From positions 50,798,282 through 50,862,281 of the forward strand of contig CM067317.1 of NCBI GenBank assembly GCA_034231615.1: a stretch of DNA of 64,000 bases, written 5' to 3'. The DNA comes from Meghimatium bilineatum. Taxonomy: Eukaryota > Mollusca > Gastropoda > Stylommatophora > Philomycidae. Below, piece by piece: positions 1-64,000 of this stretch. Within the stretch, counting starts at the first letter, position 1, and each line of letters opens with the position of its first letter. The notes below the pieces were generated by a model. The model saw nothing but the letters and a program-made list of their open reading frames with translations, was not told the DNA's origin and searched no databases. The translations under genes and the position numbers were made by a program.

Positions 1-1722
1 CACGCTGAAGTGTAAGGTAAGAAACTACAGCGATCATGAAGATCCATTATAATGAGATTATTGAAGTCCTGGAATCACTTTCGTAGAACATAAAAGAAAA
101 TGCAGACACGATCAGACGCTGGGATCCTACTTCCTGATCTCCAGTTGTAATTTTTGGCCTTACTTGGATTATGAAATCGAGTTCTTTGTGAAATAAATTA
201 TACACATTTGTATCTCCAGACGAAAAGTCTAAATGTGCATCAATGTGCAATGAAAATTCAAGCATTACATTTGTTCGTAGTCGACAACCATGATGTTATG
301 GTCAACGACGCATTGGATTATCCTAAAAATGTTTGTGTAGATCTAGGCATGATATAGCTCCTCATCGAATAAAAAAAAAAAAAAAGATGGCAGGTGACAA
401 AGCTGCAGATGTTGGTTTCATCATCATCATCATCAAGTGCCGTCTCCGCAACGAAGGTTGGCTGCAATGTATCTCCAACATCGCCTGTCTCTTGTCTTGG
501 TGGTGCACTCTGCTAGACTGTAACCTGTCCATCGTGTAATGTTACTCTCCCACTTGTATCTCTGCCTACCTCTTGCTCGCTTCCCTTTGACTTTACCCTC
601 AAGTAAGGTCTTCAATAGGGTGTCATGTCTTTTAATGTGTCCAAAGTATTTTATTTGCCTGATCTTTATTTCTCTTAGTAGTTCTTTCTTCATATTAAGT
701 GTTTTTAGCACCTCTTTATTTGTTTATTCTCTTTCCATGATGTTCTCCCTATTCTTCTATATACCCACATCTCAAAGGCATCAATTTTGTCTTCTAATTG
801 TTTATTTAGTGTCCATGTTTCTGAGCCATACATTAATATGGAATAGATGTAGCATTTTATAATTCTCATTTTTAACTTGTTTGTAATTTGTTTAGATATT
901 AATAATTTCCTCATGTCATTGAATGTACTTTTAGCCATTCCTATTCTCCTTTTAACTTCTGTTTCACATCTGCCATCATTTGTGACTATGTGTCCAAGAT
1001 ATTGATACTGTTTTACTTGTTGTAGTTTAGATGTTGGTTTAAATTATATTAAATTAAGGCAAGAAATTTTCGAATCAATGGACAGAATAATACAAGAAAT
1101 CAAGACCAGTTTTCAGAAACTGCATGAGCTGGATGTTAAATACTCTTTCCTTACACCAAGCAACTTGTTAAATCCAGAATACAAGTGTGAAGTCGAAGAA
1201 GCTCAGCGACATCGATGTGAAAGAGTTTGAAATCGAAAGAGAGAGGTTACGCGATTTCGTCACTGTAGCTGATACAAAAGACCAAGATAAAGTTATGAAG
1301 GGGTCCTTCGAGCTTCTGTAGTGTATTCAACAATGCAACTATCAGTATTAGCGTGCCGAATATCGTGATAATGCTTCACATATTTTTTAACAAAAGATAT
1401 CAGCATGTGAACTAAGTTTCTCACAGTTAAAGTTAATAAAAAAAATTACTTAAGGTCTACCATGAGCTCCACAAGATTAAGTAATTTAGCCATTTTGTTA
1501 ATAGAACAAAGTATCACGGACGAAATTAATTTTAATGACGTCATAAACAATTTTGCCGCCCGTAAGGCTTGAACAGTTAAATAATAGTGTATTTTTATTT
1601 ATGTACTTAATATGTTTTCGTCCAGTATTTTACAATTACTGACTTATTTTTTTTTAAATGTCACAAGGGGGGGGGGGGGTATGATTCCGCCCCGGGCGCC
1701 ATTGACACACGCTACGTCACTG
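1..1722 (+). pseudogene. hAT transposase remnant, 3' half, split by a LINE
   Basis: This is a decayed plus-strand hAT-superfamily DNA transposon. From about 385 to 418, resuming at 1041, the frame reads AGDKAADVGLNYIKLRQEIF and on through SFQKLHELDVKYSFLTPSNL. After stops and frameshifts, 1436-1572 reads NYLRSTMSSTRLSNLAILLI and then DVINNFAARKA followed by a stop. That is the C-terminal dimerisation region of the hAT families with a DUF4371-type core. The right end has a poly-G run (about 1669-1679), a GGCGCCC-rich stretch and the terminus CACGCTACGTCACTG (1708-1722), which resembles the inverted repeat known for this hAT group. A LINE (419-1028) interrupts it. Positions 1-300 fit poorly and are included only by continuity. 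No left terminus is visible, so the copy is truncated or begins outside the window. Confidence 0.6.
419..1028 (-). mobile_element. 5'-truncated RTE-like LINE tail with 12-bp TSD
   Basis: This minus-strand LINE 3' end is broken into two overlapping frames. 938 to 705 reads MAKSTFNDMRKLLISKQITN and on to MYGSETWTLNKQLE, the conserved region downstream of the reverse transcriptase palm. 711 to 433 reads IKYFGHIKRHDTLLKTLLEG and ends RDRRCWRYIAANLRCGDGT, the usual C-terminal tail. After the stop comes a (TGA)n microsatellite tail at about 419-437. The perfect 12-bp duplication AGATGTTGGTTT flanks it at 407-418 and 1029-1040, fixing both ends. It is inserted in the hAT remnant, whose reading frame rejoins across the TSD. 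A second copy of the same family lies on the plus strand at 10315-10860. Confidence 0.85.
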
Positions 1723-1734
1723 TATATATGCATA

Positions 1735-2002
1735 TATTCTCTATTGTCTTTCCCCAAGTGGTTTGTTATCCACTCTTGTCGTTAAGAGTAGGGGTGATTT
1801 GAGCTGGAGCTTGCGTTTTAAAGCCAGATGTGTGGCTTTGGATGTGCTACGACCGTGTCTGTTCAGGATGTCCCTGCTGTTTTCTATCCATCTTTTCCGT
1901 GGTCTTCTTCTGGTTTTGTACCCTGATCTCATTTGGTAATATGCCTGTATAGGCAAATTGTGATGCATTCTCATAATGTGACCAAACCACTTGATCTATC
2001 AT
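1735..2002 (-). mobile_element. LINE C-terminal tail remnant
   Basis: Read on the minus strand from 2000, the frame gives IKWFGHIMRMHHNLPIQAYY and then the basic block RRRPRKRWIENSRDILNRHG, ending TTRVDNKPLGERQ and a stop near 1741. The FGH-R-M motif followed by a GRPRKRW-like block is typical of the end of LINE polyproteins. It directly adjoins the hAT terminus at 1722. A related tail, with the motif ARVDNKPPGERL, lies on the plus strand at 5385-5480. The sequence at 2003-2189 is not clearly assignable and may belong to the neighbouring hAT copy. Confidence 0.65.
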
Positions 2003-2189
2003 ATAGGAATTAACCTAGCTTGTAGACTAAGAAATAACTTCAGAAAAAAAGTTACACCACTATTAAATATCAACAATTGAATCATGTCATCCAAAGAATC
2101 ATCTTTGAGTAGCTTTACTGAAGTTAACTGTCTCTGCCTATTCTTCACTCTTTCTACATAATGTTGATAACGTTTTCCTTCTATAATGT

Positions 2190-3240
2190 CAGTAATTAGA
2201 TTTTTTGGTGGTGTCCACGAGTGACAAGAATGCGGGCGATAACATTGCTAATTGACAGCCAGCCTGTTTGAAAAATTTTCATCATTCTGTGATCAGTAGT
2301 CTTCACAAGATCTTGTACCATTTGAAATGTATGGAGTCGCCTGCTGCTACGAGTAAAATAACAGCACACATGTTTAAAGAACATTTCAAGCTATAAAGGC
2401 AAGCAATTGCATGCATGATTATCACACACTGTGAAAGAATGGTGCATGCAACATATGTAAATACATGTGGTACATCTTTTTTCAGATGAGCAATAAATCC
2501 ACTGTTAAGTCATGTCATGGTTGAACAGTTGTCACTCGCAAATCCAATTATGTTACTTAAAGGGATGAATTTCTCTGCAAGTAATGGTTTCAGTTCTTTA
2601 TAAAGACCAGCACCACTTATATCCTCAACTTCTACACAACCAGGAAAACTCAACAATAACTCAACACGTTGTGTCGTCATAGTATCTGACAACAACGGCT
2701 AAAACTTGACTTATGGAAATATTAGTACTTTCGTCAATAATAAGACAAAAGTTTCTCTGCTGATATATATCTTTGTGATGCCACTCCTCTCTTCATGTGC
2801 AATAACATCTTGCATTATGTAGGAAGCTTTAGTCCGTTTCATTGATAGGGATTTAGCTATGACACAATCTGGAAATGATTTTTTTAAACACTCGACTAAA
2901 TGATCAGCATTTAAAAGTGATTGTGATGCTCCGCCATAAATGCTGTCAACAATAATGCTTCATTCGCAACATGTACTTGCAATGTCGATTATTTTGGAGG
3001 TAAAAAAACAAAACAACGTAGTTATGTTAGTATTCTTCCTTTTCAAATCAAAGTTTTCCTTATGTTTCTTTGTCAATTTGTGAGACATTAAGAAATTTTT
3101 GTTCGCATTTCTAAAATTAATGTTATACACTTTACAGCGAACAATGTATCTGTCCGTAGGATCATATTGTAACCATTCCTTTAGCTCTTCGTCTTCGAGC
3201 CATTCACTATAGAATGGTTACTTATACCATGTCTTTGTTG
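2190..3240 (-). pseudogene. hAT transposase remnant, N-terminal and middle part
   Basis: This minus-strand hAT transposase has many frameshifts and stops. Reading down from about 3200, pieces include a tryptophan-rich zinc-finger-like start (YDPTDRYIVRCKVYNINFRN, then LTKKHKENFDLKRKN). Next come SLLNADHLVECLKKSFPDCV, then FIPLSNIIGFASDNCSTM (2510-2695) and FTRSSRRLHTFQMVQDLVKT followed by QTGWLSISNVIARIL (2196-2384). The last two match the catalytic-core neighbourhood of hAT proteins related to DUF4371/ZMYM-like families; the usual tRWLS block survives as tGWLS. It differs from the hAT copy at 15239-16985. Neither terminal repeat was found, and the coding potential is lost. Confidence 0.6.
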
Positions 3241-3343
3241 TTTTATGCTTCTTACACGAACTCAATCATGATGCAATACTTGAACTACCACTTCTTTACT
3301 TCCTTCCATAGAATATATCTTTAATAATTATACTTGATATAGG

Positions 3344-3909
3344 CTATCATTTTCTTCTTCTTTCCTTCCTCTTTTCACGGGTGTCGAGGGAGATATAATG
3401 TTCTTGATCTTGCTTTTCTGGCAGCTTCAGACAATGTTATTTGGTGTTCGTGCAATGTCTATTTAATGTTGTCGATCCAGCGTACTCTAGGTCTACCCCT
3501 GGCTCTTCTTTCTGCTTCTCCTCTCTTCACATATACTTTACAAACTAATGAATCACACGGCATTCTTTCTAGATGACTGAACCATTGTATCTGATGGTTT
3601 TGTATGTATTGTTAATTATTGTAGAATTGATATGACACCCACTCTTTCTCTTATGACCTTGTTTCTAATTCTGTGTCTTCTGGTCACTCCTGTGGCTTTT
3701 CTCATTCTCATCTCTGTTGTAATCAGTTGTTTCTTATGTTTTGTTGTTAAGGACCATGTTTGACATTGGTAGCACAGAGTTGGAATGTAGATACTTTGGA
3801 TAAGATGTTTTTTGTTGTTGTTATTGGTAGCATTTCATTTTGTGCTGTAATAAAGGGAATAATTGACCCATTATTTGATTCGCTTTTCTACAACGAATGT
3901 CTATTTCTT
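3344..3909 (-). mobile_element. 5'-truncated LINE tail with 10-bp TSD
   Basis: Minus-strand frames give KWFSHLERMPCDSLVCKVYV-like text, then RRARGRPRVRWIDNIKKTL, which is the FGH-R and GRPRxRW tail of a LINE polyprotein. The 3' end is a GAAGGAAAGAAGAAGAAAATG-like tail near 3350. The perfect 10-bp duplication TTGATATAGG at 3334-3343 and 3910-3919 delimits the insertion. Stops are frequent, so it is dead. A LINE with a similar internal segment lies at 35620-36300. Confidence 0.75.
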
Positions 3910-3919
3910 TTGATATAGG

Positions 3920-5384
3920 ATATACATTCAGTAAAACAACAGTCATACAATTTGATTATTTGAAAGCATTATTCATATACAAATTTCAGTGATGAGTGAG
4001 AATTGCTACTATTGTTACATATGGTACTATCTAGTTTTCAGAACGACACCAATTATTGAAATCCGGAAGGGTTGACGAAATAAATTTAAAATAAACGAGG
4101 GAAAGTAACTCAAAACTAAAACGCAACACACAAAAACAGTCAACAGGACTTATTGCGGAACAATTGTAGATTTTTTTAACGTAAAGATTAAAAAAAAAGA
4201 AAGAAATTTAGCCAAGATTTAAAAAAACAAAAAACCCAAGATCCTAAGGTCTGATCGAAAAAGCCATAACTTAGAAAAAAGCTAAGTAGTGGTAGCGCTA
4301 ATTGAGAGAAACCATATAATTTCCAAAATATTCAATTCTGATATAGAGTGCTCAATTTACGAATCAATAATCTGCAGTTTTTGTCCTATTCGAGAATCTG
4401 TAAACAGCCTTGTTCATTTTTACTGCCAGAAGAGGGAATCATTCAGAATCAACAATTTGTTGAGAATGAGGTCCTATTGATTTATAAGGTTTCATAAGCA
4501 TTCTGTTTAAGTAAGGCATGGAACACTGCAAGTCTTAGATTAAGTCAAGTTCTCAGAATATTCTGTGAGTGACCACCCGCACATTTTTATCAATTATTAT
4601 TTGATATTATTGTGTTTGATATTATGTAACAAAGAATAGCCTACCTATCCGGTACTATCCCACAACTTTCTCTCACTACTCAGTCTCATCTGATAATCAA
4701 TTTCTCATCATTATATTATATTTTAATTTATACTCTACCCACCTAATAAAGGTAACTGCGTGAGCAGAAACGTAACAACAATTGTACTTACGTAAAACAC
4801 ATTTTTAAAAATAATAAATGCATGGTAGTTTCACTCAGACAAGACGGACTATCACTGAAACTAGTGGGTAATGATGACCAGAAAACATACAAATTACAAT
4901 ACACAAAACATATTCAAGTTTCAACCAAAAGGTCTTTATCAAGATAAGCACAAAACATCAAAAGACAACGAATGGAAATTATCGAAACACACAAATGGAA
5001 ATATGGAAATGAGATGCTGGAAGGACAGAGAGGGCCTACTCCTATATTTAAAAAAAAAATTGTAATGCCTCTAATTTTAACACTTGACAAGGCCTTGGAG
5101 CGTACCTATTTAATTTTTAATAGCCTAATACTAATATTGGTTATTATTAGTATTTATTTATTACATAGGCCTATTATTCATAAGTACTTGGACGTCCAGG
5201 ATTAGCATGTACGGAAAATTTTGTTCAGGCTATATATTTCTTGTGACCAGGGTTTACATTTAGTGATGTCCTCGTTTGTTATTAAGTTCTTTAATCATTT
5301 TTATATATGTTGCTTTTAATAGTGCTGGATATTGCTGAAAACAGCAATTTTTTAAAACATCGTTTGATTTAAATTGATGCTACA
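3920..5384. other. AT-rich sequence, nothing recognised
   Basis: Short open frames here (for example 4289-4480 and 4972-5205) have no recognisable motif and are low-complexity, AT-driven translations. No TSD, terminal repeat or tRNA-like box was seen. The first part may be more of the hAT copy that the 3344-3909 LINE entered, but I cannot show it. Confidence 0.4.
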
Positions 5385-5500
5385 CATCTAGCCTTGGAAC
5401 ACAAGCTCGAGCTCCAATCACCCCTACACTTAATGGCAAGAGTGGATAACAAACCACCTGGGGAAAGACTATAGACAATGCAAATTAGCCACCGTTTTGA
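5385..5500 (+). mobile_element. LINE C-terminal tail fragment
   Basis: The plus-strand frame reads LALEHKLELQSPLHLMARVD and ends NKPPGERL before a stop. This matches the final residues of the minus-strand LINE tail at 1735-2002 (LALKRKLQLKSPLLLTTRVD, then NKPLGERQ). It is a very short 3' remnant lying just upstream of the repeat at 5483-5613. Confidence 0.55.
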
Positions 5501-5613
5501 ATATTAATTAGTTGCATGCACATCTGAGAGTCACAGCCTTTTGATCAACAATATCTTGTCTTTGCAAATATAAAAATATATAGTCTGTGGTATTTTATTA
5601 TGTTTAATAGATA
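5483..5613 (+). repeat. Direct repeat flanking retroposon copy 1, left
   Basis: About 120 bp starting AATTAGCC and containing TTTTGAATAT, AATTAGTT, TTGATCAACA and AAAAATATATAGT is repeated in the same orientation at about 6942-7062, with scattered differences. The two copies sit just outside the TSD of the retroposon at 5627-6914. Their origin is unclear: a duplicated LINE 3' tail, or short LTR-like ends of an older element. Confidence 0.6.
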
Positions 5614-5626
5614 AATAATTTATTTT

Positions 5627-6914
5627 GGGGTGCAAAGGGAATGCACTGCTCTTAGCGGACCCAGGTTTAGCAGATAACCAAGATCCCAAATGTACCTCCT
5701 CGTGGTGCACCCTAGAAACAGAAACACAGCAGCTCATGTTGATTCTGGTTAAATCATTTAGGGATCGTTTCAGTGAATGTGGAGGTAGCAGATAGGAAGA
5801 GATTTGACTGCATAAGAGACAGACAATATCTGAAGAGATTTGACTGCATAAGAGACAGACAATATCTCTAACACCACCAGCGCCAACATATGAAGTGGCA
5901 CTGTCGACACACAGTGACGCTAGTTAGTCCAGTCCGATCATTGGAGGGACAACTAATGAAAAAAGGCACGAAAAGGTAGATGCATGGCGAGAGATGAAAA
6001 GACAACATACTGAGTACAATGAAATGGCAGTACTAACTATGCTAACTGCAAAGAGAAAGTGAAAACATTCCAAGGAAATCAAAACTACAAGCTCTGTTAG
6101 CTCAAGACAAGCTTCTAGTTGTCAGTGCTCCTTACGGACAAAGATTCATGATCATTCCTAATCATGGGTGCACGGCAAGAAAAGAAGACCTGGCCCAACT
6201 CTAATGTTGAGTTTTCCTATACCGGAAACATGCTCGCTAAGAGAAATTGTTCAGTACCTGATGTGCTCAGGCACAAACAGGACAATGAAGGTAGCCCTGG
6301 CCCAACTCTGCTGTTGAGCTATCCTATACCATATACATGCTTGTAGAGAGAAAGGGTTCAGCACCCAATGGGCTAGGCACAAATGGGACAAGGTCATTCA
6401 GCTTGAGAACACACTTTGCTAATTCTGACTTGGTTCATGATGTCGGTGAATGACACCTTGGTTAAGAAGACGAAAGAGCCTGGGTCCAATTCTTCTGCCA
6501 AGTTCTTCCTTCACCGGAACCAGGCTCGGGGGAGGGGGGTGTGGGGTAGGAGAAAAGATTTAGTACCCGATGGGCACAGGCACAGAACGTCTAATTACAT
6601 GAGGCAAGTTCACTGACGGTTGAACACCACGTGCGAGAATGACAATCATTTCAGCAAAGAGTCATTATACACCAGTGCGCAAGTTGACAGATAGGCAGAC
6701 TGTCACTGGCTAGGAAAGCCTACTACCCGAATTAAAGGCATGACGAAAATGGATGTGCTGTGCCTCGGATGTTGCGGTCACAAAGTGCACCATCCAAGGC
6801 ACAAATAACAAAGTTCGACTGTTGAACTTGCAGTCCAACGTACTTCATACTCCCAGGTGAAAATCACACGATTTATTCTATGTGGTTACAAGAGAGCGAG
6901 CACAGAAGAAGAAT
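5627..6914 (+). mobile_element. Unrecognised non-LTR-type retroposon, copy 1
   Basis: This 1288-bp element has the perfect 13-bp TSD AATAATTTATTTT at 5614-5626 and 6915-6927. It starts GTGCAAAGGGAATGC and ends AGCGAGCACAGAAGAAG. The same element occurs at 25359-26570, where a 135-codon frame is intact. Here that frame is recognisable (DPGLADNQDPKCTSS, SSPIIGGTTNEK) but broken by stops and by a 36-bp tandem duplication at about 5785-5860. The rest contains three imperfect repeats of about 100 bp around a GGTTCAGTACCCGATGGGC-like core (near 6250, 6357 and 6557). No reverse transcriptase is present, so it is non-autonomous. The AAG-rich tail matches nearby LINE and SINE tails. Confidence 0.75.
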
Positions 6915-6941
6915 AATAATTTATTTTCATTATAATTATGC

Positions 6942-7062
6942 TAATTAGCCGTCATTTTGAATATCAATTAGTTCTGTGTCCATCTGAAAATTTCAAAAAT
7001 GTGATCAACATAAGCGTCTTGTCTCCATGAACACAAAAATATATAGTTTGTGTATTGTATTA
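6942..7062 (+). repeat. Direct repeat flanking retroposon copy 1, right
   Basis: This is the second copy of the repeat at 5483-5613, carrying CTAATTAGCC, TTTTGAATATCAATTAGTT, GTGATCAACA and AAAAATATATAGTTTG in the same order. It starts shortly after the right TSD of the retroposon. Confidence 0.6.
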
Positions 7063-7699
7063 TTTAAAATTACTAAGATAATTCAGAAATTATCAGCTCA
7101 GCTACATTTTGTTATCACAAGTTTTATTTATATTTTCCTATGTTTTATGTAAATTATTTTAGTGCCAAATTAATTCTAAAAAATAAATAAATCATAACTT
7201 CTTTCAGTATGAATGTACAAACTTGGTTGGGACATCGCTGAATTGCAATTTTCAAGGGCTATCTAAGTATATTATTTTTAATAATGTAGCACTATTTTGA
7301 AAATGTTATCCATGCACCTACTATTCAAAACAGTATTACCGGTATTATTCTAATTCAGCTGCAGGCATTTCAAGGCATATTGCATCAACTTAGCATATTT
7401 TTGGCTATAGTGTCAGGTTTAGTTATTTTCTTGACAGAAAAAAATCCAATATAATGTAGAAAGGCTGCAGACGCTGACAGCTTAACAGTACACATAATAA
7501 TGCTAGATGAATTTTGTGTGGAAAGTAATGAGTGAAAACTATCACAAGAACTTCAACAGGCTACATAAAAGACTTAAAATAATAGTAAGCGGTGGTATAA
7601 GTGATGATGACAATTTGTTATATCCACTTTTGAAATTCAGTTAGAGATATTTCCTTGTCTATGAGTTCATTGATGGCTAATGTTGTTCATCCATCAAAG
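7063..7699. other. AT-rich spacer, nothing recognised
   Basis: No coding motif, repeat boundary or RNA gene was recognised. The last 80 bp may belong to the decayed LINE that follows on the minus strand. Confidence 0.4.
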
Positions 7700-8425
7700 T
7701 CAATGATGACTATTCAGTTCAAGACGTAATGAAAGACTGAGTTGGTGATAGTGAGATGATGTGTGGAACACAGTTTCAAGAGGCCTAGCCATTGCTGTTG
7801 CATTTACCGATCACATGCTTTCCTAGGATTCTATTCCAGGACTGATGATCATTTATAACTCTTGCAGTGAAATCACCCAGAACTATAATTGTGTCTGGTT
7901 TTAGCATAGATATCGCATCAAGTTCCTCATAGAATTTGTCGTTTTCTTCATCTTGGTTTGTCATTGTCGGACTCTAATTAAAGCTGTAAACTTTTTATTT
8001 CTCACTTATATGTGCATTGTCATGAAATGGTCACATAGTCCCCTGGGGAAGACTTGGGAGCCTTTGTACAAGGTCAGATCTAACTGCAACTCCTGATTCT
8101 TGTCGCTAAGAGCTTTTGAAGCCACTCCTAAAAAATTTGTGTATGTGTACACTCTTCTTTCTGTAAGCTGGGCTTCATCAGTTAATCTCATTTTGCTCAG
8201 TGCTACAATGTTAAGCTTGTATCTGCACAATTCCTTTGCAACCAATGCTGTTCTTCTTTCGGGTCTTTTTGCAGATGTTATATCTGTGAGTGTGTGGACA
8301 TTCCATGTTCCCGCTACTAGAGGTTTTGTAATCTTATTTGTGTTTCGACCGCAGTGGTTAGGCACCAGCCATCCGTGGTATGCTGGCCAGGTTACGTTAG
8401 GCAGGCAATTCTTAGGGCACCTTTT
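7700..8425 (-). pseudogene. LINE endonuclease (APE/EEP) domain remnant
   Basis: The minus frame from 8365 begins MPNHCGRNTNKITKPLVAGT, followed by WNVHTLTDITSAKRPERRTA and LVAKELCRYKLNIVALSKMR. That is the start of the apurinic-like endonuclease domain of LINE polyproteins: the TWNVRTL strand, then a region where an ALSETR motif is usual. Here the catalytic glutamate of ALSETR is replaced (ALSKMR). Further down, after frameshifts, DTIIVLGDFTARVINDHQSW and GKHVIGKCNSNG match the GDFNARVG block, with Asn changed to Thr. Both substitutions and the stops indicate an inactive domain. No reverse transcriptase of the same element follows. Confidence 0.8.
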
Positions 8426-9060
8426 CTAGCCTCTTGTCAATTGTATGGGGGTGAGCAGAGCTATCCTGAATAGGGCTGCTCAGTCAATCAGAGGGCTGCC
8501 AAATCCCATTTTTGCCTTGAGTTTAAACAGGAAGCAACCTTTTGCCCTGATCTTCCTGTGTACAGGGTTGTTACTACAGCTTGAGTATTCCACACTTTCT
8601 GGTTCACCACTTCTCCATTGCCACAGAACTTGTGTGGGTTGATATGATAGTTGAGTAATGACTAGAACTGAATTTTGTTTCAAGTGTGGAGGAATTGTGC
8701 CATTTGTCAACCACACTATCTCTTCCTAATCCAACAATGTTCCAGTGGCAAGATAATCAAGATGACTGTAGATGTACCAGGATGCAGTGGATGACCAGTG
8801 TTCTTTGCATTCCACAACGCTCTGCTGACAAGTGCCTTCCAGCCTGTTAAACAACAGATATTTCATCCGCTTCATATCATATCCTGGCTTCACATGCTTG
8901 GGAAGGCATTTCTGTTACTCTCACCTGGTTTGACTGGCCTGTCAAAGTTTGTTAGTGGGGTGCCACACCTGCCGGCATGCTGACAACTACTAGGAACCAC
9001 AGGTGAGAGCTGAGCGCCAGGTGGGGACCAAGGATGTAAGAACTACTCCAAAGGAGTGGC
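8426..9060 (-). mobile_element. Probable 5' leader of the endonuclease-bearing LINE
   Basis: This sequence lies directly upstream (minus strand) of the endonuclease start and has no conserved domain. An open minus frame at 8480-8716 reads KIRAKGCFLFKLKAKMGFGS near its end, then reaches a stop before the endonuclease ATG. I assign it as the LINE 5' untranslated region from position only. It abuts the AAG-tailed 3' end of another LINE at about 9061. Confidence 0.4.
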
Positions 9061-9598
9061 TTCTTCTTTCGTTCACTTGAAACGTGTCTATATCTGTCAT
9101 TCTGTCTCCTGAATAAAACTCAGTCTTTTGTCTTTTGTAGTTCACACAATGGCCCATAGAGCTTTGATTCCAGTGTTGTTTCTTCTGGCCAATATATCTG
9201 CATTAGCATTTCATACTCAGAACACTCTTGAAGTATATGTTTGGCACTCTGTGTTGCCTGTCCACATGTACACATGGCCATGTTGCCAAACTTGAATTTT
9301 GTGTAGATATGACTGCGAAGTTGATTGTGTCCCGTTCTGAGGCATAGAATTACAACTTGTTCTGATCTATTCATAATGTGATAGTCATCTTGTGTTGGTG
9401 TTTATGGCTTCCTTATTGACTTGATCATCTGTTTCTTCTTATAGTAGGTGATCGGTATATCTGGTTGGTATTCAGCAGCACCTTCCTTAGTCAGTTCCTC
9501 TGTTTTTTCATTTCTTGGTATTCCACAGTGAGAGGGTATCCACTGCATGGTTACCCTATACTGGTAAGACAGTTCATTAATTAGTTAATAGATATTAG
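9061..9598 (-). mobile_element. Jockey/I-like LINE 3' end (RNase H and tail)
   Basis: The minus strand reads TMQWIPSHCGIPRNEKTEEL (end of an RNase H domain; the SHCG motif is typical). It continues NRSEQVVILCLRTGHNQLRS, then HIYTKFKFGNMAMCTCGQAT with a CxCG...H...C zinc-knuckle-like tail, and ETTLESKLYGPLCELQKT (9120-9374). The 3' tail is GAACGAAAGAAGAAG at about 9067. The tail of the same type occurs at 36568-36759. The element starts abruptly near 9598, where an unrelated reverse transcriptase fragment joins it. Confidence 0.75.
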
Positions 9599-10300
9599 TT
9601 AATTTAGCAAATGTGCTAGCTGCCACTGCTATACGTGTGTTTATTTCTTTCATTGAGTCTCCGTCAACGAACAATCGGCTGCCCAAGTAGTTAAAGCTGG
9701 AGACTTTTTCCATTATGTGGTTATTTACTAAGATGTTATTTGTTGAACTGTTCAGTTCCATGATATTTGATTTGGACGTGTTGATCTGAAGGCCAATTTG
9801 CTCTGCGAGTGTGCATAGTTTGTTGGTTATATCTTGTGTCTGTTGATGAGTAGTTTAATAATGTGATGTCATCTGCAAAAAAAAGGTCAGTTAAAGTTCT
9901 GTTTTTGAGCCATTGTATACCCGCTTTTTCATCTTGAATTGTTTTACGCATGATCATGTCAATGGCTATGCCAAATAGCATTGGTGATAATACGCAGCCC
10001 TGTTTCACTCCTGTGTCGACATTGAACCATTCTGAATTTCCTGTTTCTGTTCTTACGCAACAGGTTGCTTTATGATAAAGGGCTTTTATGATGTTTATAT
10101 ATTGTAACTGGAATCCATAGATTTTAAGGATCTCCCATAGTGCCAGATGATGTATACTGTCAAATGCCTTTTGAAAGTCTATAAAGTTAATTATCAAGGG
10201 ACTTTGAAACTCAATTGAATTTTCTATAATAATTCTAAGAGTGAAGATGTGATCTACACACAAACGGTTAGGTCTAAAGCCAGGATATGAAGTTTCTCAG
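9599..10300 (-). pseudogene. RTE-like LINE reverse transcriptase fragment
   Basis: The minus frame 10263-9736 gives CVDHIFTLRIIIENSIEFQS, DFQKAFDSIHHLALWEILKI (the fingers motif with the first catalytic Asp), then GVKQGCVLSPMLFGIAIDMI and TLTDLFFADDITLL. The FADD box carries the catalytic Asp pair intact. Upstream, a frameshifted YPGFRPNR motif extends the match to about 10295. Downstream, frame changes lead to INTRIAVAS near 9620, where similarity switches to the Jockey-like tail. Only the palm core remains, so it is a dead fragment. Confidence 0.8.
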
Positions 10301-10314
10301 TTAGGTGGTTATAA

Positions 10315-10860
10315 GTGGAACATTACCAATATCTCAGACACAAATGATGGTAGTTGTGAAACAGAAGTCAAATAGAGAAAAGGAATGGCTAAAAGTTTCA
10401 ATGACATGAGGAAAATATTGACATCTAAACAAATTACAAACAAGCTAAAAATGAAAATGATAAAATGCTACATCTAGACTATATTGTTATATGGCTATGA
10501 AACATGGACAATAAACAAACAACTAGAAGATATAATTGTTGCCTTTGAGATGTGGATATATAGAAAAAATAAGGAATTGAGGTAAATAAAGAGGTTATAA
10601 CAACATTTTGTTTGAAAAAAACTATTAGAAGAAATAAAGATCAGATAAAGTATTTTGGACATATTAAAAGATATGACACCTTTTTGAAGACGTTACTTAA
10701 GCATAAAGTTGAGGGTGATCAAGAAGTAGGCAGAGATACAAGTGAGAAACATCACAAGATGGACAGTTTACAGTCAGAGTGCACTTCCAAGTCCAAGACA
10801 AGAGACAGGGAATGTTGGAGATCAGTTGCAGCCAACTTTCCTTGCTGAGACCACTTAATT
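10315..10860 (+). mobile_element. RTE-like LINE tail, second copy of the 419-1028 family
   Basis: The plus strand reads MAKSFNDMRKILTSKQITNK, LYGYETWTINKQLED, then after a deletion IKYFGHIKRYDTFLKTLLKH and RDRECWRSVAANFPC before a stop (10612-10848). It aligns block for block with the minus-strand LINE at 419-1028, but with more frame breaks. It lies back to back with the reverse transcriptase fragment ending at 10300. The TGA microsatellite tail of the first copy is not kept. Confidence 0.75.
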
Positions 10861-11245
10861 ATGATCATTTTCTTGACAGAAATTTACGTTAGTAGTTTAC
10901 TATTTCATTGCTTTCTTCTGAACCGCCGAGATGCATGATTGGCCTGATTTTTCGCGGGTACCTGGCTTGGTTATCACAGATGCGCTCTGTACCTCGCTAC
11001 CTCAGAGTGAGACCTTGCCCTGCCTGTCTATCAGTCTACAAAATGTATGATATCTGATAACAAGAATACTTCAAAACTTCATGAATTACTCTATTCTTCA
11101 TTTCACATGTGCTTGATATGGCCACAGAGGCAGTATGAGATTTCAATCTCTAGATCAAGCTGCATAGTGCAGATCAGCATTTCTGATATTTCTGTAGTCC
11201 AACTTTTTAAGATGGCCTTTTGGTCTTAAAATGTTGAATTCAGAA
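10861..11245. other. Intergenic sequence, nothing recognised
   Basis: No motif-bearing frame, repeat or RNA gene was seen. Short open frames (11047-11229 and its opposite strand) show no family features. Confidence 0.4.
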
Positions 11246-11466
11246 CAGAGGTGGGCAACCTGTTGTGGGTCGGATTGAGTATGTTCCACTTGGTACGGGA
11301 GCCAAGCTTTTTTTAAAAATCCTTTGAATTTCCATAGGATATCATAGTAGTTGTCTAAAAGCATCATAAGCTAACTTAGGGTTAAGTACATGTGATCTTA
11401 AAAAGCCTGGTATGCCTGTAAAAATGATGTGATCGGCCAGATAGGGCTATATTTTTCCCATCCCTG
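11246..11466. mobile_element. Small hAT-type MITE candidate
   Basis: The left end CAGAGGTGGGCAACC (from 11246) and right end TTTTCCCATCCCTG (to 11466) form imperfect inverted repeats. They are related to the CAGGGGTGGGCAAACT termini of the hAT element at 15239-16985. The 221-bp interior has no coding capacity. The flanking 8-mers (ATTCAGAA and TTCTAAAT) do not match well, so the TSD is decayed or the ends are slightly misplaced. Confidence 0.45.
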
Positions 11467-11479
11467 TTCTAAATTGATT

Positions 11480-12710
11480 CAGATAAATGGTATCTGACAA
11501 GGGTGCATCCTGTCACCACATCTGTTTAACATATGTGCAGAAAACATGTGAAATGTGTGAGAAATGCACATGAACAATTTCAACCTCTTAATACCGGAGG
11601 CCATGAGATTCCAGAAATTAGGTACGCAAATGACACCACCCAAATATCAAGACATAACACAAATCTAGAACACATGATTATGTCCGTGATGTTAGATTAC
11701 ATAATAGAGTCTCAAAATCCTTTTAATGCAAAGAAGACAAAACTAATGAATATCAACAGAAATGGACACACATCTGCAATAGTTAGTCATTGACAAAAAA
11801 GAACTAGAAGATGTCAACAACTTTGAATATCTCTTCTTCTTCTTCTTCTGCGTTCGTTCTCAAACTCCTGCAGATTAGCAGGATGTAGTCCGGAGAACAG
11901 AATGCTTTGTGTCATGGTTTACAGCATTGCTGTGATATCTGTGCCTTTCGACCTGACACATCCGACTTCAGCATGGCTTTGGGTCACTGACCCTATATGG
12001 GATGGGACAGCCAACTCCATCCCATAACCTCCTTAGTCGCCTTTTACGATATGCGTGGAAGGTAAACAGTGTTGCTATTCTTTGCTCCCCTTTCGGGCCC
12101 CAACAACACACGGGCGTGAATATCTCTGATCAACCATTGACATCGCAAGAGATTGTTCAGAAGAGATCAAAAAGAGATTAGCAATGGCCATAAATATCAC
12201 AGAGGACAAATTTATGGCTAGTAGCAAACAGAAAAACAAAGTTACAGCTATTAAGAACCTATATTTTTCCAGTGACAACATTTAGTAGTGAGATATCCGC
12301 AATTGAAAAGAAATTAACATTTGAAAAGAAATGATATAGATAAACCATAAGAATATCACGGACAAAAAGAATATCCAATACAGACGTCATTAAAGACCTG
12401 AACATAGAAAGAATACCTGCTCAAAACCTTTCAAAAAAAAACAAACTACCGGTAACATTTTTTGGACATATAAAAAGACACAATGCTTTTGAAAGATTAA
12501 TTATGGAGAGAAAGTTCTAGGAAAGAGAACAAAAGGCAGACTAAGGATATATATAGAATATTGAAGACCATCTAAATTGGAGCTGGTGTTTGTGGCTTGA
12601 AGACCATCACTGGAACAGGCTGTACAGCTTGCACATAACTTGGAGGCAAGAGTGGCAGTGAGGACAATATTTTGCAAAGGGCACATCATATAGATAGAAA
12701 TATCTGGATT
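11480..12710 (+). pseudogene. LINE reverse transcriptase 3' part, interrupted by a SINE
   Basis: The plus strand gives GCILSPHLFNIC (11505-11535), then FQPLNTGGHEIPEIRYANDT, where the catalytic YADD box has become YAND. The frame reaches NFEYL, is interrupted by the element at 11835-12116, then resumes EYL...STIDIARDCSEEIKKRLA. Further on, FFGHIKRHNAFERLIMERK and a GKRTKGRLR-like block (12440-12560) mark the C-terminal tail. It ends near 12705, where a separate LINE begins. Loss of one catalytic Asp and many stops make it inactive. Confidence 0.7.
11835..12116 (-). mobile_element. SINE-like retroposon with 11-bp TSD, best copy
   Basis: This 282-bp element is bounded by the perfect duplication TGAATATCTCT at 11824-11834 and 12117-12127. 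On the minus strand it runs from CGCCCGTGTGTTGTTGGGG to GAACGCAGAAGAAGAAGAAG. It has no open frame and no clear tRNA A/B boxes. Further copies lie at 18791-19036, 33118-33362 and 33595-33860, with a partial one at 23800-23997. Its AAG tail preceded by GAACG is shared with the Jockey/I-like LINE tails at 9067 and 36740, which suggests it uses that LINE's machinery. Confidence 0.85.
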
Positions 12711-12715
12711 TATTA

Positions 12716-13614
12716 TCATGTCCCCATTACTTTTCTGCGTTGCTATTGATTGGGTCATGAGAAAGAGCACTGAAAATGAGCTGACAGGAATAAAATGGAT
12801 TAATAATACCGTTATCGAAGATCTTGACTACACAGATGACCTGGTCCTTTTGAGAGCAAACCACACAGATGCTCAATCTAAGCTTGACAATCTCCAACAC
12901 TACTCAAATCAGATAGGGTTGAAAATCAACACATCAAAAACTCATATACTAGATTTTACGAGATCCAACGACAACATAGAAATTCAAAATGTTCCATTAT
13001 TAAAAGTCAACAATTTTACATATTTAGACACCAATCTAGCATTGGATGGAGACTCATCAAAAGAAATTTTACACCGTATTGCTCTTGCAGCGGGTGCTTT
13101 CAATAAACTACGCAACATCTGGACGTCGCACACACTAAGAAACACCACAAAACTCAAGTTGTTTAACTCCAACATCATCCCTATCCTATCATATGGGTGC
13201 GAAAGTTGGAAAGCCACAAAAGCCACAGATAAGAGACTCGACTCCTTTGAAAACAAATGCCTACGTACCATTCTGAATGTTAAGTGGAGTGACTTTAAAT
13301 CTAACACTACTATAATAGAGGAAAGCAAACAAACCTATATATCTTCCTTCATTAGACAAAGGCGTTGGACTTACATCGGCCATGTTCTCAGAATGAACAG
13401 CCTAAGAATTCCCCAGCAGTCACTATATTGGGTGCCACCTGGAGTAATAAGAAGAGGGAGACCTAGAGAAACTCTACGAAGAACCATTAATAGAGAAGGC
13501 ATGTCAATGAACCTAAACAACACGCAACAATTGAAAGACCTGGCAATACAAAGACAGAAATGGGAAGCTATGGTTTCTGCCCTATGCGCCGCCTATGGCC
13601 CTGGAGGAACATAA
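12716..13614 (+). pseudogene. 5'-truncated RTE-like LINE polyprotein, longest LINE frame
   Basis: A single open frame of 298 codons (from 12718) begins inside the reverse transcriptase palm: SPLLFCVAIDWVMRK, then VIEDLDYTDDLVLL, where the usual YADD is YTDD with both Asp residues kept. It continues through the thumb (GLKINTSKTHIL), KLRNIWTSHTLRNTTKLKLF and PILSYGCESWKATKATDKRL, then RRWTYIGHVLRMN and RRGRPRETLRRTI to a stop after AAYGPGGT. The N-terminal endonuclease and fingers are missing, so it cannot be autonomous. The unbroken frame makes it the youngest LINE piece here. The ATG is an internal methionine, not a real start. It begins exactly where another LINE ends. Confidence 0.85.
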
Positions 13615-14359
13615 CATTACCAGTAGTTTATGAGGGACATTGTCTGGCAATAAACTTCTTACATGCCTCAACCATTTGATTTGCTGTTTCTATATGTCTA
13701 GCACATGGGTGCTGTCCACTTATCTTCTTATGTAATAATGCAAATGTCAGATGAAAACAAATCAGAAACTTAGGTTGTGGGCAAATAATAAAACCTTCAG
13801 AAATTCTGTTTTCTTGCATTTTTGGGGTATTTTGACAGTTAACAGAATGATGTAGTCAAACTCCATACCTAACCTTTTTTAGTTGACTTATGACATGTAT
13901 GGGCAGTCACAATGTTACTATTCTTTGTTATGTACTATAAGACAATAGTAATATTTGAATATGCCACATTGTTGTATTGATTTTATTTTTAGTTGTAGTG
14001 TAGCAGGTTTTTCTTTTGATAGACTGACAAATATGTGTTTGTGGTGATAGACCTGTGTGCATAGCATGAGTTTTGTTATAACCCATCTCATGTGCAAATC
14101 TTCAGTTCCAATTTTATGGCACATAACAATGGATATTCCAATATTCTCAGCAACCTCTCTGACAGGCAGACACATTTACAGAGCACATTATTTCTTTCAT
14201 GTGTGTGTCATTATCTCATTGCTGTGGGAGATGGATCGTCTGCAGTGATGAGGGTCATCTTCAAAGGAGATCTATTTTTGAAAATTACTAAGATTAGTAT
14301 TACAGTAAAGATCAATCTATTCAGATAGCTAGTACTAAGTATCTATTTATTCTATTAAC
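13615..14359. other. AT-rich spacer, nothing recognised
   Basis: This may include the 3' untranslated part of the preceding LINE. No TSD or conserved frame was seen. Overlapping short frames at 13918-14328 lack motifs. Confidence 0.35.
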
Positions 14360-17300
14360 CCATGATCCATCAGGGTCGTAGGGGTATCACATTGGATGCT
14401 TCAGCATACAATGTGGTACACAGAGTTCTCCAGCGATTCCTATCTTCAATGATGCAGATGAGCGAGGAAACATCTTGTCCTATCCGTTCCTTGATGTTGA
14501 CTGTCAATGTTTTTAATTTTACCTCCTCTACTTCTCTCTCTCCCCCCCCCCCAAATCAATGGTTCCCTGCAGTATTGTTCTTGACAAGGAATCATGTCTG
14601 CATACATGTCCAAACCATGCTAGGTTTCTTCGTTTCATTATGGAAAGAAATGATTCTTGTTAGCCTGCATACATCTTTATTTTATTTCTTACGTACACAT
14701 TTGTGTTATGTTCCCTATAGGAAATTCATAGAATTTGTAACATTTGTATTCGAAAGCCTGTAAATGTCTCTCCATATTCGCAGCGAGTGTCCAACTCTTA
14801 ACAACCGTACAGTACAACAGATTTTCACTCAAACACTGATGTTGCTTTTCCAAATCAACATTAGCCTTGACATAGATGCTAAACCATCTATAACTTTATT
14901 TTTAATTCTGCGTTGCATTTTCCATCACTGCATATGCTAGATCAGAGATATTTGAAAGTATTCACTTCCTCATGTCTATAACCATTCATCATGATGTTGG
15001 TCTGTTCTTCTGTGTCTCTGCTGTTAACCAAAATCCTGCTCTTTTCTGTGTTGGTTTTCATTCTGTACTTGCCGGTTATTTTTTTTCTTACTTTGCTATT
15101 AATTCTTATGTAATTCTTGTTCTGGCACAGCTATAAGATCAATATCACAAGTGAAGCAAAAGTTGCAAATAGGATGACCTCCGATCGATATAGATATGTT
15201 GTAATCATGTAGTGTCTCCTGTATGATATGCACTAGGTCAGGGGTGGGCAAACTATGATTATAAGTACTCGGACAATATAATTTTATAAAGGTTGAAAAT
15301 TGTTTTTAACTTTTAAGCATTATGTCGGGATGTATGTTTAGTTTATATTAAAAAGATGTTTCATACAAAATAGAATATCGCTAAAAGCTGTTATAATTAA
15401 TAATACATCGTTACAACAATAATGTATCGTAAGAAATACCCCCCTCATATCCTACGAATGGAATGCGCAAATACTAGATTTGCAATCATTTAAGCTGCGA
15501 AGTGCCTGGGGAATTCCCGGTGTTTTTAATAACCATCACGTTTGTAGTTTCCATTCATAAATTTCCGTATTTATATTGCAACCGAGTTTTCTAAATCTAA
15601 ATAATTATATTCGCGCAGCCGGAAGCACATTTGTTTTTAGTTAATTTTACATTTTAAGATATTTTTATTATAATGAGTGCATCCAAAAAACGTAAGATTG
15701 AAGATGAGTGTCGGGTTTTCAAAGACGAATGGATTACCGAATATTGTTTTATGCAAGTTGGCAACAAATCTGTTTCCTTGCTATGTCACGAATCAGTGGC
15801 TGTTTTTAAAGAATATAACTTAAAAAGACATTACCAGACAAAGCATCCCAATTTCTGACACAATCTAACATCCGAAGAAAGGAAAAGAAAATGCATGCGG
15901 TTGGTAAAAAGTCTGGAGAAACAGCAAACTGTGTTTACAAAACAGTCTTCAATTCAAGATGCGTAACAGAGGCCAGTTTGGTGTTGTCACGCAAAATTGT
16001 GAAATACAACAAGCCATTTTCTGATGGTGAATTTATTAGGGAATGTTTACTAGATGCAACAAACATTCTGTGTCCAGAACAAAACAACAAATTTGACAGT
16101 ATTACATTATCCAGAAGACTGTGGTCAGACGTGTCGAAAAGATAAGTGAAGATTTGACCCTTCAACTACAAGATGCAAGTAAGCTAGAATTTGGAAGAAG
16201 ATTCCAAGATCTTGGAGCAGCACTTCAATGTTATCAGTTGTGCTGCAAACACTCAGTGCAGAAGCTGATAAAGCCCCAGAGCACATACATTTGGAGTTGC
16301 TTGAATTACAAGCCTATCATTACCTGATGGAAAAATTTAAGTCTGAATGTTTGTTGGATTTCTATGGTTCTTTGCCTGAACAATCATTCCCAAACTTAAA
16401 AAAAACTTTGCAGCTAAATTATTGTCATTATTTGAATCTACATATATTTGTGAACAGGCATTTTCTTGCTTAAAAATCAACAAATCTAAGAATAGGTCTT
16501 TATTATCTGATTGCAACTTAAATGTAGTCATGCAAATTTCTACAAGTATACTTGTTTCAGATTTCAAAGGAATTATAAAATCTTACAAGCAATTACATAC
16601 ATCTCATTAGAAATTAATAATATCAATAAAGTTGTAACTGTTGTGACTGTATGTGTATGGTGTTTTTCTAAATCTTCATTAAAACTATTGAAATGAAACA
16701 ATATTGTAACTGTATGCAATATAATATTTTTCAAATATTGTTAAAATATTTGCAAAACCTTTTATCCATATTTGAAAATATACTGTTATAGTGTAACTCT
16801 GTTAGAAATGTAATTTATTTAAGGTTATCTACATTATGTAAAACTACCTTTCTTCACAATAAAAATATTTAATTGATTACTTACCGAGAATTTTAAACAA
16901 AAATATACATTATATTATATGTGGCCCTCCAATAGCTTTACAATTTTTAATGTGGTCCTCTGCACAAAAAGTTTGCCCACCCCTGCTCTAGGTATATGTT
17001 GAAAAGTACTGGAGACATGCATCCTTGCTGAACTCCCACATTTGTTTTAAAGAACTCTCCAATTGTATTGTTTGATAAGACAGCACTATTTGCATTTTTT
17101 TAAAGTGATTCAACAATGTCTACGATTGTGGTGTCAAAATTAAATTGTCTCAATATGTGCCACAGACCATCATGCCGAACATGGTCAAAGGCATTTGTAA
17201 AATCAATTAAAATGTGGTATAGATCACATTGATGCTGAATATGTTTTTCAATTAATATTCGGATGTTAAATATTTGTTCAACAGTTCTTCTATTTGTTCT

Positions 17301-17660
17301 GAAGCCAACCTGTTTTTCTGCAATTTCTTCCAACTTGAGTTTTATTCTGTTCAGTAGTATTTTCATAGTAGTATTTACTCTGGTGTGTTATAAGGCTAAT
17401 TGTTCTGTAATTCATACACACTTTCAAATTTCCTTTCTTGGGAATTGATATTATTAGTGATTGTGCCCATTCATCAGGCCATTGTTTTGTGCTCCATATG
17501 TTCTTGCAGATTTTGGTCATAGTATTTATCACATTAATTTCCCTGTATTATAAGAGTTATACTGGAATGTTGTCTATACCAGGTGACTGCCCTCCTTTCA
17601 TGGTTTGTATGGTCTCTTTTATTTCATTTACTAGGATATCTGCAATGTGTGTGCACTGAT
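14360..17660 (-). pseudogene. CR1/RTE-like LINE split by a hAT transposon
   Basis: The minus strand reads IWSTKQWPDEWAQSLIISIP followed by NYRTISL (17532-17290), then KQVGFRTNRRTVEQIFNIRI and LIDFTNAFDHVRHDGLWHIL (17366-17100) and FKTNVGVQQGCMSPVLFNIY (to about 16994). The hAT element at 15239-16985 interrupts it. The same protein resumes below 15238 with LVHIIQETLHDYNISISIGG and NFCFTCDIDLIA, a destroyed FADD box. Lower still come EKSRILVNSRDTEEQTNIMM and a tail near 14360-14480. One catalytic Asp is lost. Removing the hAT insert rejoins the frame. Confidence 0.8.
15239..16985 (+). mobile_element. hAT DNA transposon, internally deleted, inside a LINE
   Basis: The 16-bp perfect inverted termini are CAGGGGTGGGCAAACT (15239-15254) and its complement (16970-16985). 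The flanking 8-bp target sites are CACTAGGT and CTCTAGGT, one mismatch, as hAT insertion produces. The coding remnant starts MSASKKRKIEDECRVFKDEW at 15673 with a BED-type zinc finger (LLCHES...HYQTKH). It continues through FNSRCVTEASLVLSRKIVKY-like text and, after a large deletion of the catalytic core, ends with the hATC dimerisation block LFESTYICEQAFSCLKINKS then KNRSLLSDCNL (16430-16608). The protein resembles GTF2IRD2/ZBED-like hAT transposases. Missing core and frameshifts make it non-autonomous. Confidence 0.9.
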
Positions 17661-18289
17661 TTTTAAATACTTTTCTGTGGATATAAAAGTTGAACACTCA
17701 ATGAAAACACAGAAAGCAGGATTAAGTTTTTTGAAAACTAGTGCTACAGTAATTTGTTAAGAATTAGTTTTATTGAACACAAGACAAATATATTTGTCAG
17801 CAGCAAATAAACAAACTTACAGGTTGTCAAGAACCACTTTTGGCAGTGGTGAAACCATGTAAACTTGTTTGCATCAAGCAATGAACTGAGTGTGATGTTT
17901 CTACACTTCTTCGAATAGCTGAGGATAGAGTTGTTTGGGTTGTTTTTGTGTGCTGATGTATCCAGTGTAGCACCCTTACAACTCTAATGGGTTTTGGTCT
18001 TAGTATTATTATTAATACAAATATAAATACCACTCAAATGTCAGATGTGATTCGCTAAAAGCTGATTGCAGTATTTCAAATGTTTCGGAGCAAGTTTTTC
18101 CAAGACGAAAGCAGAAATCAGTGCACATGCATTGTTGAATATTGATGTGCATTTTTAAATACAATGATCACTACTAGGTCACATTCACTTATAGGATTCA
18201 TATTGCATTGCATGCAGTTACTAACAACTTGTTTTATACATACATTGGAACACTCACATCCTCTAGGTTATAACACTGTGAAACTTAGA
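17661..18289. other. AT-rich spacer, nothing recognised
   Basis: No recognisable coding motif, RNA gene or repeat boundary. Confidence 0.35.
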
Positions 18290-18560
18290 GACCAGCCCTC
18301 ATAAAAGGTTGTTTAGAAAGCTAAATATTGAAGGGTTGATTGTTTCACCCTGAATAGGATCTATGTTACTTATTTTAAACGGGTGTATTGAATCACTATA
18401 CAAGGCATGAGAAAGACCAAGAACTAAATGGGTACAGACAATCAAAGAAACCCTAAAGAGACACCGGCTGACAATAACCAATGTGACCTAAATGGCCAAG
18501 GACAGAAAACTCCAACTTTCCCCAATGACACTTAACAGCTCAAGGGGAAATCACAGTAGA
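18290..18560 (+). mobile_element. LINE C-terminal tail remnant
   Basis: Across plus frames the block GRPRTKWVQTIKETLKRHRL is recoverable at about 18410-18470, followed by TNVTLMAKDRKLQLSPMTLN and a stop near 18540. That is the GRPRxxW tail typical of LINE polyproteins. A frameshift lies near 18415. No TSD was found. Confidence 0.55.
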
Positions 18561-18790
18561 TACCGGTCAATATATTGATTCATTGGATTTTCCAATAATT
18601 TTTATAGAAATATATCTTTTCAGACATGTTAAACAAAGAGGGCATGCCAACATAGGACAGAACAATGGAGAATTATTCAATCAATTAAAAAAAATGTCAA
18701 AGTAACTTGTTCGGAGATCAAGAGAAATGAGATGAATATGTAATAAATTGGAAAATGTTGATTAATGTAATTTTATAATAAATTTTATAT

Positions 18791-19036
18791 TGTGTTGTCG
18801 GGGCCCAAAAGGAAAGTAAAGAGTAGCAACCCTATTTACCTTCCATGCATGTCATAAGTGGCGGTTAAGAAGGTTTTGGGGTGAAGTTGGTTGTCCCACC
18901 CCATATAGGGTCAAAGTGACCAAGAAGCTTGCTGAATGGAGTGTGTCAATTGTCAAAAACCATGACAACACATTCAGTTCTCTGGACTACATCTTACTAA
19001 TCTGCAGGAGTTGGAGAATGATTGCAGAAGATAATG
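18791..19036 (+). mobile_element. SINE-like retroposon, plus-strand copy
   Basis: It starts TGTGTTGTCGGGGCCC, contains AAAGAGTAGCAACCC, CTGGACTACATCTTAC and CTGCAGGAGTTGGAGAATG, and ends in a decayed GCAGAAGATAATG tail. It matches the minus-strand copy at 11835-12116 along its length. No convincing TSD remains. Confidence 0.75.
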
Positions 19037-19364
19037 AAAGAAATACTAGAAAGCCATGTGAATTGTCTGAATTTTTATTCATGTGATTTTAAAGATAAGG
19101 CAGGGCGGCAAAAATTACCCATAAAGGGAGAGAGAAAGATGAGACACATTAAGTGATATTGATTTGTAAGGACAATAATCAATTTATTTTCTGGCTAGTG
19201 GCACAATGAATAAATAGAAACAATTATCCTATGAAACAATTATCCTATTGTTGTTACCCTTTACTGTGGTTGTCATGGAAATATTGGTCACCTTTTGTTT
19301 ATTATTTAATGTTTAACCTGAAAAGCGTATATATTTTACCTTCTCTTATATTTATGCTTCAGTG

Positions 19365-19470
19365 TCAGGCATGGCAGAGAGGTTTAGAGCTTTGGTCTTG
19401 CACCCATGAGGCCCAAAGTTCAATCCCTGGTAAGGACTGGGTTTTTCTGTCAGAGGGTAAATTTAACCTT
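19365..19470 (+). mobile_element. tRNA-derived SINE head candidate
   Basis: TGGCAGAGAGGTTTA (about 19373) fits a pol III A box, and AGTTCAATCC (about 19420) fits a B box with one deviation. Their spacing is right for a tRNA-like promoter. The arms do not fold into a credible cloverleaf, so this is a SINE head or tRNA pseudogene rather than a functional tRNA. Confidence 0.4.
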
Positions 19471-20929
19471 TAGCATGAGTGCGGCAACTTTATTCACCAA
19501 CATTTCCCCTTCTCGTATTAGTAAGCGGCAAGATATTTGCCGCCGTAGACCACCTTTTCTAGTTACACTTTAATCAATTAAAAATCTCCAATAATTTAAT
19601 ATTTTTTTTTTACCAGATTGAATAAACCTGGTATTTTATTCAATTTACTACCTTTTCCTGCAGTTTTAGTGGCAAACATGTGTTAAATGTCATTTAAATA
19701 TCAATATTTTCACAATATATTGACAATTTCAAACAAAAGCATCACCATGACGGTGAATTGGGTTTTATAGACTTTTATTTTATCAAATTTTCATTACAAT
19801 TATTTATGGAGAGATAAGTTATTTCCACACTCGAAAATCAGTTACACCACGCTGCTTTATCCAAATTGTTATTAAAACATCAACCAAGTTCAAATGATAC
19901 ATTTACAGACTAGATCTAGGTTTATAGAAGGATTTTAAGATGTACCTGTAGGTTTAATCCTGTTAATCCCTGAAATTATAACAATTTGACTGTAAATGGT
20001 GTGCTATTCAGTCAATCTAATAGTTTCCACTCCAAATATTTACAAAATAATGTCGGAAAATTCGTACTATTATATTATCGTCTTAAAGGTCAAAATTTGC
20101 TAGGTTTGTGAAAAAACATCTTTGAGACTGTCTTAAATGTCTCATATGACACAAACAAAACCCACATCAATATATACAGATTTCAATTCTTTATGTATAT
20201 GTGTACAAATTATTTAAATATCTCTAACAACAAAAAAGTTATAATGATTTCAAAACAGCCACCAACTATTACGTAACATTTCCAAAAATTAATTCAGCAG
20301 CAGGAGAGAAATTACGTAATTGTAAACACAGAGTGCTAAAGGTTAAAAAAACACTCACCTTGAACATGGTGTAACGACAAAAGGCACAGGGCCTTTATCA
20401 CACAAGACACTCAAATTCTCCTTGTAACACCCTAACCGGAAAATGCAGTATTGAGTTTTTTTATATATATTTGTGCCTGAACATTTAATTTGATTATGAT
20501 TTAAAAAAATCTTTTCTAATTCACACTTTAAAAAAATGAGGTAACGTAACAGATAATGTTAATTTTACAGCGCATTACTGTAACAGGGAATTTTAAGTTT
20601 ATGTAACAGAATATGAAATTACTGTAAATTTTAATCTAAGTTTCTGTACCATAATTTGATAATTGAGTACAAATGTTACAGATGAATTCTGCGCATCTGA
20701 TCTCCAATTCAGTGTATCCCACATTGCATAGTGATTGATAGTTCCAGTTATCTGTTGTTTAACAAACATCCTTCAAAGGCCAAGTTTTTGGCAGTGCCAC
20801 ATTTCAAGCCCAGTCACTTTATTCTGGACACAGAAAAGGAATCATCCCCCTCATTAAGTTCATTTGTCTGTGTGGTTTCTCATAAGAAATTTAAAATGTC
20901 ACAATTTGAAAATGTCAGCTAGATCCATT
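19471..20929. other. AT-rich spacer, nothing recognised
   Basis: Long AT-rich stretch with no gene, element boundary or RNA gene recognised. Confidence 0.4.
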
Positions 20930-22360
20930 TCTTTACCATGCAACACAATAGCGATGCAAGCCAGCTGATCTGTTCTCTCATTCCCTTGAACAATTCATTT
21001 CACCTGGCATGAAAATGAACATGGCACATTCCAACTTTGTACTCATCCAATTCAAGACCTTGGTCACTGCCATAATCTCCATAATCATGCTGCTTGTAGT
21101 CACAGTAAAAGCACCACTCTGCTTTGTGATGGTCTTCCCTACAGACCGAGCTGTGAAGGCCCAAGCACTAAGCACATGTCTAACAACTGAGCCATCTGTG
21201 TATATGATCATGTTTTCTTACCTGGAATCCTCACTGATCAATGCCTGCACCTCAGACTTTTTCAGTGATAGGACAACACTCTTTGCATTGTATACTGAGA
21301 GTTGTTATTACGTGAAAGGAGATCTGGCAATTTACTGGCACACTCATCCATCCGCACCTGGTGCTACATCTTCCAACATGCACACGCTTTGTATGATGTT
21401 CTCAGCACAGCCTATCAATGACTTTCCTATTTTTACTTTATTACCTTTCATTTTCTAAATTTCAGAATGCAGTATGTGTTCTTTGTCACCTGTGATTTGG
21501 AGGCAGACTGATGCTCTGCAAAACTGAATTCTGCACTTAGTTGTTGGACAGTCAAGTAAGAATTGCATGACTCTTACTGATGTGTCTCTATTGCAATCAA
21601 GTATTCTACATATCCCCTCATTCTGGATCTTATCCAATATTTCAGTTGTGTGATCTTTAAATACACAATATTTCCGATCTTTAAAAAAATTGCCAATGCA
21701 TACTCTATCACATATTGACTGCTTAATGGTGCTAGGGTATTTAAGAATTCAATAACAGAGCAAAGTTGAAGTACGAAGATGAAGACAACAACTTCCCAAC
21801 AACATGACATTCCCATGCGTTTTATGTGGCAGATACAATAACTCATGAATCGGCAGATTCAGTCATGAGAAGACCTTGTGCTACCTCAACTCCAACTGAT
21901 ACATGCTTGTTTAAAACCATTGTCACGATAAATAAGACCATATACTCTATCATAGAAACAACTTGGTCTGCTATAGAAGAAATATCAACCTCTGTTCACA
22001 CTTAGCAGCAGCCATAACATTCTATGCTGCCAGACTTTTTCTGCCATTACAATGTTGTGATCAACATAATCTTTGAAACTCAGACTCTTGACAAAAAGCT
22101 CCTCCGAATATTTAATTGTGCCAGTTGTTTTAAAAGTGTCCCTGCACAGGATACATACATAAAATGAATGTATTTACCTTGTGGCTGTTAAAGGAAAACC
22201 AAATTCCTTCATATGGATTCACTAATACCACTGTACCATCCGCTTATGCCAGCCAACTCACTTTGTAACTCCATGATTCATATCTCTTGATTTCTACCCT
22301 GCCTATACACCAGAATATTGTTAGCGTACAACTTTATTTTACCAGTCCCTACAATCTGTA
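20930..22360 (-). pseudogene. Jockey/I-like LINE remnant with RNase H domain
   Basis: The minus strand shows a decayed polyprotein. 22340-22240 carries an ILVYRQGRN-like palm segment. 21637-21455 reads MDKIQNEGICRILDCNRDTS and FLLDCPTTKCRIQFCRASVC, the linker typical of this LINE group. 21211-20978 reads MIIYTDGSVVRHVLSAWAFT, TTSSMIMEIMAVTKVLNWMS. This is the start of RNase H with the catalytic Asp in YTDGS and the Glu in the MEI helix. Stops and frameshifts are frequent. The tail probably belonged to the same family as 9061-9598. Confidence 0.7.
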
Positions 22361-22504
22361 TGCCTGTAGTTTATACAGTATAAATTAGAATTCTATATTT
22401 TGACCAAAATTTCTGTCCATATTCTTATAATGAGTACTTTACTGATGGTACATTTATAAGGTCTATGTGGGCATGTTCATTGGAACAATGAAATCTGGGT
22501 ATAT

Positions 22505-22665
22505 TCTGTACATTTACAGAAAGTTTGTACTGGTTGACAAGCTAATTGAAGGAAAGTAGAGTGTCAACAATGAAACCAGTGTACATTATGTACAAATACA
22601 GAAAGTTAGTACTTGTTGACAAGCTAATTAAAGACAAACTATGTTAGCAATGAAACAGTTATGTG
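22505..22665 (+). repeat. Two-copy tandem duplication of about 80-90 bp
   Basis: Two adjacent imperfect copies share ACAGAAAGTTTGTAC / ACAGAAAGTTAGTAC, GTTGACAAGCTAATT and a following CAATGAAAC. There is no coding signal. Confidence 0.6.
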
Positions 22666-23517
22666 GTACTTGATGACTAAAGCCTGAGTTTGGAGGATGA
22701 CTAAAAATAAAGTTTGTTGGAAAGTGTTTATTACCACTGTGTAAATATCTTTGATGCATGTTTTCCTGTTATGGTTTGAAGGGAGGAATTTGGTTCTGGC
22801 AATAAATGCCACTTTGTCATTTATAGCAGTCGGCACGGCGTGGGTTAAAAATGGATTTCTAATTATATCTCTGAAAGATAAACTCGTGCCATCATGATTG
22901 TGAAACTGATATTCTAATCAATCAGCCACATTGACTCTTGTCAAGGACAATTACTGTTTGAATAATTTGCTTATCGATGTTCCTTCAGCACTGAATACGG
23001 TGCATAGGGCAGAAACAAGTGCTTTCCAGTTTGAGGGGTGTGATGCTATTATACATAGTTCTTGCATATTGTCTCCTCCTCCTCCCCCCCCCCCCCCCTC
23101 CAGAAAGAAAAACAGAATATGATGTTTACCACTTGGAATTTGGCCAAAAGATGCAACAAAAGTACCTCTTCATCCCTTCCCCCAGTGATTTTTCACAAAG
23201 ACATCAACATTTTTAATCGAAAAGAGAATTTCAGGATCTGACACAAAAACACACGAATGACCTTCTTTTGAATGGTAATCCCTCCCCTTAGGTTCAGCGG
23301 GACTGTCTGCATAGTATATTTATAAGTCACTATAAGCATGGAGGATTTAGGATTTATCAGTGTGTGGTTGGTGAATAGGTTTTAGTGGTGGTTGCAACAG
23401 TGTTACAGAGTTCATTAAGGAGCCACCATTGATAAGTTTTTGTAAACTGGGTCATAGTTTATTAAATTAACATGATACTTTATTTTTAAGTCTGTGTCTT
23501 TTGAGGATGACTTCAAA

Positions 23518-23698
23518 ATGATGTCCTTTAAGAACTTTTGGCGGCGCAGCCTGGGATCAGGGGATGTATATAAACCAACAGAGAAAGATGAGCATATGGT
23601 TGCATGTGAAACCCTCATGTCTGAACTTTGCTTTCACATTAGAGAGTTGGACAGATTTAGGATAGAACAGGAGCAAGAAGCTCGCAGAATTAAAACTG
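23518..23698 (+). CDS. RD3-family protein, first coding exon
   Basis: This exon supplies residues 1-60 and the first base of codon 61. It reads MMSFKNFWRRSLGSG, then VYKPTEKDEHMVACETLMSE and LCFHIRELDRFRIEQEQEAR. The last part is a charged, probably coiled-coil helix typical of the N-terminal part of RD3 proteins. The donor is G|GTATGT at 23698/23699. Splicing to 26943 restores KTGVDYSWL, the most recognisable RD3 motif. In vertebrate photoreceptors RD3 binds membrane guanylate cyclases, suppresses their activity and is needed for their transport; the same role here is inference. Two ATGs (23518 and 23521) are adjacent and either could start translation. An in-frame GTG at 23494 is less likely, and an upstream exon is not excluded because TTTTTAAG precedes at 23490. 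Confidence 0.8.
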
Positions 23699-23799
23699 GT
23701 ATGTGACATTGTGTATATGTACATGTCTGCTGGGAGTATTATTATCACTGGGTGTTATTATTAAGATTATTATTCAGGTGACAATCTTTCCAGAGCATA

Positions 23800-23997
23800 G
23801 TCCTCTTTATGGACTCTTTGAACACATCACCCAACTGAAGATGGATGTGTCGGGCCATTTGTGCAAAAAAACGGCGACACAGCACATTTCCATTCTCTAG
23901 ACTACATCCTGCTGGAAATATAGTAGAACTATTGTCCTGCTACAATAGAGATCAGCAGGAGTTTGAGAATGAATACGGAAGAAGTAGAACACATCAC
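23800..23997 (+). mobile_element. Partial SINE-like retroposon in the RD3 intron
   Basis: It aligns with the 3' two thirds of the 11835-12116 family: CATCACCCAACTGAAG, GGATGTGTCGGGCC, CTAGACTACATCCTGCT and GCAGGAGTTTGAGAATGAA, ending ACGGAAGAAG. A short extra segment (about 23917-23953) interrupts the match near the tail. Confidence 0.6.
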
Positions 23998-24432
23998 AAT
24001 TCTGCTGCAACCAAGGGCACGTTTTAACACTGATATATCTATTACCCATCGTTGTTTTGCGTGGCTATTTTCCCTGTTACTAATAATCATGGCTTCTTTT
24101 ACTAGTTTTTTCATAGTCTTTTTATATAGCCATTTTATTTCGTTCTCATTCTCCATGTTTTGAATGTGTGTGTCTATGATATTTGTTTGTTTGTTTGAGA
24201 ACTCCAGGAATTACGAGCGATTAGTTATTACTTCCTATTTGCAGTGTGGAGGTTTATGAGCTTACTTTCATACCTAGGAGGCTTCACCTTTCGGCTTGGT
24301 GAAATGCCTATTGGAGGAGCCTTCTACAGTACGTGTCTCTACGATAGTAATTGATGTATTTGTATATGTACATCATTGTTACCTTGGGTTTTTCTGTTGT
24401 TAAATATCTGCAGTCTAAGTCTATTTACTGCA

Positions 24433-24488
24433 AGCCATGTTCCTCTTACGCAGAAACGTAAGCTGGTCTGCGTAAGAGAAACATGGCT
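24433..24488. repeat. Strong 22-bp hairpin in the RD3 intron
   Basis: The left arm 24433-24454 (AGCCATGTT...ACGCAGA) and right arm 24467-24488 (TCTGCGTAA...ACATGGCT) are complementary with a single mismatch, around a 12-nt loop. In transcript this makes a stable stem. It could be a foldback transposon remnant or a structured RNA; neither is shown. Confidence 0.75.
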
Positions 24489-24879
24489 CGGTCCATTCAG
24501 TTATCAATTTTGTGTGGTTTTGTTTAGTTTATACGTTATTAGTTTCTTGAAAAATGTTCCATTTGGACTGATAGTGGAGAATTCTCATGTTTAGTTTTAT
24601 TGTATGTTTTTATATACTTTTTTATCTATTTTTATTCATAGTTACGGTATGTGTTTCTAGTAACCAGTTTAATGTATTTTGCTTTACCTTTTGTTCGTTC
24701 GGTTAATGCGGCACCCTCCACTTTGTCGGACACCCTCCGACCATTTGGTTATTTAGAAATACTTGGCAGCTCAGTGCACAATATCAAAGGTATGGCTTGC
24801 AATATTTTTTTAATGCACATTCGTAACCTGCAGAAATGCAAATTGTAACAATTAAGATATTTGACCCTCAGCACCAACT

Positions 24880-24940
24880 CCAGTTCCTAGCAGGTTGGAA
24901 AATTGCTGGTCCGTAGCAATAAAAAGTTTGAGAAACACTG
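24880..24940. mobile_element. hAT terminal remnant
   Basis: The segment ends AAAAAGTTTGAGAAACACTG, the complement of the CAGTG.TTCTCAAACTTTTT terminus known for many hAT elements. The next 8 bp, GTCTAGCA, fit hAT target preference. No partner terminus was found upstream, so only one end seems to remain. Confidence 0.5.
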
Positions 24941-25358
24941 GTCTAGCACATGCATTTTCAGCATACTTTTGATGTGATTGGATTTCTTGTGATAGCATTC
25001 CAGTCTATCCGCAGGCTTAGAGAATGTATGAACTCTGGGCTACATCAATGCCATTGCCTTATTATCCCATTTGAGTTTATTGTTGTTTATCCAGTTTTCT
25101 CATGATGAAAACATTTAAGTCAAAACATTTTCTGTTCTTCTATTTTGCAGTTAGTATATCTTGTTTACTAATTGTTAACTCTCCTCTCCCCCCCCCCCCT
25201 TTTTTTTAAGCAAATTGGAACATGACTTTTAGTACTAGAAACTTTACCAAAAGGCAGGTAATAAATCAAACACCCCATTTCCATTTCCCCACCTGCCCTT
25301 CCCAACCCCCATAGCCTTTTTTTTTACAAAAAAGACAATATTTTTCATCAACAAAGAT

Positions 25359-26570
25359 CAAAGATGTGGTGCAAAGGGAACGCAATGCTCTCGGCGGACC
25401 CAGGGTTAGCAGATAACCAAGATCCCAAATGTACCTCCTCGCGGTGCACCCTGGAAACAGAAATACAGCGGCTCTTGGTGATTCTGGCTAAATCATTTGA
25501 GGATCGTGTCCGAGAATGTCGAGGTAGCAGATGGAAAGAGATTTGTCTGCATAAGAGACAGACAATATCTCAGACACCATCAGCACCAACACATGCAGCG
25601 GCACTGTCGACATGCAGTGATGCTAGTCAGTCCAGTCCGAACATTGGAGGGGCGGCCAATGAAAAAGACAAAAAGGTAGATGCATGGCGAGAGACGAATA
25701 GTTTTCATACTGAGTACAATGAAAGGGCAGAACAGCGCCAGAGGGCAGCACCAACTGCAAATAGAAAGTGAAAAGGAAATGGGAACTACAAGCTGTTAAC
25801 TCAAGACGAGCTTCTAGTTACCTGTGCTCCTTATAGGCAGAGACCCAGACTCAATCATGGGCGTCCGGCAAAGCAAAGAAGACCTGGCCTAACTCTAATG
25901 TCGAGCCTTCCTAAGCTGGAAACATGCTCGCGAAGAGAATGGGTTCCGTACCCGATGGGCTCAGGCACAAAAGGGACAATGATTTTAGCCCTGGCCCAAC
26001 TCTGCTGTCAAGCTTTCCTATTTCAGAAATACACTTGTAGAGAGAAAGGGTTCAGTATCTGATGGGCTCAGGCGCTATTGGGATAAGGTCGCTCAGCTCG
26101 AGAACACCTTGCTCCCAAAAGTGTGGTGTGACTCTAACTTGGGCGAGGGGTTCACGATGTTGGTGAACTACACCTCGGCTAAGAAGGCGAAAGAGCCGAA
26201 GTCCAGCTCTTCTGTTGAGTTCTTCCTCTTATGGAACCAGGTGTGCAGATGAGAAAGGGTTCAGTACCCGATGGGCACAGGCACAGTTCGTTCAATTACA
26301 CGAGGCAAGTTCATAGACCGTGGAACACCTCGTGCAAGATAGACGTGAAAAACAATCGTCTTGGCAGAGTCACTACACAACCATGTGCCTGGCAACAGAT
26401 AGGGAGGCTGTCACAGGCTAGGGTAGCACACCCGAACTGTCAAGGCATGCTTAAATCGGAAGTGCTAGGCCTACAAGGCGCATAACGGTAGCACAACGTA
26501 ATCACGCTCCCTGCGAAAATCGCATGGATAACCGTGCTGATTACAATGGGGCGAACGCAACAACAAAAAA
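25359..26570 (+). mobile_element. Unrecognised non-LTR-type retroposon, copy 2
   Basis: This 1212-bp element in the RD3 intron is flanked by the perfect 12-bp TSD ATCAACAAAGAT at 25347-25358 and 26571-26582. It runs from CAAAGATGTGGTGCAAAGG to GCGAACGCAACAACAAAAAA. The first third is an open frame of 135 codons (separate entry). The remainder carries three imperfect repeats around GGGTTCAGTACCCGATGGGC-like cores at about 25945, 26048 and 26258. It matches 5627-6914 over its whole length, in the same order. It encodes no polymerase, so it must depend on another element. Confidence 0.8.
25364..25771 (+). CDS. Hypothetical 135-residue protein of the retroposon
   Basis: The frame reads MWCKGNAMLSADPGLADNQD, then ETEIQRLLVILAKSFEDRVR, SRWKEICLHKRQTISQTPSA and a polar Ser/Ala/Gln-rich second half ending APTANRK. 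I do not recognise the family. A charged helical stretch (about residues 30-50) and a low-complexity C-terminal half are visible; there is no signal peptide or membrane segment. The related copy at 5640-6060 keeps the same frame over most of its length but with stops and a 36-bp duplication. It lies in the intron of the RD3 gene on the sense strand. It may be a remnant of a LINE first ORF, or not a gene at all. Confidence 0.3.
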   Translation: MWCKGNAMLSADPGLADNQDPKCTSSRCTLETEIQRLLVILAKSFEDRVRECRGSRWKEICLHKRQTISQTPSAPTHAAALSTCSDASQSSPNIGGAANEKDKKVDAWRETNSFHTEYNERAEQRQRAAPTANRK

Positions 26571-26942
26571 ATCAACAAAGATGTGACACATGAATGACTT
26601 TTTTGTTTTGGTTTTTGTGTGTGTACGAAAAATCCCCTTGAAGAGAACATGTGTCAACAATTCTTGATTTGGAACAAGCATCACAGTACACATTCCCATT
26701 TATGCTCTGCTTGCCGTTCCGTCAGCCATCTAAAAGTGTATAAGGTCAGTGTCCCAGTCAGTTGCTAATTACACGTTCTTCTGATATTTCCATCTATGGA
26801 GCACTTTCTCCCATCACCTCTAGTCCCTCCCATCTCTGCCATTCTCTGAATATGTACATTGTCAACTATACGTTAATTTATATAATTTTTTTCTATTTCT
26901 GAGCAGTTTTCTGAACTGATTCTGCCTTTTTTATTTCTGCAG

Positions 26943-27382
26943 GTGTTGATTATAGTTGGCTAATAGAAACCCAAACAAAGACTTATGAGATCCCTCAGAT
27001 GGAGAGACTGGAGTTGGAAGATTTATGCTACAAAGTCTGTGGGTCTGAGTGCACCCAAATTATATCCCTATTTCGTGATGCTATGTTGCGAAACCCTCGT
27101 ATGGAAGATCTGCCCTATATAATGAGGTCGTGTATAAGGAAAGTTCTTGATGAACGACCTGTACCAGAAACTTTAACAGAATGGGTTGCTCGAAGAACAC
27201 AGAGTATTGCCAATTTTTCTGCGTTTTCAAATCTGCGGCTGAAATCTTCTGGCAAAGTAATGCCATCATCTGAGGCAGAGGATATTGAGATGCAGGATAA
27301 TGAATTTTTAGAACGGAAAACACGTGCCATGAGTGTACCTAATTTTGCAGTACATAAAGAAGGAGGAGCTTACCCAGTTTAA
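26943..27382 (+). CDS. RD3-family protein, last coding exon
   Basis: The acceptor is a pyrimidine-rich tract then TTTCTGCAG|GTGTTG at 26942/26943. The exon supplies residues 61-206: GVDYSWLIETQTKTYEIPQM, ERLELEDLCYKVCGSECTQI, then ISLFRDAMLRNPRMEDLPYI and a C-terminal AMSVPNF motif at about residues 189-195 before the stop. Vertebrate RD3 proteins of about 195 residues share the VDYSWL motif, the E-RL-LE--C helix and a late SMP-F motif, so length and order fit. The frame has no stops or shifts over both exons, unlike everything around it, which argues for a functional gene. No gene neighbour can be identified; the flanks are transposon debris. Confidence 0.85.
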
Positions 27383-27665
27383 GGCATGTCATGTGAACTC
27401 ATAGGAGTTCATAGGTTAACATCAAAGTATAGAGAACACAAATTGACATATCTAAGATGCATAGTTCTGTGTTGCCTCACATTTACATCTTTAAGCTGTT
27501 AATTCTTGCACTTTTTGAGTTAATTCCCACTTGTTAATTCTTCTTCCATTTTTGATCATTATTTTGAACGATATTTATTTCACAGCAGCATTCTATTGAT
27601 TAGTTCATAAAATATAAATCTACAACACATTTGGTTTTATTTACTACACATATATTTAAAAAAAA

Positions 27666-27671
27666 AATAAA
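27666..27671 (+). promoter_or_regulatory. Possible polyadenylation signal of the RD3-like gene
   Basis: AATAAA lies about 285 bp after the stop codon, within an A-rich run. Its position suits a short 3' untranslated region, but such hexamers are common in this AT-rich sequence. Confidence 0.25.
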
Positions 27672-27789
27672 AAATGTAGGCAATAGTTTTACAAATATAT
27701 TATTATTGTATCCTTGATTCAGAGGTCAAGATGGTGATGTAAACAGTGTGATTCATTTGGAGGATGTTTTGTGATATTTGAATTGTTCA

Positions 27790-28140
27790 TTCAAGGATGA
27801 CACTGTGACGGATCCAGAAAACTGGTAGGGGATTTGAGTGTTAACAAAGATTGCTCGAAAATTGTGCAATAACTTAAGAAATTAGAAAATTCATCAAAGG
27901 TTGGAATAACAACTCACCGGCACAAGTATCAATCATTCCTCAAACAGCACAACAATATTGTCCAGCAGCAAGAACATACAACATGAGAAATGGAAACACC
28001 AATAGGCAAAGGAAGACCAAGAAGAAGGTGGATTGAAGGGGGTTACTGACGACCTGAAACATTGCAATATTACTGTATATTAAAAGATCAAATATGCCAA
28101 TGCCCGATAACTGACCGTCATTCAATCCTCTGATGCCTTA
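27790..28140 (+). mobile_element. LINE C-terminal tail remnant
   Basis: The plus-strand frames give METPIGRPRRRWIEGG (about 27985-28035), then after a one-base shift VTDDLKHCNITVY, and QSSDALHKKL near 28120. That is a GRPRRRW-type LINE tail with at least two frameshifts. The left boundary is unclear. Confidence 0.5.
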
Positions 28141-28514
28141 CATAAAAAGCTCAGAAAAATAAATAGATAATTGTATCTTTAGTTTCTGATGAAGGTATTT
28201 GACCTTAACATTAATTTGTAGCATCCTTATTCTCTATAGTACTATTTTGTTTTTATTTTTCTTTTGTAATATCTATATTTATTAACCTTTACCATGCTAA
28301 ATAAAAATTGTGTAAATTCCTCCTGCAGCTGAATTCCTTTTATGACGTGTTATTTTTGGTGGCTGTTTGGGAAACACAATAATGTGTTTTGTTTTTAGAT
28401 TTTTTTGTATATATATTTTTAATGGAAATAAATAATTAAATACTGAATCAAATGATGTAAGTTTTGTTTGTGTAAGTATGATACCATGATATGTGTTAAA
28501 ATAGTAAAGATTAT

Positions 28515-29045
28515 CAGGTAGCATATTCTGAACAGGATACAGCAGTCGTCCCAGCCTTTCGAAACATCCGTCTATCTTGATCCAGTCTTCCTGCTTCTGT
28601 CATGTTCAGGTGGTCTTTGATGTTGTGCATCCATCTTCTTGATCTGCCTCTTGTTCATCTCCCTGGAATCACCCCCCCCCCTTCCATTATGGTCTTCTCT
28701 AAGCCATCATGGCATTTGATATGGCCAAAATATTGTAGTTTTCTGGAAAGAATTATGCTGTTTAGCAAGTTTTCTTTTACATTCATTTCTCTCAGGATGG
28801 CTACATTGGTGATTTTTTGGATCCATAGTATTCTGAGGATTTTTCTGAAACTTTTTTTTTTTCAAAAGCTGCTATTTTATTTTTCACCTTGGTGATTATC
28901 CAGGACTCACACCCATATATTGCCACTGGGAATATGCAAGGACTTAGGAATGTTAGTTTTGTTGTTTTGCAGCAGCTCAGCTATATTTTTTCATTTGTAT
29001 CAGCTTCTTTGGCACCATAGCTAACCTCCTTCTGACTTCATCATA
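28515..29045 (-). mobile_element. LINE 3' part, decayed
   Basis: The minus strand gives YGCESWIT-like text followed by KVKNKIAAFEKK (about 28910-28860), FLRILWIQKITNVAILREMN, KLQYFGHIKCHDGLEKTIME and then REMNKRQIKKMDAQHQRPPE near 28600. This is the palm-to-tail region of an RTE-like LINE. A poly-C run at about 28673-28681 interrupts the frame where the basic tail block should be. It is inactive. Confidence 0.65.
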
Positions 29046-30520
29046 ACAATAGATTAAAAATGCAAAATTGTCCTGTCTATGAAATTCATGAAAAAAAGCT
29101 GATAAATGCCTAGGCTTATTTAGATTTACAATGTTATTTCATAACCAAACTAAATTGCTCATAATATCATCTGTGATAATAAATAAATAATGTAGATGTC
29201 ACTTACCTTGTGCTTCACTAGGTCTAGAAATATTAGTCAGACACATAATGTAAATATATTCAATGCCAAATATTATGTGGTGCACTGTCTAGGTTTATGT
29301 TTCCTGTATCATTTCATAACGAAACTAATGTGCTTATATCTTCTTTGAAAAAAATTGTAATTCTTCATCATTATACAGTCACAATCCATAAGATTTTCAC
29401 TAAAAATGGCTTCAACCTGATTTGCACTGATTGAAATTGATGACTAATAAATTAAAACCTTCTCTGGTTTACCATCTGCTTTTCATATGACCCCATAGTA
29501 AAAGAAAGTTAGATTATTGCTAGCCATATTTATTTTCCCACATGGGAAAACGTAATTTTAAATATTAATCTTAGTTACAAGACTCCATAGCAGCGGGTTG
29601 CAATTTTGCTACAACGACGTTCACGAATTGTGGTTGTTGTTTTTTTTTGCACCAATAATAAAGGTTAATATAATATTTCTCAGCACAGGTTCTCTTCTTC
29701 ATCTTTTAAAACATTTTGAGCAAATAAAAGTATTGGAAAATCGAATAAAAGAAATGCACGGACTATAATTTTTTTGTTTTTGCCCTGTCATCATATTGAT
29801 CCTTATTTTTATCTTTTATTCTTGCATAATAAAGACCATTTGGTCAAAACATATATTTAATATATTGTTTTTCTTTTGTAACACTACTTTATTTGTGTCT
29901 CAATTTACTCCATTACCAGTTTTTAAGATTCAGGTTATCCTTCAAACCCTATACATATTCCATTATGTTCTTAATAATTATCTGGTGGTCTGCATTGCAT
30001 TTAATTATCTCCACTTGCTACTTATATACAATCATATATAATTTGGAGGAGAGTTAATGTGATCAAAATCATGTACCTTTTTACATGACATATAAAATCA
30101 AGATAATTAACTGTATGAAATTGGTTATATTTGAAATTTTAATATGTTTCAAACATGGTTACTATTTTAATGTCATCATTGCTTGGTATACATTTGCTTT
30201 ATTTTATAGAGTAAAGCAAACATTTTGAGCTCTGAAATTATTCTATGTTGAATGTGGTACTTAATCTGCCATGTTGTCTGTGTATTTTGTATCTTCAGAG
30301 GTCATTGTGACAGGATTACATGATCTTCAACCTCACATATTTTTTTATGGACATGTGCTTTGATATATTAAAAATCAACTGACTAAAGCTTTGTGTCTCA
30401 CTGAGACCATCCACAATATAACACCTGTTGGCTTATTTGAGAAAACAGCCTTCTAAAAATATTTATTTGGCTTCCCATGATTTTCATTGATCATGAGGCA
30501 GTGACCATCAGCAATATATA
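29046..30520. other. AT-rich spacer, nothing recognised
   Basis: Open frames such as 29796-30041 are phenylalanine- and isoleucine-rich AT translations with no motif. No element ends were found. Confidence 0.4.
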
Positions 30521-30525
30521 AATAA

Positions 30526-32330
30526 AAAATTCTTTAGACCAGCGGGGATCGAACCACACTGTTTTGACAGAACTACATCATCTGGCAACTAGAGTAAACG
30601 GGTTTCGATTAATATGCGTAACCGGTAAATATGCGATTTTGTCAAGACATTCAAACTACTCAAGTCACTTAGGACGGACCAATTGAGACAAGGACTATTA
30701 CAGCAATAACGAATATCCTCACTAACGAGTATTGAAGTATCCTCAGTAACACAAACATATAACATCCGTATTCGTTGTTTTTGTTTTTTAGATGCAACGC
30801 ATCTCAAGCACAGAAAAGCCCATTTACTCTAGTTGCTAGGTGATTTGGTGCCATCAGAATCGACGGGTTCAATTCCCGTTGGTCTCAAGAATTTTTAATT
30901 TATCCTCTTGCTTCCTACTTGAATTTATTTGTATAAGCAATTATTTGAAGCAAAATTGTACTGTCTACATGTTATGTATGTTTACAAGAAAGACCTATTG
31001 GCCCTTGTAGAACAAATACGGATGTTATATGTTTATGTTACTGAGGATACTTCAATACTTGTATGGGATGTTCATTGTTGTTGTAATAGTCCTTGTCTCA
31101 ATTGATCCGTTCTAAGAGACTTGAGTACACAGTTTGAATGTCTTGACAAAATCGCAACCTTTTTTTTTGGAGATACAGTTAGCCCAGCACGAAAAACCTG
31201 TTAACTCTAGTTGCCAGGTGATTTGGTGCCATCAGAATGGACTGGTTCAATTCCCGTTAGTCTCAAGAATTTTATCAGTCAGACAGTAGCTTTCCATGGC
31301 AATCAGCTGCACCTGGATTGTGAGACTGTGTGGTTTGCTTCACAAAAGGTCTTATCCTGTAAGTGGGACTTCCAGCCCAGACCCTATGTGTTTGTTCACC
31401 CACAGGCCTAGGTCTAACTAATATAAATGTTACCTGGATTCTAAGATTCCTCATTATTCACAAGTTGAATAGCAATCATATGTACAAGACGTATTGCTGG
31501 CAAACTTCCATTTTCCAAATTGCTTGCCATTAAAATAAATGTAAACAAGATGAAAAAACCTATATAAAACACATTCTTGAGACTAACGGGAATTGAACCT
31601 GTCTATTCAACGGCACCAAATCGCCTAGCAACTATTGCACACCTTTCTTCCGTACTTGACTAACCGCATCTCCAAAAAAAAAGATGCGATTTCATCAAGC
31701 CATTCAAACCGTGCACACAAAGTCGCCAGAACGGACCAATCGAGACAAGGACTATTACAACGACAACAAATATCCCGTACAGGTATTGAAATATCCTTCT
31801 TGATGAAATCGCATCTTTTTTTGGAGATGTGGTTAGTCAAGTACGGAAGAACGCCTGTGCAATAGTTGCTAGGCGATTTGATGCTGTTGAACGGACTGGT
31901 TCAATTCCCGTTAGTCTCAAGAATTTTTTTAAATTGTCCTCTGGCTTCCTACTTAAATTTACTTGTATAAACAATTATTTGAAGCAAAATTGTATTTTCT
32001 ATATCTGTTATCCATGTTTACAAGAAGACCTATCGGCCCTTGCATAACTAGTACGGATATTATATGTTTGTTGTTACTGAGGATATTTCAGTACCTGTAC
32101 GGGATGTTTGTTGTCGTTGTAATAGTCCTTGTCTCGATCAGTCCATTCTGGTGACTTTGTGGGCACGGTTTGAATGGCTTGATGAAATCGCATCTGTTTT
32201 TGGAGATGCGGTTAGTCAAGTACGGAAGAAAGAGTGTGCAATAGTTGCTAGGCGATTTGGTGCCATTGAACGGACTGGTTCAATTCCCATTAGTCTCAAG
32301 AATTTTTTTAAATTGTCCTCTGGCTTCCTA
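30526..32330. repeat. Cluster of tRNA-like retroposon units in inverted and direct orientation
   Basis: Six related ends carry TAGTTGCTAGGTGATTTGG and GGTTCAATTCCCG (A- and B-box-like) followed by GTTAGTCTCAAGAA. Plus-oriented ends lie near 30826-30890, 31200-31270, 31860-31925 and 32240-32305; minus-oriented ends start at 30526 and 31574. In the 30860-30885 copy, ACGGG-TTCAATT-CCCGT is a perfect tRNA T arm. Longer units of about 350 bp (31930-32305 and 30900-31275) share GTTTACAAGAAGACCTAT-like and TAATAGTCCTTGTCTC blocks. Arms 31574-31700 and 31799-31925 form a long inverted repeat of about 127 bp with a 98-bp spacer. No intact tRNA is present. Confidence 0.7.
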
Positions 32331-32929
32331 CTTAAATTTACTTATATAAAACACACAAATTCAATGTAATCTTTTGCCACGTGTGTGAAATTTTACAAAT
32401 AAAGTGTTTACTTCCTGTCAGAAATACTTCTGGTTTGTCTAAATTTATAAAAATTACAAAATAGATGTCAGATACCAGCTGCATCTCATATGAGATCCTT
32501 CGGCAAAATTCATAGCAAGTCAAGTCTCCTATGAGATCTGTTGGATTGAATTAGTTAAAGCTTCTTTTGCAGCTATGATGGAGGCAAGCTTATCATCATA
32601 AAACCATAATATAGTAACAGTATAGGAGTACTGCAGTGAATGTATCTAGATAGAGTCTTCCATAATTTGTATCCTAAGTTGCGAGGATGAGTAGAAAAGA
32701 ATCATGTCCCATGTATTCTTCTCAGTCAATGATTTTTCAGTCTTTCTCCAACTTTTACCAGTAATGCTCTTTAGAAAAATTTATAGGGTGGAATAATTAA
32801 ATCAAAAGCATGCAGATTTTTGTTGTTTTATTTGTTGACTAATGATTCTTATCTATATGTTTCATTTCTATTAAATTTGTTGACAATAGTGTTTCTTATT
32901 GGCATTGTTTTCATTTATGTCAAGATCTG

Positions 32930-33080
32930 TGGCGGTGAGGTAGATTGTGACAGCCAAGTTAGTGAGTTCAAATACCAACGCAAGCAATCATGTATCTGGA
33001 TCATTCAGAAAATGTAAATACTACCAAGTAAAACACTACAGCCAAAAAATGTTGGGTTGATGGCTACATCCTGAATAGGA
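32930..33080 (+). mobile_element. tRNA-derived SINE candidate
   Basis: TGGCGGTGAGGTAGA (about 32931) fits an A box and GAGTTCAAATACC (about 32965) a B box, at tRNA-like spacing. The downstream part is not tRNA-like. No TSD was found. It is distinct in sequence from the 19365 and 30526 families. Confidence 0.4.
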
Positions 33081-33117
33081 TATTCTACCAAATTTGTTTT
33101 TTTATCATTTATATTTT

Positions 33118-33362
33118 ATGTTTTGTTGTCAAACTCCTTCATATTAACAGACTGTAGTCCAGAGAATGAAATTTGTTGTCTCATGGTTTACAGCTTAGCT
33201 GCGATATCTGAACCTTCCAGTCTGACACATCTGACCAGCATGGCTTCTGGGTCATGTTGGCCCTCTATGGGATGGGACTATTCCACCCCAAAACCTCCGT
33301 AGTCACATCCTACGGAATGCGTGACAGGTAACAGTGTTGCTATTCTTTGACCTCTTATGGAC
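33118..33362 (-). mobile_element. SINE-like retroposon, minus-strand copy
   Basis: It matches the reverse orientation of the 11835-12116 family: TCAAACTCCTTCATATT, CAGACTGTAGTCCAGAG, CATGGTTTACAGC, TATGGGATGGGAC and AGTGTTGCTATTCTTTG. It is diverged and lacks a clear AAG tail. Confidence 0.7.
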
Positions 33363-33479
33363 ATATTTTATTTCTGAAGCACATATTGCATAATTTATTA
33401 ATCAGTAGAGAAACAAATGTTTGACAGCAAAATGTATAATTGTGTATAAATTTGATGGGTCATTGCAATATATCATATG

Positions 33480-34630
33480 GAACAAGTCAATATGAACAAA
33501 CTACTGTTGGAAGAAACTACTGTGAGGCATTTGTATAACGAGTGAGACATAAGGAAAACAAATCAATTAGAGACATAAGTATAATAAATCACTGTGTGTT
33601 GCCTGGACCTAAAAGAGAAACAAAGAATAGCAATGTTTTTCCTTTCCATGCATGTCATAAGATGCAACTAAAGGAGGTTTTGGGGTTGAAGTTGACTGTC
33701 CAGTGACTGAAGTTGAGTGATCCAGAAGCTATTCTGAAATCTGATATGTGTGGCCGAAAGACAGATATCACAGCCAAGCTATAATGCATATTGCAATGCA
33801 TTCCATTCTTTTGACTACATCCTGATAATCTGCAGGAGTTTGAGAATGAACGAAAAAATAGAGCAAATGAATGTGAGATGTATAAAATAAATTAGTTTGA
33901 GTCAGTAGAACAAATCAATAAGAGACATTAGTAGAACAAATCAATAAGAGACATTAGTAGAACAAATCAATAAAAGACATTAGTAGAACAAATCAATAAG
34001 AGACATTAGTAGAACAAATCAATAAAAGACATTAGTAGAACAAATCAATAAAAGACATTAGTAGAACAAATCAATAAAAGACATTAGTAGAACAAATCAA
34101 TAAGAGACATTAGTAGAACAAATCAATAAGAGACATTAGTAGAACAAATCAATAAGAGACATTAGTAGAACAAATCAATAAAAGACATTAGTAGAACAAA
34201 TCAATAAAAGACATTAGTAGAACAAATCAATAAAAGACATTAGTAGAAAAAATCAATAAGAAACATTAGTAGAACAAATCAATAAGAGACATTAGTAGAA
34301 CAAATCAATAAGAGACATTAGTAGAACAAATCAATAAAAGACAGTAGAAAAAATCAATAAGAAACATTAGTAGAACAAATCAATAAGAGACTTTAGTTCA
34401 AGAAATTGTTATGTATGTATAGAACAAATCAGTGTGAGACATGTATAAAACAGATAAATGTGAGATATTAGTAGAACAAATCATTATGAGGCATTAGTAT
34501 AACGCAATAATAGGTGACATTAGTAGAGCAAATAATTTAAGACATTAGTACAACGAAGCATTGTTGGGACATGTATAAAACAAATCATTATTGGGACATT
34601 GGTAGAGCAAATTAACAAAGGACATTATGG
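33480..34630 (+). repeat. 26-bp minisatellite interrupted by a SINE
   Basis: The unit is ATTAGTAGAACAAATCAATAAGAGAC or a near variant (GAGAC/AAGAC). The best part, 33901-34394, is about 19 near-identical copies. Degenerate copies flank it on both sides (33500-33590 and 34400-34630), so the SINE at 33595-33860 probably inserted into an existing array. Homogeneous centre and decayed edges are the usual pattern of turnover by unequal exchange. Confidence 0.85.
33595..33860 (+). mobile_element. SINE-like retroposon inside the 26-bp minisatellite
   Basis: It runs from TGTGTTGCCTGGACC to TTTGAGAATGAACGAAAAAA and follows the 11835-12116 family throughout (AGAATAGCAATG, CCATGCATGTCATAAG, GACTACATCCTGATAAT, CTGCAGGAG). 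The TSD is not clear, as expected in a repetitive target. Confidence 0.75.
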
Positions 34631-35069
34631 CGAACTGAGAAAAAATCGCAAGAAATTAAAATACATTTCTCCTTGTTTTGATGTGCTGTTACTGTTTTGA
34701 TGCCTCAGGAAGTAATAACAATCAAGTGTATATTATCCTGTTATAATTTCTGAATGTTTTGGTTTTTGCCTGTGCCAGAAGTGATACTGCAGAATAGTCA
34801 TAATTGCTGGTTTGTTTTATTGGTTTTATATATTGTCTTTTGCTAGAGTTATTGTTTTTATTAAATGGCAGAACTATTTCAAGACATTGAGAATCTTCTT
34901 TTGTTATTTGTTCCACAATTTAAAGATTTGGAGCTATCACTATTTAGCTGATATCTATGTCAAATAATGCATAGCTTCTCTCAGTGTCTGTAGACAAAGA
35001 GGAGTATCAAAGTTGTGGCAGACGTGGACATGCAACATTGGACATTTTTCTGCTGCTTCAAACACTAGT
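34631..35069. other. AT-rich spacer, nothing recognised
   Basis: No coding motif or element end was recognised. A 64-codon minus frame at 34722-34916 is unassigned. Confidence 0.35.
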
Positions 35070-35260
35070 GTTATCAAGTATAGCCTCGGTCTGCTCACAC
35101 TGTCACAGACACAAGTGAATAGATTTAACATAATTCAGAATGAGACTATGAGGGAAGTGCTGGGATGCCTAAAGATGTAAACATAGACATTAAAGTTGCA
35201 TTATACAAGACTATTATTATCCATTCACTGTGCTACCATTGTCAAGCCTGGACATCACTT
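35070..35260 (+). mobile_element. Chimeric LINE scrap, two families joined
   Basis: The plus strand reads SLGLLTLSQTQVNRFNIIQN and ETMREVLGCPKDV, a Jockey/I-like linker also seen at 21455-21637. It then switches at about 35172 to NIDIKVALYKTIIIHSLCYH, an RTE-like segment. That second part is repeated in inverted orientation at 35962-36045, inside the LINE at 35620-36300. Confidence 0.55.
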
Positions 35261-35619
35261 CAAGAGATTCTTGCTAGATTTGCTAAACATTAAGATACAG
35301 CTCTCTAAGTGAGGCAGGTAAGTGCATACCTTAACATAGTCAATAATGATCACCACCCCTTACACCAACTTCTAGATAAAATAAGGGGAAACTAATCAAG
35401 CGTGGAAAGTCATGTATGGCAGAAGCAGGAATTCTTGCTCTGAGTTTGTGGATTGAAAAAAGGTAGTAATAGGTGGAGGTGGATACAATAGAAAAAGTGA
35501 CAGATGTAATAATACACTTTGGTAGTGTCAGGAATAGACTGGCATCAGGGTGTGTGATGATGCAAGAGCGCATCCAATTGCACTCCAAACTACAAGACAC
35601 AATCAAACCTGTTTAAGAG

Positions 35620-36300
35620 TTCTCTGGAGATGGCCTTCTTATGTGCTGTTTGTAAGCTTGTTCCCATGGTCTCTTTGATTTCTGTGGTCTATCTTTAACA
35701 TGATCTGCCTCTGGGTTTATAGTCGTGATGTCTATGTGTCATGGCAATCTGTGGCACGCTATTTGTTAGGTAGTCTAGAAGTGTATGAAAACCACTTGAT
35801 CTGTTGTCTCTTGATGTGTTCCAATACTGGTATTATTTTGGTTATCTATCAGATGTTAGTTTCTAATTCTTCTAATTCTATCTCTTAATTACACTCCCTG
35901 TTTTCTTCGTGGACATGTCACGTCTGCTGTCACTATTTTTCTTTTGTCTTGTGCTGTCATTGTCCAGGTTTGACAATGGTAGCACAGTAATTGGATAATA
36001 ATAGTCCTGTATAATGCAACTTTAATGTCTATGTTTACATTTTTGTTCTTAAAAATATGCATCATGTGTCCTAGGATCTGGTATGTTTTCTTGAATCTAT
36101 TTTGTATCTCTTTACTATTTTCCCCCTTTCACTCGATATAATGCTTCCTATGTAATAGAACCCCTTTACCTATTTGGGGTGTTGATTATCAATGGAGATA
36201 TTTCTTTCTTTCTTTGCTATTGCCATTATTTCGGTCATTTTTCTTCAACATTGACCACAATTTCTCTATCAAGTGTATTACATGGATATTAAGCCCTGGC
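35620..36300 (-). mobile_element. RTE-like LINE fragment
   Basis: The minus strand reads EISPLIINTPNR (about 36200-36165), EIQNRFKKTYQILGHMMHIF-like text near 36110-36055, then NINVKVALYRTIII and CYHCQTWTMTAQDKRKIVTA (about 35950). After stops come RDRIRRIRN and HIKRQQIKWFS-type pieces down to about 35780. Frames change several times. A TSD was not identified. Confidence 0.55.
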
Positions 36301-36567
36301 CATGACAAGGTCAGATGCAGTGATAGAATAGACTTGCTAGAATTGTTGTAGTTGATAACACAGTAATGAGAAGAGACAGAGTTTACTTAATTAGGCATTA
36401 ATTTTTTAGCATCGATACTGGACAATGATTTTTATCGAGGAAACGATTCCCCCAGTTATCTTGGTTAATTTATTTTACGGCTGTGTTTTCTTAACCGTTA
36501 TTTGTTTCTTGAGAAAGGCCTCGATAGTACCGATACGTTGATAATTGTCCTTGTTCTACGTTTTATT

Positions 36568-36759
36568 ACTCCTGACCACATACTTCAGGACTTCCAAACA
36601 TATAAAGATCAGAGACAGCAGACCTGGCCAGAGGATACAGACTTGAGGCAAAAGCTATGGTGCAGCCGCTCTGACCTGGAGAAGGTAGTGGATTTCGCCC
36701 TGAAGACAGGCCTGACATTATAACATGACTACAGATGCTGAACGTAGAAGAAGAAGATT
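36568..36759 (+). mobile_element. Very short LINE 3' end with AAG tail
   Basis: The plus strand reads TPDHILQDFQTYKDQRQQTW and PEDTDLRQKLWCSRSDLEKV, ending KTGLTL and a stop at 36723. It is the last part of a Jockey/I-like polyprotein, homologous to 9120-9240. The tail is GAACGTAGAAGAAGAAG. The short duplication GTTTTATT at 36560-36567 and 36760-36767 is a plausible TSD, giving a 192-bp, strongly 5'-truncated copy. Confidence 0.7.
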
Positions 36760-36767
36760 GTTTTATT

Positions 36768-38523
36768 GTTATTTATTATTGTTTTATATCAATAGTTAGG
36801 TATTCACAGTAACCTGTTTACTTTATTTAGGATTTACCTTACTTAATTAGGGCAGCCTTAGATAAGCTCTTATTAAAAATTATAAACTACGTTTTTGTTA
36901 GATTTTTGATGATTGCGTATCTTCAACGCTGATACAGCGACCCTGACAACAGATATGCCTATAACTCCAGAGGGAACAAACAATCACGAGCATCAAAGAT
37001 TGCAACACAAAGTGATTTCTGGCGTATTCTTAAGCCGTTCGCTTTGTGCGCAAGTAGTCGTGGGTTTACATCCAGTTTGCTACATCTTGTTAAGAAAAAT
37101 GTTTTTCTTCCGGATTTCTGGATATTGTTGCTTGAAGCTTCGGAGCTGCGTGTGATAGGCCAACACTCGGAAGGCGGCGTGCCGCTTTGTCGAGAGGCAC
37201 TCACGAGCCAACTCCAGCACAACAATTATGTCAATCATCCACAACTTTCCTAGTGCATCACTATATCTGTATACATAAGTAACAATTATGCAGCAAACGG
37301 AATGTGCACCAGGTCTACGTAGATGGAACCCACTCGCCTCGCAACTTGAGTCGACACGTTTTCCGTCCTCGACCATATCGTGACCATATAAAAATGATGC
37401 GATTTTAGTCACGACTTTCAAAGTTTATATTCTTAAGCTCCTATGAATATGGACCGGTCGATGGGCACACATACAATAACAACACATACACTGCACATAT
37501 ACTATGTTGGCCTATGTAAAATCCCTGAGAGTAAATTATCGATGCTTCTCGATGTTCCGTTATGTCGTGATCTCATATATATATATAGGCATAGGGCATA
37601 TATAGGGCATATGCCCTATAAGTCAGTAGTACATTTTCCCTACGGACATCGTTTTTCCAAAAGAGGATACTACGAAATCGAGCGAGGACCATTTTAAAAA
37701 CAAATATTATAAAATCAAAGCTGTGTAATGTTTGTATTTTTCACATTTTATAAAATTATAGCGAGTTGTATAGTGGCGTTGACTTAGGAGTCATCTATCT
37801 AAGATAACAGTTGCATGTCCCAAACTTAATGAAGATTGTCTTGTCGAGACGTTAATTGTGTTCCCTATCTCCGATTTACATTGTTTGGAAATGTTGGATC
37901 CTGTACTGTTCTGTTATGACGATGTAGTTAGTATCGCTCTGCGGCGTTTATGTTTACAAATATCGCATCGAGAATCAAAGCTCTAGGATTCAGTCATTAT
38001 CATCTACAATAAAATTCTCACAAGTTACATGTAAACATCCGGCCTTTTTGACTCATCGACAGAAACACGCCACGACCAACTATATTGCGTGCCACTACCA
38101 TGAAGGTACTCACGTGTCGCCAGCCACAAAGAACGAAATAGCCTCTCGTGATGATACGAAATAATGCAGTGTAATGACGTGCTTTTGTCGATAGGTCAAA
38201 AAAGACCTCCGCAGAGTGGATGTTTACATACGACCTGTTATGAGTTCTATTGTAGATGGGCGTGATTCAGTGCACTAACTACTGTGATGTCGTGATCTCA
38301 TTACATTACACTGCTTCTGCATAACATCACTGTTTTTGAAGGTTTGTTATTTTCTCATTAATTTTATTTACTTCGTCTGTCTCTCCCCTGAGTACCTGGA
38401 GATTAATGTATAAGATTGCATGACAGACGGAAATTCGCACAAGTTTGTGACAATAAGAGGAGAGGTCAGCTGATCTTTGAGAAGGGAAAGAAGAAAATGT
38501 AGTGGAAATCCAGTGCATCGGGA
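36768..38523. other. Unassigned sequence bordering the giant array
   Basis: This stretch has more CpG than the AT-rich debris to its left, notably at 37000-37400 and 38040-38300, and no recognised transposon. TGACGT-like and palindromic AT motifs occur (37568-37620) but prove nothing. Open frames such as 37080-37421 on the minus strand have no known motif. It could hold a gene's regulatory end, or be part of a larger unit linked to the array. Confidence 0.35.
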
Positions 38524-41499
38524 CAGCATGTTGTCCAGACTGTCACTCACTCACAGATCACAACATATTGTCCAGACTGTCACTCACAGATCACAACATA
38601 TTGTCCAGATTGTCACTCACAGATCACAACATGTTGTCCAGATTGTCACTCACAGATCACAACATGTTGTCCAGACTGTCACTCACAGATCACAACATGT
38701 TGTCCAGATTGTCACTCACAGATCACAACATATTGTCCAGATTGTCACTCACAGATCACAACATATTGTCCAGATTGTCACTCACAGATCACAACATTTT
38801 GTCCAGACTGTCACTCACAGATCACAACATGTTGTCCAGACTGTCACTCACAGATCACAACATGTTGTCCAGACTGTCACTCACTCACAGATCACAACAT
38901 GTTGTCCAGACTGTCACTCACAGATCACAACATGTTGCCCAGATTGTCACTCACAGATCAAAACATGTTGTCCATACTGTCACTCACAGATCACAACATG
39001 TTGTCCAGACTGTCACTCACAGATCACAACATGTTGTCCAGATTGTCACTCACAGATCACAACATGTTGTCCAGATTGTCACTCACAGATCACAACATGT
39101 TGTCCAGACTGTCACTCAGATCACAACATGTTGTCCAGATTGTCACTCACAGATCACAACATATTGTCCAGACTGTCACTCACAGATCACAACATGTTGT
39201 CCAGATTGTCACTCACAGATCACAACATATTGTCCAGACTGTCACTCACAGATCACAACATATTGTCCAGACTGTCACTCACAGATCACAACATATTGTC
39301 CAGACTGTCACTCACAGATCACAACATATTGTCCAGACTGTCACTCACAGATCACAACATGTTGTCCAGATTGTCACTCACAGATCACAACATATTGTCC
39401 AGACTGTCACTCACAGATCACAACATGTTGTCCAGATTGTCACTCACAGATCACAACATGTTGTCCAGACTGTCACTCACAGATCACAACATGTTGTCCA
39501 GACTGTCACTCACAGATCACAACATGTTGTCCAGATTGTCACTCACTCACAGATCACAACATGTTGTCCAGATTGTCACTCACAGATCACAACATGTTGT
39601 CCAGACTGTCACTCACAGATCACAACATGTTGTCCAGATTGTCACTCACTCACAGATCACAACATGTTGTCCAGATTGTCACTCACAGATCACAACATGT
39701 TGTCCAGATTGTCACTCACAGATCACAACATATTGTCCAGACTGTCACTCACAGATCACAACATGTTGCCTAGATTGTCACTCACTCACAGATCACAACA
39801 TGTTGTCCAGATTGTCACTCACTCACAGATCACAACATGTTGTCCAGATTGTCACTCACTCACAGATCACAACATGTTGTCCAGATTGTCACTCACAGAT
39901 CACAACATGTTGTCCAGATTGTCACTCACAGATCACAACATATTGTCCAGACTGTCACTCACAGATCACAACATGTATCCCAGATTGTCACTCACTCACA
40001 GATCACAACATGGTGCCCAGATTGTCACTCACAGATCACAACATATTGTCCAGATTGTCACTCACAGATCACAACATGTTTTCCAGATTGTCACTCACAG
40101 ATCACAACATGTTGTCCAGATTGTCACTCACAGATCACAACATGTTGCCCAGATTGTCACTCACAGATCAAAACATGTTGTCCAGACTGTCATTCACAGA
40201 TCACAACATGTCCAGACTGTCACTCACTCACAGATCACAACATGTTGCACAGACTGTCACTCACAGATCACAACATGTTGTCCAGACTGTCACTCACTCA
40301 CAGATCACAACATGTTGTCCAGATTGTCACTCACTCACAGATCACAACATGTTGTCCAGATTGTCACTCACTCACAGATCACAACATGTTGTCCAGATTG
40401 TCACTCACTCACAGATCACAACATGTTGTCCAGATTGTCACTCACTCACAGATCACAACATGTTGTCCAGATTGCCACTCACTCACAGATCACAACATGT
40501 TGTCCAGATTGTCACTCACAGATCACAACATGTTGCCCAGATTGTCACTCACAGATCAAAAAATGTTGTCCAGACTGTCATTCACAGATCACAACATGTC
40601 CAGACTGTCACTTACTCACAGATCACAACATATTGTCCAGACTGTCACTCACAGATCACAACATGTTGTCCAGATTGTCACTCACTCACAGATCACAACA
40701 TGTTGTCCAGATTGTCAATCACAGATCACAACATGTTGCCCAGATTGTCACTCACAGATCAAAACATGTTGTCCAGACTGTCATTCACAGATCACAACAT
40801 GTCCAGAATGTCACTCACTCACAGATCACAACATATTGTCCAGACTGTCACTCACGCAGAGATCACAACATGTTGTCCAGAATGTCACTCACTCACAGAT
40901 CACAACATGTTGTCCAGATTGTCACTCACAGATCAAAACATGTTGTCCATACTGTCACTCACAGATCACAACATGTTGTCCAGATTGTCACTCACAGATC
41001 ACAACATATTGTCCAGACTGTCACTCACAGATCACAACATGTTGTCCAGATTGTCACTCACAGATCAAAACATGTTGTCCATACTGTCACTCACAGATCA
41101 CAACATGTTGTCCAGATTGTCACTCACAGATCAAAACATGTTGTCCAGACTGTCACTCACAGATCACAACATGTTGTCCAGACTGTCACTCACAGATCAC
41201 AACATGTTGTCCAGACTGTCACTACCTCACAGATCACAACATGTTGTCCAGACTGTCACTCACTCACAAATCACAACATGTTGTCCAGATTGTCACTCAC
41301 TCACAGATCACAACATGTTGTCCAGATTGTCACTCACAGATGACAACATGTTGTCCAGATTGTCACTCACAGATCACAACATGTTGTCCAGATTGTCACT
41401 CACTCACAGATCACAACATGTTGTCCAGATTGTCACTCACAGATCACAACATGTTGTCCAGATTGTCCCTCACAGATCACAACATATTGTCCAGACTGT

Positions 41500-44340
41500 C
41501 ACTCACTCACAGATCAAAACATGTTGTCCAGACTGTCACTCACAGATCACAACATGTTGTCCAGATTGTCACTCACAGATCACAACATGTTGTCCAGATT
41601 GTCACTCACTCACAGATCACAACATGTTGTCCAGATTGTCACTCACAGATCACAACATGTTGTCCAGATTGTCCCTCACATATCACAACATATTGTCCAG
41701 ACTGTCACTCACTCACAGATCACAACATATCCAGACTGTCACTCACTCACAGATCACAACATGTTGTCCAGATTGTCACTCACAGATCACAACATGTTGT
41801 CCAGACTGTCACTCACTCACAGATCACAACATGTCCAGACTGTCACTCACTCACAGATCACAACATGTTGTCCAGACTGTCACTCACAGATCACAACATG
41901 TTGTCCAGATTGTCACTCACTCACAGATTACAACATGTTGTCCAGATTGTCACTCACAGATCACAACATGTTGTCCAGATTGTCACTCACAGATCACAAC
42001 ATGTTGTCCAGATTGTCACTCACTCACAGATCACAACATGTTGTCCAGATTGTCACTCACTCACAGATCACAACATGTTGTCCAGATTGTCACTCACTCA
42101 CAGATCACAACATGTTGTCCAGATTGTCACTCACAGATCACAACATGTTGTCCAGATTGTCACTCACTCACAGATCACAACATGTTGTCCAGATTGTCAC
42201 TCACAGATCACAACATGTTGTCCAGATTGTCACTCACTCACAGATCACAACATGTTGTCCAGATTGTCACTCACAGATCACAACATGTTGTCCAGATTGT
42301 CACTCACTCACAGATCACAACATGTTGTCCAGATTGTCACTCACAGATCACAACATGTTGTCCAGATTGTCACTCACTCACAGATCACAACATGTTGTCC
42401 AGATTGTCACTCACTCACAGATCACAACATGTTGTCCAGATTGTCACTCACAGATCACAACATGTTGCCCAGATTGTCACTCACAGATCAAAACATGTTG
42501 TCCAGACTGTCATTCACAGATCACAACATGTCCAGACTGTCACTCACTCACAGATCACAACATGTTGCCCAGACTGTCACTCACAGATCACAACATATTG
42601 TCCAGACTGTCACTCACAGATCACAACATGTTGTCCAGATTGTCACTCACAGATCACAACATGTTGTCCAGACTGTCATTCACAGATCACAACATGTCCA
42701 GACTGTCACTCACTCACAGATCACAACATGTTGTCCAGATTGTCACTCACAGATCACAACATGTTGTCCAGATTGTCACTCACAGATCACAGCATGTTGT
42801 CCAGATTGTCACTCACTCACAGATCACAACATGTTGTCCAGATTGTCACTCACAGATCACAACATATTGTCCAGACTGTCATTCACAGATCACAACATGT
42901 CCAGACTGTCACTCACTCACAGATCAAAACATGTTGTCCAGACTGTCACTCACAGATCACAACATGTTGTCCAGACTATCACTCACAGATCACAACATGT
43001 TGTCCAGATTGTCACTCACTCACAGATCACAACATGTTGTCCAGATTGTCACTCACAGATCACAACATGTTGTCCAGATTGTCCCTCACATATCACAACA
43101 TATTGTCCAGACTGTCACTCACTCACAGATCACAACATATCCAGACTGTCACTCACTCACAGATCACAACATGTTGTCCAGATTGTCACTCACAGATCAC
43201 AACATGTTGTCCAGACTGTCACTCACTCACAGATCACAACATGTCCAGACTGTCACTCACTCACAGATCACAACATGTTGTCCAGACTGTCACTCACAGA
43301 TCACAACATGTTGTCCAGATTGTCACTCACTCACAGATCACAACATGTTGTCCAGATTGTCACTCACAGATCACAACATGTTGTCCAGATTGTCACTCAC
43401 AGATCACAACATGTTGTCCAGATTGTCACTCACTCACAGATCACAACATGTTGTCCAGATTGTCACTCACTCACAGATCACAACATGTTGTCCAGATTGT
43501 CCCTCACTCACAGATCACAACATGTTGTCCAGATTGTCACTCACAGATCACAACATGTTGTCCAGATTGTCACTCACTCACAGATCACAACATGTTGTCC
43601 AGATTGTCACTCACAGATCACAACATGTTGTCCAGATTGTCACTCACTCACAGATCACAACATGTTGTCCAGATTGTCACTCACAGATCACAACATGTTG
43701 TCCAGATTGTCACTTACAGATCAAAACATGTTGTCCAGATTGTCACTCACTCACAGATCACAACATGTTGTCCAGATTGTCACTCACAGATCAAAACATG
43801 TTGTCCAGATTGTCACTCACAGATCACAACATGTTGTCCAGACTGTCACTCACAGATCACAACATGTTGTCCATTTGTCACTCACTCACAGATCACAACA
43901 TGTTGTCCAGATTGTCACTCACTCACAGATCACAACATGTTGTCCAGATTGTCACTCACAGATCACAACATGTTGTCCAGATTGTCACTCACAGATCAAA
44001 ACATGTTGTCCAGACTGTCATTCACAGATCACAACATGTCCAGACTGTCACTCACTCACAGATCACAACATGTTGCCCAGACTGTCACTCACAGATCACA
44101 ACATATTGTCCAGACTGTCACTCACAGATCACAACATGTTGTCCAGATTGTCACTCACAGATCACAACATGTTGTCCAGACTGTCATTCACAGATCACAA
44201 CATGTCCAGACTGTCACTCACTCACAGATCACAACATGTTGTCCAGATTGTCACTCACAGATCACAACATGTTGTCCAGATTGTCAATCACAGATCACAG
44301 CATGTTGTCCAGATTGTCACTCACTCACAGATCACAACAT
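41500..44340 (+). repeat. Older block duplication inside the array (offset about 1.4-1.5 kb)
   Basis: The rare marker GTCCCTCACATATCAC occurs at 41671 and 43081 (offset 1410). The AGATCAAAAC lead-in at 41511 and 42921 shares that offset. Further right, CATGTTGCCCAGACTG (42561 and 44069) and CAGCATGTTG (42790 and 44298) share an offset of 1508, so units were gained between the blocks. Scattered differences show it is older than the 5962-bp duplication. Confidence 0.7.
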
Positions 44341-47300
44341 GTTGTCCAGATTGTCACTCACAGATCACAACATATTGTCCAGACTGTCATTCACAGATCA
44401 CAACATGTCCAGACTGTCACTCACTCACAGATCACAACATATTGTCCAGACTGTCACTCACGCAGAGATCACAACATGTTGTCCAGACTGTCACTCACTC
44501 ACAGATCACAACATATTGTCCAGACTGTCACTCACAGATCACAACATGTTGTCCAGATTGTCACTCACTCACAGATCACAACATGTTGTCCAGATTGTCA
44601 CTCACAGATCACAACATGTTGCCCAGATTGTCACTCACAGATCAAAACATGTTGTCCATACTGTCACTCACAGATCAAAACATGTTGTCCAGATTGTCAC
44701 TCACAGATCACAACATATTGTCCAGACTGTCACTCACAGATCACAACATGTTGTCCAGATTGTCACTCACAGATCAAAACATGTTGTCCAGACTGTCACT
44801 CACAGATCACAACATGTTGTCCAGACTGTCACTCACAGATCACAACATTTTGTCCAGACTGTCACTCACTCACAGATCACAACATGTTGTCCAGACTGTC
44901 ACTCACAGATCACAACATATTGTCCAGACTGTCACTCACAGATCACAACATATTGTCCAGACTGTCACTCACTCACAGATCACAACATGTTGTCCAGATT
45001 GTCACTCACTCACAGATCACAACATGTTGTCCAGATTGTCACTCACAGATCACAACATGTTGTCCAGATTGTCACTCACAGATCACAACATATTGTCCAG
45101 ACTGTCACTCACAGATCACAACATATTGTCCAGACTGTCACTCACTCACAGATCACAACATGTTGTCCAGATTGTCACTCACTCACAGATCACAACATGT
45201 TGTCCAGATTGTCACAAACAGATCACAACATGTTGTCCATATTGTCACTCACAGATCACAACATGTTGTCCAGATTGTCACTCACAGATCACAACATATT
45301 GTCCAGACTGTCACTCACTCACAGATCACAACATGTCCAGACTGTCACTCACTCACAGATCACAACATGTTGTCCAGATTGTCACTCACAGATCACAACA
45401 TGTTGTCCAGACTGTCACTCACTCACAGATCACAACATGTTGTCCAGACTGTCACTCACTCACAGATCACAACATGTTGTCCAGATTGTCACTCACAGAT
45501 CACAACATGTTGTCCAGATTGTCACTCACAGATCACAACATGTTGTCCAGATTGTCACTCACAGATCACAACATGTTGCCCAGATTGTCACTCACAGATC
45601 ACAACATGTTGTCCAGACTGTCACTCACAGATCAAAACATGTTGTCCAGACTGTCATTCACAGATCACAACATGTCCAGACTGTCACTCACAGATCACAA
45701 CATGTTGTCCAGATTGTCACTCACAGATCACAACATGTTGTCCAGACTGTCACTCACAGATCACAACATGTCCAGACTGTCACTCACAGATCATAACATG
45801 TTGTCCAGACTGTCATTCACAGATCACAACATGTTGTCCAGACTGTCACTCACAGATCACAACATGTTGTCCAGACTGTCATTCACAGATCACAACATGT
45901 CCAGACTGTCACTCACTCACAGATCACAACATGTCCAGACTGTCACTCACTCACAGATCACAACATGTTGTCCAGACTGTCACTCACAGATCACAACATG
46001 TTGTCCAGACTGTCATTCACAGATCACAACATGTCCAGACTGTCACTCACTCACAGATTACAACATGTCCAGACTGTCACTCATTCACAGATCACAACAT
46101 GTTGTCCAGACTGTCACTCACAGATCACAACATGTTGTCCAGACTGTCATTCACAGATCACAACATGTCCAGACTGTCACTCACTCACAGATCACAACAT
46201 GTCCAGACTGTCACTCACTCACAGATCACAACATGTTGTCCAGACTGTCACTCACAGATCACAACATGTTGTCCAGACTGTCATTCACAGATCACAACAT
46301 GTCCAGACTGTCACTCACTCACAGATCACAACATGTCCAGACTGTCACTCACTCACAGATCACAACATGTTGTCCAGACTGTCACTCACAGATCACAACA
46401 TGTTGTCCAGACTGTCATTCACAGATCACAACATGTCCAGACTGTCACTCACTCACAGATCACAACATGTCCAGACTGTCACTCATTCACAGATCACAAC
46501 ATGTTGTCCAGACTGTCACTCACAGATCACAACATGTTGTCCAGACTGTCACTCACAGATCAAAACATGTTGTCCAGACTGTCATTCACAGATCACAACA
46601 TGTCCAGACTGTCACTCACTCACAGATCACAACATGTCCAGACTGTCACTCACTCACAGATCACAACATGTTGTCCAGACTGTCACTCACAGATCACAAC
46701 ATGTTGTCCAGACTGTCATTCACAGATCACAACATGTCCAGACTGTCACTCACTCACAGATCACAACATGTCCAGACTGTCACTCATTCACAGATCACAA
46801 CATGTTGTCCAGACTGTCACTCACAGATCACAACATGTTGTCCAGACTGTCACTCACAGATCACAACATGTTGTCCAGACTGTCATTCACAGATCACAAC
46901 ATGTCCAGACTGTCACTCACTCACAGATCACAACATGTCCAGACTGTCACTCACTCACAGATCACAACATGTTGTCCAGACTGTCACTCACAGATCACAA
47001 CATGTTGTCCAGACTGTCATTCACAGATCACAACATGTCCAGACTGTCACTCACTCACAGATCACAACATGTCCAGACTGTCACTCATTCACAGATCACA
47101 ACATGTTGTCCAGACTGTCACTCACAGATCACAACATGTTGTCCAGACTGTCACTCACAGATCAAAACATGTTGTCCAGACTGTCATTCACAGATCACAA
47201 CATGTTGTCCAGACTGTCATTCACAGATCACAACATGTTGTCCAGACTGTCACTCACAGATCACAACATGTTGTCCAGACTGTCATTCACAGATCACAAC

Positions 47301-50300
47301 ATGTCCAGACTGTCACTCACTCACAGATCACAACATGTCCAGACTGTCACTCACTCACAGATCACAACATGTTGTCCAGACTGTCACTCACAGATCACAA
47401 CATGTTGTCCAGACTGTCATTCACAGATCACAACATGTCCAGACTGTCACTCACTCACAGATTACAACATGTCCAGACTGTCACTCATTCACAGATCACA
47501 ACATGTTGTCCAGATTGTCACTCACAGATCACAACATGTTGCCCAGATTGTCACTCACAGATCAAAACATGTTGTCCAGACTGTCATTCACAGATCACAA
47601 CATGTTGTCCAGACTGTCATTCACAGATCACAACATGTTGTCCAGACTGTCACTCACAGATCACAACATGTTGTCCAGACTGTCATTCACAGATCACAAC
47701 ATGTCCAGACTGTCACTCACTCACAGATCACAACATGTCCAGACTGTCACTCACTCACAGATCACAACATGTTGTCCAGACTGTCACTCACAGATCACAA
47801 CATGTTGTCCAGACTGTCATTCACAGATCACAACATGTCCAGACTGTCACTCACTCACAGATTACAACATGTCCAGACTGTCACTCATTCACAGATCACA
47901 ACATGTTGTCCAGACTGTCACTCACAGATCACAACATGTTGTCCAGACTGTCATTCACAGATCACAACATGTTCAGACTGTCACTCACTCACAGATCACA
48001 ACATGTCCAGACTGTCACTCACTCACAGATCACAACATGTTGTCCAGACTGTCACTCACAGATCACAACATGTTGTCCAGACTGTCATTCACAGATCACA
48101 ACATGTCCAGACTGTCACTCACTCACAGATCACAACATGTCCAGACTGTCACTCACTCACAGATCACAACATGTTGTCCAGACTGTCACTCACAGATCAC
48201 AACATGTTGTCCAGACTGTCATTCACAGATCACAACATGTCCAGACTGTCACTCACTCACAGATCACAACATGTCCAGACTGTCACTCATTCACAGATCA
48301 CAACATGTTGTCCAGACTGTCACTCACAGATCACAACATGTTGTCCAGACTGTCATTCACAGATCACAACATGTCCAGACTGTCACTCACTCACAGATCA
48401 CAACATATTGTCCAGACTGTCACTCACAGATCACAACATGTCCAGACTGTCACTCACAGATCACAACATATTGTCCAGACTGTCACTCACAGATCACAAC
48501 ATGTTGTCCAGATTGTCACTCACAGATCACAACATGTTGCCCAGATTGTCACTCACAGATCAAAACATGTTGTCCAGACTGTCATTCACAGATCACAACA
48601 TGTCCAGACTGTCACTCACTCACAGATCACAACATATTGTCCAGACTGTCACTCACAGATCACAACATGTCCAGACTGTCACTCACAGATCACAACATAT
48701 TGTCCAGACTGTCACTCACAGATCACAACATGTTGTCCAGATTGTCACTCACAGATCACAACATGTTGTCCAGATTGTCACTCACAGATCAAAACATGTT
48801 GTCCAGACTGTCACTCACAGATCACAACATGTTGTCCAGACTGTCACTCACAGATCACAACATGTTGTCCAGACTGTCACTCACTCACAGATCACAACAT
48901 GTTGCCCAGATTGTCACTCACAGATCACAACATGTTGTCCAGACTGTCACTCACTCACAGATCACAACATGTTGTCCAGACTGTCACTCACAGATCACAA
49001 CATGGTGTCCAGATTGTCACTCACAGATCACAACATGTTGTCCAGACTGTCACTCACAGATCACAACATGTTGTCCAGACTGTCACTCACAGATCACAAC
49101 ATGTTGTCCAGACTGTCACTCACAGATCACAACATGTTGTCCAGACTGTCACTCACAGATCACAACATGTTGTCCAGACTGTCACTCACAGATCACAACA
49201 TGTTGTCCAGACTGTCACTCACAGATCACAACATGTTGTCAAGACTGTCACTCACAGATCACAACATGTTGTCCAGACTGTCACTCACTCACAGATCACA
49301 ACATGTTCTCCAGACTGTCACTCACTCACAGATCACAACATGTTGTCCAGATTGTCACTCACAGATCACAACATGTTGTCCAGATTGTCACTCACTCACA
49401 GATCACAACATGTTGTCCAGATTGTCACTCACTCACAGATCACAACATGTTGTCCAGATTGTCCCTCACTCACAGATCACAACATGTTGTCCAGATTGTC
49501 ACTCACAGATCACAACATGTTGTCCAGATTGTCACTCACTCACAGATCACAACATGTTGTCCAGATTGTCACTCACAGATCACAACATGTTGTCCAGATT
49601 GTCACTCACTCACAGATCACAACATGTTGTCCAGATTGTCACTCACAGATCACAACATGTTGTCCAGATTGTCACTTACAGATCAAAACATGTTGTCCAG
49701 ATTGTCACTCACTCACAGATCACAACATGTTGTCCAGATTGTCACTCACAGATCAAAACATGTTGTCCAGATTGTCACTCACAGATCACAACATGTTGTC
49801 CAGACTGTCACTCACAGATCACAACATGTTGTCCATTTGTCACTCACTCACAGATCACAACATGTTGTCCAGATTGTCACTCACTCACAGATCACAACAT
49901 GTTGTCCAGATTGTCACTCACAGATCACAACATGTTGTCCAGATTGTCACTCACAGATCAAAACATGTTGTCCAGACTGTCATTCACAGATCACAACATG
50001 TCCAGACTGTCACTCACTCACAGATCACAACATGTTGCCCAGACTGTCACTCACAGATCACAACATATTGTCCAGACTGTCACTCACAGATCACAACATG
50101 TTGTCCAGATTGTCACTCACAGATCACAACATGTTGTCCAGACTGTCATTCACAGATCACAACATGTCCAGACTGTCACTCACTCACAGATCACAACATG
50201 TTGTCCAGATTGTCACTCACAGATCACAACATGTTGTCCAGATTGTCAATCACAGATCACAGCATGTTGTCCAGATTGTCACTCACTCACAGATCACAAC

Positions 50301-53300
50301 ATGTTGTCCAGATTGTCACTCACAGATCACAACATATTGTCCAGACTGTCATTCACAGATCACAACATGTCCAGACTGTCACTCACTCACAGATCACAAC
50401 ATATTGTCCAGACTGTCACTCACGCAGAGATCACAACATGTTGTCCAGACTGTCACTCACTCACAGATCACAACATATTGTCCAGACTGTCACTCACAGA
50501 TCACAACATGTTGTCCAGATTGTCACTCACTCACAGATCACAACATGTTGTCCAGATTGTCACTCACAGATCACAACATGTTGCCCAGATTGTCACTCAC
50601 AGATCAAAACATGTTGTCCATACTGTCACTCACAGATCAAAACATGTTGTCCAGATTGTCACTCACAGATCACAACATATTGTCCAGACTGTCACTCACA
50701 GATCACAACATGTTGTCCAGATTGTCACTCACAGATCAAAACATGTTGTCCAGACTGTCACTCACAGATCACAACATGTTGTCCAGACTGTCACTCACAG
50801 ATCACAACATTTTGTCCAGACTGTCACTCACTCACAGATCACAACATGTTGTCCAGACTGTCACTCACAGATCACAACATATTGTCCAGACTGTCACTCA
50901 CAGATCACAACATATTGTCCAGACTGTCACTCACTCACAGATCACAACATGTTGTCCAGATTGTCACTCACTCACAGATCACAACATGTTGTCCAGATTG
51001 TCACTCACAGATCACAACATGTTGTCCAGATTGTCACTCACAGATCACAACATATTGTCCAGACTGTCACTCACAGATCACAACATATTGTCCAGACTGT
51101 CACTCACTCACAGATCACAACATGTTGTCCAGATTGTCACTCACTCACAGATCACAACATGTTGTCCAGATTGTCACAAACAGATCACAACATGTTGTCC
51201 ATATTGTCACTCACAGATCACAACATGTTGTCCAGATTGTCACTCACAGATCACAACATATTGTCCAGACTGTCACTCACTCACAGATCACAACATGTCC
51301 AGACTGTCACTCACTCACAGATCACAACATGTTGTCCAGATTGTCACTCACAGATCACAACATGTTGTCCAGACTGTCACTCACTCACAGATCACAACAT
51401 GTTGTCCAGACTGTCACTCACTCACAGATCACAACATGTTGTCCAGATTGTCACTCACAGATCACAACATGTTGTCCAGATTGTCACTCACAGATCACAA
51501 CATGTTGTCCAGATTGTCACTCACAGATCACAACATGTTGCCCAGATTGTCACTCACAGATCACAACATGTTGTCCAGACTGTCACTCACAGATCAAAAC
51601 ATGTTGTCCAGACTGTCATTCACAGATCACAACATGTCCAGACTGTCACTCACAGATCACAACATGTTGTCCAGATTGTCACTCACAGATCACAACATGT
51701 TGTCCAGACTGTCACTCACAGATCACAACATGTCCAGACTGTCACTCACAGATCATAACATGTTGTCCAGACTGTCATTCACAGATCACAACATGTTGTC
51801 CAGACTGTCACTCACAGATCACAACATGTTGTCCAGACTGTCATTCACAGATCACAACATGTCCAGACTGTCACTCACTCACAGATCACAACATGTCCAG
51901 ACTGTCACTCACTCACAGATCACAACATGTTGTCCAGACTGTCACTCACAGATCACAACATGTTGTCCAGACTGTCATTCACAGATCACAACATGTCCAG
52001 ACTGTCACTCACTCACAGATTACAACATGTCCAGACTGTCACTCATTCACAGATCACAACATGTTGTCCAGACTGTCACTCACAGATCACAACATGTTGT
52101 CCAGACTGTCATTCACAGATCACAACATGTCCAGACTGTCACTCACTCACAGATCACAACATGTCCAGACTGTCACTCACTCACAGATCACAACATGTTG
52201 TCCAGACTGTCACTCACAGATCACAACATGTTGTCCAGACTGTCATTCACAGATCACAACATGTCCAGACTGTCACTCACTCACAGATCACAACATGTCC
52301 AGACTGTCACTCACTCACAGATCACAACATGTTGTCCAGACTGTCACTCACAGATCACAACATGTTGTCCAGACTGTCATTCACAGATCACAACATGTCC
52401 AGACTGTCACTCACTCACAGATCACAACATGTCCAGACTGTCACTCATTCACAGATCACAACATGTTGTCCAGACTGTCACTCACAGATCACAACATGTT
52501 GTCCAGACTGTCACTCACAGATCAAAACATGTTGTCCAGACTGTCATTCACAGATCACAACATGTCCAGACTGTCACTCACTCACAGATCACAACATGTC
52601 CAGACTGTCACTCACTCACAGATCACAACATGTTGTCCAGACTGTCACTCACAGATCACAACATGTTGTCCAGACTGTCATTCACAGATCACAACATGTC
52701 CAGACTGTCACTCACTCACAGATCACAACATGTCCAGACTGTCACTCATTCACAGATCACAACATGTTGTCCAGACTGTCACTCACAGATCACAACATGT
52801 TGTCCAGACTGTCACTCACAGATCACAACATGTTGTCCAGACTGTCATTCACAGATCACAACATGTCCAGACTGTCACTCACTCACAGATCACAACATGT
52901 CCAGACTGTCACTCACTCACAGATCACAACATGTTGTCCAGACTGTCACTCACAGATCACAACATGTTGTCCAGACTGTCATTCACAGATCACAACATGT
53001 CCAGACTGTCACTCACTCACAGATCACAACATGTCCAGACTGTCACTCATTCACAGATCACAACATGTTGTCCAGACTGTCACTCACAGATCACAACATG
53101 TTGTCCAGACTGTCACTCACAGATCAAAACATGTTGTCCAGACTGTCATTCACAGATCACAACATGTTGTCCAGACTGTCATTCACAGATCACAACATGT
53201 TGTCCAGACTGTCACTCACAGATCACAACATGTTGTCCAGACTGTCATTCACAGATCACAACATGTCCAGACTGTCACTCACTCACAGATCACAACATGT

Positions 53301-55135
53301 CCAGACTGTCACTCACTCACAGATCACAACATGTTGTCCAGACTGTCACTCACAGATCACAACATGTTGTCCAGACTGTCATTCACAGATCACAACATGT
53401 CCAGACTGTCACTCACTCACAGATTACAACATGTCCAGACTGTCACTCATTCACAGATCACAACATGTTGTCCAGATTGTCACTCACAGATCACAACATG
53501 TTGCCCAGATTGTCACTCACAGATCAAAACATGTTGTCCAGACTGTCATTCACAGATCACAACATGTTGTCCAGACTGTCATTCACAGATCACAACATGT
53601 TGTCCAGACTGTCACTCACAGATCACAACATGTTGTCCAGACTGTCATTCACAGATCACAACATGTCCAGACTGTCACTCACTCACAGATCACAACATGT
53701 CCAGACTGTCACTCACTCACAGATCACAACATGTTGTCCAGACTGTCACTCACAGATCACAACATGTTGTCCAGACTGTCATTCACAGATCACAACATGT
53801 CCAGACTGTCACTCACTCACAGATTACAACATGTCCAGACTGTCACTCATTCACAGATCACAACATGTTGTCCAGACTGTCACTCACAGATCACAACATG
53901 TTGTCCAGACTGTCATTCACAGATCACAACATGTTCAGACTGTCACTCACTCACAGATCACAACATGTCCAGACTGTCACTCACTCACAGATCACAACAT
54001 GTTGTCCAGACTGTCACTCACAGATCACAACATGTTGTCCAGACTGTCATTCACAGATCACAACATGTCCAGACTGTCACTCACTCACAGATCACAACAT
54101 GTCCAGACTGTCACTCACTCACAGATCACAACATGTTGTCCAGACTGTCACTCACAGATCACAACATGTTGTCCAGACTGTCATTCACAGATCACAACAT
54201 GTCCAGACTGTCACTCACTCACAGATCACAACATGTCCAGACTGTCACTCATTCACAGATCACAACATGTTGTCCAGACTGTCACTCACAGATCACAACA
54301 TGTTGTCCAGACTGTCATTCACAGATCACAACATGTCCAGACTGTCACTCACTCACAGATCACAACATATTGTCCAGACTGTCACTCACAGATCACAACA
54401 TGTCCAGACTGTCACTCACAGATCACAACATATTGTCCAGACTGTCACTCACAGATCACAACATGTTGTCCAGATTGTCACTCACAGATCACAACATGTT
54501 GCCCAGATTGTCACTCACAGATCAAAACATGTTGTCCAGACTGTCATTCACAGATCACAACATGTCCAGACTGTCACTCACTCACAGATCACAACATATT
54601 GTCCAGACTGTCACTCACAGATCACAACATGTCCAGACTGTCACTCACAGATCACAACATATTGTCCAGACTGTCACTCACAGATCACAACATGTTGTCC
54701 AGATTGTCACTCACAGATCACAACATGTTGTCCAGATTGTCACTCACAGATCAAAACATGTTGTCCAGACTGTCACTCACAGATCACAACATGTTGTCCA
54801 GACTGTCACTCACAGATCACAACATGTTGTCCAGACTGTCACTCACTCACAGATCACAACATGTTGCCCAGATTGTCACTCACAGATCACAACATGTTGT
54901 CCAGACTGTCACTCACTCACAGATCACAACATGTTGTCCAGACTGTCACTCACAGATCACAACATGGTGTCCAGATTGTCACTCACAGATCACAACATGT
55001 TGTCCAGACTGTCACTCACAGATCACAACATGTTGTCCAGACTGTCACTCACAGATCACAACATGTTGTCCAGACTGTCACTCACAGATCACAACATGTT
55101 GTCCAGACTGTCACTCACAGATCACAACATGTTGT
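43360..55135 (+). repeat. Tandem duplication of a 5962-bp block inside the array
   Basis: Seven or more rare markers recur at exactly 5962 bp: GTCCCTCACTCAC (43499, 49461), CCATTTGTCACTC (43861 and 49823 region), GTCACAAACAG (45211, 51173), TCATAACATG (45791, 51753), ATTACAACATG (47461, 53423), GTTCAGACTG (47971, 53933) and CATGGTGTCC (49001, 54963). The copies abut near 49322. Where compared, I saw no difference, so this is a very recent event or an assembly duplication. Confidence 0.85.
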
Positions 55136-58100
55136 CCAGATTGTCACTCACAGATCACAACATGTTGCCCAGATTGTCACTCACAGATCAAAACATGTTG
55201 TCCAGACTGTCATTCACAGATCACAACATGTTGTCCAGACTGTCATTCACAGATCACAACATGTTGTCCAGACTGTCACTCACAGATCACAACATGTTGT
55301 CCAGACTGTCATTCACAGATCACAACATGTCCAGACTGTCACTCACTCACAGATCACAACATGTCCAGACTGTCACTCACTCACAGATCACAACATGTTG
55401 TCCAGACTGTCACTCACAGATCACAACATGTTGTCCAGACTGTCATTCACAGATCACAACATGTCCAGACTGTCACTCACTCACAGATTACAACATGTCC
55501 AGACTGTCACTCATTCACAGATCACAACATGTTGTCCAGACTGTCACTCACAGATCACAACATGTTGTCCAGACTGTCATTCACAGATCACAACATGTTC
55601 AGACTGTCACTCACTCACAGATCACAACATGTCCAGACTGTCACTCACTCACAGATCACAACATGTTGTCCAGACTGTCACTCACAGATCACAACATGTT
55701 GTCCAGACTGTCATTCACAGATCACAACATGTCCAGACTGTCACTCACTCACAGATCACAACATGTCCAGACTGTCACTCACTCACAGATCACAACATGT
55801 TGTCCAGACTGTCACTCACAGATCACAACATGTTGTCCAGACTGTCATTCACAGATCACAACATGTCCAGACTGTCACTCACTCACAGATCACAACATGT
55901 CCAGACTGTCACTCATTCACAGATCACAACATGTTGTCCAGACTGTCACTCACAGATCACAACATGTTGTCCAGACTGTCATTCACAGATCACAACATGT
56001 CCAGACTGTCACTCACTCACAGATCACAACATATTGTCCAGACTGTCACTCACAGATCACAACATGTCCAGACTGTCACTCACAGATCACAACATATTGT
56101 CCAGACTGTCACTCACAGATCACAACATGTTGTCCAGATTGTCACTCACAGATCACAACATGTTGCCCAGATTGTCACTCACAGATCAAAACATGTTGTC
56201 CAGACTGTCATTCACAGATCACAACATGTCCAGACTGTCACTCACTCACAGATCACAACATATTGTCCAGACTGTCACTCACAGATCACAACATGTCCAG
56301 ACTGTCACTCACAGATCACAACATATTGTCCAGACTGTCACTCACAGATCACAACATGTTGTCCAGATTGTCACTCACAGATCACAACATGTTGTCCAGA
56401 TTGTCACTCACAGATCAAAACATGTTGTCCAGACTGTCACTCACAGATCACAACATGTTGTCCAGACTGTCACTCACAGATCACAACATGTTGTCCAGAC
56501 TGTCACTCACTCACAGATCACAACATGTTGCCCAGATTGTCACTCACAGATCACAACATGTTGTCCAGACTGTCACTCACTCACAGATCACAACATGTTG
56601 TCCAGACTGTCACTCACAGATCACAACATGGTGTCCAGATTGTCACTCACAGATCACAACATGTTGTCCAGACTGTCACTCACAGATCACAACATGTTGT
56701 CCAGACTGTCACTCACAGATCACAACATGTTGTCCAGACTGTCATTCACAGATCACAACATGTCCAGACTGTCACTCACTCACAGATCACAACATGTCCA
56801 GACTGTCACTCACTCACAGATCACAACATGTTGTCCAGACTGTCACTCACAGATCACAACATGTTGTCCAGACTGTCATTCACAGATCACAACATGTCCA
56901 GACTGTCACTCACTCACAGATTACAACATGTCCAGACTGTCACTCATTCACAGATCACAACATGTTGTCCAGACTGTCACTCACAGATCACAACATGTTG
57001 TCCAGACTGTCATTCACAGATCACAACATGTTCAGACTGTCACTCACTCACAGATCACAACATGTCCAGACTGTCACTCACTCACAGATCACAACATGTT
57101 GTCCAGACTGTCACTCACAGATCACAACATGTTGTCCAGACTGTCATTCACAGATCACAACATGTCCAGACTGTCACTCACTCACAGATCACAACATGTC
57201 CAGACTGTCACTCACTCACAGATCACAACATGTTGTCCAGACTGTCACTCACAGATCACAACATGTTGTCCAGACTGTCATTCACAGATCACAACATGTC
57301 CAGACTGTCACTCACTCACAGATCACAACATGTCCAGACTGTCACTCATTCACAGATCACAACATGTTGTCCAGACTGTCACTCACAGATCACAACATGT
57401 TGTCCAGACTGTCATTCACAGATCACAACATGTCCAGACTGTCACTCACTCACAGATCACAACATGTCCAGACTGTCACTCACTCACAGATCACAACATG
57501 TTGTCCAGACTGTCACTCACAGATCACAACATGTTGTCCAGACTGTCATTCACAGATCACAACATGTCCAGACTGTCACTCACTCACAGATTACAACATG
57601 TCCAGACTGTCACTCATTCACAGATCACAACATGTTGTCCAGACTGTCACTCACAGATCACAACATGTTGTCCAGACTGTCATTCACAGATCACAACATG
57701 TTCAGACTGTCACTCACTCACAGATCACAACATGTCCAGACTGTCACTCACTCACAGATCACAACATGTTGTCCAGACTGTCACTCACAGATCACAACAT
57801 GTTGTCCAGACTGTCATTCACAGATCACAACATGTCCAGACTGTCACTCACTCACAGATCACAACATGTCCAGACTGTCACTCACTCACAGATCACAACA
57901 TGTTGTCCAGACTGTCACTCACAGATCACAACATGTTGTCCAGACTGTCATTCACAGATCACAACATGTCCAGACTGTCACTCACTCACAGATCACAACA
58001 TGTCCAGACTGTCACTCATTCACAGATCACAACATGTTGTCCAGACTGTCACTCACAGATCACAACATGTTGTCCAGACTGTCATTCACAGATCACAACA

Positions 58101-58970
58101 TGTCCAGACTGTCACTCACTCACAGATCACAACATATTGTCCAGACTGTCACTCACAGATCACAACATGTCCAGACTGTCACTCACAGATCACAACATAT
58201 TGTCCAGACTGTCACTCACAGATCACAACATGTTGTCCAGATTGTCACTCACAGATCACAACATGTTGCCCAGATTGTCACTCACAGATCAAAACATGTT
58301 GTCCAGACTGTCATTCACAGATCACAACATGTCCAGACTGTCACTCACTCACAGATCACAACATATTGTCCAGACTGTCACTCACAGATCACAACATGTC
58401 CAGACTGTCACTCACAGATCACAACATATTGTCCAGACTGTCACTCACAGATCACAACATGTTGTCCAGATTGTCACTCACAGATCACAACATGTTGTCC
58501 AGATTGTCACTCACAGATCAAAACATGTTGTCCAGACTGTCACTCACAGATCACAACATGTTGTCCAGACTGTCACTCACAGATCACAACATGTTGTCCA
58601 GACTGTCACTCACTCACAGATCACAACATGTTGCCCAGATTGTCACTCACAGATCACAACATGTTGTCCAGACTGTCACTCACTCACAGATCACAACATG
58701 TTGTCCAGACTGTCACTCACAGATCACAACATGGTGTCCAGATTGTCACTCACAGATCACAACATGTTGTCCAGACTGTCACTCACAGATCACAACATGT
58801 TGTCCAGACTGTCACTCACAGATCACAACATGTTGTCCAGACTGTCACTCACAGATCACAACATGTTGTCCAGACTGTCACTCACAGATCACAACATGTT
58901 GTCCAGACTGTCACTCACAGATCACAACATGTTGTCCAGACTGTCACTCACAGATCACAACATGTTGTCA
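53471..58970 (+). repeat. Nested later duplications of 1664, 1433 and 670 bp
   Basis: Marker GTTCAGACTG recurs at 53933, 55597, 57030 and 57700 (offsets 1664, 1433, 670). Marker CATGGTGTCC recurs at 54963, 56627 and 58730 (offsets 1664, 2103 = 1433 + 670). The sum 5962 + 1664 + 1433 + 670 = 9729 also places the single TGTCAAGACTG at 49237 and 58966. This is a consistent history of successive unequal exchanges in one direction of the array. Confidence 0.8.
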
Positions 58971-60559
58971 AGACTGTCACTCACAGATCACAACATGTTG
59001 TCCAGACTGTCACTCACTCACAGATCACAACATGTTCTCCAGACTGTCACTCACTCACAGATCACAACATGTTGTCCAGATTGTCACTCACAGATCACAA
59101 CATGTTGTCCAGACTGTCACTCACTCACAGATCACAACATGTTGTCCAGACTGTCACTCACAGATCACAACATGTTGCCCAGATTGTCACTCACAGATCA
59201 AAACATGTTGTCCAGACTGTCACTCACAGATCACAACATATTGTCCAGACTGTCACTCACAGATCACAACATATTGTCCAGACTGTCACTCACAGATCAC
59301 AACATATTGTCCAGACTGTCACTCACAGATCACAACATGTTGTCCAGACTGTCACTCACAGATCACAACATGTTGTCCAGACTGTCACTCACAGATCACA
59401 TCATGTTGACCAGACTGTCACTCACAGATCACAACATGTTGTCCAGACTGTCACTCACAGATCACAACATGTTGCCCAGATTGTCACTCACAGATCACAA
59501 CATATTGTCCAGACTGTCACTCACAGATCACAACATGTTGTCCAGACTGTCACTCACAGATCACAACATGTTGTCCAGACTGTCACTCACAGATCACAAC
59601 ATGTTGCCCAGACTGTCACTCATTGATCACAACATGTTGCCCAGACTGTCATTCGCAGATCACAACATGTTGTCCAGACTGCCACTCACTCACAGATCAC
59701 AACATGTTGCCCAGATTGTCACTCACAGATCACAACATGTTGTCCAGACTGTCATTCACAGATCACAACATGTCCAGACTGTCACTCACTCACAGATCAC
59801 AACATGTTGTCCAGACTGTCACTCACTCACAGATCACAACATGTCCAGACTGTCACTCACTCACAGATCACAACATGTTGTCCAGACTGTCACTCACAGA
59901 TCACAACATGTTGTCCAGATTGTCACTCACAGATCACAACATGTTGCCCAGATTGTCACTCACAGATCAAAACATGTTGTCCAGACTGTCACTCACAGAT
60001 CACAACATGTTGTCCAGACTGTCACTCACTCACAGATCACAACATGTTGTCAAGACTGTCACTCACAGATCATAACATGTTGTCCAGACTGTCACTCACT
60101 CACAGATCACAACATGTCCAGACTGTCACTCACTCACAGATCACAACATGTTGTCCAGACTGTCACTCACAGATCACAACATGTTGTCCAGTTTGTCACT
60201 CACAGATCACAACATGTTGCCCAGATTGTCACTCACAGATCAAAACATGTTGTCCAAACTGTCATTCACAGATCACAACATGTCCAGACTGTCACTCACT
60301 CACAGATCACAACATATTGTCCAGAATGTCACTCACAGATCACAACATGTTGTCCAGACTGTCATTCACAGATCACAACATGTCCAGATTGTCACTCACT
60401 CACAGATCACAACATATTGTCCAGACTGTCACTCACAGATCACAACATGTTGTCCAGATTGTCACTCATAGATCACAACATGTTGCCCAGATTGTCACTC
60501 ACAGATCAAAACATGTTGTCCAGACTGTCATTCACAGATCACAACATGTCCAGACTGTC

Positions 60560-63500
60560 ACTCACTCACAGATCACAACATATTGTCCAGACTGTCACTC
60601 ACAGATCACAACATGTTGTCCAGATTGTCACTCACAGATCACAACATGTTGCCCAGATTGTCACTCACAGATCAAAACATGTTGTCCAGACTGTCATTCA
60701 CAGATCACAACATGTCCAGACTGTCACTCACTCACAGATCACAACATATTGTCCAGACTGTCACTCACAGATCACAACATGTTGTCCAGATTGTCACTCA
60801 CAGATCACAACATGTTGCCCAGATTGTCACTCACAGATCAAAACATGTTGTCCAGACTATCATTCACAGATCACAACATGTCCAGACTGTCACTCACTCA
60901 CAGATCACAAGATGTTGCCCAGATTGTCACTCACAGATCACAACATGTTGTCCAGACTGTCACTCACAGATCACAACATGTCCAGACTGTCACTCACAGA
61001 TCACAACATGTTGTCCAGACTGTCACTCACAGATCACAACATGTTGTCCAGATTGTCACTCACAGATCACAACATATTGTCCAGACTGTCACTCACAGAT
61101 CACAACATGTCCAGACTGTCACTCACAGATCAAAACATGTTGCCCAGATTGTCACTCACAGATCAAAACATGTTGCCCAGATTGTCACTCACAGATCAAA
61201 ACATGTTGCCCAGATTGTCACTCACAGATCACAACATGTTGCCCAGATTGTCACTCACTCACAGATCACAACATGTTGCCCAGATTGTCACTCACAGATC
61301 AAAACATGTTGTCCAGACTGTCACTCACTCACAGATCACAACATGTTGTCCAGACTGTCACTCACTCACAGATCACAACATGTTGTCCAGACTGTCACTC
61401 ACTCACAGATCACAACATGCTGCCCAGATTGTCACTCACAGATCAAAACATGTTGCCCAGATTGTCGCTCACAGATCACAACATGTTGTCCAGACTGTCA
61501 CTCACAGATCACAACATGTTGTCCAGACTGTCACTCACTCACAGATCACAACATGTTGTCCAGACTGTCACTCACAGATCAAAACATGTTGCCCAGATTG
61601 TCACTCACAGATCAAAACACGTTGTCCAGACTGTCACTCACAGATCACAACATGTTGCCCAGATTGTCACTCACTCACAGATCACAACATGTTGCCCAGA
61701 TTGTCACTCACAGATCACAACATGTTGTCCAGACTGTCACTCACAGATCACAACATGTCCAGACTGTCACTCACTCACAGATCACAACATGTTGTCCAGA
61801 CTGTCACTCACAGATCACAACATGTTGCCCAGATTGTCACTCACAGATCACAACATATTGTCCAGACTGTCACTCACAGATCACAACATGTTGCCCAGAT
61901 TGTCACTCACAGATCAGAACATATTGTCCAGACTGTCACTCACAGATCACAACATGTTGTCCAGACTGTCACTCACAGATCACAACATGTTGTCCAGACT
62001 GTCACTCACAGATCACAACATGTTGCCCAGACTGTCACTCACAGATCACAACATGTTGCCCAGACTGTCATTCACAGATCACAACATGTTGTCCAGACTG
62101 CCACTCACTCACAGATCACAACATGTTGCCCAGATTGTCACTCACAGATCACAACATGTTGTCCAGACTGTCATTCACAGATCACAACATGTTGTCCAGA
62201 CTGTCACTCACTCACAGATCACAACATGTTGTCCAGACTGTCACTCACTCACAGATCATAACATGTTGTCCAGACTGTCACTCACTCACAGATCACAACA
62301 TGTCCAGACTGTCACTCACTCACAGATCATAACATGTTGTCCAGACTGTCACTCACTCACAGATCACAACATGTCCAGACTGTCACTCACTCACAGATCA
62401 CAACATGTCCAGACTGTCACTCACTCACAGATCACAACATGTTGTCCAGACTGTCACTCACTCACAGATCATAACATGTTGTCCAGACTGTCACTCACTC
62501 ACAGATCACAACATGTCCAGACTGTCACTCACAGATCACAACATATTGTCCAGACTGTCACTCACAGATCACAACATGTTGTCCAGATTGTCACTCACAG
62601 ATCACAACATGTTGCCCAGATTGTCACTCACAGATCAAAACATGTTGTCCAGACTGTCATTCACAGATCACAACATGTCCAGACTGTCACTCACTCACAG
62701 ATCACAACATATTGTCCAGACTGTCACTCACAGATCACAACATGTTGTCCAGACTGTCATTCACAGATCACAACATGTCCAGACTGTCACTCACTCACAG
62801 ATCACAACATATTGTCCAGACTGTCACTCACAGATCACAACATGTTGTCCAGATTGTCACTCACAGATCACAACATGTTGCCCAGATTGTCACTCACAGA
62901 TCAAAACATGTTGTCCAGACTGTCATTCACAGATCACAACATGTCCAGACTGTCACTCACTCACAGATCACAACATATTGTCCAGACTGTCACTCACAGA
63001 TCACAACATGTTGTCCAGATTGTCACTCACAGATCACAACATGTTGCCCAGATTGTCACTCACAGATCACAACATGTTGTCCAACCTGTCACTCACAGAT
63101 CACAACATGTCCAGACTGTCACTCACAGATCACAACATGTTGTCCAGACTGTCACTCACAGATCACAACATGTTGTCCAGATTGTCACTCACAGATCACA
63201 ACATATTGTCCAGACTGTCACTCACAGATCACAACATGTCCAGACTGTCACTCACAGATCACAACATATTGTCCAGACTGTCACTCACAGATCACAACAT
63301 GTCCAGACTGTCACTCACAGATCAAAACATGTTGCCCAGATTGTCACTCACAGATCAAAACATGTTGCCCAGATTGTCACTCACAGATCAAAACATGTTG
63401 CCCAGATTGTCACTCACAGATCACAACATGTTGCCCAGATTGTCACTCACTCACAGATCACAACATGTTGCCCAGATTGTCACTCACAGATCAAAACATG

Positions 63501-63990
63501 TTGTCCAGACTGTCACTCACTCACAGATCACAACATGTTGTCCAGACTGTCACTCACTCACAGATCACAACATGTTGTCCAGACTGTCACTCACTCACAG
63601 ATCACAACATGTTGCCCAGATTGTCACTCACAGATCAAAACATGTTGCCCAGATTGTCACTCACAGATCACAACATGTTGTCCAGACTGTCACTCACAGA
63701 TCACAACATGTTGTCCACACTGTCACTCACTCACAGATCACAACATGTTGTCCAGACTGTCACTCACAGATCAAAACATGTTGCCCAGATTGTCACTCAC
63801 AGATCAAAACACGTTGTCCAGACTGTCACTCACAGATCACAACATGTTGCCCAGATTGTCACTCACTCACAGATCACAACATGTTGCCCAGATTGTCACT
63901 CACAGATCACAACATGTTGTCCAGACTGTCACTCACAGATCACAACATGTCCAGACTGTCACTCACTCACAGATCACAACATGTTGTCCA
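60560..63990 (+). repeat. Block duplication near the right end (offset about 2192 bp)
   Basis: A run of three ATCAAAACATGTTGCCC units at 61127-61210 recurs at 63319-63402, and the single AAAACACGTTGTCC variant at 61614 recurs at 63806, both 2192 bp apart. Left of these markers the two blocks differ by a few extra units, so the duplication has since gained or lost units. Confidence 0.7.
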
Positions 63991-64000
63991 GACTGTCACT

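Follow-up and report, generated by a model that had tools for sequence, protein, structure and literature searches.

A 45-kb locus-private minisatellite in the slug Meghimatium bilineatum, probably grown hierarchically by out-of-register duplication

The window analysed here, a 64,000-bp stretch of the Meghimatium bilineatum genome (GCA_034231615.1, CM067317.1, positions 50,798,282 to 50,862,281), ends in a single tandem array of period 33 bp, 755.8 copies of which lie inside the window according to TRF. The array continues 19.5 kb beyond the window end, so that in this one assembly TRF places it from 38,523 to window-equivalent position 83,477 (C20:50836804-50881758), with a length of 44,955 bp and 1,339.8 copies. 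The original prediction had described an uninterrupted 33-bp array with a sharp left edge at 38,524 that runs out of the window after 25 kb; the edge agrees to within one base, and the true extent is larger than had been noted. Minisatellites (VNTRs) are tandem arrays of head-to-tail units of roughly 10-100 bp, and the sequence is of this kind: splitting the whole array yields 1,338 units, all head-to-tail in the same orientation, with lengths of 33 bp (n = 957), 37 bp (178), 34 bp (155), 30 bp (45), 36 bp (2) and 31 bp (1). The basic unit measures 33 bp and has two indel variants; the GC content is 43-45%. There are no insertions in the array, every unit being too short to contain one, in keeping with the prediction that it houses no mobile element.

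Ordinary repeat-bearing DNA borders the array on both sides. In the left 38.5 kb, 38 stretches of at least 60 bp (10,213 bp, 26.5%) match other slug DNA, about 254 kb of which was compared, and two of the five open frames tested there match RVT_1; a mobile element every 1-2 kb, as had been proposed for this region, is therefore plausible, though not all of these stretches need be transposons. An RD3-like exon lies 11 kb left of the array. The sequence abutting the left edge returned the locus itself as its only match in a genome search that omits very common words. On the right, a repeat of high copy number that includes a reverse transcriptase frame begins about 100 bp from the array edge, and these first ~100 bp of flank gave no match in the 40 places scored out of 1,336 candidates.

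Features of the array and its left flank (window coordinates; positions above 64,000 are window-equivalents)
Feature	Position	Strand	Basis
Left flank, single genome match	38262..38522	.	Genome search, query 38262-38530
In-window portion of the 33-bp minisatellite	38523..64000	+	TRF, unit split
Left part, holding most singleton units	38523..43359	+	17/31 singletons within the first 150 of 1,338 units
Older 1.4-kb duplication, starting in the left part	41569/42979	+	7 mismatches per 1,390 aligned bp, 4 gaps
Tandem duplication, 5,962-bp period	43360..55283	+	Initial 5,819 bp identical
4-unit higher-order repeat, types A-F-E-E/Q/O	45820..48390 (approximate bounds)	+	Lag-4 unit-type match
Tandem duplication, 1,664-bp period	53451..56778	+	1,630 bp identical; 1 mismatch and 2 gaps at end
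Right domain start, 6.2-kb and 9.1-kb tandem duplications	61678..64000, on to 83,444	+	Unit order, alignment

A layered organization is evident from the order of unit types along the array. Units four apart are of the same type at a frequency of 0.27-0.32 between 43.5 and 60 kb, against 0.079 expected, and at 0.175 over the whole array, against a maximum of 0.116 among 200 shuffles of unit order; the 4-unit higher-order repeat is seen again in copies further right. The lag-4 excess, present over part of its length, and the kb-scale blocks give the array higher-order repeat structure. The tandem blocks of 1.7, 6.0, 6.2 and 9.1 kb show, per duplication, 1-8 mismatches between aligned copies and one or two gaps, giving divergences of 4e-4 to 1.3e-3 across whole blocks, with exact tracts of up to 5,819 bp. 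In the copies with the 5,962-bp period, all 8 mismatches and both gaps are confined to the final 143 bp, whereas the 6.2-kb duplication (61678/67887; 2 mismatches in 6,242 bp) and the 9.1-kb duplication (65123/74199; 9,072 of 9,076 aligned bp identical, one 169-bp gap) differ at scattered sites and by gaps of whole units. Block junctions lie at ~49,322, 55,115, 67,887 and 74,199, and the older 1.4-kb pair has diverged by 5e-3. The degenerate units found at 83,311-83,444, close to the right edge, recur at 74,066-74,199, the join of the 9.1-kb duplication, indicating that the right end grew by whole-block duplication.

We searched the genome for the unit with a pattern tolerating up to 3 mismatches, which misses more divergent units; all 1,119 matches lie inside this array, none is on the reverse strand, and a control pattern read backward has no match genome-wide. 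The number of units that fall inside duplicated blocks is likewise 1,119 (of 1,338), an equality that is coincidental. At this tolerance a unit common to many chromosomes is not supported, and the sequence evidence points to one interstitial locus rather than a centromeric, subtelomeric or transposon-borne family. Arrays on C5, C16 and C24, chosen as the top hits in a genome where arrays are very numerous, show 68-72% resemblance to the unit; among the pairs listed the closest reach about 63%, and the matches to these three loci span 44,931 of the 44,955 array bases. Their scores exceed the maxima of 200 shuffles, at 24 versus 15 for C5 (29-bp unit, 6.2 kb), 26 versus 16 for C24 (31-bp unit) and 16 versus 11 for C16 (19-bp unit), and they could be wider relatives of the unit.

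The length and homogeneity of the array and its higher-order repeat recall many centromeric satellites, and holocentric chromosomes have been proposed, in the part of the literature consulted, for another slug, in which case a private interstitial array would be compatible by position with a centromeric role. A centromeric, subtelomeric or other heterochromatic satellite family is nonetheless very unlikely, given a unit confined to a single locus at up to 3 mismatches, the nearby RD3-like exon and the ordinary repeat-bearing DNA on both sides; the subtelomeric block that had been suggested also does not fit a position of 50.84-50.88 Mb on a 68.45-Mb scaffold, 74% along its length. The reverse transcriptase repeat close to the right edge could instead mean that a transposon carried or seeded the array, in the manner of the Helentron-borne arrays of oyster; we regard this as highly improbable, since the left flank, very common words aside, matches only itself, the right-flank repeats begin only from ~100 bp out in the 40 places scored, and no copy of the unit occurs elsewhere in the genome within 3 mismatches.

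Identical 5.8-kb copies could also be produced by mis-assembly, and with a contig N50 of only 1.36 Mb according to the published account (PMC10770140), an assembler might have created or lost block duplications or length. That such an artefact explains the locus is unlikely: neither the array nor the 174 kb spanning it contains a single N, the differences between the 6.2- and 9.1-kb copies are scattered and include gaps of whole units, and the 71.33 Gb of HiFi reads, with a length listed as 18.6 kb (PMC10770140, as far as its data description goes), are longer than the near-exact repeats of up to 9.1 kb. Least credible is the reading of the + strand as a giant gene for a repetitive protein; this strand carries a 6,021-codon open frame at 41344-59406 and is almost stop-free in all three frames, with 54 stops where the minus strand has 4,353. 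The 34- and 37-bp units, 333 of the 1,338, shift the frame, and stop-free units are common, accounting for 10 of the 35 units taken from other minisatellites of the slug and for 16.6% of shuffles; together these rule out a coding role for the long open frames. The huge frames are by-products of the unit sequence, as is the missing CpG. The latter, at 12 CpG in the 45 kb (observed/expected 0.006, versus 0.44 in 48.5 kb to the left), was considered and ruled out as a special feature, 22 of the 35 other units having no CpG either.

We favor, with a probability of about 85%, a locus-private, interstitial, non-coding minisatellite whose hierarchical growth to 45 kb came from recombination or replication out of register. 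Judging from the flanks, it probably originated in single-copy sequence; the 33-bp unit would have been amplified, then organized locally into the 4-unit higher-order repeat, and then enlarged by tandem duplications of ~1.7-9 kb. The driver may have been misaligned recombination or replication inside the array, that is, unequal sister-chromatid exchange or break-induced or synthesis-dependent repair; we infer this enzymatic route, and likewise the absence of a host function. The ~1,340 copies would then be due largely to recent block duplication within the array, which would account for its homogeneity, and most of the array may simply be too young to have received transposon insertions. Of the explanations offered originally, rapid recent expansion and turnover are both supported by the 1.7-9.1-kb blocks with their low divergence and by the older 1.4-kb pair. 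A special mechanism that purges insertions is needless if most of the array is young.

The array is a large example of an already known kind of sequence, and the locus is ordinary in kind: TRF tandem repeats make up 317 Mb, or 19.46%, of the published assembly, whose totals, in the part of that report consulted, describe no single array (PMC10770140). The human 16q24.1 minisatellite near FOXF1, as described in part of its report (PMC4411736), is similar in having a 33-bp imperfect unit and in being interstitial, large and near transposon-derived DNA; its length in the human reference is 8,688 bp and it is reported as polymorphic, whereas the slug array is five times longer, has another unit sequence and is known from one assembly. 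Tandem repeats are also a large share of the stylommatophoran genome of Deroceras laeve, where TRF adds 28.39% and arrays of more than 100 kb are reported, but in the part of that account consulted (PMC12506671) the long arrays are GC-rich, lie especially at chromosome ends and in many cases contain TTAGGG, unlike the interstitial array with its 43-45% GC and private unit. Short satellite-like arrays are interspersed in the oyster genome as well; in the section of that work consulted (PMC7492417) these are carried by mobile elements, whereas the slug array has no recurring element in its flanks as far as tested. What the present locus offers is an order of unit types that makes growth readable stepwise in one assembled array, the unit first, then the tetramer and then the kb-scale blocks, right-edge duplication included.

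No known RNA family matches the 64-kb window at Rfam gathering scores. A 200-base segment from one place, equal to about six units, gives at best a weak signal of single-strand folding: z is -1.10 on the + strand, a value equalled by 31 of 200 shuffles, and -2.53 on the - strand, equalled by 2 of 200.

In 179 kb of slug DNA not picked for arrays there are 35 of them, and even the longest is shorter than the present 45 kb by a factor of ~20. Against shuffles that preserve single-base composition only, the 33-bp unit scores a mean of 7.74 with the 35 other units (null 7.05; 3 of 40 shuffles reach 7.74), and the 35 units score 7.88 all-against-all (7.42-7.62 in 10 shuffles), or 7.77 without the top pair (7.37-7.75 in 20 shuffles); the two top-scoring pairs are adjoining arrays in flanks. 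These scores do not establish a core motif common to the unit and local minisatellites; the units may thus share a slight likeness, perhaps compositional, which counts mildly against fully unrelated units. A genome that is about one fifth tandem repeats, with sampled units little alike, bears on why some lineages form many minisatellites. It is conceivable, if doubtful, that slug genomes repeatedly turn arbitrary ~20-55-bp single-copy sequences into private arrays, enlarged by blocks that scale with the array, a few reaching tens of kb; slugs would then have an unusually active minisatellite generator, and the history of one runaway would be preserved in this array in legible, fossil form. Among twelve arrays, three of them picked by resemblance and with long exact repeats arising trivially in low-variant arrays, the ratio of the longest exact internal repeat to array length is 0.06-0.32 in eleven and 0.75 in the twelfth, a hint only that block size scales with array length.

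The 33-bp array is genuine: a minisatellite of unusual length at a single locus, whose history of block duplication can still be read, in a slug genome rich in minisatellites. TRF finds it as a single array of period 33 from 38523 to the end of the window, and reading on along its contig, C20, places the right end at C20:50881758; it does run past the window end, as the original prediction held, with a little over half of its length inside. On the extended sequence TRF gives 44,955 bp and 1,339.8 copies with no N. The array lies 74% along the C20 scaffold, not at an end, so the suggestion of a subtelomeric block is not borne out. The assembly containing it is 1.612 Gb in 32 contigs; the published assembly of Meghimatium bilineatum (Stylommatophora, Philomycidae) has 25 pseudo-chromosomes and 7 scaffolds, 1.61 Gb, and was built with HiFi reads (listed length 18,638 bp; 71.33 Gb) (PMC10770140).

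Features of the array, its neighbourhood and look-alike arrays (window numbering, carried on along C20 past 64,000; L011 to L014 are stretches of C20 right of the window)
Feature	Position	Size	Details
33-bp array	38523-83,477		
Open frame in array (+)	41344-59406	6,021 codons	
Block pair	43360/49322	period 5,962	identical over the first 5,819 bp; every difference (8 mismatches, 2 gaps) falls in the final 143 bp
Block pair	53451/55115	period 1,664	identical for 1,630 bp; 1 mismatch, 2 gaps beyond
Block pair	61678/67887	6.2 kb	6 scattered mismatches, two gaps (441 bp)
Block pair	65123/74199	9.1 kb	4 mismatches, one 169-bp (five-unit) gap
Block pair	61678/76963	6,242 bp	2 mismatches
Older pair	41569/42979		7 differences in 1,390 aligned sites; 4 gaps
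Second minisatellite	33904-34627	28 copies	26-bp unit
Exon-like open frame (+)	26915-27379		RD3 (retinal degeneration 3) match, E 7.1e-19
Reverse transcriptase fragment, then DUF6451 (PF20049) match (+)	12694-13611		
Reverse transcriptase fragment, then DUF6451 (PF20049) match (-)	L011:7049-7468		both below Pfam's cut-offs
Open frame (-)	98458-100083 (L012:4458-6083)	542 codons	
Open frame (-)	112623-115757 (L013/L014)	1,045 codons	overlaps a tandem repeat with a unit of 51 bp, or 17 codons
Look-alike array	C5 (L019)	6.2 kb	29-bp unit; picked through resemblance to the 33-bp unit
Look-alike array	C24 (L020)		31-bp unit
Look-alike array	C16 (L021)		19-bp unit

A pattern search with a 32-base unit, allowing up to 3 mismatches, returned 1,119 matches across the genome, 0 of them on the reverse strand, and a control pattern returned 0. 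The local count in the C20 array is likewise 1,119; the unit is therefore found nowhere else at up to 3 mismatches, and at that threshold the idea that it might occur on many chromosomes is not supported. A 269-bp query from the left flank has a single genome match. In the right flank, roughly 100 bp stay unmatched before a high-copy repeat begins, judged on 40 scored places out of 1,336 candidates; this repeat shows weak similarity to reverse transcriptase, at E 0.001, which does not reach the Pfam cut-off. Given these flanks and the private unit, a transposon-borne origin of the array is not supported. Resemblances of 68-72% to the unit do occur on C5, C16 and C24, where the units resemble it beyond shuffles; in blastn against these three loci 44,931 of the 44,955 array bases are covered, with the best pairs reaching about 63%. 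This likeness may be a chance best-of-many or distant kinship.

The array splits into 1,338 units of 98 types, all in one orientation: 957 of 33 bp, 178 of 37, 155 of 34, 45 of 30, 2 of 36 and 1 of 31. The 37-bp form has one additional CACT step, the 30-bp form is without three bases of TGTTGT, and the 34-bp form combines both changes; all three look like slippage variants. Many units contain the 12-bp palindrome ACAACATGTTGT; within the window the count is 390. None is long enough to contain an insertion, in agreement with the earlier description of the array as transposon-free. Stop codons across three frames of the 45 kb number 54 on the + strand and 4,353 on the minus strand, leaving the + strand frame in the table and other frames of several thousand codons. 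We find no evidence that these represent a giant protein gene: 333 units shift the frame, and 10 of 35 other slug units (period 15-70, at least 4 copies) are equally stop-free, so that an open frame is not evidence of a gene here. CpG is nearly absent from the array because the unit is CpG-free, as are 22 of the same 35.

Neighbouring units are not the most alike. The same-type match is 0.108 at lag 1 and 0.175 at lag 4, against an expectation of 0.079 and a maximum of 0.116 in 200 shuffles; lags 8, 12 and 16 give 0.144-0.155, and lags 2, 9, 13, 17, 18 and 20 slightly exceed the shuffle maximum. Most of the lag-4 signal stems from the stretch at 43.5-60 kb, where a tetramer A-F-E-E/Q/O repeats and the match is 0.27-0.32, against 0.16 further left and 0.04-0.11 further right. 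At a larger scale, 1,119 of the 1,338 units (equal to the pattern-search count by coincidence) lie in blocks of at least 20 units with a near-identical partner. In the 43360/49322 pair, the mismatches and gaps probably lie past the exchange point. Odd units at 83,311-83,444, close to the right edge, are seen again at 74,066-74,199, at the join of the 9.1-kb duplication, indicating that the array lengthened at its right end by block duplication; one odd right-edge motif is also present singly at 60,908.

Recent duplication made much of the array's length. With no differences in 5,819 bp, a tract chosen for being exact, divergence has a 95% upper limit near 5e-4; across whole blocks it is 4.4e-4 to 1.3e-3. 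If slugs mutate at an assumed 1e-9 to 1e-8 per site and generation, the duplications would date back some 22,000 to 670,000 generations; with gene conversion they could be older than they look. The original prediction offered rapid expansion or a turnover that purges insertions: recent block duplication is indeed seen, and we infer a young, fast-turning array in which absent transposons need no purging mechanism.

The array is a further case of an already known sort of sequence, not a new sort. TRF repeats in this slug amount to 317 Mb, 19.46% (PMC10770140), and 17.3% of a 50,000-bp sample (four contigs, each sampled at five evenly spaced 2.5-kb stretches, 20 in all) lies in repeats of period at least 9. 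Both array flanks and this sample, 179,045 bases not selected for arrays, hold 35 arrays of at least 150 bp (a list separate from the 35 units compared above; arrays at stretch ends are cut). The longest is 2,283 bp, so that the C20 array is some 20 times longer, in a comparison that covers these 179,045 bases. The 33-bp unit has no clear likeness to the 35 other slug units, its mean score against them being reached in 3 of 40 shuffles; against one another, those 35 units score slightly above shuffles. Tandem repeats also make up a large share of the Deroceras laeve genome, with arrays >100 kb (PMC12506671), and the human 16q24.1 minisatellite (33-bp unit, 8.7 kb, reported polymorphic) is a close analogue in sort (PMC4411736). 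Passages from papers on Arion vulgaris and Laevicaulis alte contributed no figures on tandem repeats; the Laevicaulis alte paper proposes holocentric chromosomes. A literature search of titles and abstract openings, including Meghimatium with minisatellite, found no account of the C20 array. The window holds a shorter second minisatellite as well.

On its sequence match, the RD3-like frame marks a putative host gene some 11 kb to the left of the array. Close to the array's left edge, at 38000-38261, two arms, each about 40 bp long, resemble, by eye, inverted repeats as at the ends of MITE-like elements. To the right, the 542-codon frame looks membrane-spanning by eye and has no Pfam match at E 0.01; the 1,045-codon frame, unlike the 33-bp array, may encode a true repeat protein. 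The reverse transcriptase fragments followed by DUF6451 matches suggest that DUF6451, whose function is unknown, belongs to a LINE family of this slug genome.
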